Source: a virus. From it: a DNA stretch of 53,296 nt. The DNA lies in the IMG/VR virus record IMGVR_UViG_3300049484_000358, positions 1 to 53,296 of that record; one strand, 5' to 3'. Each line of letters opens with the position of its first letter. The stretch's first letter is position 1. This document shows, piece by piece, positions 1 to 53,296 of the stretch. Made by a program: the position numbers and the translations under genes. Below the pieces are notes generated by a model. That model was not told the DNA's origin, did no database searches, and saw nothing but the letters and a program-made list of their open reading frames with translations.

Positions 1-58
1 ACCCACACCCCCCCCCCCCCCCCCGGGGGGGGGGGGGGCCGGAAGATGTTTTTCAATC
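1..58. other. Homopolymer contig end
   Basis: A run of 17 C (8-24) is followed directly by 14 G (25-38). This is unlike the AT-rich sequence that follows and resembles a sequencing or library artefact more than a phage terminus. No gene lies here. The other contig end also has a G run, so the true genome ends or circular junction cannot be judged. Confidence 0.6.
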
Positions 59-74
59 TAGATATATCATACTC

Positions 75-330
75 CTTTTTTGTAATGAAGAACATCAGCT
101 ATTCTGTCACTTTTTGTAATGAAAGATTTTCAATGTTTTTATATGACATTCATTACATTTGTCATGCCAAGTAGTATGACATTTGTAATATTTTGTCATA
201 TTTTATGACATTTGATGTGATTGTAATGGTGTTTCATATGATTGTCATGCTGAAAAGCTGATGAAAGTAATTAAAATGTGTAACATTATACAAGAATGAA
301 TGTCACATTATACAACCTGACATTTGACTC
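75..330. repeat. TGTMATR iteron and operator cluster
   Basis: Very AT-rich non-coding DNA with repeated 7-mers of the form TGTAATG or TGTCATG on both strands: 81-87, 115-121, 151-157 (reverse), 160-166, 184-190, 194-200, 204-210 (reverse), 222-228, 243-249 and 301-307. Several are part of TGACATTTGT boxes like the early operators of the right arm, for example 177-186. Reverse-strand TATAATG repeats lie at about 284-313. The array could be a replication origin or a regulator-binding hub; the sequence does not decide which. Confidence 0.5.
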
Positions 331-679
331 TTTTTATCATGATTTTTATTTCCAGCAGTGGACAAAGCCCGAAAATAATTTTTGGGGAAAATTTGAAAAT
401 CATTTTCGGCGGCTCCCAGCTCTCCGGTTCCCTGTGCACAATTCACACCGATTACGTTAATTGTCTACAAACTGAAAATCTAAAAGTTTAACAATTAACA
501 CCTGTTATCTGCACAACTGCACACCTGACCACCACCAAGAAACTGCTAGAAACTGGGCTATTCTCCTCTCAGACAAAACATGTTATAATTAAACAGGCAG
601 CCGGTCTGCAGTTCTACTCGCACCTTTGCCTCTCCACGCTTTCGCGTGAAAACCCTGCTGGCAATGACCAAGGAGCACC
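331..679. other. Non-coding leader before the terminase operon
   Basis: No credible reading frame. It holds an inverted repeat around 369-411 (arms CCGAAAATNA), an 8-bp inverted repeat TTAATTGT/ACAATTAA (457-464 and 491-498), a promoter at 549-590, and a CCCTGCTG heptamer-type word at 653-660 just before the ribosome site of the first gene. Confidence 0.5.
549..590 (+). promoter_or_regulatory. Late-type promoter upstream of terminase genes
   Basis: A perfect -10 box TATAAT (584-589) preceded by TG (extended -10, 581-582). A TTCTCC element (561-566) sits 17 bp upstream at the -35 position. The block ACTGGGCTATTCTCCTCT (552-569) recurs exactly at 6501-6518, again 14 bases before TATAAT. Identical sequence and spacing in two places supports a real phage promoter class. 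Confidence 0.75.
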
Positions 680-1414
680 ATGCCCTCTTACGATTTACTT
701 CACCACACTGCCCAAGAGCAACATTTGACCGACCTTGAGCTGCGTTTTGTTATGCAATACTTAATTCATTTCAATGCAAAACGAGCCGCCGCAGAGGCGG
801 GGTACAATAGTGATCGACCTGGCGGCATAGCCGCTGAACTACTGCATAAACCCTATATCGTCAACGTCATCAAACAACGAATGAAAGACATGGTGATGGA
901 CGCCGACGAGGCCCTCGCCCGCTTAGCAGCCATTGCCCGGGCGGACATAACCGACTTTTACACTCTAAACCCTGCTACTGGTTTTTGGGAACCCGACATC
1001 CAGAGAATCAAAGACTCTGGAATGGGCTTCCTCGTTCGCAAAATTGAGCAAAACCGCTTCGGGACGTTAAACGTGGAATTCTACTCCGCCACAGAAGCTA
1101 TCCAATTAATCGCTAAGAATTTGGGCCTGCTTAAAGACGTGCCGCAGATCAACTTGAACGTGGCCCTTGGTGAATGGGCCCAATTCGTCAAGAAAGCCCG
1201 TGAACTGCCCCAGCCGGTTTCCAAGCTGCCGCCCGGTGCGGAAGAGGCTTACGCAAAACTCCGCCGTGACGTGGCGAACGCCGACATCGACCCCATGTCC
1301 ATCGGCCACTCCATCGATTCCATCGGAGATCCCACGCAACCCCTGCCAGACTCCACTTTGGCGGACATCATCGATGGCACCTTCACCGACAAACCCACCA
1401 CCGAAACCGACTAA
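680..1414 (+). CDS. terS: Terminase small subunit
   Basis: 244 residues. Probable small terminase, which recognises phage DNA and recruits the large subunit for packaging. The N-terminal part (about residues 15-75) has the helix-turn-helix pattern of the Terminase_2 family (LRFVMQYL, N-AKRAAAEAGY, a gap, then AAELLHKPYIVNVI). The C-terminal third is acidic and low in recognisable domains. The start is supported by an AAGGAG ribosome site at 670-675. It lies directly before the large terminase and its stop shares one base with that start (TAATG). First gene of the late operon, about 90 bases after the promoter. Confidence 0.85.
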   Translation: MPSYDLLHHTAQEQHLTDLELRFVMQYLIHFNAKRAAAEAGYNSDRPGGIAAELLHKPYIVNVIKQRMKDMVMDADEALARLAAIARADITDFYTLNPATGFWEPDIQRIKDSGMGFLVRKIEQNRFGTLNVEFYSATEAIQLIAKNLGLLKDVPQINLNVALGEWAQFVKKARELPQPVSKLPPGAEEAYAKLRRDVANADIDPMSIGHSIDSIGDPTQPLPDSTLADIIDGTFTDKPTTETD

Positions 1415-2880
1415 TGCAGCAGTCCCAAACCCTCACGGACTCCGACATCGACGCCTCTCTCCGCGAGGCGGAAATCTCACCCGCTGACGTGCTCTTCGAT
1501 CCCGAAGAATTCGCTGCCCATTTCCTGTGGATTCTCAACAAACAAAAGCAATCCACCCTGCTCCGCTACAACGCCGCCCAACGCCACTTCATGGCCCACC
1601 GAACTGGGCGTGACTTAATACTTAAAGCTCGCCAACTGGGTTTCTCCACCGCTGTGCAAGGCGAGATGTTCCGCCGCGCCATCACCAGTACTCGTACCAC
1701 GATGACAATGGCGCATGACGATCAAACCACCCAAAAACTCCGCCGCATCCAGGAACGGTTCTGGGAACACTGCCGCATCGCCACCGTCCAACCCGCCCGG
1801 GCCATCTCTAATGCGGTGTTGGTAACCTATCCGGACTTCGACTCCACTTGCGTAATTGCCACTGCTGGTTCGAAGGAAGCGGGTCGTGGTGACACATACA
1901 CTGACTTCCACGGCAGTGAAGTGGCATTCTGGCCCGATGCCGAACGCATCCTCGCAGGCGCGATGCAGGGTGGTGATCCCGACGTCGTACTCGAGTCCAC
2001 ACCAAATGGTTCCGTTGGTTGGTTCTATGAACGATGTATGGATGCCATGCGCGGTGATCCCACGTGGAAACTCCATTTTTATCCGTGGTGGTGGGACGTA
2101 GACTACAAACTGCCGCTCGCCGAAAATGAAAAGTTGGAATTCGACGATGAGGAAAAATATCTAATCGGTGAATACAACCTAACGGCAGAACAGATAAAGT
2201 GGCGCCGAAAAAAGAAAAGTGAACTCAAACGCCTCTTCCCACAAGAATATCCCGAATCACCCGAACTCTGTTTCCTCGGCAGTGGCGATTCCTACTTCGG
2301 TGACATCGAACGCTCCTTCGCCGCTCCCGCTTACGCGGAACCCAAACTGCTGTCGGAAGTTCGTGAATCAGGATTGGAAATTCCGCCTCACAAATACTCC
2401 GCCGGCCTCGACTGGGGCCAAGAAAATGATTACACTGTACTGTCAATACTTGACATCACTACAAAACAACAAGTGGATTTGTATCGAGTTAATCGACTCA
2501 GCTGGGGTGAAATTCGCAAACGCGTCGCCACCCGTCTCCATCACTGGGGTATCAAAACAGTCGTGGCGGAAGCCAACAGCATCGGCAGTGTAAACATCGA
2601 AGAACTTCGCAAACTCGAAATTTCCGTCGTCCCCTTCAACACCACCAACACCACCAAGTCCGACTTAATGTCCGACTTGTACAACGCTCTCCACGAAGAA
2701 AATTTAACCCTGCTGTCGCAACCTGACATCAAACACCAATTCAATTCATTTGTATCCACAAAACTTGCATCTGGTGCATGGCGCATCGCTGCCTCTGGCC
2801 ACGGCCACGACGACATCGTAATCGCCACCGGCCTTTCGTGGTTTGCGCGCAAATACATAAAGGTGCAAGTATGGCCGTAA
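1414..2880 (+). CDS. terL: Terminase large subunit (ATPase/nuclease)
   Basis: 488 residues. The packaging motor ATPase and DNA-cutting nuclease. The ATPase region has a Walker A-like element in LILKARQLGFST (about residues 67-80) and an acidic Walker B-like stretch around TDFHGSEVAFWPDAERI (about 165-180). The nuclease (RNase H-like) half shows SAGLDWGQENDYT (about 330), VVAEANS (about 387) and the late aspartates in GHGHDDIVIATGL (about 463). Length is normal for the family. It overlaps the small subunit by one base and the next gene by 10 bases. Confidence 0.93.
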   Translation: MQQSQTLTDSDIDASLREAEISPADVLFDPEEFAAHFLWILNKQKQSTLLRYNAAQRHFMAHRTGRDLILKARQLGFSTAVQGEMFRRAITSTRTTMTMAHDDQTTQKLRRIQERFWEHCRIATVQPARAISNAVLVTYPDFDSTCVIATAGSKEAGRGDTYTDFHGSEVAFWPDAERILAGAMQGGDPDVVLESTPNGSVGWFYERCMDAMRGDPTWKLHFYPWWWDVDYKLPLAENEKLEFDDEEKYLIGEYNLTAEQIKWRRKKKSELKRLFPQEYPESPELCFLGSGDSYFGDIERSFAAPAYAEPKLLSEVRESGLEIPPHKYSAGLDWGQENDYTVLSILDITTKQQVDLYRVNRLSWGEIRKRVATRLHHWGIKTVVAEANSIGSVNIEELRKLEISVVPFNTTNTTKSDLMSDLYNALHEENLTLLSQPDIKHQFNSFVSTKLASGAWRIAASGHGHDDIVIATGLSWFARKYIKVQVWP

Positions 2881-3197
2881 AAGTCGAACCCCAATTAAAA
2901 CCCACTGCTGGCATGATCACCATTCCAATTACCTATGGTATTTGGATTATTGGTCAAGGATGGCTTCGTGACACCAACGGCCGTTACTTCGCAGACCCCC
3001 GACTCGACTACGCCAAAACTGCACTGAAAATGTGGGTGGTAAACAAAAACACTGCGCGCATTGAACTGATCGACGATAGTATGATCGGTTTACAATCATT
3101 GTTTATTGAACGAGAACGGTATAAAATTGAACAGCGTGCAAGTAACAAGTCGTTGTTGTCCCGATTACGGAGATACTTATATGGCTTACTGGGATGA
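2871..3197 (+). CDS. Hypothetical protein between terminase and portal
   Basis: 108 residues; not recognised. It starts inside the end of the large terminase gene (AAGGTG ribosome site six bases before ATG) and runs 17 bases into the portal gene, so it is translated as part of the packaging/head operon. The C-terminus is basic (RASNKSLLSRLRR). No transmembrane segment or zinc motif is obvious. Position suggests an accessory packaging or head protein, but this is inference. Confidence 0.7.
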   Translation: MAVKVEPQLKPTAGMITIPITYGIWIIGQGWLRDTNGRYFADPRLDYAKTALKMWVVNKNTARIELIDDSMIGLQSLFIERERYKIEQRASNKSLLSRLRRYLYGLLG

Positions 3198-4737
3198 ATT
3201 ACGCCAATCAGATGCATACAAACCGTATACGGGAGAAAAAACCCACTCTACGGCTTTCGCCGCTCAATATCCACTTTATGAGCAGCAAACACCACAATAC
3301 ACTTCGCCCTCACCTTATTCACTAGCGCAGCAGGGTTATCGTACCAACACCCTAATTTACGCATGCATTGAAAAACGCCTGCGTGCTGTCGGTGGTGCAC
3401 CGATGCTCATTTACGATACCACATCATCTTTGCCAACAGTTGTGAATGGGCTTAAAGAGCACGGGGTTCTAAAGAATCCCAATGATCGTTTAAGTGAGCG
3501 GCAGTTCTGGCAGATCACCCAATTATATCTCGACATCTCAGGCTTTTCCGCCTGGGAAATCGAATTTAACAATGCTGGTGAACCAATTCGTTTATGGCCG
3601 ATGCGCTCCGATTGGTGTTCGTTTATGCGAGGCGACGGCCGTCCACTGCGTGCCGTCCGCTACCAGCCATACGGACTTCCATACCAAGACATACCGATCG
3701 AAAACGTCCTACTCTTCCAGTACTTTGATCCGCTCTTCCCACTGCTGAAAGGCTATAGTCCGACTATGGCCGCCCTGCGGGATATTTCTGTCGATAGCGG
3801 TATGACCCAATTCCTGTACAAATTCATTAGTGAAGGTGCGAGATTTTCCGGGTTGCTCACCACCGAACAAGACTTAGATGACATTGAAGCGGAACGCATT
3901 AGACAACGGTGGACCACCCAGCATGGTGGTGTTGAAAATTGGAATAACATCGCCGTACTTGGTCGTGGTGCTTCGTACCAAAACACCAGCATGAGTTTTA
4001 ATGATATGGCTTTTCCAGAACTCGATGGACGTACTGAAGCGCGCATTTGTATGGCATTCGGAATTTCACCAATTCTTATTGGTACCAAAATTGGTCTTGA
4101 TGCTTCAACATACTCCAACTACGCGCAAGCTCGTCGGGCGTGGTATGAAGAGTGGGTTACACCGCAGTGGGAATTCTTAGCCGAACAGTTTGGGTCACAA
4201 ATGCTTCGAACAGAAAAACCTGGTGGCGTGTATGTTGCAAATACCGCATACTCCTGTGCATTCAATACCAGAAATGTAGCCGCCCTGCAAGAGAATAGGG
4301 ACTTAGCATTTCGCCGTGCAGTATCCGCCGTGCGCGCGAACCTGCTCACTCGCGATCAAGGCCTGCAGGAAATTGGTCTCGATCCCGTGGATAACAAACG
4401 TGTTTACATCGGCGCCGCAATCCGTGTCGGCGAAGATACCACCGGAACGTTACTATCAAATATCGAGGGAGTGGATATCGACGATATAACTCCAGATGGT
4501 GAAGATTCACAAGGAGACTTTGCAGTTACCAATAGTGTATTTGGTACCGGTAAAGAACAGCAGTTTCCAAATGACCTGCAAACGGCAGATCCAGCGCAAG
4601 CGTTGGAAGAACGGCAGTTTAAAGCTTTCGCCCACAAACGCATTCGTGAAGGTAAACCCGAAGAGCTTCACAACTTCAGTTGGAAAAACACGCCTCCAGC
4701 GCAAATACCCCTGCTGATTGAAAAATATTCAAAATGA
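3181..4737 (+). CDS. Portal protein
   Basis: 518 residues. Portal, the twelve-part ring at one capsid vertex through which DNA passes. The pattern NTLIYACIEKRLRAVGGAPMLIY (about residues 53-76) and the following NPNDRLSERQFW segment are typical of HK97-type portals (Phage_portal family). The central AFGISPILIG stretch (about residue 300) is also usual. Start chosen at 3181 because an ACGGAG ribosome site is eight bases upstream; an in-frame start at 3106 lacks one. Order TerS-TerL-portal supports the call. The stop overlaps the next start as ATGA. Confidence 0.93.
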   Translation: MAYWDELRQSDAYKPYTGEKTHSTAFAAQYPLYEQQTPQYTSPSPYSLAQQGYRTNTLIYACIEKRLRAVGGAPMLIYDTTSSLPTVVNGLKEHGVLKNPNDRLSERQFWQITQLYLDISGFSAWEIEFNNAGEPIRLWPMRSDWCSFMRGDGRPLRAVRYQPYGLPYQDIPIENVLLFQYFDPLFPLLKGYSPTMAALRDISVDSGMTQFLYKFISEGARFSGLLTTEQDLDDIEAERIRQRWTTQHGGVENWNNIAVLGRGASYQNTSMSFNDMAFPELDGRTEARICMAFGISPILIGTKIGLDASTYSNYAQARRAWYEEWVTPQWEFLAEQFGSQMLRTEKPGGVYVANTAYSCAFNTRNVAALQENRDLAFRRAVSAVRANLLTRDQGLQEIGLDPVDNKRVYIGAAIRVGEDTTGTLLSNIEGVDIDDITPDGEDSQGDFAVTNSVFGTGKEQQFPNDLQTADPAQALEERQFKAFAHKRIREGKPEELHNFSWKNTPPAQIPLLIEKYSK

Positions 4738-5270
4738 TAACCATTGAGATAGACGTTCAAGACGTTAAAGAATTGTACGAGGATTTAACCCCTCGTCGAA
4801 TTGCTATTGCTTTACGACGAGCCGTAAAACGTTTATCACCATTAGCCATAGAATATGCAAGCCAACCTACTGAAGGTTGGGATCATGATGTATCCTTTTT
4901 AGTTCGTCCAAATGTTCATGCTGGATCCGATGAAGCTAGTCTTGAAATATCCACTGATGATGAAATATATAATTGGATAGATAAAGGAACTCCTCCACAC
5001 AAGATTGTTGCTAAACGTGGAAAATCACTGAAATTTTTGGGCGAACCTAATAAAATGTATCAACCAAAAACGATGCCGTACAGTTTAGCATCGCAAGAGT
5101 TGATATACGAAGGTACTGAAATACAACCAGCTTATGTAATGCATCCTGGAGTTGAAGCTCGTGAATTTGGACCTGAAATTCTAATGTATCTATATCCAGA
5201 TATGGTACCAATAGTGCGTGAAGAATTATCGGCTGCATGGTCACGCCAGCAAAACTATAGACCGAGATAG
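4734..5270 (+). CDS. HK97 gp10-like protein
   Basis: 178 residues. Resembles the HK97 gp10-like group of tail-completion or neck proteins. It has a helical N-terminus, then WIDKGTPPHKIVAK (about residues 82-95) and the characteristic late motif AYVMHPGVEAREF (about 137-149). Here it lies right after the portal instead of after the connectors, which is less common. ATGA overlap with the portal gene shows coupled translation. The fold assignment rests on the HPG-x-EAR-F motif alone. Confidence 0.6.
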   Translation: MITIEIDVQDVKELYEDLTPRRIAIALRRAVKRLSPLAIEYASQPTEGWDHDVSFLVRPNVHAGSDEASLEISTDDEIYNWIDKGTPPHKIVAKRGKSLKFLGEPNKMYQPKTMPYSLASQELIYEGTEIQPAYVMHPGVEAREFGPEILMYLYPDMVPIVREELSAAWSRQQNYRPR

Positions 5271-5280
5271 TGGAGGTTAG

Positions 5281-5784
5281 ATGTTACTCAAACCTGAAAT
5301 TCGAAATATGTTGAAAGAACAAATTACCGTAGAACTAACTAATATGGCGTTCTATAGGCAGTGCGGCCTGGTTTTGGACAATGCGGGCTGGTTTGGATCA
5401 GCCAAATGGTTCTTAAAACAGTCATCGGAAGAGCAAGAACACTCCGATACTATCGCCAAGTACTTCTTGGACCGTTCAAGGGACGCTGACCTTGGGGTGA
5501 CTTTTTATAGCCATGTTATAGTACCTGATCTGCCAGAAACTGTCCTGTTATCCATGTTTCAAGCTGTTTATGTAGCTGAATTGGCTAATACGGAACGCCT
5601 CTTAGGCATTTATGAAGCCGCTATGATGACTATGGACTTCCAAACAACCTCATTCCTACATAGTTTTATTATTGAGCAATCAAATTCTGAAGCGGAAATA
5701 ACAACCCTGCTGGCCAGGTTGGAAACAATGACCGGTGACCGTGCTGCCTTAGAGGCATTTGATCAAAGTCTAGTGATAGACTAA
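5281..5784 (+). CDS. Ferritin-like iron-storage protein
   Basis: 167 residues, the usual length of a bacterial ferritin. Ferritins oxidise Fe(II) at a di-iron centre and store the iron inside a protein shell. The four-helix pattern and ferroxidase ligands are visible: E18, then E51-x-x-H54 in SSEEQEHSDTIAKYF, E100 in VYVAELANTE, and Q133 in SFIIEQSNSE, matching the E17, E50, H53, E94 and Q127 set of E. coli FtnA. A GGAGG ribosome site precedes ATG. It is an unexpected gene among head genes, between the gp10-like protein and a methyltransferase. It could be a virion component or an infection-time iron handler. The family call is strong; the role is unknown. Confidence 0.85.
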   Translation: MLLKPEIRNMLKEQITVELTNMAFYRQCGLVLDNAGWFGSAKWFLKQSSEEQEHSDTIAKYFLDRSRDADLGVTFYSHVIVPDLPETVLLSMFQAVYVAELANTERLLGIYEAAMMTMDFQTTSFLHSFIIEQSNSEAEITTLLARLETMTGDRAALEAFDQSLVID

Positions 5785-5811
5785 TTATTCGGCAATGTAC
5801 CGGAGGTACCA

Positions 5812-6498
5812 ATGAGTAAGTTAGCGCAAGATCTTAAAACGCATATCCTGCAAGGTGATCCATACGAGAAGTTTGACTGGAGAAAATATCCAGATGATAT
5901 ATCTGGAGGTGAAATTTATCCAGACATGAAAGAAATTCTCGACTTGGTGAAACCTAATTTTGTAATTGAAGTTGGAACCTGGAAAGGTGCATCAGCTATA
6001 CATATGGCAGATGTACTTGCAATGCAGGGTAACAAAGATTTTACGATTCTTTGTATTGATACGTGGTTAGGTTCAATTGAACATTATATCATAGATCCAA
6101 GTAATCCCACTTGGGGGTTATCTGAACGAGTGTTCGGTGTTCCAACTACATATTATCAATTTCTTTCAAACGTTTGTCGTCGGGGCCTGCAGGAAAATAT
6201 CGTTCCATTTCCTAACACATCAGCAATCGCATATCAATGGTTTGTAATGCAGGAATCGCTGCAAGCTGATTTCATTTTCATTGATGCCGATCACAGTGAA
6301 GATGAGTGTTATCTCGATATTAAACGATGGTACGAAATGCTAGCTCCTGGTGGTGTTATGGCTGGTGATGATTTTGATCCGGCTTTTCATGGCGTCATTG
6401 CTGCTGTAAATAAATTCAGTCGTGAAATGCATCTTAAGTTCATTCGAACAGAATACCGACATTGGATGATTCAAAAACCTCCAATTAAAAACTCATGA
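5812..6498 (+). CDS. Class I SAM-dependent methyltransferase
   Basis: 228 residues. Rossmann-type methyltransferase of the Methyltransf_24/CmcI-like kind, which use S-adenosylmethionine on small molecules, sugars or lipids. Visible motifs: FVIEVGTWKGASAIHMA (motif I, about residues 53-69), ILCIDTWLGS (about 80-90), FIFIDADHSEDECYLDI (about 153-169) and LAPGGVMAGDD (about 178-188). A GGAGG site precedes the start. It ends just before the second late promoter. The substrate is unknown; it could act on virion glycans or a host metabolite. Confidence 0.8.
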   Translation: MSKLAQDLKTHILQGDPYEKFDWRKYPDDISGGEIYPDMKEILDLVKPNFVIEVGTWKGASAIHMADVLAMQGNKDFTILCIDTWLGSIEHYIIDPSNPTWGLSERVFGVPTTYYQFLSNVCRRGLQENIVPFPNTSAIAYQWFVMQESLQADFIFIDADHSEDECYLDIKRWYEMLAPGGVMAGDDFDPAFHGVIAAVNKFSREMHLKFIRTEYRHWMIQKPPIKNS

Positions 6499-6540
6499 AA
6501 ACTGGGCTATTCTCCTCTTGGGGTTTTCATGATATAATTA
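6497..6540 (+). promoter_or_regulatory. Second late-type promoter, before the capsid genes
   Basis: Repeats the promoter at 549-590: block ACTGGGCTATTCTCCTCT (6501-6518), a 14-base gap, then TATAAT (6533-6538) with an extended TG (6530-6531). The intervening bases differ between the two copies, so the conserved parts are functional rather than a recent duplication. Here TGAAAAC and GTTTTCA also form an inverted repeat around the -35 region (6496-6529). It would boost protease and capsid expression. Confidence 0.75.
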
Positions 6541-6580
6541 GTTAGTAAGGACACAGCGTCCGGTTTACGGAGAAATACGC

Positions 6581-7366
6581 ATGAATGATACAGTTAAAAA
6601 CGCAATGCAAGCAGCCGCCAAAGTAATGTCGGCTACTGGTGACGAATCTGGTGGAAACTGGATCCTGTCCGATGATAAAAAATCCAAAGTTTGCAAAGAC
6701 TGCGGCGTGTCATTTGGATTAAATGAAAAACACGAATGCAAACCTGCTGGAAAATCTTTGGATGTCACTTACGCCAAATCCATGGGACTTGGTATTCCGG
6801 ATGACCAGCTTTCAAAACTTCTGGCGGTTAAAACTGTTGGGACAAATCGTATTTTTCATTATGCGTTTTTATGGGGTAACCCAAACGTCACTGACATTGA
6901 ACAAGAATACTTCACCAAATCCACAGATTTGTGGGATAAGGTTATGAAGGGTGTAACCCGCCCGCTGACCTGGGACCACGCAATGGATCTGTCCATGAAA
7001 GCCGATCCAGTCATCGGTAAAACTTTGGAATATGGCGATGATGATCTTGGCCGTTGGGCTATTTCACAGTTGGATACCGCCCATGCATATCGGGCTGCGA
7101 TCGACATGCTGATTGAGGCGGGTGTGCTCGGTAGTTCGAGTGATTCAGCTCCACAGTATGTTGAAAAAGTGCAAACAGGTAAATCATACTGGCTTAAGAC
7201 GTGGCCGTGGTTTGCTACTGCTTTGACGGTAACACCCTGCGAACCTCGCATGGTTGAGACCGTCGATTATTTTAAATCGATCGGGATTGAAATTCCAAAC
7301 CCAGAGGCGCCTGTGTCGCAGACGCGGGAAATGGTTCTAAAAGCCCGTCGTATTTTCACTCTTTAA
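6581..7366 (+). CDS. Prohead protease with N-terminal zinc-finger-like segment
   Basis: 261 residues. Probable capsid maturation serine protease (HK97 prohead protease type), which trims the capsid precursor. Candidate catalytic residues are H133 in PLTWDHAM and serines 185-187 in GVLGSSSDSAP; YWLKTWPWFATALTVTPCEPR is the expected downstream block. The N-terminus is unusual: C38-x2-C41-x9-H51-x-C53 looks like a small zinc-binding module. The gene has a GGAG site and follows the second late promoter, directly upstream of the capsid gene. Confidence 0.8.
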   Translation: MNDTVKNAMQAAAKVMSATGDESGGNWILSDDKKSKVCKDCGVSFGLNEKHECKPAGKSLDVTYAKSMGLGIPDDQLSKLLAVKTVGTNRIFHYAFLWGNPNVTDIEQEYFTKSTDLWDKVMKGVTRPLTWDHAMDLSMKADPVIGKTLEYGDDDLGRWAISQLDTAHAYRAAIDMLIEAGVLGSSSDSAPQYVEKVQTGKSYWLKTWPWFATALTVTPCEPRMVETVDYFKSIGIEIPNPEAPVSQTREMVLKARRIFTL

Positions 7367-7379
7367 TTGGAGAAAAGGT

Positions 7380-8780
7380 ATGACTACTAAGTTGCAAGTT
7401 GAACTCAAAAACCTCCGGGATCAAGCGCTCCAGATCGAAAAAGATCAGGGCGAAGCCTCGTGGACGGAGGATGCTCTCAAAACCTATACTGGCATCGTTG
7501 ATCGTGCCGAGGTTATTCGCTCTCAGATTGATGCTCAGACCCGCATGGATGCGGTGAAGAAATGGTCTGAGGAATCTGATGGTCGTTCATTTGTCAATGC
7601 AGGGTTTAACCGCGTTGCCGGTCCTGGTGAAGGCATCATCCCTGGCGTTGGTGATGACAATGGTGAGATGGTTGCGTACAGTGAAGTTGGCGAGCAGAAC
7701 CTCGCCATTCTCAAGTCCGCCGCTTACCGTGATGCTTATGCCCAGCACATCCGCGCCAAATCCAAATACGGTCCCGATTGGCGGGCTGGTTTAAAAGCCG
7801 GCGCTATGAAGGTTCTTTCCGCGGGTACTGATGAGTCCGGCGGCTTTTGGATGCCTCCAGATTACCGCAGTGAACTGATCAAGAAAATGGCCGCCGGCGC
7901 GACTGTTCGCCCAAATGCCACCGTTATCACTACCGGTACTGACCTGGTCACCTTCCCGACGGTTAAGTACACCACCGATCAGAAGTATACCTCTGGTGTT
8001 CGTTTTGCTTGGAATGGTGACGCCCCTGCCGCAAACATTTCAGAATCGACGAACCCAGTTGCTGGACGCGATTTGATTCCAGTCCATGTAGCTACCGCCG
8101 CGATCTTCCTGGCCCGTTCAATGATGGAAGACAACAGCTTCGACGTTCTCGGATACATTTCCGAGCTCATGTCCGAAGCCTTCACCTTGGGTGAAGAAGA
8201 CACTTTCTGGACCGGCGATGGTGCAGGTAAACCAGAGGGTATTATGTCTCATGCACAGGCCGCCGTTGCTAATGGAACTGGCGACGGTATGCTGATCAAT
8301 TCTGGCCATGCCACGGGTATTGTGTGGGGTGCAACAAATGCTCCTACGACTTACGTTACCAAGGGTGTTCTCGGCCTGGAAAATGCACTGCCTCCGCAGT
8401 ACGAAAACAACGCCAAGTGGTTCGCCAACAAGAATACCTATTCCACGATTCGTGGATTGGTTGACAGTCAGGCTCGCCCGCTGTGGCAGCAGACCGACGC
8501 TCCAGGTCTCACCAACTACGTTAGGGGTCTCCCCTCCACCTTGCTTGGTTATGACGTTGTAAAGAGTCAGTTCCTCGCCGATCTCGGTGTAGGCGGCAAC
8601 AAGGCTATGGCCTTCGGCGATCTTCGCGGTTACTACATCGCCGATCGTGTTGGTATCTCTATCGAGGTCTTCCGTGAAGTTCTCGGCCTGCGTGACCTGG
8701 TTGCCGTGTATGCCCGCAAACGCGTTGGTGGACAACTGCTCCACCCCTGGCGCGTCAAGGTCATGCAGTGCGCTGCGTAA
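7380..8780 (+). CDS. Major capsid protein (HK97 fold)
   Basis: 466 residues. Shell-forming capsid protein. The first 130 or so residues are helical and charged (LKNLRDQALQIEKDQGE), as in HK97 proteins whose N-terminal delta domain acts as a scaffold and is removed by the protease. The mature part probably begins near MKVLSAGTDESGGFWMPPDY (about residue 141). Later blocks WTGDGAGKPEGIM (about 278-290) and YYIADRVGISIEVFRE (about 420-435) are typical of the family. Codon use is more GC-rich than in neighbouring genes, as expected for high expression. Ribosome site GGAGAAAAGGT. Confidence 0.93.
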   Translation: MTTKLQVELKNLRDQALQIEKDQGEASWTEDALKTYTGIVDRAEVIRSQIDAQTRMDAVKKWSEESDGRSFVNAGFNRVAGPGEGIIPGVGDDNGEMVAYSEVGEQNLAILKSAAYRDAYAQHIRAKSKYGPDWRAGLKAGAMKVLSAGTDESGGFWMPPDYRSELIKKMAAGATVRPNATVITTGTDLVTFPTVKYTTDQKYTSGVRFAWNGDAPAANISESTNPVAGRDLIPVHVATAAIFLARSMMEDNSFDVLGYISELMSEAFTLGEEDTFWTGDGAGKPEGIMSHAQAAVANGTGDGMLINSGHATGIVWGATNAPTTYVTKGVLGLENALPPQYENNAKWFANKNTYSTIRGLVDSQARPLWQQTDAPGLTNYVRGLPSTLLGYDVVKSQFLADLGVGGNKAMAFGDLRGYYIADRVGISIEVFREVLGLRDLVAVYARKRVGGQLLHPWRVKVMQCAA

Positions 8781-8839
8781 CCTCCTAAGGTTAACGTCCA
8801 ACTCATTGAAAACAAGACGAACCAAAAAGGAATTAACAA

Positions 8840-9220
8840 ATGAACTCCAAACAGTACGAAGTAAAAACCCTGCTGAACTCCGCAGGAGCCACCCAAGCGG
8901 CGGCTGGTACCACTCAGGATCTTGGATCTTCACCGTCGATTCAACGGCGTGAGGTGAAGGTTATCGTTGGGTCCCAGGTTTTGACAGCCGGAACTTTCCC
9001 GCTGACCTTAACCGAATGTGACACGACCAACGGGACGTTCTCCGCCGTCGATGGTGATTCTATTGTCAGTGTTACGGCGACTCAGGCCGCTGTGGCTGTG
9101 GCCGAATACCACGTCAAACCCGCCAAGCGGTACATTAAGGCCTCGATCGGAACCGTCTCCGGTACCGGTGCCGCCGCAAACCTGCTTGTTTTGATGCTGC
9201 CGCTTAAACGGCACGCTTAG
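8840..9220 (+). CDS. Putative capsid decoration/head protein
   Basis: 126 residues. No certain family. Beta-rich, small and Ala/Thr/Gly-rich, lying 60 bases after the major capsid gene, where decoration proteins that stabilise the capsid surface are usually found. An AAAGGA ribosome site precedes ATG. A strong hairpin follows the stop, suggesting that capsid and this gene form the highly expressed end of a transcript. The role is inferred from position. Confidence 0.55.
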   Translation: MNSKQYEVKTLLNSAGATQAAAGTTQDLGSSPSIQRREVKVIVGSQVLTAGTFPLTLTECDTTNGTFSAVDGDSIVSVTATQAAVAVAEYHVKPAKRYIKASIGTVSGTGAAANLLVLMLPLKRHA

Positions 9221-9242
9221 TCCAGTCTCCCTCATTCTGGGC

Positions 9243-9272
9243 GTCCCGGCGGTTAGCAATAACCGCCGGGAC
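9243..9272 (+). terminator. 13-bp hairpin with GCAA tetraloop
   Basis: GTCCCGGCGGTTA (9243-9255) pairs perfectly with 9260-9272 around a GCAA loop, a stable GNRA tetraloop. It is followed by A residues, not a T tract, so it is either a U-poor terminator or an mRNA-stabilising/processing structure after the capsid genes. Confidence 0.65.
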
Positions 9273-9282
9273 AAAAAAGAAA

Positions 9283-9450
9283 ATGAAAAAAGTAATAACC
9301 CTGCTGAATGATGCACTAGATGAATTGCGAAAAACGAAACCTGGCGACAGGTCTGATCGTGATCGTAAGTATGCTATTTGCATAACTCAGACAGAAATTT
9401 TAATTGCTATCATATCCGGTTTATTTTCAAAAGAGGTTATCAATGAATAA
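9283..9450 (+). CDS. Small hypothetical protein
   Basis: 55 residues starting MKKVITLLNDALDELRK; not recognised. Helical and charged N-terminus with a hydrophobic helix near ILIAIISGLF. It begins 10 bases after the hairpin and overlaps the next gene start by 8 bases, a coupled arrangement that argues for real translation. The CCCTGCTG word occurs within codons 6-8. Confidence 0.55.
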   Translation: MKKVITLLNDALDELRKTKPGDRSDRDRKYAICITQTEILIAIISGLFSKEVINE

Positions 9451-10135
9451 CACGATTTATTATGCATTTTTATGTGAACGTGCTGGAGCCGCCAATGACC
9501 AGTGTTTCAATGCAGCATTGGATGTCGCAGACCATTGCGGTTTAAATGGTTACAAACACATGCGGCTTGGGTACTCCAGAACTGATTATGCTCGCAATCA
9601 GTTTATGGCGTCATTTTTACAAAATTCAACTCGTGATAACGATTTATTAGTTATGCTTGATGGCGATCACAAACACCCTGCCGATATTGTAAGCAGGTTT
9701 GCGGCGCATGATCCACAAAAAGGTGTTGTTGGGGCATTGGCATATCGTCGCAGTGAACCTTACGATCCACTGTTTTTCTTACGTGTTAGCGGTGGTTTAC
9801 ATTCTTTAAGTGAATTCGAATTAGGCATTGTATATGCTTGTGCCATTGTTTCTACGTCAGCTATTTCTATTCGGCGGTGGGTTTTACTTGAACTGCTTCA
9901 AAAAGGTTGCACGCCACCGTGGTTTAGATACGAATATCCAGTGGATAAGTCTGAACCGTCGGAAGATATGTACTTTGGCCGAATCTGTGAACAATCTGGA
10001 ATTTGGCATTACTGTGACACATCCATTGTTATTCCACATTCAACACTTACAATGGTTGATAGTAGCGTCAATCAAGCATTTTTGCAGAGTCACCCAGAAC
10101 TTGTTTCTACAAAATCAATCGAGGTCACTGCATGA
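9443..10135 (+). CDS. Glycosyltransferase (GT-A type)
   Basis: 230 residues. Probable nucleotide-sugar-dependent glycosyltransferase. Signature: RTDYARNQF (about residues 46-54), then DNDLLVMLDGDHKHPADI (65-82) with the metal-binding DGD (73-75), and a late acidic PSEDMYFGRI. The start at 9443 has an AGAGG site; an upstream TTG in the same frame has none. ATGA overlap with the next gene. Placed between capsid and connector genes, it may glycosylate capsid or tail proteins. A role in DNA modification is possible because the phage seems able to make hydroxymethylcytosine, but late-gene location argues against it. Confidence 0.7.
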   Translation: MNNTIYYAFLCERAGAANDQCFNAALDVADHCGLNGYKHMRLGYSRTDYARNQFMASFLQNSTRDNDLLVMLDGDHKHPADIVSRFAAHDPQKGVVGALAYRRSEPYDPLFFLRVSGGLHSLSEFELGIVYACAIVSTSAISIRRWVLLELLQKGCTPPWFRYEYPVDKSEPSEDMYFGRICEQSGIWHYCDTSIVIPHSTLTMVDSSVNQAFLQSHPELVSTKSIEVTA

Positions 10136-10977
10136 CAACGATATACGGAGATTATTCAAATTTACGTGACACTCGTGAAATATACTTGGATAGTGCACAA
10201 ATAGGTGATGATACCCTGCTGCTTTCTATGATTCAACAGGCATCTGTTGACATCGACAGCATTTCACATCGCCGATTTTATCCGGTACTCGAAACTCGAA
10301 AATTTGATGCTCCATATTATTCGTATGATCTGCAGTTAAATGATGAAATTTTAGATGTTGACTCTGTTATTAATGGTAACGGTGATTCTTTAACTGTTTC
10401 AGATTTGGTACTCGTACCATACAATACTCTAACGCACCGTGTAATACGTTTATTACCAACAATATCTACATGGATAAACGGTCCATCAGGATTTCCATAT
10501 GCGGCCATATCAGTTACTGGTACGTGGGTTCATGCAGCGGATTACACAACTGGTTGGATGAGTATAGATACTTTGGATGCAGGTTTATTGGTTGGTGCTG
10601 CATCATTTACTGCGTCTCCTGGCGTGTTTTTTGCTGGAATGATTTTAAAAATCGACAGCGAATTTATGTATGTGTCATCCGTGACGGTGGCAGTTCCTCC
10701 TGGGACTACCGTTGATACCGTTTATATTACTCGAGGTATCAACGGTAGTGTCGCCGCCGGTCACTTAATAACTACAGCGGTGTATAAATGGAACCCAGGC
10801 CGTGATATAACCCTGCTGGCCGCTTCTGCGGCGGTGGCCTATTATCACTTAAAATCCAACCCTTCTGGAAATTCATACACTCTTGACGGTGTAACTTTTG
10901 AAACACCAAAAGATGTAACAGAATTTATTCGTACTCGACTTGTTCAATTAAATCTTATTCGGTTAGGTGTAGGATGA
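10132..10977 (+). CDS. Head-tail connector (gp6-like adaptor)
   Basis: 281 residues. The N-terminal 60 residues (DTLLLSMIQQASVDIDSISHRRFYP) match the pattern of phage head-tail adaptors that sit below the portal. The C-terminal helical part (ITLLAASAAVAYYHLKSNP, about 225-243) is also usual. A beta-rich insert of about 100 residues (TTGWMSIDTLD...) makes it longer than the typical 100-200-residue adaptor. ATGA overlaps on both sides tie it to the connector operon. Confidence 0.65.
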   Translation: MTTIYGDYSNLRDTREIYLDSAQIGDDTLLLSMIQQASVDIDSISHRRFYPVLETRKFDAPYYSYDLQLNDEILDVDSVINGNGDSLTVSDLVLVPYNTLTHRVIRLLPTISTWINGPSGFPYAAISVTGTWVHAADYTTGWMSIDTLDAGLLVGAASFTASPGVFFAGMILKIDSEFMYVSSVTVAVPPGTTVDTVYITRGINGSVAAGHLITTAVYKWNPGRDITLLAASAAVAYYHLKSNPSGNSYTLDGVTFETPKDVTEFIRTRLVQLNLIRLGVG

Positions 10978-11447
10978 CAATTGCGACTATTCGATTACGA
11001 TTAGCTAGTCTTCAAGCCTCCATACCTGGTGTTATAAAAGCATATCCTCAGCTACCTCGTGGTATTGTAAAAACAAACGAAATGCCGTTATTTATGACGT
11101 TTGTTAGAGAAGCCGATTACGATTTGGACACTGTTGGTGATGGTGATTTTATTACCAATAGAACATATCTTATGTGGCTTTTAGTAAAACCTGTGGCTGA
11201 AGGTGAGGAGGGTGAAGGTGAATCATTAGCAGAACCTTGGGTTGAAACTGTGGCTAATTTCTTTTTAGCACGTCCATCGTTGGGAAATCTTACTGGAATA
11301 ATGAATTCCTATATGATAAAAGATTCGGGTCCCAAAAAATTAGTATGGCCCGGAACGCCAGCAAACCCAACTGGAGTATATTGGGGAGTTGAATTTCAGC
11401 TCCGTGTAGCTGAATTTACAAAACGCATTTATGCGAATAATGAGTGA
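10974..11447 (+). CDS. Putative head closure/tail completion protein
   Basis: 157 residues; no firm family. Its position between the adaptor and the major tail protein is where head-closure and tail-terminator proteins are encoded. The segment WGVEFQLRVAEFTKR near the C-terminus fits the short beta-strand ends of such proteins. ATGA overlap with the upstream gene. Function inferred from position. Confidence 0.55.
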   Translation: MTIATIRLRLASLQASIPGVIKAYPQLPRGIVKTNEMPLFMTFVREADYDLDTVGDGDFITNRTYLMWLLVKPVAEGEEGEGESLAEPWVETVANFFLARPSLGNLTGIMNSYMIKDSGPKKLVWPGTPANPTGVYWGVEFQLRVAEFTKRIYANNE

Positions 11448-11455
11448 GGTAAAAC

Positions 11456-12286
11456 ATGGCCAATCCGTCTAGCATTAATTCAGGTGTTGGTTTTCGACAC
11501 TCTCAGATTCTTCGGCTCGATGCCAACGGCATTATTTATGCTACTGGTACAACGGCCTATGAGGGTATCGAAGTTACTGGTGGCAAGACTCTAACGATCA
11601 ATGATCCAGAGCCTCGCCAAATCGTCCACGTCGGTGATGATAGCATTTTCGCTCTCGACGTCCTACCTCCGGTTGAACCGATCTCCGGTGAACTCAGCGC
11701 AGGAAAAACGGCTAACGCTTTAGATGCCCTGCTGTCCAACGTGAATGAAGTAACCGTTGGTGAATCCCTGCTGTTCCCAATCGGTACTAACCGCCGTGGT
11801 GATGAAGCTACGGTGGCAATGCTCGCTTTCCGCCAAGCTCTTGACACAGATCCAGCCAGCGGTAATTACGGCAAACGTGTATGGCAGCTTCGGTTATTCC
11901 CCCGCTGCTATGTCATTCCCCGTGAGTCTGGTTTTGAAGACAACGCCGAGGAACGAATGTACACCATCCGGCCTCAGTTTGTCACCAAGTATCCTTGGGG
12001 CGTAACTCTTGCTCTGGCGACTGAAGGTGCTGTTCGCATTCAGGGCGCTCGTGGCATATCGGAATACAAACCGAAATTATTAGCGTGGGTTACAAACAAC
12101 ACCCAAACCCAGTTCACGTTCCCAACCAACTTCGCAGCGGCAACCACCGGAAAGATTAAAACCTGGTTGGTTAATACCACTGGTGTTGGTGCTGTAAGCA
12201 CTGCAACTACGTTGACAACCACGACTATTTCCTATTCCACGGCTCCGACAACCGGAACTTTGGTGGCCTGGTACGAAACGAACTAA
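11456..12286 (+). CDS. Major tail protein
   Basis: 276 residues. Probable tail-tube subunit. Residues 1-190 are beta-rich and typical in composition. The C-terminal part (about 200-276, YKPKLLAWVTNNTQTQFTF then Thr-rich strands) looks like an added beta-sandwich domain exposed on the tube. GC-richer, highly expressed codon use like the capsid gene. A GAGGT site precedes ATG. It is followed by the frameshifted chaperone genes and the tape measure, the standard siphovirus order. Confidence 0.75.
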   Translation: MANPSSINSGVGFRHSQILRLDANGIIYATGTTAYEGIEVTGGKTLTINDPEPRQIVHVGDDSIFALDVLPPVEPISGELSAGKTANALDALLSNVNEVTVGESLLFPIGTNRRGDEATVAMLAFRQALDTDPASGNYGKRVWQLRLFPRCYVIPRESGFEDNAEERMYTIRPQFVTKYPWGVTLALATEGAVRIQGARGISEYKPKLLAWVTNNTQTQFTFPTNFAAATTGKIKTWLVNTTGVGAVSTATTLTTTTISYSTAPTTGTLVAWYETN

Positions 12287-12312
12287 TTCAGATTGAGGGA
12301 GATTGGATAATT

Positions 12313-12690
12313 ATGGAGACCAAAGTTGTCTCATACAGAAAGAATGGCGAAGAAATCTATCGCCTGATTATTTCAGAAGAGACTGCAATATCTCGTTTGC
12401 GCCGCGGCAGTTTAAAACTCGATGCCGTAAAAAACGAGAGTACCGATCCTGATTTGCGTATTATGCATTTGGTATTTTATCCAGATTGCATTGCAGGTGT
12501 AATTGACTGGGGTTCAATGATAAAACCCACATTCGAAGAATTTGCACTGCTGCCTGGACAATTCGTCGATGATTGGGCCACTGCTGTTTGGGAATTAAAT
12601 CCTGATTGGCAACCACAGATTGATGCTGATGCAGTTAAAGAGGCTCTCGAAGAAGACGAAAAAAAACCATCGAACTCAACCAGCGATTAA
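12313..12690 (+). CDS. Tail assembly chaperone (gpG-like, short product)
   Basis: 125 residues. Counterpart of lambda gpG: a chaperone that coats the tape measure before tail-tube assembly. Not recognised by sequence; assigned from size, place between major tail protein and tape measure, and the slippery A-run at its end. The normal stop is TAA at 12688-12690. The C-terminus is acidic with EALEEDEKKPSNS. Confidence 0.75.
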   Translation: METKVVSYRKNGEEIYRLIISEETAISRLRRGSLKLDAVKNESTDPDLRIMHLVFYPDCIAGVIDWGSMIKPTFEEFALLPGQFVDDWATAVWELNPDWQPQIDADAVKEALEEDEKKPSNSTSD

Positions 12691-12917
12691 TTAAAGTAGT
12701 AAAACCTGATGATACAATAGATGAAGAACGTAAACCTCTTCATATTAAAAATTTAGATGCTTCGTGGAGTAATTGGATAACATGGAGATTTTTTAATAAA
12801 TCGGTTTTACCTTTTAGCGGTGGTTTTATGGAACAGCCAACATGGATTATCGAAGATATGATGGTCATAGAAGCTGAGTACATTCGAGTTGAAAAGGAAT
12901 TAAATGCCAGAGAATGA
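12313..12917 (+). CDS. Tail chaperone long form by -1 frameshift (gpGT-like)
   Basis: Predicted 201-residue fusion. Translation follows the short chaperone to codon 118 (12666), slips back one base on A-AAA-AAA, and continues from 12666 in the -1 frame (first new codon ACC) to TGA at 12915-12917. The extension has 83 codons without a stop and protein-like content (HIKNLDASWSNWITWRFF, EQPTWIIEDMMVIEAEY). It has no start codon in a sensible place of its own. The -1 frame ends 14 bases inside the tape-measure gene. This is the known G/GT arrangement of long-tailed phages. Confidence 0.8.
12660..12666 (+). promoter_or_regulatory. Slippery heptamer A_AAA_AAA
   Basis: Eight consecutive A residues (12659-12666) in codons GAA AAA AAA CCA of the chaperone gene give a canonical -1 slippery site. 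The -1 frame downstream stays open for 83 codons until just past the tape-measure start. Confidence 0.8.
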
Positions 12918-15786
12918 TGCAATCAGAGATTTAATAGCTCGATTGAAACTTATCGTTGATAAGGGATCAATCGACAATGCTTCAAAAGCATTTAACAATC
13001 TCGAAAATAACATCAATAATAACGCAAAAAATGCGTCTAAAGCATATGAAGTTTTATATCAGCAGTTAAAATTAATCCGAAGTGAAATTGAAGCTATTCA
13101 ACGACTGTCGAGGTCTTCGGCTGGTTTGGGTTCTGGATCGTCATCTCTTGCTTTAGGTTCTGGAAAAGGTTTAGTTGCACTATCAACATCGGTATCCGTA
13201 GTTCGACAATTATCCGCCGGACTATCTGATGCAAATGGAAAAGCTCTTGCACTATATTCAACATTAAGCAAGTATAGTAGTTTTGGTGGAAGAAATCAAC
13301 AGCAGCCTAAGCTTTTGGGTGGATTAGATCCAAATATAATTGAAGGTCAATTTAGAGATGTTACACCGTCCAAACAGTTGGGTAGTGGTCCAATGCAATC
13401 AGCAGCGGGATATAACGCGGCAGCGGCAGCGGCAACCAACGCTTCTCAAGCTTTTCAACAAGCTGCTGCGGCAGAGGCTCAGGCTTTCGATGTAGTTGGA
13501 CAGCATGCCGATTATGTTAGACAAATAGCGGAACAGCTGGGTATTTCGTTAGAAGAAGCATTAAATCACTGGCAAGAAATTACATCTATAAATGGTAGAA
13601 TAGGATACCAGTCGTCGACGGTTGCTCGTAACCAAGTCGCTGAGAGACTTGGCATACCAATGACTGGTGGATTTGGCGGCGCTGGTGACGGTGGTAATAT
13701 TCCTCGAGCAGCTAATGAAGTATCCGATTTAAATAGCGTACTCGGTAAAAATGCTACTACCACTAGAAAAGCTAATAAAGAATGGGCGTCATTTAGTGCG
13801 GCGTTTGCAGGTTTTCAATTGCGCTTTGTTGGTGAACAAATCAATCGATTCGGTTTACAAATTCTTACACCAATAGAACAATATGTAAAATATGCTGGAG
13901 CTGCTGAAAGTGAAAGCGCTAAGTGGGCAGATTCGCAAAAAGACATTGAAAAGTCTATGATGCGAATTGGTCGTTCATTGATTGATGAAGCTTTACCTGC
14001 AATCGAATTAGCAGCTAAATTTGTTGGAAACATAGCAGAAACTTTAGAAAAGAATCCGATTCTTGCGAAAGCTTTAGTTGGTTTAGCCGGTGGTTCTATT
14101 GCAATAGGCAGTTTATTGTCATTAGCCGGTACAGTTTTAACTGGTGTAGCTGCTCTAAAATATGTGTTACCCGCTTTATTTGGTGGTGGCGGTGCAGCTG
14201 CAGGTGGTGCAACGGCTATTGGTGCAACAGCAGCTACAACTGCAGCGGCTACCGCAGGTGGTGCCACTGCCACTAGTGCTATAGTCGGTATATTATTGCC
14301 AGTGTTAGCCGTTGCAGGTGTAACGGCCGCTATTGTCGGAATTGCTATTCTTGCATACAAAGGTTTAGCGGCAACTGATTTTGGTAAAAGTCGCAATATG
14401 AACGATGCTCCTGGACAAATCGCATCTATGGCAGCGGGTGGAGCAGGTGCAATATATGCAAAGATAACTGGTCAAGATCCCTATAAAGAGTCTGTAAAGT
14501 GGTTCTACGCCGTTGGTAGACTTACTGGTGTTGTTAAAGGATTAGGTACCGCAGCTGAAAAAACAACGGGTCAATTGGGTCCTTCGGAAGAAGCCGTTGG
14601 TTCCTACATCGAATATTTAAAAAGTGTTGCTGATGTAGAAAAACAGTACGAAAAACAACGGACCGATATTATAAAGGACTATGGAAAACAACGAGCAGAT
14701 CTCGAAGAACAGTACGCCGCTGATAGTGCAAAAATAAAAAATGATATTGCAAAAGAGCAACAAAGCATTACCGACGACGATAAAGATGCTCGTAAACAAC
14801 AACTTGATCGATTAGCGGAATTCCAGAAAAGTGAACGTCGAGCGTGGGAAGATTACTACAATGATCGTAGTAAATTAGCTCGTGATTATGGCATAGATAT
14901 ACAACGCGCTGAAGAAGATCATCAGCGTGAAATGCGTAATATGCTCATTGACCACAACTTTAAAGTTGAAGGTTTACTCGGTGAACAAGATGCTTTTGGC
15001 ATTCTCAGTGAAATGCAGTCATATGAAAAAGAACGTTCACGCGCCGAAGAAGAATACGCAGTAGAGTCATCTCGCAGATCCGAAGATTTTACCCTGCGGA
15101 TGAGTGATATGGAACGCGAGTTTGCATTAGAACGGGCTCGTAGGTTAGAAGACTTTTCCCAGCAGCAACAAGAAGCCGAAGTTCAACGCGTTGAAGCCAA
15201 AAAGAAACGGCTAGCAGAACTTGTTGATAAACAAAAAGAACTCGATGAACAGCATGCCGAAGATCTTAAAAAATTAAATGAAGATAAAGCGGAGCGGTTA
15301 GCCGAACTCGATAAAACACATGCCGAAGAAAAGCAGAAAATGTACGCCGATTATATGGATAAATTGCGTATGTTAGATGCAAGTTTATTGAATGAGAAAC
15401 AATTGCGTAATCAATATTATCAACAAATGTCCAAAGACTTGCAGTCATGGTTAGCTAGTATGGGTGGACAGTTTGCAACAAACCTGCCGGGTTACCCTGG
15501 AAAAGCTCTCGGTGGTTATGCTGATAATGGATTATACAATCTCGGTGAAAAAGGTTATGAATTTGTTCTTAATCACCAAACGACCAGAGCATTAGAAAAT
15601 TCACTTAGTGGTAACCTTACACAAGATCGAGTAATGGCTGCAATGTCCGGCGGTTCAGGTTCAATAACACTAAACCAAAACTTCCGATTCCATGGTTCTT
15701 TATCAGACAGCGAGCGGCAGTGGTTCCGTAATACCGCGTATTCTGAAGCTATGTCTGGATTGTCTAGCATATTGAGGGATCAATGA
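12904..15786 (+). CDS. Tape measure protein
   Basis: 960 residues, the second-longest protein. It sets tail length and is ejected with the DNA; by the usual rule of about 0.15 nm per residue this suggests a tail near 140-150 nm. N-terminus helical; hydrophobic membrane-like stretches about 385-485 (LVGLAGGSIAIGSLLSLAG, VGILLPVLAVAGVTAAI); then a long charged coiled coil about 575-845 with repeated KQYEKQRTDI-type units; a C-terminal globular part (ALGGYADNGLYNLGEKGYE) typical of tape measures. AAGGA site. Ends in ATGA overlap with the next tail gene. Confidence 0.93.
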   Translation: MPENDAIRDLIARLKLIVDKGSIDNASKAFNNLENNINNNAKNASKAYEVLYQQLKLIRSEIEAIQRLSRSSAGLGSGSSSLALGSGKGLVALSTSVSVVRQLSAGLSDANGKALALYSTLSKYSSFGGRNQQQPKLLGGLDPNIIEGQFRDVTPSKQLGSGPMQSAAGYNAAAAAATNASQAFQQAAAAEAQAFDVVGQHADYVRQIAEQLGISLEEALNHWQEITSINGRIGYQSSTVARNQVAERLGIPMTGGFGGAGDGGNIPRAANEVSDLNSVLGKNATTTRKANKEWASFSAAFAGFQLRFVGEQINRFGLQILTPIEQYVKYAGAAESESAKWADSQKDIEKSMMRIGRSLIDEALPAIELAAKFVGNIAETLEKNPILAKALVGLAGGSIAIGSLLSLAGTVLTGVAALKYVLPALFGGGGAAAGGATAIGATAATTAAATAGGATATSAIVGILLPVLAVAGVTAAIVGIAILAYKGLAATDFGKSRNMNDAPGQIASMAAGGAGAIYAKITGQDPYKESVKWFYAVGRLTGVVKGLGTAAEKTTGQLGPSEEAVGSYIEYLKSVADVEKQYEKQRTDIIKDYGKQRADLEEQYAADSAKIKNDIAKEQQSITDDDKDARKQQLDRLAEFQKSERRAWEDYYNDRSKLARDYGIDIQRAEEDHQREMRNMLIDHNFKVEGLLGEQDAFGILSEMQSYEKERSRAEEEYAVESSRRSEDFTLRMSDMEREFALERARRLEDFSQQQQEAEVQRVEAKKKRLAELVDKQKELDEQHAEDLKKLNEDKAERLAELDKTHAEEKQKMYADYMDKLRMLDASLLNEKQLRNQYYQQMSKDLQSWLASMGGQFATNLPGYPGKALGGYADNGLYNLGEKGYEFVLNHQTTRALENSLSGNLTQDRVMAAMSGGSGSITLNQNFRFHGSLSDSERQWFRNTAYSEAMSGLSSILRDQ

Positions 15787-16169
15787 CAGCTGCATACGAA
15801 TATAAAATCGGAACTACATATGGTGGGTTGACAAATCTTGAAGATATGGCAACTCCAATACCTGCGCCAAAACATTCGTTAATCGAGTATTCTAAACCTA
15901 CTATACTTGGCGATACAACAGTTAGAGGACTTGGTTGGCGAAGAACTACCTGGCATTGGGACTTTTTAACTCAAGCGCAGTACACTGCACTTCGCGTATT
16001 ATGTGCGGCGCTAAGTTCATTTGTTTACATAAACACCCGTAAAAATGATGGATCATATCAAGTGTACACTGCAACTATGATATGGCCAGCCAATGAACCG
16101 GAATTTGTAAACAACAAGTTGCTCGACATTGATGTAGAGTTTAGAGCTCTGTTGGAGTACACTCCATGA
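15783..16169 (+). CDS. Distal tail / minor tail protein
   Basis: 128 residues. No certain family, but its size, beta-rich character and position between tape measure and the large tail-tip protein match lambda gpM-like or distal tail proteins. The end ATMIWPANEPEF...LDIDVEFRALLEY resembles minor tail proteins that form the ring at the tip. ATGA overlaps with both neighbours. Confidence 0.6.
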   Translation: MTAAYEYKIGTTYGGLTNLEDMATPIPAPKHSLIEYSKPTILGDTTVRGLGWRRTTWHWDFLTQAQYTALRVLCAALSSFVYINTRKNDGSYQVYTATMIWPANEPEFVNNKLLDIDVEFRALLEYTP

Positions 16170-19078
16170 GTCTTGTACGCGCTGCAACTGCTGGTGAATT
16201 AGTAAAACTTCGATCAAACGATCAGTGGTCAAAGTTATACGTTGCTATCCACAAACCAGCAGTTGTAATGTCCGCCAGAGTAAACCAGTCATTTACCACT
16301 ACAGATGATGTAACACAAATAATCTTTGATACCTCTTCTCCATTAAATTCGTATTTAAACGTTATTGGAGGAATGACTCTCTACGTAGGTACAACTGCTG
16401 GGGCATATGATTTGGGCATGGTTCGAATTCGCAAGGCAGCAACATCCACCGTTCTGTATATCGGTAGAACTAGTGATATTAAATGGTCAGATGATTTATA
16501 TTTAACTGTTGTTGATGAATTTTCTCTTTGGCAAAAACATTGGTTGGTTGATAGCGAAACAGCAGTGTATATGGATTATGATATTCCATATGGAAACCAA
16601 AATATTTTATTTGATCCGATTCCGGTTTTGGGTCCCGATGCCGTATTATGGTTGACTGGTGCAACAGTGGTGTTTAGTCCAACTGCTGCAGACAGTTGGG
16701 TATTCGATTCAACAATAACCGGGTATTCTTGGGCGGCGCCTGGTGCAAGTGCTACTGCAAATTTAACTACTGCAACACCAACTATAACCTACAATACCAC
16801 AGGTCAATATCGTATTTCATGTACAGTAACCGCTGCTAATGGTAAAACATTTACTGGTTATCGAACGGTATTTGTTTTTAGCACGAGTTCTATGCCACTA
16901 TTAGCAGTTGTTGATAACTGCACTGGAGACTATGATGCAGGTGGTTGGGCATTCACGCTGTCGGCCTATGAAAATTCCGCCTTATCTGACATCAGAGACG
17001 GTACAAAAGTTATACTCTTTGCAAGAGATTTTTATAACGCTGCTGAGGGATCGATTGGCCCGCAGACGGGATACGAAAATATCATTTGCAGTGGTTGGAT
17101 CGACGGCGAATCTATCGATTATAACGCTGAACAAGGACGAATTCGATTCACTGCAAAAGGTCCACAATCTAGATTAAATACAGAGATGACTTTTCCAGGT
17201 GGTTTACGGCAGTCTAGTGAGTTCAGTTGGTTATACACCGCTGCATTAACAGCGGATAAAGCCATAATGAATATACTGCACTGGCACAGTACATTTACCG
17301 CTATTGCAGATTATTATAAATCTGGTGATACACGACAAGCTGCAGGGTTTACGCCACCTCTCGGTACCTTATGGAATCAAATAACATACATTGCGAATAG
17401 ACTAGTTGCTAAACCTGTTTGCAATCGATACGGTCAATTCATTATGCAACCAGACCTGCAGGTATTACCGATTGCTAGCAGGTCAACTATTCCAATAGTT
17501 ATGTCCGTGGCAAAAGGCGATTGGGATAATAATGGTATAAACATCGAACGTCGAATAATTCCACAAACCTCAATGATTGAAATTAGTGGAACAGGGGACA
17601 CTGAAGCCGAAATATATTTCAGTCGAGCTCCTGGTAAAATATTCAAACGTTTTGGAAAACAAGAAACTCGCGATCAATTACTGCTGGCCGATCAAACAGA
17701 CGCCAATTTAACAGCAAAACTGCTGTATGCACAATCCAATAACGTGTATCCAAATGTAAATATTGATCTGGCTATGAACAACAGATTGATCGACATTTGT
17801 CCATATCAATATATTGATTTATCGATTGCATCTACTGATACAGTGCGTGGCATTACGTGGACGAATAAAAAACTTATTCCACGAAAAGTTACATACAAAT
17901 TTTCACCGGTTGATAATTCAATAATTACTGCTGTTGAATGCGAAGCAGAAACCACCGGCGATATGGATCCCGAAGGTCAAACTGTGATACCACCGACTTT
18001 GGGTAGAATAAATGTACCGAGCACTCCACCATTACCTGATTTTCCAACTACTCCATATGGAAGTCCATGGTATCCTGTTCCACCACCCGTAATTCCTCAA
18101 GATCCTGGTGTTCCGGATACTGGAGCATGTCCACTAGACACTCCACCTAATGGTCCATTTGGAATGTACATGAGTGGTGTTTTAGTCAATAACCGAACGA
18201 TGAGTTTATTTGGAATGATGGGGCGTCCGGTATATATTTCAAGATCTGCATCTGCCGATTATTTAACTACCGTCGTTCTCAACTGCTTGTTTGAAGAATT
18301 AACCGACAAATGGAATGAGGTTAGTGGCAGCGGTTGGGTTGAAGCGTATTTAATAAACCCCGCTGGTACACGAGTTGTTCAAGGTACAATTACTGGTAGT
18401 GGAAGACAACGGACAATTGAATTTGCGCCAATAACAAATATTCAATTTAGTGCATTTGAATTGATATTTAACAGTTCATATTACCCCGCTGCATTAACTG
18501 CTTCTAGTGTAGTTAACGATGCAGCATTTACATTCCATAATCCATTTGAAAACCCTACAGTTGTATCTGATGTTCGTACACTAGTAAACGATAGTGATGG
18601 TGCTCTACATTGGACGGCTGATGTTTCATGGACATCCGCGTATCCGTTTGATGGATACTATTATAAAACATCATTCAATCCACCGGCAGGATTTTTTACG
18701 CAGAATGGCGGTAATAATCAACCTGTCGAGGTATATGGAAGAATTACAACGCAAGCAGGCCAAGTTAATGCAGTTGGTATAGGTGTGTATGGTGGATTAT
18801 ATTATAATGATTCTGGCATACTCGTAGATTTTACACCAGGAATTAAAGGTGCTAGCGCGTATTTTCCAGGTTATGCCGCTGATACAACTGTAGATTTAAC
18901 CAGAGCTCCATATACCTCCCATAAGGGTGTTGGTTACTCATTAGGATTTGAGGTTGCTGTCGGTACAACGCACTCAGTACAAACGTTAACAACCCATACA
19001 GAAATGTGGATTAGACAGGTTTCAAGCAAACGAGTAACTGTTACATCTGCTGCAATATACAATTTGTGCACGGTATAA
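16166..19078 (+). CDS. Tail-tip/baseplate hub protein with PKD-like domain
   Basis: 970 residues, the longest protein in the window. The middle region (about 270-610: GYENIICSGWIDGESIDYNAEQ, RIRFTAKGPQSRL) is like tail hub proteins that bridge tube and fibres. An immunoglobulin-like PKD-type domain is seen at about 165-235 (ITGYSWAAPGASATA... YNTTGQYRISCTVTAANGK). A proline-rich linker at about 615-660 separates a C-terminal beta-rich half, likely the host-contacting part. The first base pairs overlap the previous gene as ATGA. Confidence 0.65.
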   Translation: MSLVRAATAGELVKLRSNDQWSKLYVAIHKPAVVMSARVNQSFTTTDDVTQIIFDTSSPLNSYLNVIGGMTLYVGTTAGAYDLGMVRIRKAATSTVLYIGRTSDIKWSDDLYLTVVDEFSLWQKHWLVDSETAVYMDYDIPYGNQNILFDPIPVLGPDAVLWLTGATVVFSPTAADSWVFDSTITGYSWAAPGASATANLTTATPTITYNTTGQYRISCTVTAANGKTFTGYRTVFVFSTSSMPLLAVVDNCTGDYDAGGWAFTLSAYENSALSDIRDGTKVILFARDFYNAAEGSIGPQTGYENIICSGWIDGESIDYNAEQGRIRFTAKGPQSRLNTEMTFPGGLRQSSEFSWLYTAALTADKAIMNILHWHSTFTAIADYYKSGDTRQAAGFTPPLGTLWNQITYIANRLVAKPVCNRYGQFIMQPDLQVLPIASRSTIPIVMSVAKGDWDNNGINIERRIIPQTSMIEISGTGDTEAEIYFSRAPGKIFKRFGKQETRDQLLLADQTDANLTAKLLYAQSNNVYPNVNIDLAMNNRLIDICPYQYIDLSIASTDTVRGITWTNKKLIPRKVTYKFSPVDNSIITAVECEAETTGDMDPEGQTVIPPTLGRINVPSTPPLPDFPTTPYGSPWYPVPPPVIPQDPGVPDTGACPLDTPPNGPFGMYMSGVLVNNRTMSLFGMMGRPVYISRSASADYLTTVVLNCLFEELTDKWNEVSGSGWVEAYLINPAGTRVVQGTITGSGRQRTIEFAPITNIQFSAFELIFNSSYYPAALTASSVVNDAAFTFHNPFENPTVVSDVRTLVNDSDGALHWTADVSWTSAYPFDGYYYKTSFNPPAGFFTQNGGNNQPVEVYGRITTQAGQVNAVGIGVYGGLYYNDSGILVDFTPGIKGASAYFPGYAADTTVDLTRAPYTSHKGVGYSLGFEVAVGTTHSVQTLTTHTEMWIRQVSSKRVTVTSAAIYNLCTV

Positions 19079-19079
19079 T

Positions 19080-20399
19080 ATGAACACACCACAAGTACGC
19101 CGCAAACTACAAAAATCATTTGATCGTAAGCAGGATAAATATCCCGCTATTCCTGGTGTTCTTGGAAATGCCGACGGTATAGTCGAAGTTCCTGGTATTC
19201 CGACAAATGTTTACGTTACAATATCGGATAACGTAATTATTGTTTATGCTAGATCATCAATTCAACGAATACCAGGTTTACCGGTTTTGGTGGGTTATGA
19301 CCAAGATCAACCGACGTTTATGCAGGTTTTAACTGTTCGTCAAACGGATGTTGAATTGGTTTATTATGATAACAACGTTAGTAATCACCATACCCAACAT
19401 GAATGGCCGGAATACGATACGGTATATACAAATATTCGGCAGATATTACCACTGCGTATAAGCACGTCATCGGCATTTAATGTTTCAATTTATCCGGGCG
19501 TTGTTTGGTGCGACAACACATTGCTAATCATTGCCACAGCTACTTTTGATCTATCGGCACAAGTACCAATAACCACCAACAAAGCGCGTCTTGTGTGGTT
19601 TACAATAAACACCGCTGGTACAATTGTGCAAACAAATGGTGCCGAAGTAGATACCGAAGATTTAGATAATACTGTATTACCAACTTTTCCAACTGATACG
19701 CAGTTTATAATTGGAGCCGTAAGGCTTTTTTACGGACAGCAGGTGTTGAGCGACGCAATTACTGGTACCGATATACTTGATCTGCGGATGCCTATGTGGC
19801 ACACCCATAACTTGGCTCTTATTGGAATACACAGCAATGGTTTTCGTTTAACTAGTAGTGGTACATCATGGGATGACATGCGTATTGCAGGTTCATCAAT
19901 ACGCTCAGGTGTAACAGCCCCTACTCTTGGAACCTTTGGACCCAGCGGTAGTTTACGGGTATGGCGTTTTGAAAGTGGTAAACATCAAGAGTGCGAATTT
20001 GAAATTCAAATGCCTCACAATTGGAAAGAGGGTAGTCGTATATACCCGCATGTTCATTGGACACCTGTAAGTGCAACAGCAGGTAATGTTGTGTGGGAAT
20101 TGGAATACTCGTGGGCAAACATTGGTGGTACATTTGGTGCACCTGGTAACATGGCAAATACGGCACAAGCCGCGGGTGGAACAGCATGGGTACATAAACT
20201 TGCACCCCTGCTGGAGGGCGGTAATGACTACATCGACGGAACAGGCAAAACAATTTCGTCAATGTTAGTAATGCGGTTACATCGTAATGCCGGTAGTGGT
20301 GGTGATACTCTTGCAGCGGATGTCGCGCTGCTGGAGTTTGACATTCATTACGAAATTGATTCATTTGGTAGTGATTTGCCGACACAAAAAACAGCCTAG
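19080..20399 (+). CDS. Tail structural/receptor-contact protein
   Basis: 439 residues; not firmly recognised. It begins one base after the preceding stop. A short helical basic N-terminus (RRKLQKSFDRKQDKYP) is followed by an all-beta body. The C-terminal half (GTSWDDMRIAGSSIR... LRVWRFESGKHQECEFEIQMPHNW... ALLEFDIHYEIDSFGS) looks like a jelly-roll domain found in phage tail-tip accessory proteins. Probably part of the tip complex with the 970-residue protein. Confidence 0.55.
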   Translation: MNTPQVRRKLQKSFDRKQDKYPAIPGVLGNADGIVEVPGIPTNVYVTISDNVIIVYARSSIQRIPGLPVLVGYDQDQPTFMQVLTVRQTDVELVYYDNNVSNHHTQHEWPEYDTVYTNIRQILPLRISTSSAFNVSIYPGVVWCDNTLLIIATATFDLSAQVPITTNKARLVWFTINTAGTIVQTNGAEVDTEDLDNTVLPTFPTDTQFIIGAVRLFYGQQVLSDAITGTDILDLRMPMWHTHNLALIGIHSNGFRLTSSGTSWDDMRIAGSSIRSGVTAPTLGTFGPSGSLRVWRFESGKHQECEFEIQMPHNWKEGSRIYPHVHWTPVSATAGNVVWELEYSWANIGGTFGAPGNMANTAQAAGGTAWVHKLAPLLEGGNDYIDGTGKTISSMLVMRLHRNAGSGGDTLAADVALLEFDIHYEIDSFGSDLPTQKTA

Positions 20400-20435
20400 C
20401 AAACAACCAATTTGTAAAAGTGGAGAGTTCAACCA

Positions 20436-21761
20436 ATGACCATTTATGAAGGACCAATTCCGCAGGAACTATTGCTAAAGCAACGGGAGAACTACGAAAA
20501 AACGCCGGGTCCCGTGCGCGCAATGGTTTTGAATGTAATAAGTGGAACCGGTTATTACAGAACCACTCCTACACTCTTTGATATCAGCCATTGGAATGCC
20601 GAAATTGTAAACGGTGTTGCAATACCAACCACTGACTTTGCATATTGGGCGAAGTTCAAAGAATACTTCGGCGTCTACATAAAATGCGGTGAAGCTTATG
20701 GCACTGCTACCTGGCGTGATAAAACCTCCGATGGCTGGTACGATAAATTGTATGACCAACATCTCGACATGGCGTACAAAGTCGGCAGCTGGATTGCGCC
20801 GTACATTATGTATGAACCAGCCTGGTTCATAAATCGTGGCATTAGTCGCGATGGTGTAAGCAATATGTTCAAGGGTGCAACAAATGACATCATTGCATTA
20901 CAACTGCTGGATGATCCTAACATCGCCATCATCGTCAGACAAACAGTAATGGGCATTGGCCGTGCTATAACCGCTGCAAAAATGCGTAGCTATCCAAAAT
21001 CCATTGTTGATGCGTTAGTCATCGACTTAGAAAAATGGTATACAACGACTGGTGCAGTAGTGGCTGACAACCAAATGGCATTTGCTTTACGCAATACCAT
21101 AGACGGACTGCGATGGTTAATGGTTCATGGGTACTTAAAATACGTACCGATTATCATCTACACGTCTAATTGGTTCCTCACTACTTATGGTAATAAAGAA
21201 ACCCGGCAGGTGTGTGACGAAAACATTTGCATATGCGCAGGCTACTATTGGAACCCCGCCGTGCTCGGTACAAAACCTGTAACATTCGAACAACTACTGG
21301 CTGATTTGGGAACCATTCCAAATAACTGGCACCCCACTTACATCGGTAAAGAAGTATTTGCACTGCAGGTATCCGGTGATTATTTCAAAATGTTTAACAC
21401 AGCGCAAGACATCAACTGCGTAAAGAAAACGTGGGCGGAACTTGAAGCTATGTTCCCAATGTGGAAAGCACGTCGTGACGCCTATAACAATGGAACAGTA
21501 CCAGAACCACCAGCACCAGTCCCAACTAAAACAGTGGCTCGCGCTAAAAATACTGCAGTGAATATGCGCCGCGGCGTGGGTGCCACACTCACAAACCCCG
21601 CTATCGGACAATTGTTCAAAGGTGTTCCTGCCGATGTAATCAAAACGGAAACCCTGCTGAACGGCGACGTGTGGGGATTAATGGTGCCGCAGCAGCCGAT
21701 CTGGATGTGCATCAAACAAGGAAACACGGTAATAATGACCATTACTGAGGAACCCAAATAA
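20436..21761 (+). CDS. Endolysin, GH25 lysozyme with SH3-like domain
   Basis: 441 residues. Muramidase that cuts the glycan strands of peptidoglycan for lysis. GH25 features: LFDISHWN (residues 48-54, D49), VYIKCGEAYGT (80-90), ALVIDLEKWY (193-202) with the catalytic-type D197-L-E199, and PIIIYTSNWF further on. After a Pro-rich linker (about 350-360) the C-terminus (NTAVNMRRGVGATLTNPAIG...) resembles a bacterial SH3 cell-wall-binding domain. GGAGAG site before ATG. Followed at once (TAATG) by a membrane protein, as expected for a lysis cassette. It could also act as a tail-borne lysin. Confidence 0.85.
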   Translation: MTIYEGPIPQELLLKQRENYEKTPGPVRAMVLNVISGTGYYRTTPTLFDISHWNAEIVNGVAIPTTDFAYWAKFKEYFGVYIKCGEAYGTATWRDKTSDGWYDKLYDQHLDMAYKVGSWIAPYIMYEPAWFINRGISRDGVSNMFKGATNDIIALQLLDDPNIAIIVRQTVMGIGRAITAAKMRSYPKSIVDALVIDLEKWYTTTGAVVADNQMAFALRNTIDGLRWLMVHGYLKYVPIIIYTSNWFLTTYGNKETRQVCDENICICAGYYWNPAVLGTKPVTFEQLLADLGTIPNNWHPTYIGKEVFALQVSGDYFKMFNTAQDINCVKKTWAELEAMFPMWKARRDAYNNGTVPEPPAPVPTKTVARAKNTAVNMRRGVGATLTNPAIGQLFKGVPADVIKTETLLNGDVWGLMVPQQPIWMCIKQGNTVIMTITEEPK

Positions 21762-22150
21762 TGCCGACATTTTTTGTTTCAAGATCAATAACACCACAAG
21801 ACGTCGTGCAATTAATAACATTGATACTCGCTTGCGTAGTACTATTTTATGAATACAAATGGCGAAGACTGCACCCAGACAAGTTGTACTATTCAGAACC
21901 AACTGTATGGGTGCTGATACATCACATCGTATACTATGTGTGCGTGCTATTCCTATACAACATCACGGTGATACACGAATTTAAAGATATGTCTGTGCCA
22001 CTTTTGTTTTCATACTGGAGTGCTATTTTAAGACTGCACACAGTGATATTTTTCGGGATCATGGTATATGGTAGATTAAAATACGATCAAAAACCTTTAT
22101 CCATAACAAAACCGTTGCAAATACTTAAAGATAAGGTTGATCAACAATGA
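21761..22150 (+). CDS. Membrane protein, holin candidate
   Basis: 129 residues with three likely membrane helices: about 15-33 (VVQLITLILACVVLFYEY), 50-70 (VLIHHIVYYVCVLFLYNIT) and 80-103 (LLFSYWSAILRLHTVIFFGIM). The C-terminus is charged. It starts on the last base of the endolysin stop. Three helices with a charged tail next to a lysin fit a class I holin, though the sequence family is not recognised. Confidence 0.6.
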   Translation: MPTFFVSRSITPQDVVQLITLILACVVLFYEYKWRRLHPDKLYYSEPTVWVLIHHIVYYVCVLFLYNITVIHEFKDMSVPLLFSYWSAILRLHTVIFFGIMVYGRLKYDQKPLSITKPLQILKDKVDQQ

Positions 22151-22563
22151 CATTCTGGCAGACTATTTTAATAACACTTGTGGCAGGGGTACTTGCATCT
22201 ATTCCAAGCGCTATGATGTTTATTGGCGGAAAGAAAAGAGAAGCTGCAACTGCTAAAAAGACAGAAGCCGATTACGCCGATCAGATCATCAAGACGGCTA
22301 TGGTATTAATTACACCTCTAGAAGCACGAATTGCAGTACTAGAGAAAGAACTAAAAATGGAACAAGAATACCGGAAAATGCTGGTTAAAAGTTATGAAAA
22401 TCATGTTGCTTATCTTTTGGATGGCATATCTAAATTGATACAGCAGTTGGTTGATAACGGCATAGCACCTGTATGGAGACCTGAGAAAATGGCACTTACA
22501 CCAATGCCAGATTTTCCACTGGAGAACGATATCGACAATAGTGCAAAAAATGTTAAACCATAA
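22147..22563 (+). CDS. Single-helix membrane protein with coiled coil (spanin/holin-like)
   Basis: 138 residues. N-terminal membrane anchor (about 4-26, WQTILITLVAGVLASIPSAMMF) followed by a charged coiled coil (about 30-85, EARIAVLEKELKMEQEYRKML) and a loose acidic tail. This N-anchored coiled-coil layout resembles inner-membrane spanins (Rz type) or accessory lysis proteins. ATGA overlap with the holin candidate upstream. Confidence 0.5.
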   Translation: MTFWQTILITLVAGVLASIPSAMMFIGGKKREAATAKKTEADYADQIIKTAMVLITPLEARIAVLEKELKMEQEYRKMLVKSYENHVAYLLDGISKLIQQLVDNGIAPVWRPEKMALTPMPDFPLENDIDNSAKNVKP

Positions 22564-22625
22564 TGCGCATTAAATAAAACGGCGCTGTTTAATAACAGTT
22601 CCAAAATGACCAACAGGAGAATGAA

Positions 22626-23093
22626 ATGATACGAAGACTTTCGAATTCAATTACTCGTCCAAATGACACCGCCCAGTACACAGCAGGGGATGTCATCGGC
22701 ACTGCCGCTACCCACATCATCGCTCTTCAAAATAACATTGAAGGTGTTGGTGTTGAGAAAGCGGTATACCGCGCCACTCTCACCTGCAGTGCTGCACCTG
22801 CAACCCTGCCGTCGTTGGAAGTATGGTTGTTTCACACTGCACCTGCTGCACAAGCTGATAATGAAGCTTTTGCGGTAACCGACGCCGAAATTTTGAACGT
22901 AATTGGTGTCATGCCGCTTACTACTACTTATGTCGGTCTTGCCTCTGGCAACCACATTCAGCAGTCTGATAATTCCATTCTTACATGGAAATCACCTACT
23001 GGTTTCCAAAACCTATTTGCTGTTTTGGTTGTACGGAATGCCTATACACCGACAGCTCTTGAAGTGTACAACCTTTCGATAGATTTTGAATAG
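22626..23093 (+). CDS. Small beta-rich structural protein
   Basis: 155 residues. The N-terminus (ITRPNDTAQYTAGDVIG) matches a pattern I associate with a widespread group of small phage structural proteins near tail genes. The rest alternates strands, probably a jelly-roll. GGAG-type site before ATG; separate from the upstream lysis genes by 60 bases. Its exact position in the virion is unknown. Confidence 0.5.
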   Translation: MIRRLSNSITRPNDTAQYTAGDVIGTAATHIIALQNNIEGVGVEKAVYRATLTCSAAPATLPSLEVWLFHTAPAAQADNEAFAVTDAEILNVIGVMPLTTTYVGLASGNHIQQSDNSILTWKSPTGFQNLFAVLVVRNAYTPTALEVYNLSIDFE

Positions 23094-23152
23094 TGCGTAA
23101 AGCACTAATAACTAAACTTGGAGAAATTCGAGTACCGTTCACGGAGGACTAA

Positions 23153-23509
23153 ATGATTGAAGTAAATTTGACTGCTGCATTGGTGATCTCCATTGTAAGT
23201 TCATTGCTCTCGGTGGCATTCACCTGGTTCCCCAAACTCAATACCTGGTATGCCGCCAAAGAGAAAGATGCCAAATCCAGCCTTATGCTGGGTCTAATTG
23301 TTACCACCACCGTGATCATCATTGGTCTTGGTTGTTTCAACATCATCAACGTCTCGGGGTTGACATGCAACTCCCAGGGTCTAACCAACATCGCCATAAA
23401 CATTATTGTTGGTCTCGTCGGTGGAATGCAATCTAACCAAGGCGTATACGGTTTGACCAAGAACCTGGCGCCACAAAGTGTCAAAGCGCTGAAATCACCA
23501 GTGGGTTAA
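23153..23509 (+). CDS. Membrane protein, second holin candidate
   Basis: 118 residues. Membrane helices at about 6-26 (AALVISIVSSLLSVAFTWF), 45-66 (LGLIVTTTVIIIGLGCFNII) and a weaker one at 77-95 (NIAINIIVGLVGGMQSNQG). Length and topology are holin-like, and GC-richer codons suggest strong expression. CGGAGG site before ATG. A hairpin follows the stop. The two holin-like genes might be a holin-antiholin pair; the sequence cannot tell which is which. Confidence 0.55.
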   Translation: MIEVNLTAALVISIVSSLLSVAFTWFPKLNTWYAAKEKDAKSSLMLGLIVTTTVIIIGLGCFNIINVSGLTCNSQGLTNIAINIIVGLVGGMQSNQGVYGLTKNLAPQSVKALKSPVG

Positions 23510-23516
23510 ACTAATA

Positions 23517-23546
23517 AACCCGCCGTTCAAATTTTAACGGCGGGTT
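23517..23546 (+). terminator. 11-bp hairpin after the lysis genes
   Basis: AACCCGCCGTT (23517-23527) pairs perfectly with 23536-23546 around an 8-base loop. There is no T tract directly after, similar to the hairpin after the capsid genes. Likely transcript end or 3' stabiliser. Confidence 0.6.
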
Positions 23547-23600
23547 AAACTGTTTTGAAATTTGGATTGTAATTGATTAAAAATATGGTAAGGTTATAAA

Positions 23601-23771
23601 ATGAAACGATCTATAATGGTGGTACTTATGAATGAAATCTTGTTTATCGTTCTTCTTACGCAAACAGTAGGAATCACCACCACCAAAACGTTAGGGCGAA
23701 ATGTTACTGCTACAATCCAGAGTGGTGAAACTGTAACCATTTCAGATGGTGTAACCCTCACGATCACATAA
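23601..23771 (+). CDS. Small hypothetical protein with hydrophobic N-terminus
   Basis: 56 residues. N-terminal hydrophobic segment (about 5-20, IMVVLMNEILFIVLLT), then a short repetitive beta-like part (VTATIQSGETVTISDGVTL). The C-terminal repeat-like TATIQSGETVTI is similar to short virion-associated modules seen near tail fibres. Weak ribosome site (AAGG, 23590-23593). Could be a membrane or tail accessory peptide. Confidence 0.45.
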   Translation: MKRSIMVVLMNEILFIVLLTQTVGITTTKTLGRNVTATIQSGETVTISDGVTLTIT

Positions 23772-23783
23772 AGGAATAAAACA

Positions 23784-24695
23784 ATGTCAACACTAAAAGT
23801 AAACACAATCACAGAGACAACATCTGGCGCGGGGGTGACGGTTGAGGGGGTGCTGCTGAAAGACGGCATCATCTCCGCCGATACGATCAACGAAAAAACG
23901 TCCAACGCGGGGGTGACGGCTGAGGGGGTGCTGCTCAAAGATAATTACATAGATTTACCAGCAACGGGGGGACTTCGCCTAAAAGGAAATGTAGCCGATT
24001 ATATATTTTGTCAGGCTCCAGCGACGTTCAACGGGGTGCAAGACGATGTGAGTATGTGGGCATACAATATGGTTGGCGGTGGAGATATTGGACGGGTTGA
24101 TGCAAGCAAGCAACAGCTAAAACTTCAGTTTGAATCAGACTATTTCGATGGATCTATCCATTGGGCAGAATTTCTGTTAGATAGATTTGACGTAACAACA
24201 CAACGATTTACGCGCTACATGGGTTTAGGTGTTCATCATGGAGATGAAAGTAATGATTGGTGGTTCCGGGTTATTGACAATCCATTGGGGACGGAAGGTG
24301 TTTTTTCGATAACCAATATAGATACGTCATCATCGTATATTTTTAAGCCCGCCAAAACACATCGACGTTTTATGAATTTTCGTTTTGCGGGTGGTGATGA
24401 AGATAATTTTCAGATGGGATATTTTGGCGACGACATCCCGTATAGATTTGTAATCGGCCCGCGTGCTATGACAGATGCGCCGCTCATCATAAACCAAAAC
24501 AATAATGTAGTGGTTGGCTCCTATACTGACGGGATGACTGATGGTGGAAGTCTAGCGGTTACACAGGACTTCGCCCACCGGGGCAGCAAGGCGGGATTTT
24601 TCAACACAGCGCCGCAAAACAAGCCGACTGGAGTAGCGGTTAGCGCGGCGGGCATCCACGCGGCGCTGGTAACGTTGGGATTGATTGCGGCATAG
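23784..24695 (+). CDS. Tail fibre / receptor-binding protein
   Basis: 303 residues. The N-terminus MSTLKVNTITETTSGAGVT and its second copy NEKTSNAGVTAEGVLLKD belong to a repeat known from the start of many phage fibre proteins, which attaches the fibre to the tail. The middle part is beta-rich; the C-terminal PTGVAVSAAGIHAALVTLGLIAA resembles a trimer-tip sequence common in prophage fibres. GC-rich codons differ from the preceding genes. AAGGA site. Confidence 0.7.
   Translation: MSTLKVNTITETTSGAGVTVEGVLLKDGIISADTINEKTSNAGVTAEGVLLKDNYIDLPATGGLRLKGNVADYIFCQAPATFNGVQDDVSMWAYNMVGGGDIGRVDASKQQLKLQFESDYFDGSIHWAEFLLDRFDVTTQRFTRYMGLGVHHGDESNDWWFRVIDNPLGTEGVFSITNIDTSSSYIFKPAKTHRRFMNFRFAGGDEDNFQMGYFGDDIPYRFVIGPRAMTDAPLIINQNNNVVVGSYTDGMTDGGSLAVTQDFAHRGSKAGFFNTAPQNKPTGVAVSAAGIHAALVTLGLIAA
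23829..23944 (+). repeat. 26-codon direct repeat in fibre gene
   Basis: A near-identical 35-base stretch starts at 23829 and again at 23907, 78 bases apart (26 codons), encoding GAGVTVEGVLLKD and NAGVTAEGVLLKD. An in-frame repeat that could change copy number by slippage. Confidence 0.7.
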
Positions 24696-24723
24696 TACTG
24701 GACGGGCCAGCATGGGAGATCAC

Positions 24724-24921
24724 ATGATAGACGAAAAAATTGTAACGACGCTGCGCAAAAAATACAGGCTGTTCGTTGAGAAATCCAACGAGGCGCGGAT
24801 GGTAATGGCACAAATCCAGGCAATTTGTGAAGTGGCGGAGTTGACGCCGGAGCAGGCTAACGAGATATTGGGGGTGGAGTTGTTTACCAACGCGAAAGAG
24901 GATCGAGATGAACAAAAATAA
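24724..24921 (+). CDS. Small helical protein after fibre gene
   Basis: 65 residues; not recognised. Charged, all-helical (IVTTLRKKYRLFVEKSNEARMVMAQIQAI, then TPEQANEILGVE). The start at 24724 has GGGAG seven bases upstream; two earlier in-frame ATGs lack good sites. It overlaps the next gene by 14 bases. GC-rich like the fibre gene. Size and place suggest a fibre chaperone or accessory, unproven. Confidence 0.6.
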   Translation: MIDEKIVTTLRKKYRLFVEKSNEARMVMAQIQAICEVAELTPEQANEILGVELFTNAKEDRDEQK

Positions 24922-26245
24922 AATCGTCGCTCTTTTTGGTTCTGCACCAACAGCACCAGCACCTCCGGAAATCCCCTGGTATCTTGCCGGAGGTGTTCCG
25001 GAAGAGAATTGCTTGGCGGCATTCAATGGCATTGGTGCCAGAGACATCACGGAAGCTCTTACAAATCTGACTGGAAAATCTGGTGCAATTGTTACTGGTG
25101 ATTGGAATAACACGAATTACCTGGGTGCACTTGTTACCAATATTCCATTTACTCAAGAAATGTCTTTGCTTCTACGCTGTCATTGGAATAGAAGTTGGTT
25201 TCCGGTCCTTCTAAGGGGAGACATTCCTGTAGAACCTGATTCTGTATATCTAATGCTGGCGGTGGATTATAAAGCAGGATTTTCTACTATCAGATATGGT
25301 TCTGAATATCAGTATATTCCGGGAACCACCTGGACAAGTGCCAACATATTCACTTTGACTAGTTCTTTATTTAGAGTAGACTCCGTGCTTCAAACAGATA
25401 CGTTAGGTGCTCCTATTGCGTATACAAATATCTATCCAAATTTAGCGATAGGTTATTCTGCCTATGTAGACAACGAACAAGCAACCAGCTACACTATTCT
25501 TCCTTTAGATCAGCTTTCGATAGAAGCATTCGCGGTATACGATATTGATATAGCTCCTTATGCTCTCGATCTGGAAACTGCGATTTCAGAACTAACTGTT
25601 CCTGATCCCACAAGTTTTTGGTTTTATACACCTAGTGCAACTTGCATAGGAGCATATAAAGCTATTGGAGCTGATCCTACATATTCTATATACAACCTAG
25701 TCAATTATTATGAATATACACTAGCTGCCGCTGGAGAAAATGGATTTGACGTAGACCCAATCAACGGCTTTAGGCCTCTAGTGGACGGAATGTTAGCTGT
25801 AACTGGCATGCGATTTACAGATAATATGTCTTTGTTACTCCGAATTGGTGCCTCTGGTGAATGGGGGCAATATCTGTATCTTGCAAATTCTGGGCAGTAT
25901 TCCATCTTAAGTAATTTAAAATTTGATACTACATCAGCGAAGTATGGGAATATGGATGGTGCTATATTCGCTGGACGAATTCAGTCAAACGACATTATAG
26001 TATATACACCATCAGGGTTCATGATAAATGGAGTTTTAAAAGTAGATGGGTACGGGACACTTGTTCCATCTTCTCCCAATCCATTCCTTGCGTTTTTCGG
26101 ATATAGCGCCGTTACCAGTGAGGACATTTCAACGCTCACTCCTAATATGTACATGAACTTCAATATTCTAGCGTTCGCTGTGTATGAAGGTGATATTCTT
26201 TCTGACGGAGTAGCATTGAGTAATGCAATAGGAGCTTTAACATGA
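24908..26245 (+). CDS. Tail fibre-like protein with two tandem domains
   Basis: 445 residues built from two diverged copies of one beta-rich domain. Pairs: CLAAFNGIGARDITEAL (about residue 35) with CIGAYKAIGADPTYSIY (about 240); IPFTQEMSLLLR with MRFTDNMSLLLR; LSIEAFAVYDIDIAPYALDL with FNILAFAVYEGDILSDGVAL; each copy ends in I-ELT or IGALT. The layout resembles concanavalin/laminin-G-like carbohydrate-binding domains, so a glycan-binding fibre is plausible. AT-rich, unlike the fibre gene before it. ATGA overlap with the sulfotransferase. Confidence 0.6.
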   Translation: MNKNKIVALFGSAPTAPAPPEIPWYLAGGVPEENCLAAFNGIGARDITEALTNLTGKSGAIVTGDWNNTNYLGALVTNIPFTQEMSLLLRCHWNRSWFPVLLRGDIPVEPDSVYLMLAVDYKAGFSTIRYGSEYQYIPGTTWTSANIFTLTSSLFRVDSVLQTDTLGAPIAYTNIYPNLAIGYSAYVDNEQATSYTILPLDQLSIEAFAVYDIDIAPYALDLETAISELTVPDPTSFWFYTPSATCIGAYKAIGADPTYSIYNLVNYYEYTLAAAGENGFDVDPINGFRPLVDGMLAVTGMRFTDNMSLLLRIGASGEWGQYLYLANSGQYSILSNLKFDTTSAKYGNMDGAIFAGRIQSNDIIVYTPSGFMINGVLKVDGYGTLVPSSPNPFLAFFGYSAVTSEDISTLTPNMYMNFNILAFAVYEGDILSDGVALSNAIGALT

Positions 26246-26907
26246 TTTATGCAATTTGTTCTACCAATAGAACTGGATCATCGCTACTGTGCGAAATCCT
26301 GATGAATTCTGGCATTGCTGGCTATCCTGCGGATTTCACCAGCAGCCTCCACCTGGATCATTTCCTTCCAGAGTGCAAGCCTGTTAAACCTCTTACAAAA
26401 CAGGTTGTGATCGAATTGATGCAGAAATATTCGACAAATGGAGTGTTTGGCATAAAGGTGCCATTTGTGGCCTATCAAGATGAGATAAAGTCAAACACCC
26501 TGCTGGACATCTTTCCAGAGAAGCCGAAATTCATATACACCCATAGGAAAGATAAGCTGGATCAGGCAATATCTTCCCTGATTGCAGTTCAAAGTGGTAA
26601 ATACTACTCGTTTCAAAGTGCGCCGCTTCCTTCTTTTCAGTCGTATTCAAAAAAGAATATTGACACATTCCTGAACATTATCAATACTCAAGAGGAAGTA
26701 TGGGAGAAATGGTTCAACGCAAATGACATAAAGCCATTGCGAATATCGTATGAGGAACTTGAAGCTGATCCCTCCAAAACAGTGGGCAAAGTGCTTCAAT
26801 ACCTTGATATTGACGTTGCGGATTTTGCCATGCCTTCTACCAAACTTAGGAAGCAAGCGAATGAAGTCAACAACGAGTGGAAGCACAGATATGAGAGTGG
26901 TGAATGA
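26242..26907 (+). CDS. Stf0-like sulfotransferase
   Basis: 221 residues. Transfers sulfate from PAPS to a sugar or other hydroxyl group. The PAPS-binding 5' loop is CSTNRTGSSLLCEIL (residues 6-20), and IYTHRKDKLDQAIS (98-111) is the 3'-phosphate-binding motif; FGIKVPF (69-75) is also typical of Stf0 (trehalose sulfotransferase) relatives. Joined to the glycan-binding-like fibre gene by ATGA overlap. It may sulfate virion or host glycans; the acceptor is unknown. Confidence 0.85.
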   Translation: MIYAICSTNRTGSSLLCEILMNSGIAGYPADFTSSLHLDHFLPECKPVKPLTKQVVIELMQKYSTNGVFGIKVPFVAYQDEIKSNTLLDIFPEKPKFIYTHRKDKLDQAISSLIAVQSGKYYSFQSAPLPSFQSYSKKNIDTFLNIINTQEEVWEKWFNANDIKPLRISYEELEADPSKTVGKVLQYLDIDVADFAMPSTKLRKQANEVNNEWKHRYESGE

Positions 26908-27074
26908 GATCGTGGTTGATTGTGGTTATGGTGGCATTGTGTGGATGTACTTCGGCATTAGCATCTACACCGACTCCACTGCCAACTCGATGGTGCGAAC
27001 CAGTGGGATGCCACATACCCACAGAATACCCTAGGTACCATATATATTTTCCGCTGATATTAAAAAACCATTAA
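26904..27074 (+). CDS. Small putative lipoprotein
   Basis: 56 residues. N-terminal signal with lipobox-like ending: MRSWLIVVMVALCGC, cysteine 15 after L-C-G. Next comes a TPTPLPT linker and a short Cys-containing tail. ATGA overlap with the sulfotransferase; last gene of the + arm. Its stop lies inside the terminator stem. It could be an outer spanin-like lipoprotein or a superinfection factor. Confidence 0.6.
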   Translation: MRSWLIVVMVALCGCTSALASTPTPLPTRWCEPVGCHIPTEYPRYHIYFPLILKNH

Positions 27075-27095
27075 ACTTATCGCCTAATGGTTTTT
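27063..27095. terminator. Bidirectional terminator between the two arms
   Basis: AAAAACCATTA (27063-27073) pairs with TAATGGTTTTT (27085-27095), an 11-bp stem with an 11-base loop. It has a T run on each strand, so it can stop the late (+) and early (-) transcripts that meet here. Confidence 0.85.
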
Positions 27096-27119
27096 ACTCC
27101 GACAAAACAAACCCCCTGC

Positions 27120-27746
27120 CTATGTCGTTGAGAGCAGTTCGTTAACCTGACGTACCCATTCATATGTATTAAATGATACGTCATTTGGATAAGCTGCTGT
27201 GGTTGATGGAGTCATTCGAACTATATGACTAACCATTGCAGCCAGCAGGTTTTCCATGGCCATGGTCTTAGACTGATCTTCATAAATTCGCTGGCGCAAA
27301 TACACTGCTAAGTCGAGAACTTCTTGGTATGCATCCACCAAAGCATTGCGTCCATTAAAACCCTGTGGGGGTGATCCATATTTCTTGGTACCCATTTCAT
27401 CGCGGGCTTTCATGTCATTGATAACCAATTCCCAAATGGGAGTGTTACCATTGTGCACCGGTTTTGGTTCGCTTTTATTTGGATCAAAAAAATTATCACC
27501 TTGTGGATATGTTGGCATGTCAATCTCCATTGTTGTTTGTATCATTTCTGCAGTCACGCGGGCGCATTGTGGGATAAGCTCATCGATGCGGGCAGTCAAC
27601 AGGTCCGCGCGTGTTCGTTCTGCCAATATAGTGTTGAGCAACAATTCGACATCGTTTGGCGAGAGCTTCATGAAGTTCTGGTCAGCTTCACGGGCCTTCT
27701 TCTGGCGGTTCCAAAACTTTTGTTCGGTGTAAAGTAGTTCGCTCAC
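27120..27746 (-). CDS. Conserved phage protein, possible MazG-like/NTP-related
   Basis: 208 residues. GTG start with a near-perfect site (GGAGGTGATC) and GTGA overlap with the gene upstream. The central helical block KYGSPPQGFNGRNALVDAYQEVLDLAVYLRQ resembles helical nucleotide pyrophosphohydrolase-like proteins often seen in phages (D-A-YQE-LDLAVYL). The N-terminal 60 residues are coiled. Last gene of the replication operon. Biochemical role not established from sequence. Confidence 0.6.
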   Translation of the reverse strand: MSELLYTEQKFWNRQKKAREADQNFMKLSPNDVELLLNTILAERTRADLLTARIDELIPQCARVTAEMIQTTMEIDMPTYPQGDNFFDPNKSEPKPVHNGNTPIWELVINDMKARDEMGTKKYGSPPQGFNGRNALVDAYQEVLDLAVYLRQRIYEDQSKTMAMENLLAAMVSHIVRMTPSTTAAYPNDVSFNTYEWVRQVNELLSTT

Positions 27747-28147
27747 AGATCACCTCCCTCTACTGCCTGGCCGTCCTGGGGCGGTTCGGGTAATGGCCGC
27801 CAGTGGGTAATATCACAACTTACGTCGTCTACCCAATCTAACCATTCTCCATTTTGATAGTATGCTTCACCATCAAACCACGGTCCTAATGCCAAAGTTC
27901 TAATTTCATTTTCAGGCAACCTTTCCCCTACGGGTATCCACCTGTTCGCCTCCCTCAGCGCATCCCTCTCCGCTTTGACGGTGGCGAGTTGTATGGTGAA
28001 CCTGTCGATGGTTGAGTTCAGGCTGGATACAACCTTGATGTATGCGTCTCGCTCATTGGTTATGGTGGCAAGTTCGGCGCGGAGGGCATCATAAGCGGTT
28101 CGACTCATACTCACGAAACTTGCTGTCAATTTGTACTCGTCGCTCAT
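27743..28147 (-). CDS. DUF551-type protein with coiled coil
   Basis: 134 residues. N-terminal coiled coil (about 15-68) followed by a DUF551 domain, recognised by RWIPVGERLPE (about 69-79) and the end DITHWRPLPEPP. DUF551 proteins are small phage accessory proteins of unknown role. AGGAG site before ATG. A second DUF551 protein is encoded at 44986-45336. Confidence 0.65.
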   Translation of the reverse strand: MSDEYKLTASFVSMSRTAYDALRAELATITNERDAYIKVVSSLNSTIDRFTIQLATVKAERDALREANRWIPVGERLPENEIRTLALGPWFDGEAYYQNGEWLDWVDDVSCDITHWRPLPEPPQDGQAVEGGDL

Positions 28148-28156
28148 TTTTTGCTC

Positions 28157-28363
28157 CTATGTATGATATGTAACCAATCGAAAAATTTCTTCCCAGTGTT
28201 TACCACATACACCGCAGGTACATTTGCGGTACAGCAGTGGTTTCGTTTCATCTTCCCTAAAAATGCGTGACCACACTAGTTGAATACCTTTGCAATAAGG
28301 ACAGCACTGTCCTTGCCGTTGTACGTATTCTCTTGGAGTCAATAAAATTTCATCTTTATCCAT
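28157..28363 (-). CDS. Small zinc-ribbon protein
   Basis: 68 residues with C-x2-C (CPYC, about 21-24) and C-x2-C (CGVC, about 50-53), spaced as in a zinc ribbon. Not recognised further. AAAGGA site eight bases before ATG. Could bind DNA or RNA. Confidence 0.6.
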   Translation of the reverse strand: MDKDEILLTPREYVQRQGQCCPYCKGIQLVWSRIFREDETKPLLYRKCTCGVCGKHWEEIFRLVTYHT

Positions 28364-28483
28364 GATACGGTTATCCTTTTGTGTTCTTTGAACTGTTCAG
28401 GTACTGACCAAGGTTACAGGCTAGGAACCAAGGTTATTGTTTATAAACTGTATTTTTAATAAGGCCTAACCTGAGCTGTTCTG
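28364..28483 (-). promoter_or_regulatory. Intergenic region with two 10-bp direct repeats
   Basis: ACCAAGGTTA occurs at 28407-28416 and again at 28427-28436, 20 bp apart. An AATAAGGCCT word near 28459 recurs at 49840. No TGACA box or clear -10/-35 pair is seen. It may be a regulator site for the last three genes of the arm. Confidence 0.3.
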
Positions 28484-28675
28484 TTAACGCTTAAGCGGCG
28501 TGTAACCTGAATACTGATGTAATTCGGCTTCATACCCTGCCGATCCTGGTTGATTGTTCATGATATGGTAATTCATTCTATTACCATTGTCTAACAACTG
28601 TATCAATATCTGACGTTTTGGATACCGTTTGGCAAGAAAAATAATTTCCCGTCTAATGCCTTTTGGTAATTCCAT
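28484..28675 (-). CDS. Small hypothetical protein
   Basis: 63 residues from the ATG one base after the upstream stop (TGACATG). Basic N-terminus MELPKGIRREIIFLAKRYPKR, then polar. Longer in-frame starts would overlap the upstream gene. Not recognised. Confidence 0.5.
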   Translation of the reverse strand: MELPKGIRREIIFLAKRYPKRQILIQLLDNGNRMNYHIMNNQPGSAGYEAELHQYSGYTPLKR

Positions 28676-28676
28676 G

Positions 28677-28922
28677 TCACACCAGTGCCTTTGCATTTTT
28701 AGCTTTATGCCGTTTACGGATTCTTTTATCCCGGGCAAATAAGAAGGGCCGATTTTCTTTGAGATTTATGGTAAGATACCCAGCTGCAGTGGTTCTAGTC
28801 TTTAGTACCACGGTATGTGTAGCAGGTTCATAATCCACGATATCAAACGTTTTAGCGGTGTCTTCCGGTTTAAATTTTATGCGGACTACATCACCGATTG
28901 TTGGTGTATATACACTCATCAT
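28677..28922 (-). CDS. Small hypothetical protein, KOW/SH3-like start
   Basis: 81 residues. Beta-rich N-terminus (TPTIGDVVRIKFKP... FDIVDYEPATHTVVLKT), compatible with a small SH3-like barrel, and a very basic C-terminus (RDKRIRKRHKAKNAK). ATGA overlap with the upstream gene. Possible nucleic-acid binding from the basic tail; otherwise unknown. Confidence 0.5.
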   Translation of the reverse strand: MMSVYTPTIGDVVRIKFKPEDTAKTFDIVDYEPATHTVVLKTRTTAAGYLTINLKENRPFLFARDKRIRKRHKAKNAKALV

Positions 28923-29116
28923 TTGTTAATCCTCATTTTATCTTGCAGCATTTTGATAACACCTGCTTGGTTTTCAATTCGTTCGAGTGCATCTTTCAAT
29001 TCAGTAACGGCATCTTCTGCAATTTGTTTATATATTCGTTGTCCATGTTCGGCGCGCACAAGGCGGATGACCAGCAGGGTAACAATGATGATTATAACTA
29101 CATCCGTTATTTTCAT
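28919..29116 (-). CDS. Small membrane-anchored coiled-coil protein
   Basis: 65 residues. One N-terminal membrane helix (ITDVVIIIIVTLLVIRLV, 3-20) followed by a coiled coil (YKQIAEDAVTELKDALERIENQ). Start chosen at the ATGA overlap with the nuclease stop. Unknown role in an otherwise replication-related operon. Confidence 0.6.
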   Translation of the reverse strand: MKITDVVIIIIVTLLVIRLVRAEHGQRIYKQIAEDAVTELKDALERIENQAGVIKMLQDKMRINK

Positions 29117-29868
29117 TGCCGTTTGCCTGCGCACTCAGAATAAATCGGACACTCTGCCCCGCAGTACATAGACAGTGGATTTGCACGGAACCGTGCCTCA
29201 GCGATATCCTGCCAAACTCCACGTACGATCTCTTCTATAAAGAGTAGTTCAGCGGGATCTCGTTTTGTTTCGAAAATTTCAAACCTGGGGTTCTTTGTTT
29301 TGGTTATGACCAAATGACGGAACGTCATATTATGATTAGTCATACCAAGCTGGTTCAACGCCGATAGATAAACCAAAGGTTGTAGTTCTTTAGCGGCTTT
29401 ATCAGCATACCACATCTTACCTGCAGTTTTGAAATCCCATGGTATGCCGTCATCCGCTAAGCAGTCAATAAATCCGATGACACCTGGAACATCATCAAGT
29501 TTCCACTCAAACTTAAACTCAATTGCAGGTGTATCATTTACCACTGCTGGTGTGATTTGGTCTACGGTGGACTGCAGGTCTGTTTCAAATATTCGTACTC
29601 CCGTTTCAAAACAAACTTCTGGAGTTTCCTCCCAAATGGTTTGCTTCCACGCTGAATTCTTTTCGGCTTCTTTCCAAGCAATCGGCCACAGTTCCGCCAT
29701 GTCTCTTGACTTGTCACGAATCCGCTGTTCAAGTACCGAGTGAACAGCGGAACCAAAAATAAGGGCTTCGCCCAAAGGACCCTGCAGGTTTCGTCTATAC
29801 TTAGCCTGCCATCGTTTACTGCAGTCCAAAAATAAGGTGATCTGAGAATAACTTAAATGGATTGACAT
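29113..29868 (-). CDS. PD-(D/E)XK nuclease, Cas4/RecB-like with Fe-S cysteines
   Basis: 251 residues. Exonuclease of the RecB/Cas4 family, likely in phage replication or recombination. Motifs: FGSAVHSVLEQ (motif I), GFIDCLADDG (motif II Asp), IPWDFKTAG (D-x-K, motif III) and QPLVYLSAL. C16 plus C236, C240 and C246 near the end form the four-cysteine pattern that holds a 4Fe-4S cluster in Cas4 and AddB. Start at 29868 (AGAGG site, 8 bases after the primase stop); a longer frame would run into the primase gene. Confidence 0.85.
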   Translation of the reverse strand: MSIHLSYSQITLFLDCSKRWQAKYRRNLQGPLGEALIFGSAVHSVLEQRIRDKSRDMAELWPIAWKEAEKNSAWKQTIWEETPEVCFETGVRIFETDLQSTVDQITPAVVNDTPAIEFKFEWKLDDVPGVIGFIDCLADDGIPWDFKTAGKMWYADKAAKELQPLVYLSALNQLGMTNHNMTFRHLVITKTKNPRFEIFETKRDPAELLFIEEIVRGVWQDIAEARFRANPLSMYCGAECPIYSECAGKRQ

Positions 29869-29876
29869 TATACCTC

Positions 29877-32015
29877 TTATGTTACATACATGTTGGCTTG
29901 TTGATTGAGTTTGAACCCAATGATGTAGGTATGTCCACCAGAACGATTTAGTGGTTGACCAGTAAGCGCTGAACATCTCTGAGTGAATTTGGTACGCGTC
30001 ATTATGTACCGTTCACCTGCATCTCTAGACCAACCAACAAATGCTTGGTAAGCATCAGATGATTTTACTTTGGACGCTGAATGTTCTTCGGTGCATTCTT
30101 CCATAAACATCCGGACTATATCACTATCAGTTCGATAGCCTTGCACCGCAGCAGTAACTTCAGTCGGTTCACCGAGTCCCTGCTTTATCCACGCCTGCGA
30201 ACCACGAACTAACCACGCCAAAATACCCTGCTGTTCGGCTGCCAGCAGTGCATCTACTTCACTGCGTGGTTTTCTCAAGTCTTTTGGAATTGATCGTTCA
30301 AATGGGATCAGTCTAATGCGATCCCAAATCGAGTTGGTCTGCGATCTGATAATCGGTTTCTCATTTGTTCTAACCCATAATTTAAATACGGGTTTATATT
30401 CAAACGGGTTTTTGTACTTAAAACAAGCCTGGACGGTATCACCGCCAGTCAACTGCTTCACCAAAGCTTCGGATAACTTTTGGTGTTCTTCCGCTTCATT
30501 CATCGAAACAAACCTGGCGCCTTGAAGTTTCGCTAAACTGCTGGACACTCGGTTATCCACGGTAGTTGAAGTAATGACTACCATGTCACTCATCTGCGAG
30601 TAACCCGTTCCCAGTATGTCTTGAACTGTTTCAAGAATAGTTGATTTACCGTTGGCTCCAGATTCTCCCCAACAAATGAAAAAACACCGTTCATCCACGG
30701 CGCCTGTTATGGAGTATCCCAAAGACTTTTGCATGAAGTCAATCAGTCCAAGGTGCCCATCAAAAATTAGTTCAAATGTTTTCTCCCAAAATGGACACGT
30801 CGCAGCGGGGTCATAATCTAATGGAACCATTTTCGAAATCATATCTTCTTTACGGTGTTTGTATAACTCACCGGTTTTAAGATCAATGGTTCCATTATTA
30901 CAGTTCAACAGCCACAATGTTCTGAATGCGTCGATGTCTTCGGTTGTTTTACGTATCTGCGGAAATGTTGTTGCCAATGAAATGGCCGCTGAAATTGAAC
31001 CTGCTGACAGGGATTTTATAGTCCACTGAATTGTTGCCGCTAACTCTTTTGCTTCATTTCTATTTGAAGCTTGCATCAATCGCTTAGCGGCATCATCTCT
31101 AAGCGCTTTCATGCAGGACATAAACAACTGCGATACTACGGCATCATCAGGATCGGGTTCCCATACTTTACCATTCCAGTGAAACCACCCCATACCTGTT
31201 ACATAAATGAGATCCGCTCCATAAGTGTCAATCAACATCTCTGCATTGAACGTGTCTGAACGCTCGGAGACATCGATAACTTTCTTAGCTGCTGCCCTGT
31301 ATGCACTATCTATAGTGGCGACTATTTCTGTTTCTGGTATATCACCATGTCCCTGATCATTTATCCATTTGGTAATCGCTGATACTGCAAATTCTTGCGT
31401 TGTACCCTGCTTTGCAAGCGCAAGTGCAGCATGGTATATGCTATTATTGCGATTACCTTTATCCATTTTTGCACCAACACTGCTGTAGTCTGAATCGTCT
31501 TGCGATAAAACCAAACTAAGCAACCATCCAGGTATTGGTAGTATTTCATAATCAAATGGACTATTTATCCATTCGTATTCCGTGCCATTTGGATGTACGC
31601 TGCCTGGTGCAACTACCTGACCATCGTTACCACGGATGTCAATACCTTTACCAACTTTACCGGGACTATTTCCAATCTCTTCTCCTTGTGGATACTGAAA
31701 ATAGTAATGAGTACCACCAGTACCAGTACGAACGGACACGGTAGCAAATTTACCATGTCGTTCAATTAATTTGTTCCATGATATATCGCCACCGTTTTTA
31801 GGGTCTATATCAACTACTATGATACCAGACTCTTTACCGGTGGCTATACCCCAGTTACAATCTTTGTATTGGGCGGCCCATAAGCGTATCGTTGATTCGG
31901 TTACAGTTGCGCGTTCTTGCCATTTACCTATAATAGGAATTTTATTGCGCACCTGCAGTGGATGCATACGAAAGCCCAGCCGTGCCAATGTCAGTACGGC
32001 GTCTAATGAGGTCAT
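29877..32015 (-). CDS. Primase-polymerase/SF3 helicase fusion
   Basis: 712 residues. Replicative primase plus helicase. The N-terminal prim-pol domain shows VVDIDPKNGG (about 67-76, D-x-D metal site), GTGGTHYYFQYP (about 102-113) and GIDIRGNDGQVVAPGS (about 125-140). A D5-type linker leads to a superfamily 3 helicase: Walker A GESGANGKST (near 450), then RFVSMNEAEEHQKLSE and FKLWVRTNEKPI (sensor). The C-terminal region is likely DNA binding. Followed after 8 bases by the nuclease gene. Replication thus uses prim-pol, SF3 helicase and Pol A. Confidence 0.92.
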   Translation of the reverse strand: MTSLDAVLTLARLGFRMHPLQVRNKIPIIGKWQERATVTESTIRLWAAQYKDCNWGIATGKESGIIVVDIDPKNGGDISWNKLIERHGKFATVSVRTGTGGTHYYFQYPQGEEIGNSPGKVGKGIDIRGNDGQVVAPGSVHPNGTEYEWINSPFDYEILPIPGWLLSLVLSQDDSDYSSVGAKMDKGNRNNSIYHAALALAKQGTTQEFAVSAITKWINDQGHGDIPETEIVATIDSAYRAAAKKVIDVSERSDTFNAEMLIDTYGADLIYVTGMGWFHWNGKVWEPDPDDAVVSQLFMSCMKALRDDAAKRLMQASNRNEAKELAATIQWTIKSLSAGSISAAISLATTFPQIRKTTEDIDAFRTLWLLNCNNGTIDLKTGELYKHRKEDMISKMVPLDYDPAATCPFWEKTFELIFDGHLGLIDFMQKSLGYSITGAVDERCFFICWGESGANGKSTILETVQDILGTGYSQMSDMVVITSTTVDNRVSSSLAKLQGARFVSMNEAEEHQKLSEALVKQLTGGDTVQACFKYKNPFEYKPVFKLWVRTNEKPIIRSQTNSIWDRIRLIPFERSIPKDLRKPRSEVDALLAAEQQGILAWLVRGSQAWIKQGLGEPTEVTAAVQGYRTDSDIVRMFMEECTEEHSASKVKSSDAYQAFVGWSRDAGERYIMTRTKFTQRCSALTGQPLNRSGGHTYIIGFKLNQQANMYVT

Positions 32016-32023
32016 TTAAACCT

Positions 32024-32803
32024 CTAGTCGCGAGTGCAAATAAACAGTGCATTGTTAGACTCAGCTGGAAATGGTACAGCAGCGAATACACGAAAAAATG
32101 CATTTGGCATAACCTCTTTGATTTGCTCCGTATACTCGTTCATAAATACTGCTGGCAGGTGATCCATGCGAATGAACGTACCCATTGCATGAACAATACG
32201 AAATCCAGCCTGCTCCAGCAGTTTTACTTTTCCGTTGTACGTCCACTCACGTGGCTTGCCGTCTGCATCCAGATGGTTATCGGCAACAGTGTCTGATCCA
32301 CCGAGGTTCGGTGAACTCAAGAACATATACCCTCCAGGTTTCGTCCACGAGTATAACCTGCGGACTAACTCTGGAGCTAGAGACTTATCGATGTGCTCTA
32401 ACATTTCCGTGCAGACTACAACAGACTTTGGTCTGATTGTAGACGGATCATCCACAACGATGTTCATCTGGATGAGTTCAACATCAGCACCATCAGGCAG
32501 GCGTCCTTCTTCGATCCATGAAGATTTTGCACGCAGGTCAATTCCAGTGTAATCAAACCCATCCATACCAGCGCGATTGCGCCATAAATACGTAAGCAAT
32601 GGAAACCGACCACAGCCAACGTCCAGCAAGTCTGTAACTTGTTTGCGTTTTACGTGTTTCATAACAACGGCGTAACGGAAGACGTGTGCCATCCAGTCGG
32701 CGTGATCCATGAAACCATTATGAACGGCGTCGGTGGCATTTAGTTCGGTTAAATTTGAACCATTGTTTGTATTACCGATTACTCGAAAATTTTTAGTACC
32801 CAT
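32024..32803 (-). CDS. Class I SAM-dependent methyltransferase
   Basis: 259 residues. Motif I DLLDVGCGRFPLLTYL (about residues 57-72) binds S-adenosylmethionine; SVVVCTEMLEHIDKSL (about 126-141) and WTKPGGYMFLSSPN complete the Methyltransf_11-like fold. No DPPY/NPPY motif of DNA adenine methylases or PC motif of cytosine methylases is seen, so DNA bases are not the obvious substrate. Start at 32803 with AAAGGAG. It sits among nucleotide-metabolism genes, so a modified-nucleotide substrate is possible but unproven. Confidence 0.8.
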   Translation of the reverse strand: MGTKNFRVIGNTNNGSNLTELNATDAVHNGFMDHADWMAHVFRYAVVMKHVKRKQVTDLLDVGCGRFPLLTYLWRNRAGMDGFDYTGIDLRAKSSWIEEGRLPDGADVELIQMNIVVDDPSTIRPKSVVVCTEMLEHIDKSLAPELVRRLYSWTKPGGYMFLSSPNLGGSDTVADNHLDADGKPREWTYNGKVKLLEQAGFRIVHAMGTFIRMDHLPAVFMNEYTEQIKEVMPNAFFRVFAAVPFPAESNNALFICTRD

Positions 32804-32822
32804 TGAAAGCTCCTTTGATGAA

Positions 32823-33860
32823 TTACGCTTGTTGTAACGCAGCGAATGCCATGCGCTTCTCATTTGCTCTATGGCCAAGTAAAGCGTCTTTATCTACTTC
32901 ACCGACTCCTTTTCTCCAATCTGCATTTTCAACAAATGCATTATATAATGCCCATGATGTATTTGCCAGATGCGGGGTTTCATCATTGAAAGCCCCAAAC
33001 AATTCACGAACATTCACCTGCATAGTTTCTGATCGCTGTACGTAATAATCATAAGCTGCCGCGGCGGCAACGCCCTGCTGACGTATGTCGGCTAAGTCCG
33101 AATTACCTTCTGGTATTAGATCTACTAAACCCGCTTTAGCTGGAGTCTTTGGTTGCGGATAAACATAATCCAAAATTCTCGTAACCTGTTCGGCGGTGAT
33201 TTTGTACTTAGCCATCATTTCAAACGCGCTGATGGTTGCAACCTGCGACGTTACCATTTTACCGATAATGTTCAGATTGAATTCAAAGTTACGGCCAACG
33301 CCACTGCGGTGGTTCATTGAAATGTTGACAGCTGAGGTTTTAAGCGCGGTCATCAGTGCATTGGTACACCGCAATCGTAGAGTAGTAAAAATGCTTTTGA
33401 GTGATGTACCACCATCCAAAGTATCAACCAATAAATAGTACATTTCAACGGGATCTTTATGAATCTCTATTCTACCGGCGTTGAGTAGAAAGAAAACTGT
33501 TTGACCGCCGTCTATTTCACCGATTACTTCTAATGGCCAGCGTCCAGTGATAGCATCTAGTTTCGCTGCTAACTCCGAACGTTGAATAATCTCGAACTCT
33601 TTTCCACACCTACCAAACGGCGTATAAACACCGCTGGTGTGATCCGGTACCCGCATAAGTTCGTACTTGCCAAGCGGTACAGCGGTGGGTTTGCCTTCGG
33701 CATTTCTTACTGCTGCGTACGTCGGTGCTTTTATAACTTTGAAGTCGGCACCAATCTCACGTAGTGCAAGTGAAGCGGGTATGGCCGTGTCGAACTTTGT
33801 ACCCATACCTTCCCATATAGGACGACGAAAACCATCATTACGAAAATCGATTAGTGACAT
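32823..33860 (-). CDS. DUF932 family protein
   Basis: 345 residues. Matches the phage/plasmid DUF932 (TIGR03299-like) pattern: ADFKVIKAPTY near residue 40, GVYTPFGRCGKEFEIIQ (about 75-92), then LRCTNALMTALKTS and NHRSGVGRNFEFNLN. The family is common on phages and plasmids; its activity is not known. Start at 33860 with AAGGAG. One base separates its start from the stop of the hydroxymethylase gene. Confidence 0.85.
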   Translation of the reverse strand: MSLIDFRNDGFRRPIWEGMGTKFDTAIPASLALREIGADFKVIKAPTYAAVRNAEGKPTAVPLGKYELMRVPDHTSGVYTPFGRCGKEFEIIQRSELAAKLDAITGRWPLEVIGEIDGGQTVFFLLNAGRIEIHKDPVEMYYLLVDTLDGGTSLKSIFTTLRLRCTNALMTALKTSAVNISMNHRSGVGRNFEFNLNIIGKMVTSQVATISAFEMMAKYKITAEQVTRILDYVYPQPKTPAKAGLVDLIPEGNSDLADIRQQGVAAAAAYDYYVQRSETMQVNVRELFGAFNDETPHLANTSWALYNAFVENADWRKGVGEVDKDALLGHRANEKRMAFAALQQA

Positions 33861-33861
33861 G

Positions 33862-34596
33862 TTAGTCTCCTTCGATATTGTGAAGCATAAACATACTTTC
33901 AAGTGCTGTTCGTGTTGGACAACCTTTAACAATCTCGCGCGCCCACTCTTTATATTCAGACCACGAGTGTAATTTGGGCATGAAAAACACTTCTTCGCGC
34001 CAATTTATACCACCATCATGATCTGCGTATATGTGAGCATTCGTCATGTTTACTTTAGCTGTTCCAGGAAGCAACCCCAAGCAGCTGGCCATGGCTTGTA
34101 TAACCATGCCAAACTGAATCATGTCGTAGGGCAGTCCCCAAACAGCATCAGATGACCGCATTGTAATAGTGCAGTCTAATTCATTCGAATCCTGTTTGAT
34201 ATAAAACTGCATCTGTTGAGTACAGGGAATGGTATCTGGCGTATCATCATGATGCGCAATTAAAACAACTGCACGCCTGCTTGCGGGATCATTCTTCAAC
34301 TCGTTGATTGCCTGTTCAAATTGGTTTACAGTTCGCGGTCCATAAAACGACGTTGGACCAAATAAACCAAGATTAACTTTTGGCGCCGCTGCTGATATTG
34401 CTAGTGGTTCAGCGATACCTCCAATAAATTGGAGGCCTTCAATAAAACCGATAGCAGGGTTATCGTATGGCCTGCGCCACGTCGTTCCGGGTTTGAAGTC
34501 GAAAGATGCATTGTAATTGACCCATGTTTGTTTCCCACGCGGACTTAGCCGCGACCCCTTAAGTATCGATCTTCGATATCTTTGATAATAGTTCAT
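33862..34596 (-). CDS. dCMP hydroxymethylase-like (thymidylate synthase family)
   Basis: 244 residues. Thymidylate-synthase fold, but with features of T4 gp42, which makes 5-hydroxymethyl-dCMP from dCMP and methylene-tetrahydrofolate. The nucleophile is C125 in TIPCTQQMQFYI, followed by Thr, not the His of thymidylate synthase. Phosphate site R107-R108 in SRRAVV; MRSSDAVWGLPYDMIQF (146-162) puts Asp158 where thymidylate synthase has the Asn that selects uracil. That Asn-to-Asp change is the known switch to cytosine. H188 and Y190 (NAHIY) are kept. GGAG site; overlaps the dCMP deaminase by 38 bases. A dUMP enzyme cannot be fully excluded. Confidence 0.82.
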   Translation of the reverse strand: MNYYQRYRRSILKGSRLSPRGKQTWVNYNASFDFKPGTTWRRPYDNPAIGFIEGLQFIGGIAEPLAISAAAPKVNLGLFGPTSFYGPRTVNQFEQAINELKNDPASRRAVVLIAHHDDTPDTIPCTQQMQFYIKQDSNELDCTITMRSSDAVWGLPYDMIQFGMVIQAMASCLGLLPGTAKVNMTNAHIYADHDGGINWREEVFFMPKLHSWSEYKEWAREIVKGCPTRTALESMFMLHNIEGD

Positions 34597-35041
34597 TGTT
34601 ACTTCTCCATCCAGTATATTGTTCGATAGGTATGCCGAATCCGTGAAGCACTGTAATAGTCTCTTTAACTTTACTTCCGTATTCTTGCATATAAGTTACG
34701 CGTTTTACGCCGGCTTGAATGAGCCGTAAAGTACAACGCCAGCAGGGTATGTGCGTAGTGAACACCATTAACCCTTGAGTTGAACGGCCGATATATGCAC
34801 ACTGCAGTAGTGCATTTTCTTCCGCGTGGATTGCATTTATACAATGATGATCTGCATCTAAATTGCAGCCAACGGCGTCACAATGAGGAAATCCCCGCGG
34901 AGCACCATTAAAACCTGACGCGATCACACGATCATTGTCATCGTACAGCAGGGCACCAACTGCTGCTCGTGATGAGCAAGTACTGCGTCCCGCCCATGCG
35001 GCAGCAATCACTGCAAATGTACTATATATTAGTGGTCTCAT
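34559..35041 (-). CDS. Deoxycytidylate deaminase
   Basis: 160 residues. Converts dCMP to dUMP. Zinc-binding and catalytic motifs are complete: H72-A-E74 in IHAEENALLQCA and P99-C100-x2-C103 in HIPCWRCTLRLI. An extra Cys/His cluster (PHCDAVGCNLDADHHC) before the active site resembles the structural zinc of T4-type dCMP deaminases. Start at 35041 with a GGAGGAG site; it overlaps the kinase gene by 20 bases. With the adjacent hydroxymethylase it would control the dCMP/dUMP balance. Confidence 0.92.
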   Translation of the reverse strand: MRPLIYSTFAVIAAAWAGRSTCSSRAAVGALLYDDNDRVIASGFNGAPRGFPHCDAVGCNLDADHHCINAIHAEENALLQCAYIGRSTQGLMVFTTHIPCWRCTLRLIQAGVKRVTYMQEYGSKVKETITVLHGFGIPIEQYTGWRSNNELLSKISKIDT

Positions 35042-35936
35042 TCCAAGTCTCCTCCAACCAATAAAGAACTTGACGAAGTTCATGCTGTATAAGTTCTCTG
35101 GACGCGAAAACAGCTTCTTCCATACGTAAACCATTTTTAAATGGAAGAGTAAAAACCTGTTGCATAGAATCAAATGAACTGGACTCCAAAAAGTTTTTGG
35201 TTTCGTTTCCAAAACCAACAATGTATTTACTCGCTTCTAACATGTAGTCGGATACATTGTCCAGCAGTGTCCAGTGTGCTACTAATGCACTGTCACCGAT
35301 TTGACGCGCAAATGCAATACCGCTTTTTGTAGTAAACGGTAATAGATGTCCGGGTACCGCCGGTTTCTCTTCCAAATTATCTCCGATAAAAAGCACTCTA
35401 GAAAACGCTGGAACTCTACCGGGAAATTTTGACAGGATAGTTGCAGCCATCGTTGATACCGTTTTATTCATCCACTCTTCAGTATAATCATTCATAAGAG
35501 TTGTCCAACGAAAGCGATTAGCATACGCAGAATACGCCGTACGTTCGGCGTATACGTCAACAGGCAGATCAGTCTCATCATGCATGCCAATATTTAACCC
35601 TGCTAATGCGGGTAACATTATAATACCCATGCCATTGCCGATCAAAGCACGACGGTGTAACCATTCACCTAACCACGGATCGTTCGATAACCGACGATCA
35701 CGGCCAAGCAGGTTTCCATATACGTGTTCTGATGGCCATGCACGATCCCAAATTGTAATACGTTGTCGCGCCTGCAGGTCTTCTTTCAAAGCCGGTGTAT
35801 ATTCACGATCGTCGGTCTCGAGTCTTCCCCACTTACGCAGTCTAACGTCGTACGTTAATGACTGAAGATACGAAGTTAACTTACCGATGAACGTCGTTTT
35901 GCCGGATTTTTCGGGTCCATCAATTACAATAATCAT
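35022..35936 (-). CDS. P-loop nucleotide kinase fused to a C-terminal domain
   Basis: 304 residues. N-terminal P-loop IVIDGPEKSGKTTFIGKL (residues 3-20) and ITIWDRAWPSEHVYG (about 60-74, D-R motif) fit a thymidylate/deoxynucleotide-monophosphate kinase. From about residue 178 a second domain begins (SRVLFIGDNLEEKPAVPGHLLPF, AHWTLLDNVSDY) that looks loosely like the uracil-DNA-glycosylase fold (GD/E-N-PG-x-PF). Such a fusion is unusual. Three bases separate its ATG from the pyrophosphohydrolase stop. It might phosphorylate hydroxymethyl-dCMP, as T4 gp1 does. Confidence 0.72.
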   Translation of the reverse strand: MIIVIDGPEKSGKTTFIGKLTSYLQSLTYDVRLRKWGRLETDDREYTPALKEDLQARQRITIWDRAWPSEHVYGNLLGRDRRLSNDPWLGEWLHRRALIGNGMGIIMLPALAGLNIGMHDETDLPVDVYAERTAYSAYANRFRWTTLMNDYTEEWMNKTVSTMAATILSKFPGRVPAFSRVLFIGDNLEEKPAVPGHLLPFTTKSGIAFARQIGDSALVAHWTLLDNVSDYMLEASKYIVGFGNETKNFLESSSFDSMQQVFTLPFKNGLRMEEAVFASRELIQHELRQVLYWLEETWNETTNI

Positions 35937-35938
35937 TG

Positions 35939-36394
35939 TTACACCTGTTTGTATTCGTCGCCATGTTCGCCGAGGAACCGCTCAATGTTGGTGATGCTTT
36001 TCTTTGCATAGGCTTCGGCCAACTCACCTGGTGTAATCCCTAAACAGAACAGATAATGAATGATAATTCCCTGAAAAGCGAGGATGTCAGCGAACTCATC
36101 GACAACACGATCTTTGTCGAGGTTCTTCATATCCTTCCAGGGCTTCCAATTCAGAGTCTGTAGGAATTCGGATGTCTCAACAATCATTGCCAAGGTATAC
36201 GTTCTTATTGCATCTTTCGTTGGTAACATACCGTCTGCTGGAATTGCTCCAGAAACTGGAGATGACACGACTTTCTGCACTCGTTGCAAAAACGACAATC
36301 CCATAGCAAGATCATCTACAATAAGCTTGTTTTTCAAATTGGCTTTCATTTTAGCCATTGCTTCAATAACCGTTTCACGATGTGATACTGCCAT
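35939..36394 (-). CDS. MazG/dimeric dUTPase-like pyrophosphohydrolase
   Basis: 151 residues, all-helical. The metal-binding pattern E-x2-E (MIVETSEFLQTLNWKPWK, about 71-88) with later E-x2-D (VVDEFADILAF, about 97-107) is that of the all-alpha NTP pyrophosphatases (dimeric dUTPase, MazG, T4 gp56 dCTPase). It would remove dUTP or dCTP from the pool. Between the kinase and the polymerase, it fits a pathway that keeps unmodified cytosine out of phage DNA. Confidence 0.75.
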   Translation of the reverse strand: MAVSHRETVIEAMAKMKANLKNKLIVDDLAMGLSFLQRVQKVVSSPVSGAIPADGMLPTKDAIRTYTLAMIVETSEFLQTLNWKPWKDMKNLDKDRVVDEFADILAFQGIIIHYLFCLGITPGELAEAYAKKSITNIERFLGEHGDEYKQV

Positions 36395-36403
36395 TGTTTT
36401 CCT

Positions 36404-38173
36404 CTACGCTAACCAAAAATCTGGAAGTGAACCATCTTTATTGCGAGCAATTTCTGCTCGTACTGGACATTTACGAACAACCTTACTCATCCCGTCAATA
36501 AGAGCTTTTTGCAAATCGTTGGCGAAATCTTCAGCGATGTCATCAGGTACACAACACACTGCTTCGTCATGCACAACAGCGCCCATATAATCATCAAGAC
36601 CTTTTTTACCAGCTTCGATCAAACCAAGTTTCATTCCAACTGCTGCAGTACCTTGCACTGTTGTATTAAGGATTACAGCAGGTGTAAACTTCCGTCCAAC
36701 CAAAACCCTGCGGGCTTTGTTCGGCAGGGTTATTACCGCCACTTTGCGGTTCCTAGTTATGGCGTATGCTTTTTGTCGCATACCCCATAGACCTTGGAAG
36801 GTGTCGAAAAACGCTTTGAATAACATGGCGGCTTCTTCAAGTGTCATGTCACTGCCGTTGATGCGAGCGTACTCATAGAACCGACGGTAACTACCGCCGA
36901 ACAGCAGGGTGAATACCATGGCTTTAGCCAATTTACGTTGCTTAGGTTTCACGTCGGACTTTTCACATTTGAAAACCTGCGACGCAATGGATGTATGGAC
37001 GTCTTCGTCTTCCAGCAGGGTTATTAGTACATCATCATTAGATACATCCGCTGATATGCGAACTTCTATTTGTGAATAGTCGACTGATACAATTTTATGA
37101 CCAGGAATGTGACCGAATACCCAACGTCCGTCTTTTGGAACCTGCTGCAAGTTTGGATCTGATGATGATACACGAGTAGTGTCAGCACCGATCTGCCAGA
37201 ACCTGGCATGAATACGTCCATCCGCTTCAATGTGTTCCGCTTGCCAAACTTCAGATCCATACATCTCTGTACGTTTGTGTGGAGCACGCCAATCTAAAAT
37301 GGCTTGTAGTAGTCTAGCGTTATCCGATTCAGGATCGAACAGTATCTGGTCCACAAGTATGTCATGTGCTGTGGAGTCCAGCTCAATTCCAATCGAATTT
37401 AACGCTTTGCGTAATTGAATTGGTGAACCGTAGTTGAACGTACCAAGCCGCTCCTTCATAAGAACTTCGGCATCAACTACACGTACTTCCATTTGACGCA
37501 TGTATTCTTGAAGACTTGCATCGTCGATGGGTAAACCATTTAATGACATTTGTGAAAAGACGGGAAGCACTGCCATTTCCATGTCTAAGGCTGGAGTTTG
37601 TCCGCTGTCTTCGGCTTTTTGAATCTGTTCTTCAACCAATCCCGGCAGGACTAACACGTCAATCGCGGCGTACTTAATCTGATCAGGGCGCAACTGAGAG
37701 TTACGCCATCCACCGTGTTCTATGTTTTTGTCTACTTCGTAACCGGTACGACGACGTACCGACGCACGTAGTGATTTTGATACGTCACTACGGCCAGAAG
37801 TGGTAATGAGAGTTTCAGCAATAAGAGAATCATAATAAGAAGCTTTCTTCCACGGTATTCCAGCCAGTGCCAAATAATGAAGATCAAATGCCGCGATGTT
37901 ATGACCAATAAACGTCCTGCTGGGTTTGAATAAATCGGTTAACCATGGTTGCGGATGCCAATCTTCATGCACACGACCAAGGAATAAAGTCTTTGACTCG
38001 GGTTCGTACATCTGCAGCAATGCAATTTCACTGCGAAACGGACTTAACCCAGTTGTTTCCAAATCAAAAAAGATCCTGTCCGCTTTGTGGAATGCATCAA
38101 TAGCCTGTTGAGGAATTTCATCAACAGGCGTAAGCACTACGTTAGCGGCGTCGTAAAGCTTATCTGCATCCAT
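36404..38173 (-). CDS. DNA polymerase, family A
   Basis: 589 residues. Replicative polymerase with a 3'-5' proofreading domain: FFDLETTGL (D37, E39), FIGHNIAAFDLHYL (Exo II), YAAIDVLVLPG (Exo III). Polymerase motifs: VDYSQIEVRISA (A), RKLAKAMVFTLLFGG (B) and AVVHDEAVC (C, 533-540). There is no 5' nuclease domain. The position usually Tyr in motif B (YG) is Phe here (LLFGG). Start at 38173, sharing one base with the upstream stop (TAATG); a longer frame would overlap that gene. Confidence 0.95.
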   Translation of the reverse strand: MDADKLYDAANVVLTPVDEIPQQAIDAFHKADRIFFDLETTGLSPFRSEIALLQMYEPESKTLFLGRVHEDWHPQPWLTDLFKPSRTFIGHNIAAFDLHYLALAGIPWKKASYYDSLIAETLITTSGRSDVSKSLRASVRRRTGYEVDKNIEHGGWRNSQLRPDQIKYAAIDVLVLPGLVEEQIQKAEDSGQTPALDMEMAVLPVFSQMSLNGLPIDDASLQEYMRQMEVRVVDAEVLMKERLGTFNYGSPIQLRKALNSIGIELDSTAHDILVDQILFDPESDNARLLQAILDWRAPHKRTEMYGSEVWQAEHIEADGRIHARFWQIGADTTRVSSSDPNLQQVPKDGRWVFGHIPGHKIVSVDYSQIEVRISADVSNDDVLITLLEDEDVHTSIASQVFKCEKSDVKPKQRKLAKAMVFTLLFGGSYRRFYEYARINGSDMTLEEAAMLFKAFFDTFQGLWGMRQKAYAITRNRKVAVITLPNKARRVLVGRKFTPAVILNTTVQGTAAVGMKLGLIEAGKKGLDDYMGAVVHDEAVCCVPDDIAEDFANDLQKALIDGMSKVVRKCPVRAEIARNKDGSLPDFWLA

Positions 38174-38394
38174 TAATACACCGTAACCCAATCGGTAACT
38201 GTAGCCAACAGGTGGTCATAATCACTTTTCATAGCAGAGGCACGAAAAGTAGAAATTTCCACTTCAGCGATACTGGCTTTACGCATAGCGGCAATAACTG
38301 CTCCAAGTATGAAAAAAGCATTACTGTCCTTGCCGATCAATTTCACTTTAACATTTGGATATTTGGGTCCATTACTTATGGTTTGTTCTGACAC
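38173..38394 (-). CDS. Small conserved phage protein
   Basis: 73 residues. The pattern VKVKLIGKDSNAFFILGAVIAAMRKA... and end SDYDHLLATVTDWV recalls a small conserved phage family usually near replication genes; its function is unknown. It is translationally linked to the polymerase by TAATG. AGAGGATAAC site region before ATG. Confidence 0.65.
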   Translation of the reverse strand: MSEQTISNGPKYPNVKVKLIGKDSNAFFILGAVIAAMRKASIAEVEISTFRASAMKSDYDHLLATVTDWVTVY

Positions 38395-38411
38395 GTTATC
38401 CTCTTTTTAGT

Positions 38412-38433
38412 TTCCGGATTACAGATCCCGGAA
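38412..38433 (-). terminator. Small hairpin between replication genes
   Basis: TTCCGG (38412-38417) pairs with CCGGAA (38428-38433), and neighbouring AT/AT pairs extend it with a one-base bulge. T-poor. Possible attenuator or processing site after the putative ssDNA-binding protein gene. Confidence 0.35.
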
Positions 38434-38479
38434 CCCTCTAGTGTAAGCTTACGCCTTGTTCAGGTCTGAATTATCCGAT

Positions 38480-39208
38480 TTACATACCCACTGCTGCGCG
38501 AGCGCGAGCGAGCAGGTCTGCATCCGCCTGAGTCGGCTGAACGACGATCTGATAGAATGTGCCGCGCTTGCCGGACTGTTTGCTGCTTCGCAGTTTAACC
38601 ATGAAGTTACCAAGTCCACGCTGCGCTGCCATCGTATTGAGTGTCTTGCCAGCTTGAATACTGGTCCGACGGAATTCAACCAGAGCCATAGTTTCAAACT
38701 CAGAGACGTACGTGATGTACACATACGAAAATACGCACTTAGGAGGAATACGTTCCCCCTTAGCACCATCGCTCCACTGATTCATCGGACACTTGGAGCA
38801 GTCTCCGCCTGGTTCGCCGATACCAGCAGTGGCATCTTCTGATTTGCAGAGTACCATGCCTTCATCATCGCGCAGTGCTCGGTTACGAGCGAACAGCAGT
38901 GGGACAATCGTGAGTTCAGGAACGGACTCGAAGCCGGTCATGAGCCACTCACCAGGTTTGGCGGTACCGTCTTGGACTTCACCAGTCAGGCCTTGTGCCA
39001 GGCGCAAGCGCGGAATGGTCATGTCTTCAGAGGACATGTCCAACACATTGCTGAAGTTGGCCAGTTGAATAACGCCGTGGGAACCACCTTCAATCACGTC
39101 AAGTTCCGCACCGGGAGTAACCATGGCATCAAAGCCAGTCGGTTCCTCTTTGGCCGGTTCAACGATTGTCGGTTTAGTGGGCTCGTTAGTCTGATTAATA
39201 TCTTCCAT
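38480..39208 (-). CDS. Putative ssDNA-binding/replication accessory protein
   Basis: 242 residues. Not certain. Acidic N-terminal tail (MEDINQTNEPTKPTIVE), a central fold with GGDCSKCPMNQWSDG (three to four Cys, possibly zinc-binding), and a C-terminal strand-rich part (LVEFRRTSIQAGKTL, GKRGTFYQIVVQPTQ). The place between helicase and polymerase, and this composition, are usual for phage single-strand binding proteins of the OB-fold type. AGAGG site. GC-rich, well-expressed codon use. Confidence 0.5.
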   Translation of the reverse strand: MEDINQTNEPTKPTIVEPAKEEPTGFDAMVTPGAELDVIEGGSHGVIQLANFSNVLDMSSEDMTIPRLRLAQGLTGEVQDGTAKPGEWLMTGFESVPELTIVPLLFARNRALRDDEGMVLCKSEDATAGIGEPGGDCSKCPMNQWSDGAKGERIPPKCVFSYVYITYVSEFETMALVEFRRTSIQAGKTLNTMAAQRGLGNFMVKLRSSKQSGKRGTFYQIVVQPTQADADLLARARAAVGM

Positions 39209-39321
39209 TTTTACCTCTTTTGTTTTGATTTATTTGATCTCGATTTGTTATTATCGTATCCCAACAAAGTACACAAATATCATTCCATAATCCCTCCTTG
39301 CTATATGCCATAAGTACGTTA
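39209..39321 (-). other. Short gap between helicase and putative ssDNA-binding genes
   Basis: AT-rich, 113 bases. An in-frame stretch from ATG at 39311 to 39195 would give 38 residues (MAYSKEGLWNDICVL...) but has no ribosome site. A strong AAGGAGGG at about 39289-39296 is followed only by a 10-codon frame. I do not call a gene here. Confidence 0.3.
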
Positions 39322-40761
39322 TCACCGTATAAAAGTAAGGCGATGTTTGGCTCGGGTAATGGCCACGTACTTAAGATTTTTCTCTTGTTCACGCGCCCAC
39401 GGTGTTTTAGCCATTGGGTGCGGTATCAAGTCAGGCCGTAGCAGGAACACATGATCCGCTTCCGTTCCCTTTGCTTTGTGGATTGATGAGCATGTAATGC
39501 CGCTACTCTCATCTGCGAAAATATTCTGAATGCGGAACAGCAGTGCATCAACGGTGTTGAGTCCTTCAACCAAAGCGATGATGGTATCCCGTTGATCTTG
39601 CAATGCCGATGCCGGACCCGGTTTTTCAGCGGCTAAAAATTTCATAACTTCTTCATCGACGAAAGTATTCATTGACTTTAGAAAATCGTTCAATGTTGAC
39701 ACCAAAAATTTCCGGCGTATCCGCTCAATTAATGCCTGCAGTGATTTTCCAATGTCGCGCCCACGTACATAGGCTTTTTTGCCATCGGCGATAAGCATGA
39801 GTGCAAATTTAACTAGCGGTGCATTCGTTCGGCACAACACCAAATCATCATATCTTATGATTTCGGATACTTTTGTATCACGTATATCGTCGACTATACC
39901 ATCAGGTGCACCGTCGCGGCATTCGATTTCGGGTACAATGGACTGGGCTAGTTCAATTATTTTACGATCGCAACGGTAGCAAATACTGAGCGGCAGTTCA
40001 AAGGACCCGATCTCTTTGGAGAAGTCATCCATAGCATCTACACCAGCGCCACGAAAAGCATAGATAGATTGGTTGCGATCGCCTACGGCGAAAATCCTGC
40101 CGCCATTTGAAATAGACCGTCGGACTAACGATACCTGAGCAGGGTTCATGTCCTGCCGCTCATCAACGAACAGGGCATCCAACTTATAAATACTGCAGTG
40201 GCCAATAGCCGGCAGATAAACCATATCATCGAAGTCAACGACGTTATCCTGCTCGTTGGACTTGTTGAGCACTACCTGTGCATTATGCACTACCTCATCG
40301 ACTTGTTCTGCATCGACGAGTATTTCAAAACGAGTCATCAGGTAATTGAAATCGGGATACTTGGTATCTGTAGTCTTCGCCAAGCTGACTAGCCGTAGCG
40401 TAGGTGATTCCAAGTCAGGATTCATATTAGGAATACTGCGATAGATGTCGCGGCATTTAGTCTGCACAATCGGTAAACCCGCACTGCCCGGGTGTGCTTG
40501 ACGATACTGCCAGTTCAGATTACGCAACCCGTGCGCATGAAATGTCTTGGCAGGTACATTCGACGGAAGTCTGGTTTCCAATTCAGTTTGAATGATTTTA
40601 TTGAAAGCCATAAACATAGACTTCATGTTGGGGTCAAGTATGCCCGCGCCTTCGATTATGGTAGTAGTCTTTCCTGACCCCGCTTTGGCTTCCAATGTTA
40701 TATTGTCCGAAGTATCTCGGACAGCATCGAAAAAATCCTGTTGATATTTGCTGAATTTCAT
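39322..40761 (-). CDS. UvrD/Rep-like SF1 DNA helicase
   Basis: 479 residues. Superfamily 1A helicase. Motifs in order: AKAGSGKTTTI (I, 25-35), DALFVDERQDMNPAQ (II, DERQ), FAVGDRNQSIYAFRGA (III), CSSIHKAKGTEADHVFLL (V) and YVAITRAKHRLTF (VI). Shorter than UvrD (about 720), lacking large 1B/2B insertions. First gene of the replication operon: an early promoter lies 40-110 bases upstream. Start at 40761 with GGAG. Confidence 0.92.
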   Translation of the reverse strand: MKFSKYQQDFFDAVRDTSDNITLEAKAGSGKTTTIIEGAGILDPNMKSMFMAFNKIIQTELETRLPSNVPAKTFHAHGLRNLNWQYRQAHPGSAGLPIVQTKCRDIYRSIPNMNPDLESPTLRLVSLAKTTDTKYPDFNYLMTRFEILVDAEQVDEVVHNAQVVLNKSNEQDNVVDFDDMVYLPAIGHCSIYKLDALFVDERQDMNPAQVSLVRRSISNGGRIFAVGDRNQSIYAFRGAGVDAMDDFSKEIGSFELPLSICYRCDRKIIELAQSIVPEIECRDGAPDGIVDDIRDTKVSEIIRYDDLVLCRTNAPLVKFALMLIADGKKAYVRGRDIGKSLQALIERIRRKFLVSTLNDFLKSMNTFVDEEVMKFLAAEKPGPASALQDQRDTIIALVEGLNTVDALLFRIQNIFADESSGITCSSIHKAKGTEADHVFLLRPDLIPHPMAKTPWAREQEKNLKYVAITRAKHRLTFIR

Positions 40762-40782
40762 ATGATCTCCATTTGTTCTCAA

Positions 40783-40879
40783 TTCGATCTAAACTTTATC
40801 ATAGTAGTATTATACTACATCGGACTAACGTTGGGACACTGTCCATTGTCATGTATTTGACATGACCATTATCCTCCGT
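40783..40879 (-). promoter_or_regulatory. Early promoter 1 (replication operon)
   Basis: On the - strand: -10 TATAAT (40814-40809); TGACA box beginning 40851, 37 bp upstream of the -10; a related GATAATGGTC box 23 bp further up (from 40873). The sequence GTCCCAACG...CCGATGT between box and -10 is shared with the promoter at 48286-48351. A 40-base leader leads to the helicase gene. Confidence 0.8.
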
Positions 40880-41203
40880 TTATATTCGAGCAATGCTAAC
40901 GACACCAGCGTCGATAGATTGATTCAGTACTTGCTCGCCTTTGTTGAATGCCAGCACTTTGTAAGTTGACAATTCTTTCGGCGTAAGTATTACGTCTATC
41001 GACGCCCAGCCTTCCACGTGATTGAAGATGTTCAGACGCATCAGCAGGGTTCCATCTGGTGCGAGCACGTCAATTGACTCGGCGTGATCCGGTGTAACCA
41101 CAATTCCAAGCCGATGGAAGAAGCTGTCATGCGTTGATATTACTAATTGCGGCACGACATTCTGCGGATTCTCTGGTAGGTTACATACGCAGGGGTTTAT
41201 CAT
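40880..41203 (-). CDS. Hypothetical protein
   Basis: 107 residues; not recognised. Mixed strands and helices, with a short Cys pair at the N-terminus (MINPCVCNLPEN). ATGA overlap with the LPXTG protein gene upstream. The last gene of the operon that starts at 44855; the replication promoter lies just beyond its stop, with the distal box about at the stop codon. Confidence 0.6.
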   Translation of the reverse strand: MINPCVCNLPENPQNVVPQLVISTHDSFFHRLGIVVTPDHAESIDVLAPDGTLLMRLNIFNHVEGWASIDVILTPKELSTYKVLAFNKGEQVLNQSIDAGVVSIARI

Positions 41204-41727
41204 TTGTGCATCCTCAACGCATAAGTTACTAGAGCCATACCAGCACCAAAAATTACAACGAATAGCAGCATAATTACAACTGCTGATGTTAATGGATGAA
41301 CATCGGAACCAGTGGCTGGAAGTAACATATCAGATGTAGACGTAGGGTCACGATGGACATAAACCTGGGTGACTGTTGCCGTGGCCTGTGGATCGGGTTC
41401 GCCGTCTGTTGGTGCCACTGTGGGATCATCACCACCTGGCGGTATAGCAGTAACAGGTGGGATCAATATAACGGCAGTTTCAGTTGGAGTTATCTGAGTT
41501 TCTGTTGGAGCCGAAGTCTCAGTCTCTTTAGGTACTTCCGTTGGAGCAGCGGTTGGTAACTCTGGTGTATCGGTGAAATCTGGCGCCGGAGAAGGAAGTT
41601 CCATTGTAGCCGTAGGCGGAGGAGGTGGTACACAATTCAAATCACCAGCCTGACATCCGGTATCTGGGATCTGCGCCATTACAGCGAATGCGCATATCAA
41701 CAAGAAAACGACTAGCAGTTTTTTCAT
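41200..41727 (-). CDS. LPXTG-type cell-wall-anchored protein
   Basis: 175 residues. Export signal MKKLLVVFLLICAFAVMA (1-18); a Cys pair (GCQAGDLNC); a long Pro/Thr/Glu-rich stalk (about 35-110); then a full sorting signal: LPATG (136-140), a hydrophobic helix (SAVVIMLLFVVIFGAGMALV) and the positive end RMHK. Host sortase would cut between T and G and link the protein to the envelope. Start at 41727 with GGAGG six bases upstream; an earlier in-frame ATG lacks this. The stalk style resembles Chloroflexota surface proteins. The role may be superinfection exclusion or cell-surface change. Confidence 0.8.
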   Translation of the reverse strand: MKKLLVVFLLICAFAVMAQIPDTGCQAGDLNCVPPPPPTATMELPSPAPDFTDTPELPTAAPTEVPKETETSAPTETQITPTETAVILIPPVTAIPPGGDDPTVAPTDGEPDPQATATVTQVYVHRDPTSTSDMLLPATGSDVHPLTSAVVIMLLFVVIFGAGMALVTYALRMHK

Positions 41728-41876
41728 AAACGTCCTCCAAAAGCGAAATATGTGCAAAGCCCGAGAAGCCCTAGTAGTAGCAAAAAACCAAAGCTAAGTA
41801 CTATTGCAATGCAAGTACCACCCGCGGGTTGCAAGCGTATCGGAAACCACTGATCACTATACTTTCTGTCTTTCAT
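41724..41876 (-). CDS. Small single-helix membrane protein
   Basis: 50 residues, MKDRKYSDQW... with one membrane helix (about 22-44, CIAIVLSFGFLLLLGLLGL). Its stop overlaps the LPXTG gene start (ATGA), and its own ATG overlaps the stop of the gene upstream (ATGA). This double coupling is strong evidence of translation. Confidence 0.7.
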   Translation of the reverse strand: MKDRKYSDQWFPIRLQPAGGTCIAIVLSFGFLLLLGLLGLCTYFAFGGRL

Positions 41877-42091
41877 TTTTTGCGATTCAACTTTCGTGAT
41901 TTACGCGCTTGTTTTCGCGCCTTCTTGGACTGCTCATGCGATGCCCGAGTAATGCCAACAGGCGATGACGGTTCGGCAAAGACTCGACGGCCTCGTTGTA
42001 TGGCCATCATAATACGAAGCTTTTCGATTTCGTCGTCTGTGGTATCGACAGCAGGGTCTTCAACCACAGGTATTTTATATTCCTCATCCAT
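41873..42091 (-). CDS. Small protein with basic C-terminus
   Basis: 72 residues, start at 42091 (AAAGGAG). Acidic N-terminal half (MDEEYKIPVVEDPAVDTTDDE) and very basic end (SKKARKQARKSRKLNRKK). Not recognised. The charge split might suit nucleic-acid or membrane association. Confidence 0.65.
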   Translation of the reverse strand: MDEEYKIPVVEDPAVDTTDDEIEKLRIMMAIQRGRRVFAEPSSPVGITRASHEQSKKARKQARKSRKLNRKK

Positions 42092-42101
42092 ATGAACTCC
42101 T

Positions 42102-42500
42102 TTATCTAATTGCACCGTTGTATCGAGTGGCCCAAGCACCTAGGTACTTTAGGGTTTCGTTTAACGTACCATTACCTGGTGAGAAAGCGGTTTTGCCAAT
42201 TAAACTACCACCAGATACGACAACCGGAATAATTCCGTATTGATCACCAATTTTGCATACCCAGTAAAACTTGCCTTTTTCGCGCAAGTCTTTCCATGTT
42301 TGCCACGGTCCGTTTTTATTGCAAGACTCTTCAATGTCCTTCGCTTCCGGATGCTTCTTAATACCGTGGTCAGAGATCTGAACCTGACGACTTGCGGCAG
42401 CTGGTAATGCCGGAGCATTGCGCACAACAACGCTAAACAAAAAAGTCAGACAAGCGACTATCAGCAGTAGAAACATTTTCGGTGAAAGTATTGCGGTCAT
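42102..42500 (-). CDS. Exported or membrane-anchored small protein
   Basis: 132 residues. N-terminal hydrophobic segment (MFLLLIVACLTFLFSVVV, about 9-26) acting as signal or anchor, then a soluble domain with two cysteines (EESCNKNGPWQTW..., FYWVCKIGDQ). Such a pair outside the membrane could form a disulfide. ATGA overlap with the upstream gene. Part of an envelope-directed operon with the LPXTG protein. Confidence 0.7.
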   Translation of the reverse strand: MTAILSPKMFLLLIVACLTFLFSVVVRNAPALPAAASRQVQISDHGIKKHPEAKDIEESCNKNGPWQTWKDLREKGKFYWVCKIGDQYGIIPVVVSGGSLIGKTAFSPGNGTLNETLKYLGAWATRYNGAIR

Positions 42501-42820
42501 TGCAAACCTCCATCAAAACCATCATCAAGATTGTCCCAACCCATATCAAACATTCCGAGACGAACAACTTCGTCGCAGTCCAGCAGGGGTTGACAGTAGG
42601 GAACCTTAACCTGCATGCCTGCGATGGTGTTAGTTTTGTTTGGATCGTCGATGTTGATGGCAGCGACGAGGCGGACTACACTGCTTTTCTGTTCCCATAA
42701 GTACGCTTCGCGGGCGTGGACTACATCGGAGATCGATAGCGTTTTTCTCCAAGCCGCTGTGAACAGGTCTGCGGCGAGCGAACCCCACTTGAGTTCAATT
42801 TCTTTCTTGGTGTGAACCAT
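42497..42820 (-). CDS. Hypothetical protein
   Basis: 107 residues; not recognised. Soluble, with a helical N-terminus (MVHTKKEIELKWGSLAADLF) and an acidic end (MGWDNLDDGFDGG). AAGGAG site. ATGA overlap with the exported protein gene downstream. Confidence 0.65.
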   Translation of the reverse strand: MVHTKKEIELKWGSLAADLFTAAWRKTLSISDVVHAREAYLWEQKSSVVRLVAAINIDDPNKTNTIAGMQVKVPYCQPLLDCDEVVRLGMFDMGWDNLDDGFDGGLQ

Positions 42821-42830
42821 TGCAAACTCC

Positions 42831-43022
42831 TTATATTGGATTTTTTACAATACATATTACAATAGATACACCAATAACAATTGAAACCAATAAAAATATT
42901 AATTGTGGATTAGCCCACAATAATTTGAACAACAGCGCAGGCGACCACCGAAAGTATAATGATAATGATAACAACTGCTGAACGAGTAGCGTTCGTAATC
43001 GACGTACGTACAAATGGATCAT
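42831..43022 (-). CDS. Small membrane protein (reading frame uncertain)
   Basis: 63 residues from an ATG right after the upstream stop: basic N-terminus (MIHLYVRRLRTL) and one or two hydrophobic helices (LIFLLVSIVIGVSIVICIV). A second frame with a GTG start at 43026 (GTGA overlap) gives 38 residues with a clean helix (SAVVIIIIILSVVACAVV). Either or both may be made. Small membrane peptide in either case. Confidence 0.4.
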   Translation of the reverse strand: MIHLYVRRLRTLLVQQLLSLSLYFRWSPALLFKLLWANPQLIFLLVSIVIGVSIVICIVKNPI

Positions 43023-43196
43023 TCACTTCATCATCTCAACAAATAAAAGAACAACGGCAATGAGTCCACAAGCTAGCGCAACCATTATCATAGTTGCGGT
43101 GAGTTTTAAATTGCGAAATGGTAGGCATATAAATGCTACCAACAGGAAAAATAATGTGGCCATAAGCCAATATATATCAGGAGTAATGGTGTTCAT
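43023..43196 (-). CDS. Small two-helix membrane protein
   Basis: 57 residues. Two membrane helices (about 8-26 and 35-53) joined by a short basic loop (FRNLKL). ATGA overlap with the HTH gene stop upstream. Part of a run of small membrane proteins in this operon; function unknown. Confidence 0.6.
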   Translation of the reverse strand: MNTITPDIYWLMATLFFLLVAFICLPFRNLKLTATMIMVALACGLIAVVLLFVEMMK

Positions 43197-43627
43197 TGTA
43201 CCTTTGGTATCGGAAACATTACGTATGAACCATGTAATGGCAGTTTATTTAATAATTGTAGTTTTTCATATTCGTACGGATAGCCACCGTATTCAATGGC
43301 ACGTAAACGCTGCAGTGGCATGTAATGAGCAGCGGCTTGTTGCTTTTGCGTTATACCTTTGTAGTATCGTATGCAACGGATTACGTTGCCAAAGTGTATT
43401 ACTGATAAGTCGATGTTGAATGTATCATCATGAACCAAATCATTTAATGTGTATATCGGATGTAGACATTTAACATACCGCGCAGCTAGTTCAATTCCAA
43501 CGTACTGCCGACGTTCTGTTCGAACTACATTTCTAGGATCAATGAAAATGAGTCCCGCTTTTGCTATATCCAACTGTGTGAGTCCTAACGATATTCTTGC
43601 CATTGCAAAAGAAAATCCAAAGTGCAT
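43193..43627 (-). CDS. Tandem XRE-like HTH protein, candidate phage regulator
   Basis: 144 residues that read as two diverged Cro/C1-type helix-turn-helix domains. First: MARISLGLTQLDIAKAGL... VVRTERRQYVGIELAARYVKCL (about 9-56). Second: IRCIRYYKGITQKQQAAAHYMPLQRLRAIEYGGYP (about 83-118). Both have the G-x-TQ-x-x-A turn and the late I/TE+G/R. It is the only obvious sequence-specific DNA-binding protein seen, so it is a candidate for binding the TGACA boxes. AAGGAA site. Confidence 0.6.
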   Translation of the reverse strand: MHFGFSFAMARISLGLTQLDIAKAGLIFIDPRNVVRTERRQYVGIELAARYVKCLHPIYTLNDLVHDDTFNIDLSVIHFGNVIRCIRYYKGITQKQQAAAHYMPLQRLRAIEYGGYPYEYEKLQLLNKLPLHGSYVMFPIPKVQ

Positions 43628-43638
43628 TGCAGTATTCC

Positions 43639-43827
43639 TTATTGACGAGCCGGTGTCCGTTTCTCTACGCAGGGGTGAAAGGAGTAAACATCCCCTGCTA
43701 TCCGAAACGGTACGATTTTATAGCGTTTACACCGGCTGTTTGAATAGGAGACTTCGGTACCAAAAGCATTGTCCACTGTACTTGTGGTTTGTCTGCAACT
43801 ACGCTTAGTACCCAGATCAGTTGCCAA
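43639..43827 (-). CDS. Possible small protein with TTG start
   Basis: 62 residues, MATDLGTKRSCRQTTSTVDN... with TTG start preceded by AGGGAG at good spacing. Not recognised; three Cys. Composition is less convincing than that of neighbours. The frame fills the gap between two real genes. Confidence 0.4.
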   Translation of the reverse strand: MATDLGTKRSCRQTTSTVDNAFGTEVSYSNSRCKRYKIVPFRIAGDVYSFHPCVEKRTPARQ

Positions 43828-43881
43828 TTTTTCGTCTCCCTGCTGTCTCAGTCCACTGGGGGTAGTGGTATATTCCTAGTT

Positions 43882-44253
43882 TTAAGGTTCGGTTTCCGCT
43901 TTAGCGGCTTCAGCTTCATATTCTTCATTCAAATGCCGGACCAGTTTGTTGATGTCACCGGTGGTGTGGGTGATCATCCAATGATCGACATATGCCGGAA
44001 CGTCGGATTCATCGATGCGACCATCGGCCACCATACGATTGAGCATGTCAACCAATGTGTATAGTTGGCCGGCCAAAGCCGCCACTTGTCCAACCATTGA
44101 ATCGCATGAAGAATCATGATAGATCTGATTGTATTCCGTAAGAACCCATTCAGAACGATGCGTAGTAGTGTGTGGTTTACCACTAGGGTAAGCCTTTGCA
44201 CAGTGACCACCGCAGCATTCAGTGGTATCAATTTCATAAAGTAATGTTGGCAT
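43882..44253 (-). CDS. Hypothetical protein
   Basis: 123 residues, not recognised. A Cys/His cluster near the start (ECCGGHCAKAYPSGK) could bind metal; the rest is helical with an acidic end (EEYEAEAAKAETEP). Start taken at 44253 because AAGGA is then nine bases upstream; an ATG three codons earlier is too close to it. Confidence 0.6.
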   Translation of the reverse strand: MPTLLYEIDTTECCGGHCAKAYPSGKPHTTTHRSEWVLTEYNQIYHDSSCDSMVGQVAALAGQLYTLVDMLNRMVADGRIDESDVPAYVDHWMITHTTGDINKLVRHLNEEYEAEAAKAETEP

Positions 44254-44278
44254 TGGTCCCATTCCTTGTGGGTGTAGA

Positions 44279-44317
44279 AGTCCGGCCGGAACAAGTGGAA
44301 ACCTGTCCGGCCGGACT
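44279..44317 (-). terminator. GC-rich 12-bp hairpin after paralogue A
   Basis: AGTCCGGCCGGA (44279-44290) pairs perfectly with 44306-44317 around a 15-base loop. It lies 26 bases beyond the stop of the 44343-44855 gene. No T tract follows. The other two paralogues of that gene also have a GC-rich hairpin after the stop. Confidence 0.65.
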
Positions 44318-44342
44318 CGACGCGGGAAGGATACCCGAAGTC

Positions 44343-44855
44343 TTAGGCGTGATCGACGATAACAGTCTCGTCAGCAGTCGCGGCCGCAACATCAGCGGTT
44401 GTTTTAGCGACTTTTTCTTTCTTCACTTTCGGGGTCTTGACCGGACGAGGATGGGTCTCGTCAAACCAGCGATCGTCGGCGGCGATGATGCGACCAACCT
44501 CACCAGCGGACCTGCCGGCCAGAGGGCGCAGGTATTCTTCGGACATAAAGTATGCAGTGTTAGCTGCACGATTCAGCGAGTAAGTCTCGCCGCGGGTGGA
44601 GCACTGCATATACTTACGCAGGTAAGAAGCGGTGATGATCACACCGCTATCGTTGTGGATACCCCACGGATTCGGACCTTCAGGAAGTTTCGGTGCTTTG
44701 ACCTTCGCTTCGCCGGCGGGTTTGGGGGCTTTCGCTTTCTTTACTTTGGCCGGGGCAGCTTCAGTCGCCGCTGCTTCTTCCGCCATGATGGCGTCCAGGC
44801 TCAGGCCGTCGTTGTTCAAGCTGTCTTCAATATTTTCCATAAAATCTTTCGCCAT
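44343..44855 (-). CDS. Paralogue A of a three-member phage family
   Basis: 170 residues. A Lys/Ala/Pro-rich segment (about 33-60, KVKKAKAPKPAGEAKVKAPK) and a second basic tail near the C-terminus resemble histone-like linker tails. Between them is the shared core: WGIHNDSGVIITASYLRKYMQC (about 64-85) then LNRAANTAYFMSEEYLRPLAGRSAGEVG. The same core is in the genes at 50939-51574 and 52927-53241. First gene after an early promoter; GC-rich; followed by a strong hairpin, so probably made early and in quantity. Function unknown; DNA or host-protein binding is possible. Confidence 0.75.
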   Translation of the reverse strand: MAKDFMENIEDSLNNDGLSLDAIMAEEAAATEAAPAKVKKAKAPKPAGEAKVKAPKLPEGPNPWGIHNDSGVIITASYLRKYMQCSTRGETYSLNRAANTAYFMSEEYLRPLAGRSAGEVGRIIAADDRWFDETHPRPVKTPKVKKEKVAKTTADVAAATADETVIVDHA

Positions 44856-44879
44856 TGTGAACTCCTTGGTTCGTAAAAA

Positions 44880-44990
44880 GGTTGGATACGATGCCTGCTC
44901 GGCAGGTTTTTGACTATAGAATAATTATACTCCCATTTGACCTCCAGTGTAACTAACAAATGTCATGCAAGTAACATGACCATTGTCACG
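44880..44990 (-). promoter_or_regulatory. Early promoter 2
   Basis: On the - strand: -10 TATAAT (44929-44924); TGACA box starting 44965, 36 bp upstream of it; a second, palindromic box TGACAATGGTCA starting 44988, 23 bp farther. The proximal box reads TGACATTTGTTAGTTACAC, nearly as in promoter 4. A small CCTGC/GCAGG hairpin (44894-44906) lies in the leader before the paralogue A gene. Confidence 0.8.
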
Positions 44991-45336
44991 CGTTTTCCGC
45001 GGGGATCGGCGACAAAGGTTGCCAATGAGTTATCCACGAATACATATCACCGTGGTAAAACACACCGTCGGTAGTAGACCATTGTGGTATTGACGCAATG
45101 TGATACGCCACGTGACGACTGTTATTAGATCCGTCGAATACCAGTACCCGTTCATAATCCAGCGGCAGGGTTTTACTAACTGGAACCCATTCAACGAATT
45201 CTGCGCGGAGTGCAGTCACACACTTTTCGAGATATGATTCTTCTTGAACAAGGTCAGATCCCCATCGTCGATTTGCTTTAACGGTTTGGGCGGCTCGGAT
45301 TACTTTGTCGATTAGCAGGTCTATACCCGTTTTCAT
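44986..45336 (-). CDS. DUF551-type protein
   Basis: 116 residues. Ends with a DUF551 domain: EWVPVSKTLPLDYERVLVF (about 48-66) and YSWITHWQPLSPIP (about 99-112). N-terminal helix LLIDKVIRAAQTVKANRRWG. Role unknown. The early promoter 2 boxes begin at its stop. Second DUF551 protein of the phage, distinct from the one at 27743-28147. Confidence 0.7.
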   Translation of the reverse strand: MKTGIDLLIDKVIRAAQTVKANRRWGSDLVQEESYLEKCVTALRAEFVEWVPVSKTLPLDYERVLVFDGSNNSRHVAYHIASIPQWSTTDGVFYHGDMYSWITHWQPLSPIPAENA

Positions 45337-45489
45337 TTAACGGCCGTTCTTTTTCTTCTCGGCTTCACGACGTTCACGATTGGCGATCTGTACACGAATG
45401 TCTTCGCGTCCATCATCACGTTTGGTAGCCACATCGCGGGTGTCAGTCTTTGGTGCCTGCTGTGGCGGGGTCTGGGGTTTGGTTGGCAT
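45337..45489 (-). CDS. Small charged protein
   Basis: 50 residues, start at 45489 with AAAGGAG. Pro/Gln-rich beginning (MPTKPQTPPQQAPK) and a highly charged helix (REDIRVQIANRERREAEKKKN). Disordered-looking. Stop directly abuts the DUF551 gene start. Confidence 0.6.
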   Translation of the reverse strand: MPTKPQTPPQQAPKTDTRDVATKRDDGREDIRVQIANRERREAEKKKNGR

Positions 45490-45766
45490 GTGTAATCTCC
45501 TTTGGAAGTTTGATTCGCATCTGGTCATGTCGGCGGATAATGAACCGCCGAGTCGGATCAGTTTTTAAATACGCGATACACGCCTGTTTGTAATGCACTG
45601 CTGGTGTTGGATTAGAAATTGCAATGCGTTTGTTGCAAATCCTACACTTATACACATCGGATGCGTACAAAGCACTGGGTATGCTACTGTTGTCCATCGT
45701 CAGCAGTTGTATGCCATTATATTCGACGATCATTTCTGCTTCACAGTCAATACATACTGGATACAT
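45443..45766 (-). CDS. Small zinc-binding protein
   Basis: 107 residues. C-x2-C at the N-terminus (VCIDCEAEM, C5/C8) and a second C-x2-C (KCRICNKR, about 41-44) suggest a zinc ribbon; the C-terminal half is basic (RRFIIRRHDQMRIKLPK). Its ATG overlaps the stop of a 21-residue gene (TAATG), and it overlaps the next gene by 47 bases. Confidence 0.6.
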   Translation of the reverse strand: MYPVCIDCEAEMIVEYNGIQLLTMDNSSIPSALYASDVYKCRICNKRIAISNPTPAVHYKQACIAYLKTDPTRRFIIRRHDQMRIKLPKEITHANQTPDPATAGTKD

Positions 45767-45831
45767 TATTCCTCCACTTCTTCATCGGCTGGATTTTTTG
45801 CGTATTGTGCAGCGTATTCTTTAGCTTTCAT
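45766..45831 (-). CDS. 21-residue micro-protein
   Basis: MKAKEYAAQYAKNPADEEVEE: helix then acidic end. GGAGG site five to six bases before ATG (45831) and TAATG coupling to the zinc-binding gene. Could instead be a leader peptide that sets translation of the next gene. Confidence 0.5.
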   Translation of the reverse strand: MKAKEYAAQYAKNPADEEVEE

Positions 45832-46132
45832 TTTCAATCCTCCGGATGGCTTCGTGCAAGCAGTAGTTGAAGTGCCGGACTACATTCCTTGCCATAAGGA
45901 TAGAGTTGCCTGCAACCATTACCCAGCCGTCTGGCGTAGCGTCTGCAACCTGGGTAGCCGGAACAGTTTCTGACTCTGGCCAAGCCAAATCCCGAATCGT
46001 GACAGTTTTGTCTTGAATTATGACACGGCCTTTACAACCACCATTCTTCGCTTCCGAACACGTGCATTTGAAGGTGTGTGGTTTGTCATAACCATATGCA
46101 TAGTCGCCGATGTTTACTTTTCCAGTCGCCAT
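45821..46132 (-). CDS. Hypothetical cysteine-containing protein
   Basis: 103 residues. CTCSEAKNGGC (about 23-33) may bind metal; the middle is beta-rich (KGRVIIQDKTVTIRDLAW), the end helical (MARNVVRHFNYCLHEAIRRIE). Not recognised. GAGAC/GGAG region upstream; overlaps neighbours by 11 and 19 bases. Confidence 0.6.
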   Translation of the reverse strand: MATGKVNIGDYAYGYDKPHTFKCTCSEAKNGGCKGRVIIQDKTVTIRDLAWPESETVPATQVADATPDGWVMVAGNSILMARNVVRHFNYCLHEAIRRIENES

Positions 46133-46479
46133 GGTTCGTTGTCTCCTTCGTCATCATACTCGTACCCTGCTTTATCGTTACGTGCATTGCAGTATGCGCA
46201 AGTACCGAAGTCGTCTTCACCCTGCGGCGGCATAGGGCACGGATTACCGCAGTTGAAACACGGAATGTAGTAAACGCATGTCAATGCAACTTTGATGCAG
46301 GCATCTACATCGGCTACCAATTTCCAATACAGAGCAAACGGCAGCAGGGTTTCGTTGGGGGATCCCTCATTTATGCGGTAGCAGGGTGTTTGGATGAGTT
46401 CACCATCGGGCAAGGTGGCATCACGCATTTCGAGGGTGGCCGGTAGTAGGTCACTTGGGTTTTTATCAAGCGGGGTCAT
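46114..46479 (-). CDS. Zinc-finger protein
   Basis: 121 residues from ATG 46479 (GGGAG). C-terminal half has CFNCGNPCPMPP...CAYCNAR, a four-Cys zinc-finger pattern, followed by an acidic stretch (EYDDEGDNEPW). The N-terminal half is soluble and unknown. Similar in plan to other early phage zinc-binding proteins in this region. Confidence 0.6.
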   Translation of the reverse strand: MTPLDKNPSDLLPATLEMRDATLPDGELIQTPCYRINEGSPNETLLPFALYWKLVADVDACIKVALTCVYYIPCFNCGNPCPMPPQGEDDFGTCAYCNARNDKAGYEYDDEGDNEPWRLEK

Positions 46480-46798
46480 AGTCAATCTCCCAGATTGGAA
46501 CGTGTAAGTCACCATTGAAAATGGAAATTGTGGTGGTAGTGACTACTGATTTTACAGCATCCACACATTCAACCATACTGCCGGGCAGCAGGTTTTCGCA
46601 GGCTTCTACGATTATGGAAGCTTCCAAATAACTTTCAGTGAACCACGGGACACCGGCCATAGGTTCAATAAATTCTTTGACATATGCTATCCGTGGATTG
46701 ACATGCGATATGATTATCACATCTTTCACGAAGAATTCTACACCAGGACCTACGTCCACGTGTACCATATATCCGTCTTTGAGCAAGGTTTTTGGCAT
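46466..46798 (-). CDS. Hypothetical protein
   Basis: 110 residues, ATG at 46798 with GAGGTG upstream (an in-frame TTG at 46810 is less likely). Beta-rich; not recognised. Overlaps the next gene by 14 bases, typical of this operon. Confidence 0.6.
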   Translation of the reverse strand: MPKTLLKDGYMVHVDVGPGVEFFVKDVIIISHVNPRIAYVKEFIEPMAGVPWFTESYLEASIIVEACENLLPGSMVECVDAVKSVVTTTTISIFNGDLHVPIWEIDYDPA

Positions 46799-46799
46799 A

Positions 46800-47087
46800 T
46801 TACACCTCAAATGAATATTCAGTGGTGGTCGTAATCACACGGGAAATTGGTACGATTATAACTGTCGCCGACACAAACAGTTGATTTAAATGCGTCTCAA
46901 CTTCTTCTGCAGCTGAACGATTCGCAAAAACAAACGGCGGTTCTTCGCTTTCTAAGTGTATTGAAGACGCCACAAAGTCGTTGTTGCAGTCTTGTTCTAT
47001 TCCAGTGACAATTAAGTCTACGCCAGGAAAACCGATGCACACGACATATGCAGTAGAGTCGCGTCTATCGACTGGTGGATTAATCAT
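46800..47087 (-). CDS. Hypothetical protein
   Basis: 95 residues starting at the ATGA overlap with the upstream stop (47087). Beta-rich with a hydrophobic C-terminal half (LFVSATVIIVPISRVITTTTEYSF). Its end resembles the C-terminal VKSVVTTTTISIF part of the next gene product, so the two may be distantly related. Function unknown. Confidence 0.6.
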   Translation of the reverse strand: MINPPVDRRDSTAYVVCIGFPGVDLIVTGIEQDCNNDFVASSIHLESEEPPFVFANRSAAEEVETHLNQLFVSATVIIVPISRVITTTTEYSFEV

Positions 47088-47524
47088 TTTGGACCCCAAT
47101 TCATCAGGTGTTCGTCGTCCACCAAATCAGCGGGGTTGAATGGATCATCACTTAAGCGAGGATCGTCTGCATATTCGGATAAACGACAGGCGGAGTCATA
47201 ATCTGATTCCACGTTTAAGTCGATGCCTGCTGTGGCGAGTGCATCTTTGGCGAGCAGCAGGATTTGATCGCCGATAGGCAGTCCCAGTTCAATTAGTTGG
47301 ACCAGGTCAAATAGGTGGGTGGCGAGTAGTGGGGCTGCGGCAGCGAGGACAGCGTCGGTTTCCTTGCGGAAGGGAGCGGCGTGTTCGCGCCAGCAGGCTA
47401 CATCATAGTTGGGAGTGAAGATTTCCCATCCTTCATGGCGGATGATGCCGCCGGAAGGGTTGAGCTTGCGAGACTTCCACGGACCGGGTGTAGCGGTGGG
47501 TGGATAAGCGGGTGGTTGCAACAT
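47084..47524 (-). CDS. Phage protein with PGPW motif
   Basis: 146 residues, start 47524 (AAAGGAG). The beginning AYPPTATPGPWKSRKL and then RKETDAVLAAAAPLLATHLFDLVQ (about 62-85) follow a layout seen in small phage proteins of unknown role (PG-x-W, then DA-x-LAA-AP-LL). Acidic C-terminus. Confidence 0.65.
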   Translation of the reverse strand: MLQPPAYPPTATPGPWKSRKLNPSGGIIRHEGWEIFTPNYDVACWREHAAPFRKETDAVLAAAAPLLATHLFDLVQLIELGLPIGDQILLLAKDALATAGIDLNVESDYDSACRLSEYADDPRLSDDPFNPADLVDDEHLMNWGPK

Positions 47525-47540
47525 AGTACTCCTTTGCGGT

Positions 47541-48017
47541 TTATTCTGTGGCATTCATTAGCTCCCAGATTTCGTACAGTTTGGGACAGCTGGTTTGGAA
47601 TACATCAGGCATTGGTGTTTCATCACCGACAATAGCATTCAACGCGTCTCGGAAGTTGGTTAACGCATTGAGGAAAATGTATCGATTGTGGTTGTACCGG
47701 GTAGCAACCAGTCGATCCTCGTCACCAAACTGCTCAGTGAATCGGATCATTTTGATTGGTACAATAGACACCGCATAAAACCAAAAATGTGCATTGTCAT
47801 CCAATGCACCACACGGTATGAATTCTCCTGGAACCCATGTACCGACGCCATCATTGTAATATCCCCCTTTGTATTCGGAGGAATATGCAGGAGTGAACCG
47901 CCCAACAGCATATGATAAGTGATGACTTTCATGCGCATCTCTAGGATGTACGGCAATAACAACGCCATCGAAGGATTTCAATTCTTTTGGGGTTTGTATA
48001 CCGGAGGGTGTTTGCAC
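47541..48017 (-). CDS. Hypothetical protein, probable GTG start
   Basis: 158 residues from GTG 48017, which has AAAGGA nine bases upstream; the frame extends further up without a better start and there overlaps another real gene. FIPCGALDDNAHFWFYAVSIVPI and the C-terminal VFQTSCPKLYEIWELM are notable; no family recognised. Confidence 0.55.
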   Translation of the reverse strand: MQTPSGIQTPKELKSFDGVVIAVHPRDAHESHHLSYAVGRFTPAYSSEYKGGYYNDGVGTWVPGEFIPCGALDDNAHFWFYAVSIVPIKMIRFTEQFGDEDRLVATRYNHNRYIFLNALTNFRDALNAIVGDETPMPDVFQTSCPKLYEIWELMNATE

Positions 48018-48088
48018 AGCAGGTTTTCCTTTCAGTTTGTATCGTTTTCGAACATTTCTCGCCAGCAGGCTTCGATGTCCGGGAAGCG

Positions 48089-48247
48089 TTAGAGTTGGCC
48101 GGTGCGATAGGCCCATAGGGTGAAGCATAGCGCGAGCATGAGCATCCACGCAATGACGCCGTAGATAATGACGATGCCATATTTGCGGTAGGCCAGGATG
48201 GCGGATACGGCGAACAAGACAGCGAGAACCCATGCAAATGTAGTCAT
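48089..48247 (-). CDS. Small two-helix membrane protein
   Basis: 52 residues with two membrane helices (about 3-19 and 24-46). GGGAG site seven bases before ATG. First gene after early promoter 3. The frame beyond its TAA continues for 18 protein-like codons (RFPDIEACWREMFENDTN), so a longer ancestral protein or stop read-through is possible. Confidence 0.65.
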   Translation of the reverse strand: MTTFAWVLAVLFAVSAILAYRKYGIVIIYGVIAWMLMLALCFTLWAYRTGQL

Positions 48248-48254
48248 TTCGAAT

Positions 48255-48357
48255 CTCCCATTGGTTTATTCTTCATCATGTAATGATTGTAACACATCGG
48301 GTGGTCGTTGGAGAACAGACCATTGTCATGTTTTTTATATGACCATTGTCCTCCATT
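48255..48357 (-). promoter_or_regulatory. Early promoter 3
   Basis: On the - strand: -10 TACAAT (48291-48286); TTCTCC element about 18 bp upstream; TGACA box from 48328, 37 bp upstream of the -10; second box GACAATGGTC from 48350, 23 bp further. Very like promoter 1 in the stretch AACGNNNNNCCGATGT. It drives the operon down to 44986. Confidence 0.8.
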
Positions 48358-48621
48358 TCATGATAGGAAAAACCACAGCAGGGTGTATACTATGATGATG
48401 ATTATGCCGATCCCGAGTAGTTTGCAGATGAGAGTGAAGAGGGTTGAGACTAAGTGATTGGTGAAGTCTTTCACGGGATCGCCAGCAGGTGTATTCGCGT
48501 GGGCGTGGGAGGGTCCTTCGAGAGAGGCGAGAGCGGCGGCCAACTGCTGGGCGGGTGGTATGTCGGGGTTGAAGCGATCGTAGAGGCCGGGTGCATCATT
48601 TGTGGGTGGTGTGTCAGTCAT
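48358..48621 (-). CDS. Tail-anchored membrane protein
   Basis: 87 residues: Pro/Ala-rich soluble N-terminus (PPTNDAPGLYDRFNPD) and one strongly hydrophobic C-terminal helix (about 65-86, LLGIGIIIIIVYTLLWFF). A C-tail-anchored layout. Overlaps the upstream gene by 8 bases. Confidence 0.65.
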   Translation of the reverse strand: MTDTPPTNDAPGLYDRFNPDIPPAQQLAAALASLEGPSHAHANTPAGDPVKDFTNHLVSTLFTLICKLLGIGIIIIIVYTLLWFFLS

Positions 48622-49075
48622 TGGAGTCCAACCCGTGGATGCCGGAGTTACCGTTGGAGTAGTTGCCGATTTCCCGTTCGTTGAAGATGACGGTGAAGTT
48701 GCCAGCGTAAACGAAAGTCACGAACCGGAGGGCGGGAACCGTTTCGATGAAAGCCAGGTGCAGTTCCAGGTCGTTTGTTGGGTGGTGTGCATTTATGCGA
48801 TTGACTTGCGCGTTGGTGAATGTGTAGGAGTAAGATTCTCGCTCCGCGAGGGATTGATGCAAGTCGTGCTCTGGTGCATTACACGCGTCACAGCAGTGCC
48901 AATTACATTTGCATTTTCCGTCCTGCGGACGGAAACCAGAGACTAGGTCTCCGATGCGGAGGAACCATTGGGGTGTACCACAGAAGCGGCAGTATTCTTT
49001 CAATGGAACATTGGCGCGGTGGTCGCCGTCCAGCAGGTTTATTGGGGAGAGTTGGGGAGAGGGAAGGGTGGTCAC
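48614..49075 (-). CDS. Zinc-finger protein, paralogue of the 49334-49786 gene
   Basis: 153 residues from a GTG that overlaps the upstream stop (GTGA), with AAAGGA upstream. Zinc-binding pattern YCRFCGTPQWFL... CKCNWHCCDACNAPEHD (about 29-70), then a helical-plus-beta C-terminal half with FVTFVYAGNFTVIFNEREI. The 49334-49786 product has the same order (MCRTCGQPRRF, PCCPACRRLEH, then LVINFDEADI), so one arose by duplication. Role unknown. Confidence 0.65.
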   Translation of the reverse strand: MTTLPSPQLSPINLLDGDHRANVPLKEYCRFCGTPQWFLRIGDLVSGFRPQDGKCKCNWHCCDACNAPEHDLHQSLAERESYSYTFTNAQVNRINAHHPTNDLELHLAFIETVPALRFVTFVYAGNFTVIFNEREIGNYSNGNSGIHGLDSND

Positions 49076-49341
49076 GGGAGTGGGTCCTTTGTTGGGGTGG
49101 GTTGGGGCGGTGAAATTTTTCGGTTTACCGGAGGAGTGAGTAGTTGGAAGACGACGTACTGGTGGGGTTTGTAGTGGCGGGCGGTCATGCCGGTGGTGAC
49201 GTCGTCGAGAGTGTTCCACACGTGGATCTTCGGTCCATCTGTGATGGGATACCCCTCGATAGACACGCATACGAAGATGGGCATGTGGGCCGGGACGGCA
49301 GGTGTAGTGTTCGCGGGAGCGGGAGGGGGTGTATTAGTCAC
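49072..49341 (-). CDS. Hypothetical protein, GTG start
   Basis: 89 residues. GTG start with GGAGG just upstream and overlap with the stop of the preceding gene. Pro-rich ends (NTPPPAPANTTPAVPAH and ISPPQPTPTKDPLP) around a short folded core (MPIFVCVSIEGYPITDG). Inserted between the two paralogous zinc-finger genes. Confidence 0.55.
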   Translation of the reverse strand: MTNTPPPAPANTTPAVPAHMPIFVCVSIEGYPITDGPKIHVWNTLDDVTTGMTARHYKPHQYVVFQLLTPPVNRKISPPQPTPTKDPLP

Positions 49342-49786
49342 GAGGCCTCCGGAAGGGGGTTGCGAATTGGGGTTGGTTGGGTTTGGTTATTGGGGTGATG
49401 TCGGCTTCATCGAAGTTGATGACGAGTTGAGTACCAAGTACATAGTGACGGACGAAGGCGAAGGCGGGTAGGATGCGTTGGACAGCAGTGGGTTCGTTTA
49501 CTTCGCCTTCGTTGAGGATGCGGGTGATGGCTGAGTATTGTTTTTCAGTCATTGCATACCAACCAGGTGTGCGGCTTACGACGACGGTGTGTTCGCAGTG
49601 CTCAAGGCGCCGGCAGGCCGGGCAGCAGGGTAGATGTGCGGTGCACATTCCCCACCGAGTGTTTTTGTAGACAGGGGTGCCTTGGGGAATGAAGCGACGT
49701 GGTTGGCCGCAGGTGCGGCACATGATCAGCAGGGGGATTTTAGCAATCATGCCTGGCCGATATTCTAGCAGTGTCATTGGTTCCAT
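49334..49786 (-). CDS. Zinc-finger protein, paralogue of the 48614-49075 gene
   Basis: 150 residues. ATG 49786 with GGAG. Four to six Cys in MCRTCGQPRRFI ... MCTAHLPCCPACRRLEHCEH (about 22-65) and a C-terminal domain with FAFVRHYVLGTQLVINFDEAD. Shares layout and motifs with the gene two positions downstream. Probably binds nucleic acid or a host protein; not proven. Confidence 0.65.
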   Translation of the reverse strand: MEPMTLLEYRPGMIAKIPLLIMCRTCGQPRRFIPQGTPVYKNTRWGMCTAHLPCCPACRRLEHCEHTVVVSRTPGWYAMTEKQYSAITRILNEGEVNEPTAVQRILPAFAFVRHYVLGTQLVINFDEADITPITKPNQPQFATPFRRPRD

Positions 49787-50207
49787 AGTAATTCTCCGGG
49801 TGTGAAATGTAGAACATTTGTCTTGGGCAGTTATTACTTTATAAGGCCTGATTCTATACTTAAAGGGTAAGAAAATTGATTTAGAAACTTAATAGAAACA
49901 GGCCTGCTATCAGAACAACTGCCCAGGACATTTGTTCTAATTGACTGCTATGCAGCAGTTTGGCTTGAAAAACCTGCCGTTGGTGTGTCATTTGACTCCA
50001 AAAAACCTGCGATCGGTACACAAATTTGGCAAAGTAGTTTTCTTGTAATAGAGATGCTCCTTCTAAAGTTATCGTTGTAATTTTCTGGTAGCCTTTACTG
50101 TTCATGGATTTGAGTTCAGGCCTTATTTCAGAAAACTTTTCTGTTTTTTACTGAATAACTGCACAACTGCCCAAGACAAATGTTCTAATAATCTTGGGCA
50201 GTCGGTA
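49787..50207. repeat. Intergenic element with 23-bp inverted repeats
   Basis: TAGAACATTTGTCTTGGGCA... (49810-49832) is repeated in perfect inverted form at 50165-50187. A third, partly matching copy (ACTGCCCAGGACATTTGTTC) lies at about 49918-49937, and an inner inverted repeat ATAAGGCCTGA/TCAGGCCTTAT at 49841-49851 and about 50114-50124. The core GACAAATGT resembles the early operators. It could be a regulator region, a small mobile or MITE-like element, or an origin. Confidence 0.6.
49881..50105 (-). CDS. Possible small tail-anchored membrane protein
   Basis: 74 residues inside the inverted-repeat element. Polar N-terminus and one C-terminal helix (SWAVVLIAGLFLLSF). The ribosome site is weak (AAGGCC far upstream), so this may not be expressed. 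If real, the inverted repeats flank a single gene. Confidence 0.35.
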   Translation of the reverse strand: MNSKGYQKITTITLEGASLLQENYFAKFVYRSQVFWSQMTHQRQVFQAKLLHSSQLEQMSWAVVLIAGLFLLSF

Positions 50208-50285
50208 TTATTTGGCCAAGTCGAGCTTCCAGATGAACAGCGCAACAAGTCCGAGTCCTAGCAATTGCCATACAACATCAGGCAT
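50208..50285 (-). CDS. 25-residue membrane micro-protein
   Basis: MPDVVWQLLGLGLVALFIWK then LDLAK: one membrane helix. GAGAGGA site eight bases before ATG. Four bases after the stop of the next micro-gene upstream. Third of three tiny membrane-protein genes in a row. Confidence 0.6.
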   Translation of the reverse strand: MPDVVWQLLGLGLVALFIWKLDLAK

Positions 50286-50289
50286 TGGG

Positions 50290-50376
50290 TTATCCTCTCA
50301 ATCGTAGTAGTCCGAGTTTATCCAATAGTACGAACAATACGCAGACGGCGAGTAAGCTTGCGGCTTCGGTGCTCAT
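50290..50376 (-). CDS. 28-residue membrane micro-protein
   Basis: MSTEAASLLAVCVLFVLLDK then LGLLRLRG: one membrane helix with a positive end. ATG overlaps the stop of the upstream micro-gene (ATGA), so it is probably translated by coupling. Confidence 0.55.
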   Translation of the reverse strand: MSTEAASLLAVCVLFVLLDKLGLLRLRG

Positions 50377-50459
50377 TGCGGGATGTCATTCTTGTTCACG
50401 AAGCTGAATGCACCAAACAGTACGATGATTACGGCTACGGCAATGTATATTGCGATCAT
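50373..50459 (-). CDS. 28-residue membrane micro-protein
   Basis: MIAIYIAVAVIIVLFGAFSF then VNKNDIPQ: one membrane helix. GAGAGGA site before ATG 50459. First gene of the three-gene membrane micro-protein cluster. Confidence 0.6.
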   Translation of the reverse strand: MIAIYIAVAVIIVLFGAFSFVNKNDIPQ

Positions 50460-50506
50460 GGTATTATCCTCTCGATTTGTTCTCAGTTTGTTCTCGGTGA
50501 AACGAC

Positions 50507-50545
50507 TATAGCCCGGCAGCTCAGTTCAGCAGATGCCGGGCTATA
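50507..50545 (-). terminator. 12-bp hairpin upstream of the micro-protein cluster
   Basis: TATAGCCCGGCA (50507-50518) pairs perfectly with 50534-50545 around a 15-base loop. It lies just after the stop of the 50553-50768 gene. A few T residues follow on the - strand (GTCGTTT). Confidence 0.65.
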
Positions 50546-50552
50546 TGGGTGA

Positions 50553-50768
50553 TTACTTTGATGCGTACTTGATCATGATGCGTCCGAGGCGTTTGTGGCC
50601 GCAGACGAGGTACCAGAACTTCCAGAAATTAGCGATAGTCTTCAGCACAACTAGCACTGCTGGGTCTTTCGCCAGTTCGGCAAGTTCGCTTTCCGCGAGT
50701 TGGGTGTTCAAATCCCACTCAGCATCGGTTACAGGGCGTTTGACAGCTTGATCACGAAAGTCAGACAT
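50553..50768 (-). CDS. Hypothetical protein
   Basis: 71 residues from ATG 50768 (AAAGGAG). Helical; hydrophobic aromatic stretch near the end (VVLKTIANFWKFWYLVCGHKRLG) might be a membrane-interacting helix. Not recognised. GC-rich, with a 12-bp hairpin after its stop. Confidence 0.65.
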   Translation of the reverse strand: MSDFRDQAVKRPVTDAEWDLNTQLAESELAELAKDPAVLVVLKTIANFWKFWYLVCGHKRLGRIMIKYASK

Positions 50769-50938
50769 GTTGAGTCTCCTTTGTCGAAGTGCTTGAGTAT
50801 GGGTAGCATCTTCGCGCTCCCTCACTCCGTGGAATGAGGATGAGCAAAACTGCTACAGCGTTTGGGCCGCGGTCCCGGTGCCCGGATCCCTGCTGTCAGG
50901 TAATCCGGGTCACCGGTGGAACGACCGGGTGGAGCCGA
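50769..50938 (-). terminator. Spacer with strong hairpin after paralogue B
   Basis: CCGGTG-CCCGGAT (50875-50887) pairs with ATCCGGG-T-CACCGG (50903-50916), 13 bp with one bulge, 22 bases after the stop of paralogue B. A smaller CCTCA/TGAGG inverted repeat lies at about 50819-50838. No gene is seen in the spacer. Confidence 0.6.
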
Positions 50939-51574
50939 TTATTCAGATATTCCCAGGGATTTCGCCAGAGCATCGATGGCATCGGTCTTGCTTGCCACGA
51001 TATCTTCCATCTCAGCCTCTGCCTGGGCTTTCTTCGATTTCCCCTTGGGGGCTTTCGCAATCGCAACCGGCTCGCCAGCGGGCCCGCTCACGATTTCAAT
51101 TTCCGCAACCTTCGCAACTTCGGCAGCCAGTTCAGCGTCGTCCACGACCACTTTCTTCGGGGTCCAGACACCGTCGATGAGTTCGAACTTGGTCATCAGT
51201 TCGGCCATCATCGCGGGAGTTACCCGGTCAACCGGTGAGCCGGCGGACTTGCGAGCGGCGGAGCGGCCAGCGGCCTTGTCGGCATCCGTCCGTCCCCACA
51301 GTTCGCTGAGCGACGCGGCCTTGCCAACCTGCGAAGCCGTCTTGCCGCGCTGGGTGGCGAGGAATTCGTCGGACATGAAGAACGCGAAGTTCGCGTCGCG
51401 GTTCTGGGTGAAGCCGTCACCCGAGCGGCACCAGCACTGGATGTACCGGCGGAGGTAAGCATCGGTCACGATCTCGCCCCGGCCGTTTTTGATCCCGTAC
51501 TTGTTGGCGTTGTCGTCGGTCTCGCTCGCTGCGAATTTGACGAAGGTCTTGGTGGTTCCAGCATTGTCGGTCAT
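50939..51574 (-). CDS. Paralogue B of the three-member phage family
   Basis: 211 residues from ATG 51574 (AAAGGAG). Shared core KYGIKNGRGEIVTDAYLRRY (about 25-44) then IQCWCRSGDGFTQNRDANFA, FFMSDEFLATQRGKTASQVGK. After the core come an Ala/Arg/Lys-rich linker and acidic/basic low-complexity C-terminus (KAPKGKSKKAQAEAEME). GC-rich with GC-ending codons, unlike most of the phage. First gene after early promoter 4 and followed by a strong hairpin. Unknown function; see paralogues A and C. Confidence 0.8.
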   Translation of the reverse strand: MTDNAGTTKTFVKFAASETDDNANKYGIKNGRGEIVTDAYLRRYIQCWCRSGDGFTQNRDANFAFFMSDEFLATQRGKTASQVGKAASLSELWGRTDADKAAGRSAARKSAGSPVDRVTPAMMAELMTKFELIDGVWTPKKVVVDDAELAAEVAKVAEIEIVSGPAGEPVAIAKAPKGKSKKAQAEAEMEDIVASKTDAIDALAKSLGISE

Positions 51575-51829
51575 TTCAAATCTCCTTTGAAAGATTGGAC
51601 TGGGAGAATTCCCATTCACCTGCCCAGCAGTTGCACGGTGGGCCTTGCGGCAATTGGCACTGCTGAGCACGTGGGTGGGAACTCACCACCCAATTGTTAT
51701 TCGATTTTTAAGGTTCGGAAGCTGGGGAAAATCCCCGTTGCTTTATTCTTACAAGATCATTGTACCATATTGAGTGATCACTGGGGAACTAACATTTGTC
51801 ACGCAATGATCACTCAATTGTCACGCAGT
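51575..51829 (-). promoter_or_regulatory. Early promoter 4 and long leader
   Basis: On the - strand: -10 TACAAT (51764-51759); TGACA box from 51801 (TGACAAATGTTAGTTCCCC), 37 bp upstream; second TGACA box from 51823, 22 bp further. A TGATCACTCAATA block lies between. The roughly 180-base leader before the ATG of paralogue B contains GGGGA/TCCCC and GGGAGAATTCCC inverted repeats, so the 5' UTR may be structured. Confidence 0.8.
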
Positions 51830-52042
51830 TTAGAACGCGGTATTGAACCAATCTTTGAACTCAGCCACGGTGTTGAAATACAACTGGACCAGTTCCAAAT
51901 TTCCTTCGAGACTCGCAAAATCTTCGAACTTATCAACGCAGTGTTTTGATTCGGATGCTTCGGTCACAAGTGAAACATTCTCAGTTTCGATAGTGAATTC
52001 GAATTTATTCCCGTTTTCCTCGGCAAGTATTTCGATTTTCAT
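51830..52042 (-). CDS. Small acidic protein
   Basis: 70 residues from ATG 52042 (AGGGAA nearby). Very acidic (IEILAEENGNKFEFTIETENV... KFEDFASLEGNLE). Beta-then-helix. Acidic small early proteins of phages often mimic DNA or bind host enzymes, but no match is known. Eight bases separate it from the upstream gene. Confidence 0.6.
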   Translation of the reverse strand: MKIEILAEENGNKFEFTIETENVSLVTEASESKHCVDKFEDFASLEGNLELVQLYFNTVAEFKDWFNTAF

Positions 52043-52050
52043 TGGGTTCC

Positions 52051-52311
52051 CTATATGTTTCGCAGATTGTTTTTCTTTGCGCAATCGACGCAAACGTCGA
52101 TGTCGCGCATGTTGCGTACGCAGTGTTTTATGTACGTCATCGAGAAGCCATAGTTGCAGATTTCGCAGTAACCTCGACCTCCGTCCGAACTGTTCATTGT
52201 GTCTTGCCGGATTTTCTCCGGACTTGCATAGCCGCGACGCCCAGACTTACCTCGCGGTAAATCTACTATTCCATTCTGACTCGGATAAGATACTCGATTC
52301 CAATTATTCAT
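52051..52311 (-). CDS. Zinc-finger-like small protein
   Basis: 86 residues. Two C-x2-C pairs in YCEICNYGFS (about 48-57) and VCVDCAKKN (about 73-81) form a zinc-finger pattern. The N-terminal half is polar and basic (PRGKSGRRGYASPEKIRQ). AGAGAG site. First gene after early promoter 5. Confidence 0.65.
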   Translation of the reverse strand: MNNWNRVSYPSQNGIVDLPRGKSGRRGYASPEKIRQDTMNSSDGGRGYCEICNYGFSMTYIKHCVRNMRDIDVCVDCAKKNNLRNI

Positions 52312-52500
52312 ACTCTACTCTCTTTCGCAATCTCGAATGTTCGATCATATTTCTTATTATACTCATTATAACGCGCAATATGATTGAGTGTAACGTACTA
52401 AATGTCACTCATAAAGGCTTCCAATATCATGGTTTATTACGTGACAAATGTCAGGCATCGGGCCATGACGTCGGGCAGTGACTCACGTGACAAAGGTCAC
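52312..52500 (-). promoter_or_regulatory. Early promoter 5 with extra operators
   Basis: On the - strand: -10 TATAAT (52370-52365; another ten bases on); TGACA box from 52407, 37 bp upstream; degenerate TGATATTGG box from 52429, 22 bp further. Two full palindromic boxes follow at 52442-52453 (TGACAAATGTCA) and 52488-52499 (TGACAAAGGTCA). This is the richest operator region in the right arm. Confidence 0.75.
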
Positions 52501-52662
52501 TGCTGGGCCGACAGACTATGCGTCGGCGTGCGCCCCGACGCTTCGCTTCAAAAAGTATCGGGGCATCGGGCCCCCACGATCGAGTAACTCGCACGTCCGC
52601 CACGGGCGGAATACCCTCAAAATGAGGGTCCCGTAGCGGGACCGAACTATTCAATTGTCGGG
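52501..52662. ncRNA. Array of five hairpins, possible structured RNA
   Basis: Successive inverted repeats: GCCGAC/GTCGGC (52507-52512 and 52522-52527), GCCCCGA/TCGGGGC (52532-52538 and 52558-52564), TCCGCC/GGCGGA (52596-52601 and 52605-52610), ACCCTCA/TGAGGGT (52613-52619 and 52623-52629), GTCCCG/CGGGAC (52628-52633 and 52637-52642). The last two overlap by two bases. No good reading frame is seen. Could be a small regulatory RNA on either strand or a 3' structure for the 52686-52841 gene. Confidence 0.4.
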
Positions 52663-52685
52663 TTAGTCACCTCCCCGATATTCTG

Positions 52686-52841
52686 TTACCAACCCATAAC
52701 TTTGGCGAACAACTCGATACCATGGGCACTGGGCCCTCCCATCGTGGGGACGTGGAGCGAAGCACCAGCCGAACCGAACACAGTCACTAGGACTAGATAC
52801 GCAACGCCCAGCAGTAACATAACCAACAGTAGCTTTTTCAT
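52686..52841 (-). CDS. Small exported or membrane protein
   Basis: 51 residues. N-terminal signal/anchor MKKLLLVMLLLGVAYLVLVT, then a short soluble tail (GASLHVPTMGGPSAHGIEL). AAGGAG site before ATG 52841. Preferred over an overlapping frame that lacks a ribosome site. Possible secreted peptide. Confidence 0.65.
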   Translation of the reverse strand: MKKLLLVMLLLGVAYLVLVTVFGSAGASLHVPTMGGPSAHGIELFAKVMGW

Positions 52842-52895
52842 TGGGAACTCCTTCAAAAGTATTGGGCCTCATCGGCACCCGCACTCACGGGTGGA

Positions 52896-52914
52896 CCGGG
52901 GATCGCACCCCCGG
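52896..52914 (-). terminator. GC hairpin after paralogue C
   Basis: CCGGGG (52896-52901) pairs with CCCCGG (52909-52914), 13 bases beyond the stop of the paralogue C gene; context GGGTGGACCGGGGATCGC. Fits the pattern of a GC-rich hairpin after each paralogue. Confidence 0.5.
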
Positions 52915-52926
52915 TTTCGGCCTGTA

Positions 52927-53241
52927 TTACTGGGCGTCAACCAAGCTGGCGTTCACGAAGTCCTTGCGGGCGTCGCGGGCGGGTTTCGCGGGAGCCGCGT
53001 TCCAGCGGGGGGACAGAGAGGCGAATTTCCCGATTTGCGAAGCCGTGGCACCCGGGTGGGCGGCAAGGAACTCGTCGGACATGAAGTACTCAATGTTGGC
53101 CTTGCGGTTGTGGGTGAACCCGTCGGACACCCGGCACCAGCAGTGGATGTAGCGGCGCAGATAATCTTCGGACACGACATCGCCATCACTGTTGACGATA
53201 CCAAACCGATTCAAACCAAACTTCTCGAATTTCGTAGCCAT
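52927..53241 (-). CDS. Paralogue C of the three-member phage family
   Basis: 104 residues, the shortest member, nearly the core alone: RFGIVNSDGDVVSEDYLRRY (12-31), IHCWCRVSDGFTHNRKANIE, YFMSDEFLAAHPGATASQIGK (about 52-72), then a short Pro/Ala/Lys-rich tail. GGAG site before ATG. GC-rich. The contig ends 55 bases upstream, so its promoter is not in the window. If the genome is circular or permuted, the leader at 39-350 could supply it. Confidence 0.8.
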   Translation of the reverse strand: MATKFEKFGLNRFGIVNSDGDVVSEDYLRRYIHCWCRVSDGFTHNRKANIEYFMSDEFLAAHPGATASQIGKFASLSPRWNAAPAKPARDARKDFVNASLVDAQ

Positions 53242-53296
53242 GATGATCTCCTTTCAAGATCAGAGGGGGGGGGGGGGAGGTAGTTTTTTTTCAATA
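53242..53296. other. Contig end with G run
   Basis: After the ribosome site of the last gene (GAAAGGAG on the - strand) comes a long G run and a T run. Like the start of the window, this looks artefactual. No promoter is visible. Confidence 0.5.

Follow-up and report, generated by a model that had tools for sequence, protein, structure and literature searches.

A ferritin gene at a shared position among the head genes of a phage from IMG/VR and some of its relatives

The DNA analyzed here, called the window, is a linear IMG/VR virus record of 53,296 bases from an uncultured tailed phage. A ferritin gene lies in its block of head genes, which has the following features:

680 to 1414, plus strand: small terminase (PF03592, E = 4.8e-20)
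1414 to 2880, plus strand: large terminase (phrog_2, E = 9.2e-25)
3106 to 4737, plus strand: portal protein, with which relatives align from 3181 (PF04860, E = 1.8e-44)
4734 to 5270, plus strand: gp10-like small head protein, no family match, overlapping the end of the portal gene by 4 bases
5272 to 5276, plus strand: ribosome-binding site GGAGG, 4 bases 5' of the ferritin ATG (from the sequence)
5281 to 5784, plus strand: ferritin, 167 amino acids, ATG start (PF00210, ligand table and model)
5812 to 6498, plus strand: SAM-dependent methyltransferase, directly 3' of the ferritin gene (PF13578, E = 4.5e-16)
6581 to 7366, plus strand: putative prohead protease whose N terminus has a zinc-ribbon-like CxxC region (homology to a protein of relative L048)
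7380 to 8780, plus strand: major capsid protein (MCP), HK97 family (PF05065, E = 1.4e-48)

A preliminary description had placed the ferritin among head genes, and this was borne out: the gene is flanked by the gp10-like and methyltransferase genes, with the putative protease and MCP genes downstream. The stop of the gp10-like gene at 5270 and the ferritin start are 10 bases apart. The name gp10-like for 4734 to 5270 is our assumption from position; homologs were found at the same place in L004, L010, L012, and L014. A Methyltransf_24 gene also follows the ferritin gene in L043 (PF13578, 1.7e-10). The putative protease of the window has no Pfam match of its own above the cut-off. It shares 51% identity across 204 residues with its L048 counterpart, which scored 22.3 bits against Peptidase_S78 (cut-off 21). 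N-terminal zinc-ribbon-like CxxC pairs were seen in the proteases of close relatives (window 6581-7366, L004 9031-9999, L014 3045-3788). Between 2800 and 9300, promoter-like sites (11, vs 9.5 in shuffles) and terminator-like sites (8 vs 6.6) were not in excess. Because these signals match the shuffles, we infer a single head-operon transcript from gene spacing only.

The window protein matched the Pfam family PF00210 (Ferritin) with an E-value of 6.3e-19 and 68.7 bits (cut-off 24.5). A phmmer search of the PDB listed ferritins and bacterioferritins, the best match being the diatom ferritin PmFTN (1.6e-12), and the score against the NCBIfam FtnA model was 37.9 bits (cut-off 178). PHROG 16594, which carries a function-less label, matched both the window ferritin (3.3e-5) and the L004 ferritin (L004 5767-6243; 5e-6) along their length and, judged by these alignments, is probably a ferritin family. 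A chance origin of the ferritin call is excluded because of the E-value and because the same gene type occupies the same slot in relatives. The Pfam score, the PDB matches, and the modelled fold agree with the earlier assignment, and by sequence and model 5281-5784 encodes a genuine ferritin.

The fold was predicted by AlphaFold2 from an alignment of three viral ferritins, which gave five models with pLDDT from 56 to 87. The best model (pLDDT 87.1, pTM 0.82) had helices A (5-34), B (38-66), C (86-116), D (120-148), and E (154-163). The protein had been called four-helix, which is correct for the bundle, but the model adds the fifth helix at 154-163; a short E helix is a trait of 24-mer ferritins. 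A structure prediction without a shell interface had been considered beforehand, and the predicted structure is a ferritin fold with an E helix. Foldseek and VIA-align placed the model among ferritins (SynFtn, rmsd 1.5, TM 0.90), and comparison with solved structures gave Z scores of 23.1 for Thermotoga ferritin and 22.6 for E. coli FtnA.

The traits of the FTN class found in the window protein were the match above the PF00210 cut-off, the modelled bundle with helix E, and the site A/B ligands together with the Tyr. We take the marks of a bacterioferritin to be a heme Met beside the bridging Glu, and Glu and His at positions 127 and 130. The window protein was rejected as a bacterioferritin, the residue after E51 being Q52 and the 127 and 130 positions being Q133 and S136. 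Dps proteins are 12-mers without helix E. Their ferroxidase site lies at the dimer interface (PMC7762939), and the window protein, with retained intra-bundle ligands and a modelled helix E, was rejected as a Dps. It was also rejected as an EncFtn or Flp protein, which has two main helices and a C-terminal targeting peptide, since the model has five helices and nothing beyond helix E.

We compared the ligand residues with those of E. coli FtnA. E18, E51, H54, E100, and Q133 were located as previously described and aligned with E. coli E17, E50, H53, E94, and Q127. Additional ligand-type residues were Y25 (E. coli Tyr-24), E50, and E132. The statement that all ferroxidase positions are present held for these five, but Glu-130 is replaced by S136 and the site-C residue Glu-129 by N135; we take the set to be full only by an H-chain-like definition. 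Glu-130 completes site B in most bacterial ferritins, and site C consists of Glu-49, -126, -129, and -130, according to the source (PMC7762939). The window ferritin fails the typical bacterial FtnA subtype, lacking Glu-130 and the full site C and retaining E50 and E132. The missing Glu-130 bars the FtnA subtype but not the ferritin family, because SynFtn is also without Glu-130.

The core residues E17, E50, H53, E94, E126, Q127, and Y24 (E. coli numbering) were kept in all eight distinct viral ferritins, and the loss of ligands in all relatives that the preliminary description had allowed for was not seen. Position 130 was Ser or Ala in 8/8 viral ferritins vs 1/21 comparison ferritins (SynFtn). 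Glu-129 was retained in 1/8 viral vs 19/21 comparison ferritins, Glu-126 in 8/8 vs 19/21, and position 49 in the viral proteins was E or D. On these alignments the viral centre appears to resemble that of SynFtn, with site A intact, site B one carboxylate short, and site C weakened. We assume that it also resembles the centre of animal H-chains. SynFtn oxidizes iron via a mixed-valent intermediate, and a stress-response role is suggested for it in a review (PMC7762939).

Relatives of the window were gathered in IMG/VR scans that used the capsid, portal, and protease proteins as queries; their MCP identities ranged from about 70% (close) to 39-49% (distant). For the distant ones, we recognized the gp10-like gene from its size and its place after a Mu F-like gene (PF04233 in L049). 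A Pfam ferritin above the cut-off was found in 2/7 and 7/17 relative records (24), in addition to the window. Some contigs carried several labels (L009, L017, and L038 are L004; L019 is L010; L013 and L037 are L014; L062 is L048). The count was made on 13 distinct contigs spanning the gp10-to-protease region, leaving out duplicates or near-duplicates (L003 and L018 of L004, L045 of L044, L041 of L042, L051 of L050) and contigs that do not cover this region (L002, L010, L011, L012, L040, L052, L053). Seven of the 13 carried ferritin (window, L004, L043, L044, L047, L048, L049), and a Pfam ferritin was not found in the other six (L014, L039, L042, L046, L050, L054). Ferritin was also present in L010 and L018, both outside this count; L010 has gp10, recombinase, and ferritin, and then ends before the protease. 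The suggested search of related phages for the gene at the same locus was therefore positive in 7/13 spanning contigs plus L010, and the slot is shared by relatives with no more than 47-71% identity in the capsid protein. The ferritin gene directly follows the gp10-like gene in the window, L043, L047, L048, and L049, and comes after one small ORF in L044 or a tyrosine recombinase gene in L004 and L010. Ferritin is dispensable for assembly, because 6/13 relatives are without the gene. Its presence required four changes on the protease tree and on the MCP tree, with clustering no greater than for shuffled labels. Because presence needs no fewer changes than shuffled labels usually do, the gene has been lost or exchanged repeatedly.

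Other elements were seen in or near this slot. A Xer-like tyrosine recombinase gene lies after the gp10-like gene in L004 (4898-5770), L010 (9508-10371), and L012 (8970-9842), and adjoins ferritin in L004 and L010; the L004 protein scored 97.8 bits against NCBIfam XerC, below the cut-off of 335. L012 8549-8989, directly after the gp10-like gene, is a probable HNH endonuclease by eye. Between ferritin and protease, L004 7272-8294 encodes tandem repeats of about 24 residues, and L003, L004, and L018 differ there. The large terminase gene of L004 (19-2595) is split by an intein-like insert (LAGLIDADG 17.3 bits, below the cut-off).

In a tree of 29 rows, the eight distinct viral ferritins formed one side of a branch with support 91/92, which rose to 100/99 once four long-branch rows (Nocardia, Tsukamurella, SynFtn, PmFTN) were dropped. 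The window ferritin stood on a long branch. When only three viral ferritins were included, an earlier tree kept them apart (two changes), and a single clade was not rejected (p-AU 0.515). The comparison rows, 21 only, came from matches on plasmids, contigs of faecal origin, and the PDB; because they are few and picked, the nearest cellular donor is not pinpointed. Asn at E. coli position 20 and Ala at position 22 occurred in 8/8 viral vs 0/21 other ferritins, and Trp at position 36 in 8/8 vs 1/21. Pairwise identity between the viral lineages was 26-46%. All eight proteins stop 4-9 residues past the invariant Asp of the E-helix region and have no targeting tail. In coding-sequence comparisons, pN was 0.19 vs pS 0.82 for L004/L010 and 0.24 vs 0.78 for L047/L048, with pS saturated, which shows purifying selection on the ferritin in these two pairs. 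The simplest history would be a single acquisition in an ancestor of these phages, or transfer among them into this one slot, after which the genes diverged fast and some were lost.

Searches outside this group were also performed. A tblastn search of 50,697 phage records with the window ferritin returned four 'Bacteriophage sp.' faecal fragments, one of which (L005) looks like bacterial DNA by eye, and the L004 ferritin returned two 'Staphylococcus phage Kay' records. Neither set was counted as phage ferritins; the Kay matches equal S. aureus FtnA on a plasmid record (28.8% over residues 1-130), and L006, L007, L008, and L021 are among the records left uncounted. A shared-motif scan of 84,980 genomes found no cellular relative and a portal-based scan found no prophage, both being weak evidence as they need exact short patterns. 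A host of the window phage was looked for and none was found, and window 1-20000 had no near DNA match in any named phage.

The reading to which we assign a probability of roughly one half (0.52) is that this is a non-heme, 24-mer-type phage ferritin, made late with the head genes, that would act as a ferroxidase cage detoxifying and storing iron during infection of the cell. Its position after the gp10-like gene would give late, high expression. The subunits would form a cytoplasmic cage in infected cells and bind Fe2+ freed as host iron proteins turn over. This iron would be oxidized with O2 at the SynFtn- or H-chain-like, site-C-poor centre and stored as a ferric mineral. Phage DNA and enzymes would then suffer less Fenton damage during replication and packaging, and the cell would stay productive until lysis. 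As an accessory gene, ferritin may benefit the phage in certain hosts or conditions and disappear elsewhere. This reading builds on the family, the modelled five-helix fold, the ligands, the slot, and the constraint, and extends from them to a probable timing, cage, and benefit. Several points count against it: widely diverged phages retain the slot, although a protein that detoxifies iron in the cytosol has no need to be encoded next to the capsid protease; presence among relatives is patchy; and the structural model comes from three sequences, with a broad spread of pLDDT. Precedents have been reported, namely Dps and Mn-catalase in gut phages (PMC8008677), a bacterioferritin thought to be functional in a putative Bathyarchaeia virus (PMC10904782), and ferritin in giant-virus genomes (PMC7136201).

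The slot itself raises the question of a role in the particle, which the preliminary description had favored from the location. The cage or its subunits would enter or attach to the prohead, and the mature particle would carry ferroxidase or iron, like encapsulins. The fixed position between the gp10-like gene and the protease, with tight gene spacing, is suggestive of this. In L054, which is without ferritin, the putative protease (L054 2609-3829), a protein expected inside proheads, begins with a Cys-rich domain resembling metal-storage bundles. It was modelled as four helices (AlphaFold2 pLDDT 90.3, single sequence), and copper storage proteins were its top matches in Foldseek (E = 5e-4, TM 0.78) and in phmmer (1.4e-4, with heavy composition bias); it had no match in Pfam. 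BFVD gave weak Dps-like matches (E 0.04-0.12) in proteins named prohead protease, and encapsulins are described as HK97-fold shells with ferritin-like cargo (PMC8346489). However, the viral proteins consist of the ferritin domain alone and carry no evident targeting extension (8/8), they are of the classical five-helix rather than the two-helix encapsulated type, and the gene is missing in 6/13 relatives, so that we consider virion cargo unlikely, though a serious contender. It is quite doubtful that metal storage is built into head assembly, as ferritin or as a protease-fused copper-storage-like bundle on or in the prohead. If it were, virions would contain a metal buffer or bring ferroxidase into the cell along with the DNA, and such heads would parallel, in phages, the encapsulins that hold ferritin-like cargo.

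Patchy presence and a variable slot (recombinase in L004 and L010, an HNH-like gene plus recombinase in L012, methyltransferase in the window and L043) would also suit a host-captured ferritin without a lasting role, sitting in a tolerated late-operon insertion slot and exchanged among phages. An idle gene, however, should decay over such divergence, and here the ligands are kept at 26-46% pairwise identity, clade-specific residues are present, and pN is far below pS, which renders this account improbable. The absence of Glu-130 in 8/8 and of Glu-129 in 7/8 viral ferritins, and the length of the branch leading to the window protein, could reflect a non-storage di-iron enzyme (an oxidase or assembly factor) on the ferritin fold that has lost shell formation. 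We regard this as very improbable, since the model retains an E helix and SynFtn, a working cage ferritin, has the same Glu-130 change (PMC8743623). The Ferrojan Horse idea, raised in the preliminary description, would have ferritin iron on or in the virion used for entry via host iron-uptake receptors. It is a published hypothesis, and a Phyre2 'ferritin' is reported among the mass-spectrometry-detected proteins of phage Sajous1 (PMC10892097). But the ferritin gene lies in the head block, not the tail block, a mineral enclosed in a protein cage is no receptor ligand, and the Sajous1 study, which proposed the idea from its Phyre2 call, saw tonB and feoB mutants infected about equally well (PMC10892097). 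Nothing ties the ferritin of the window to the tail or to receptor use, and this idea is scarcely credible here.

The window ferritin was compared with known proteins and systems. SynFtn of Synechococcus CC9311 shares five helices with the window protein, has E33, E66, H69, E110, and Q143 at the ligand positions, and shares Ser at the Glu-130 position with viral ferritins; the branch joining it to the viral clade had support 81/86 and was not starred. It differs in being a cyanobacterial gene with about 24% identity and in having Ala where the viral ferritins keep Glu-126. PmFTN of Pseudo-nitzschia, the best PDB sequence match, shares Asn at 129 and Trp at 36, but it is a eukaryotic gene and keeps Glu-130. 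Bacterial FtnA (E. coli, Thermotoga) has the fold (Z 22.6-23.1) and the core ligands, but has Glu-129 and Glu-130 and is without the viral N, A, and W at E. coli positions 20, 22, and 36. Two BFVD ferritins, A0A8D9C9X5 (uncultured marine phage) and A0A8S5Q7U4 (Siphoviridae ctrzs15), matched the fold with TM 0.86 and 0.85 at 19-20% identity.

Among phage systems, the Dps and Mn-catalase proteins described in Gratiaviridae, Flandersviridae, and Lactobacillus phages (PMC8008677, PMC6669764) are likewise ferritin-superfamily iron/oxygen enzymes; however, they belong to other subfamilies, and the Lactobacillus gene is placed by its source near replication rather than head genes. Dps has been described in Lactobacillus and gut phages (PMC6669764, PMC8008677) and bacterioferritin in Flandersviridae contigs (PMC11780533). 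The putative Bathyarchaeia virus also has a virus-borne ferritin, but its protein is a bacterioferritin, and the available text of the source reports no head slot (PMC10904782). In encapsulin systems an HK97-fold shell gene adjoins a ferritin-superfamily gene, whereas the cargo is described as mostly two-helix Flp or other proteins with targeting peptides (PMC8346489, PMC5012862); in the window the shell gene belongs to a complete phage head operon, and the ferritin is a classical one that lacks a tail. The literature searched, in which subscription journals were thinly covered, contained no account of a phage with a classical ferritin encoded in its head operon. Ferritin-superfamily genes are known in phages, and what appears to be new is that full ferritins of a separate clade occupy one constant position in the head operon. 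Such phage genes have so far been read as scattered auxiliary genes; here there is one clade and one slot, and the phage-iron link becomes testable in one gene. Phages with this ferritin probably manage iron while particles are made, and the copper-storage-like domain on a relative's protease is a hint at a possible link between metal handling and head assembly.

Other features were observed elsewhere in the window. Positions 1-60 and 53237-53296 are C and G runs that look like sequencing or assembly artefacts. The protein encoded at 38480-39208 on the minus strand matches Pam3_Gp34 in Pfam (35.6 bits, cut-off 27), a family that takes its name from phage Pam3, and had no tblastn match in named phages. 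A PD-(D/E)XK nuclease (PF12705; 29113-29976, minus strand) has three clustered C-terminal cysteines, C272, C276, and C282, and from its sequence is possibly a Cas4-like Fe-S protein, although a cluster of four cysteines was not seen. The ferritin might supply this nuclease with iron, as the preliminary description had suggested. At the end of the plus-strand gene block, 26242-26907 encodes a Stf0-type sulphotransferase (PF09037, E = 7e-35).

What the first reader, a model, noticed from the sequence alone, without database searches (positions are those of the whole stretch)
33862..36394. A T4-like set for hydroxymethylcytosine DNA in a siphovirus
Seen: the thymidylate-synthase-family enzyme (33862-34596) has C125-T instead of C-H and Asp158 in GLPYD where thymidylate synthase has Asn. 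Known: the T4 dCMP hydroxymethylase differs from thymidylate synthase by the equivalent Asn-to-Asp change. Next to it are dCMP deaminase, a P-loop kinase and an all-alpha NTP pyrophosphohydrolase, matching T4 gp42, Cd, gp1 and gp56 roles. Inference: the phage replaces cytosine with hydroxymethylcytosine, perhaps further decorated, as defence against host restriction.
Basis: partly seen in the sequence, partly recalled or inferred. Interest (0 to 1): 0.82.

Follow-up and report, generated by a model that had tools for sequence, protein, structure and literature searches.

The report
Phage cytosine-modification cassette with linked methyltransferase
This phage carries a compact set of genes that very probably replaces ordinary cytosine in its DNA with a modified form, and next to them sits a methyltransferase that, in every relative where it could be checked, accompanies the same cytosine-modifying enzyme, so it may finish off a DNA base not yet described.

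Summary
The 244-aa enzyme at 33862-34596 is of the thymidylate synthase (TS) superfamily, with C125-T126 and Asp158 where TS has His and Asn. A dCMP deaminase, P-loop kinase, all-alpha NTP pyrophosphatase and DNA polymerase A lie beside it. By tree, profile and fold it belongs with hydroxymethylases (MilA, T4 gp42), not TS, so a dCMP substrate is well supported. "T4 hmC set" is only partly supported. The acid three residues before the catalytic Cys, essential in T4, is Thr122 here (Thr, Thr and Leu in three close relatives, Glu or Asp in the other three), so hydroxymethyl versus methyl is open. The kinase did not match the gp1-type kinase family; it is thymidylate-kinase-like with a uracil-glycosylase-like tail. 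New: two genes downstream sits a Hen1/UbiG-like methyltransferase. Of 63 viral contigs with this family, 57 encode an Asp177-type enzyme; the other 6 are cut short on the side where it would lie. Stenotrophomonas phage AXL3 has the same cassette; its DNA resisted 35 of 37 restriction enzymes and was cut only at A/T-only sites (PMC7504290). Best reading: dCMP is hydroxymethylated, incorporated, and perhaps O-methylated. Not shown chemically.

The parts
33862..34596 (-). TS-superfamily enzyme, predicted dCMP hydroxymethylase-like (E53, S83-x-Y85, R107/R108, T122, C125-T126, S148, D150, D158, H188, Y190; no TS C-terminal tail)
34559..35041 (-). dCMP deaminase with HAEE and PCxxC zinc motifs
35022..35936 (-). 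P-loop thymidylate-kinase-like nucleotide kinase (GPEKSGKTT) fused to a C-terminal UDG-superfamily-like domain (about 35025-35414)
35939..36394 (-). all-alpha NTP pyrophosphohydrolase (dUTPase_2 family; metal motif E73xxE76...E100xxD103)
32024..32803 (-). class I SAM methyltransferase, Hen1/UbiG-like (ExxEH...NH), genetically tied to Asp177-type TS-superfamily enzymes; candidate base-decorating enzyme
32823..33860 (-). DUF932 protein between the TS-superfamily enzyme and the methyltransferase; present in the relatives, role unknown
36404..38191 (-). family A DNA polymerase, conserved next to the cassette; would have to accept the modified dCTP

Best explanation
The cassette makes a C5-modified cytosine nucleotide and puts it into phage DNA. 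The all-alpha pyrophosphatase turns dCTP into dCMP; the TS-superfamily enzyme adds a one-carbon unit from methylene-tetrahydrofolate to C5 of dCMP, most likely as hydroxymethyl; the kinase starts re-phosphorylation; polymerase A inserts the modified dCTP; the deaminase turns part of the dCMP into dUMP for dTMP. The neighbouring Hen1/UbiG-like methyltransferase then probably acts on the new C5 substituent, plausibly O-methylation of the hydroxymethyl group. Shown here: homology, residues, synteny, genetic linkage. Inferred: substrate (strong), product (moderate), methyltransferase target (weak to moderate). Purpose, also inferred: protection from host restriction.
For: Asp158 = EcTS 177, the dUMP/dCMP switch. 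Thr126 = EcTS 147, the other position that separates modified-C contigs from unmodified ones. Ser148 and Arg107/108 match deoxy- rather than ribo-preferring enzymes. The family profile hits MilA CMP hydroxymethylase (7e-45) above any TS, and T4 gp42 (4e-30) too; the fold model (pLDDT 86) matches MilA best; the tree keeps canonical TS apart (100/100). No TS C-terminal tail, as in T4 gp42. AXL3 has the same cassette, and 35 of 37 restriction enzymes failed on its DNA, only A/T-only sites being cut; AXL3 also encodes ThyX, so its TS-superfamily enzyme is not needed for dTMP. Methyltransferase linkage: 57 of 63 contigs, the other 6 truncated; 0 of 14 weak hits in their loci. Nearest solved structures are Hen1 and UbiG, both O-methyltransferases.
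Against: The Cys-3 acid that activates the water in T4 gp42 is Thr122 here, and the sister virus has Thr there and Ser at -4, so no neighbouring acid compensates. Among unique C-T/Asp177 sequences 70 of 75 have Asp or Glu there. A close relative (L097) carries ThyX in the TS slot and shows no deaminase, so the slot can serve thymidylate supply. L094, L096 and L098 contigs show no deaminase. No chemical data exist for this virus, and AXL3's resistance does not identify the base.
Confidence: 0.66

Rival explanations
1. The enzyme is a dCMP methylase (Xp12-like): it makes 5-methyl-dCMP by hydride transfer, and phage DNA carries 5-methylcytosine.
For: TS N229D/N177D mutants make 5-methyl-dCMP (literature cited in PMC8670742). 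The water-activating acid is missing (Thr122; Leu, the TS residue, in relative L094). Phage Xp12 carries 5mC.
Against: No TS C-terminal tail, and C-T instead of C-H. The putative methylase-type Asp177 enzymes found here (L013, L018) keep LPPC and the TS tail and sit in the TS half of the tree. S83-x-Y85 is kept.
Confidence: 0.14
2. The set is a thymidylate-supply cassette: the TS-superfamily enzyme and deaminase together yield dTMP (from dUMP, or dCMP to 5-methyl-dCMP to dTMP), and DNA is unmodified.
For: L097 has ThyX in exactly this slot; the kinase is thymidylate-kinase-like; AXL3's authors read their cassette this way.
Against: Asp177 disfavours dUMP. AXL3 has both ThyX and this enzyme and has restriction-refractory DNA. 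The deaminase is not seen in three of seven clade contigs that keep the enzyme. A pyrophosphatase is present in six of the seven clade viruses with the enzyme (the seventh contig ends inside polymerase A) and was not seen in the L097 locus.
Confidence: 0.1
3. The enzyme makes another C5 product, for example 5-hydroxy-dCMP as in RB69-type phages, decorated later.
For: A TS-superfamily relative in Mosigvirus is assigned as a 5-hydroxy-dCMP synthase (PMC13390438), so product change within this superfamily happens.
Against: RB69ORF048c has RSQN where folate-using enzymes have RSxD; the window keeps D150 and E53, so folate use is expected. RB69ORF048c itself has Glu at Cys-3, so loss of that acid is not its hallmark.
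Confidence: 0.08
4. The methyltransferase is unrelated to DNA bases: it methylates RNA ends or a small molecule and is merely in the same operon.
For: Its nearest named relatives are Hen1 (RNA 2'-O) and UbiG (quinone); PHROGs labels the family 'tRNA methyltransferase'.
Against: 57 of 57 checkable contigs from very different phages pair it with an Asp177-type enzyme at varying distance and order; 0 of 14 weak hits do so within their loci. In the window's clade it alternates with a glycosyltransferase-like protein in the other viruses.
Confidence: 0.3

Closest known systems
T4 gp42 dCMP hydroxymethylase (1b5e, 6a9b)
   Same: C-T nucleophile pair, Asp at the 177 position, S-x-Y, catalytic Glu, folate Asp (RSxD), no TS tail
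   Different: about 22% identity; Thr122 instead of the essential Asp145; separate branch of the tree
MilA CMP hydroxymethylase (5jnh)
   Same: best profile and fold match; C-T, Asp177-type
   Different: MilA keeps Asp at Cys-3; MilA's Lys133 and Ala176 are Arg and Ser here, predicting dCMP rather than CMP
Stenotrophomonas siphovirus AXL3 gp27-gp31
   Same: deaminase, TS-superfamily Asp177 enzyme, kinase with UDG-like tail, pyrophosphatase, methyltransferase
   Different: gene order; HisE/MazG-like pyrophosphatase; Asp at Cys-3; DNA known to resist restriction
Actinomycetia phage DSL-LC01 / Gordonia phage GodonK cassettes
   Same: kinase, Asp177 enzyme, deaminase, polymerase A in one run
   Different: annotated as thymidylate synthase; Asp at Cys-3; no such methyltransferase in the stretches read
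T4 gp56, Cd and gp1
   Same: same pathway roles expected; dUTPase_2-type pyrophosphatase and dCMP deaminase families
   Different: the kinase gave no hit to the deoxynucleoside monophosphate kinase family and carries a UDG-like domain
MetaGPA carbamoyltransferase system (PMC8670742)
   Same: Asp177 enzyme clustered with deaminase, pyrophosphohydrolase and a decorating transferase
   Different: the decorating gene here is a methyltransferase, not a carbamoyltransferase
Hen1 RNA 2'-O-methyltransferase / UbiG
   Same: class I SAM fold, ExxEH motif, nearest solved relatives
   Different: shorter; fixed phage partner of the cytosine-modifying enzyme; below NCBIfam cut-offs

Membership tests
TS superfamily | fold, catalytic Cys, phosphate-binding Arg, Glu58-equivalent | tested here: met
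   PF00303 2.3e-22; C125, R107, R147, E53 invariant; AF2 model pLDDT 86
thymidylate synthase proper | Asn at position 177, C-H, C-terminal closing tail | tested here: not met
   Asp158, C-T, no tail; below all NCBIfam TS cut-offs; outside the TS clade
dCMP hydroxymethylase | Asp at 177-equivalent | tested here: met
   D158, kept in L088, L091, L093, L094, L096, L098
dCMP hydroxymethylase | Asp/Glu three residues before catalytic Cys (T4 D145) | tested here: not met
   Thr122; sister Thr; 70 of 75 C-T/Asp177 sequences have the acid
dCMP hydroxymethylase | Ser/Thr two residues before catalytic Tyr (S94-x-Y96) | tested here: met
   S83-F84-Y85, kept in all 7 clade members
dCMP hydroxymethylase | conversion of dCMP to hm-dCMP | not testable with these tools
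   needs an enzyme assay
dCMP methylase (Xp12 type) | Asp177 with TS-like chemistry; reference sequence comparison | tested here: inconclusive
   Xp12 not held under the accession tried; putative methylase-like L013/L018 group with TS, unlike the window
RB69-type 5-hydroxy-dCMP synthase | loss of the folate Asp (RSQN) | tested here: not met
   window RSSD; RB69ORF048c RSQN
T4 gp1-type deoxynucleoside monophosphate kinase | match to the family profile (PHROG 139) | tested here: not met
   only PHROG 761 thymidylate kinase, 8e-9
all-alpha NTP pyrophosphohydrolase (dUTPase_2) | profile match and ExxE...ExxD motif | tested here: met
   PF08761 7e-9; motif conserved
dCMP deaminase | H(A/C)E and PCxxC zinc site | tested here: met
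   PF00383 2e-16; HAEEN, PCWRC
Hen1-like O-methyltransferase | ExxEH metal motif plus downstream His | tested here: met
   ExxEH in 63/63, [ST]P..NH in 62/63 relatives; but ExxEH is shared with UbiG, and metal binding was not tested
Hen1-like O-methyltransferase | NCBIfam Hen1 cut-off / RNA substrate | tested here: not met
   33.8 bits against a cut-off of 340

The most novel reading that the evidence does not exclude
A widespread phage system makes a DNA base not yet described: dCMP is hydroxymethylated by the TS-superfamily enzyme, and a dedicated Hen1-like methyltransferase caps the hydroxymethyl group (for example 5-methoxymethylcytosine), hiding phage DNA both from ordinary restriction enzymes and from defences or glycosylases that look for free hmC.
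Probability: 0.25. Interest if true: 0.85.

Novelty: new variant of a known kind. Interest (0 to 1): 0.58.

Why it matters
Asp177-type phage enzymes are known, but the tight genetic coupling of one methyltransferase family to them, in viruses of very different kinds, points to an unrecognised decorating step beside glucosylation, arabinosylation and carbamoylation. It is testable in an already isolated siphovirus (AXL3) whose DNA resists nearly every restriction enzyme for reasons its authors could not name. The loss of the water-activating acid in the window's clade also gives a natural experiment on how TS-superfamily enzymes choose between methyl and hydroxymethyl products. If right, databases that call these enzymes 'thymidylate synthase' and the methyltransferase 'tRNA methyltransferase' need correcting.

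Tried and rejected
1. A compensating one-residue insertion that would let Asp121 (Cys-4) replace the missing acid: rejected, the sister virus has Ser there. 2. A rule 'methyltransferase goes with no acid at Cys-3, glycosyltransferase-like protein goes with Glu/Asp' held in all 7 clade viruses, but most of the 55 methyltransferase loci with the enzyme in view have Asp at Cys-3; so at most a clade-level oddity. 3. RB69-type 5-hydroxylation by analogy: rejected on the folate Asp. 4. Single-sequence fold prediction: useless (pLDDT 34). 5. Nucleotide search of phages, single-protein scans of viral contigs for the TS-superfamily enzyme and the portal, tblastn of the kinase and the sulfotransferase in phages, and the genome-contig scan: nothing. 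6. Xp12 record by accession: not held. 7. Papers on methoxymethylcytosine in phage DNA or on sulfated phage DNA: no relevant hit in the open-access library, which does not exclude paywalled work or preprints. 8. Coordinates of the AF2 model were not available, so active-site distances could not be measured.

Full report
What was checked. The window is a whole IMG/VR virus record of 53,296 bases. The ORF at 33862-34596 on the minus strand gives a 244-residue protein of the thymidylate synthase superfamily. Its core reads IPC125-T126-QQMQF ... Upstream in the same tightly packed run lie the dCMP deaminase (34559-35041; the listed start at 35221 is too far upstream by comparison with the sister virus), the P-loop kinase (35022-35936), the all-alpha pyrophosphatase (35939-36394) and polymerase A (36404-38191). 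Downstream come a DUF932 protein, a class I methyltransferase (32024-32803) and the primase.

Conservation. A second virus, L088 (IMG/VR 3300044712_001664, 54.6 kb), carries the same block in the same order: TS-superfamily enzyme 56% identical, kinase 42%, pyrophosphatase 57%, deaminase 59%, methyltransferase 63%. A kinase scan and a TS scan then gave further relatives, L091, L093, L094, L096, L097 and L098. All but L097 have the TS-superfamily enzyme. L097 has ThyX in the same slot.

Which superfamily member is it? Canonical TS has Asn177, Cys-His and a C-terminal tail. The window has Asp, Cys-Thr and no tail. In a 47-row maximum-likelihood tree the TS sequences form one clade (100/100) that excludes the window; the window's seven-member clade (100/100) lies in the half that also holds AXL3, DSL-LC01, GodonK, SPO1 gp29 and MilA, while T4 gp42 falls elsewhere outside TS. 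A profile of the family hits MilA CMP hydroxymethylase at 7e-45, ahead of every TS, and T4 gp42 at 4e-30. The AlphaFold2 model made with 28 sequences is good (pLDDT 86, pTM 0.88) and MilA is its best solved match (TM 0.72 by query length; listed TS chains 0.57-0.69). Ser148 and the Arg pair are those of deoxy-preferring enzymes, where MilA has Ala and Lys.

Substrate. Asn-to-Asp at position 177 switches TS from dUMP to dCMP, and positions 177 and 147 are the two that best separate modified-cytosine phage contigs from unmodified ones (PMC8670742). The window is of the modified type at position 177 and is not His at 147. I rate a dCMP substrate at about 0.9.

Product. The ternary structure of T4 gp42 names the hydroxymethylation signature: Asp or Glu three residues before the catalytic Cys (D145; D145N is dead) and Ser/Thr two residues before the catalytic Tyr (PMC6400193). 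The window has the second (S83-F84-Y85) but not the first: Thr122. The sister virus and L093 also have Thr, L094 has Leu, while L091, L096 and L098 have Glu, Glu and Asp. Across unique C-T/Asp177 sequences 68 have Asp, 2 Glu, 3 Thr, 1 Asn and 1 Leu. So the missing acid is real, rare and confined. Methylation is not favoured either: the tail needed for hydride transfer in TS is absent, and the putative methylase-like Asp177 sequences found here (L013, L018) keep LPPC and the tail and group with TS. RB69-type 5-hydroxylation is unlikely, since that enzyme has lost the folate Asp that the window keeps. I put hydroxymethyl at roughly two in three.

The kinase. It gave no match to the deoxynucleoside monophosphate kinase family. 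Its N-terminal half is thymidylate-kinase-like (PHROG 761, 8e-9). The C-terminal 130 residues of the kinase in this group match Pfam UDG in 4 of 7 members (best 6.8e-7, no other family), and the only PDB profile hits, weak, are a Thermotoga UDG. The AXL3 kinase has the same tail. In the window and sister the HP motif of that domain is degraded, and the window's own copy did not match on its own.

The methyltransferase. A scan for its family in viral contigs, using methyltransferase sequence only, returned 63 strong members (profile over 100 bits) and 14 weak ones. A C-T/Asp177-type TS-superfamily ORF lies in the same locus in 55 of the 63, and two more have a family match elsewhere on the contig. 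The remaining six contigs end 0-3.75 kb downstream of the methyltransferase, on the side where the enzyme lies in their relatives. None of the 14 weak hits has it within the locus. One of the five seed rows (L077) came from a TS scan, a mild bias; the 63 were found without using TS sequence. The dependence is one-way: many Asp177 loci lack the methyltransferase, as expected for a decorator that needs hmC. In the window's clade it alternates with a 340-residue protein of unknown family that I suspect, by eye only, to be a glycosyltransferase. Its nearest solved relatives are bacterial Hen1 and UbiG, both O-methyltransferases; ExxEH is kept in 63 of 63 and the downstream NH in 62 of 63.

Independent wet evidence. 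Stenotrophomonas siphovirus AXL3 carries methyltransferase, pyrophosphatase, kinase with UDG-like tail, Asp177 enzyme (Asp at Cys-3) and deaminase in one run. Its authors found that 35 of 37 restriction enzymes failed to cut its DNA, while TasI and Tru1I, whose sites are A/T only, succeeded; they read the enzyme as thymidylate synthase although the phage also has ThyX, and left the modification unnamed (PMC7504290). This fits cytosine modification but does not identify the base.

Mechanism, with status. Pyrophosphatase removes dCTP (inferred from family). TS-superfamily enzyme modifies dCMP at C5 with methylene-THF (strong inference). Kinase phosphorylates the product (inferred). Polymerase inserts it (inferred). 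Deaminase supplies dUMP (family role; not seen in three clade contigs). Methyltransferase acts on the C5 substituent (inferred from linkage and O-methyltransferase kinship).

Verdict. The base case is a new member of a known kind; the methyltransferase linkage and the altered active site make it a new variant. Everything about chemistry is prediction.

Noticed in passing
window 26242-26907 (+): Stf0-type sulfotransferase (Pfam PF09037, 7e-35) at the end of the structural gene run; no relative in the phage collection. Target unknown.
   Followed up: partly
window 5812-6498 (+): Methyltransf_24 / TylF-like methyltransferase (4.5e-16) lying within the head-gene region.
   Followed up: no
window 35025-35414 (-), L091, L093, L094, L096, L182: Nucleotide kinase fused to a uracil-DNA-glycosylase-like domain (4 of 7 match Pfam UDG); the HP motif is degraded in the window and L088 copies.
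   Followed up: partly
L097 9688-10527: A relative with the same synteny has ThyX where the window has the TS-superfamily enzyme, and no deaminase.
   Followed up: partly
L096 6994-8001, L098 6998-7987: Divergent C5-cytosine-methylase-like protein (PPCSRFS; Pfam PF00145 about 5e-3) directly before the kinase, next to a possible glycosyltransferase.
   Followed up: partly
L013 7785-8630, L018 881-1729, L051 6997-7800: Asp177 enzymes that group with canonical TS and keep its tail (L013/L018 also LPPC): candidate dCMP methylases.
   Followed up: no
L009 7956-8918: Another Asp177 enzyme without the Cys-3 acid (Asn), on a 54 kb contig.
   Followed up: no
window 16166-19078 (+): Large structural protein 39% identical over its first 625 residues to a protein of Virus Rctr41k from a methane-oxidising/anammox enrichment; the only named relative found for it.
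   Followed up: no
L182 (AXL3) 10301-11110: Annotated thymidylate synthase, but Asp177-type with KDVPCT: probably a dCMP hydroxymethylase.
   Followed up: yes
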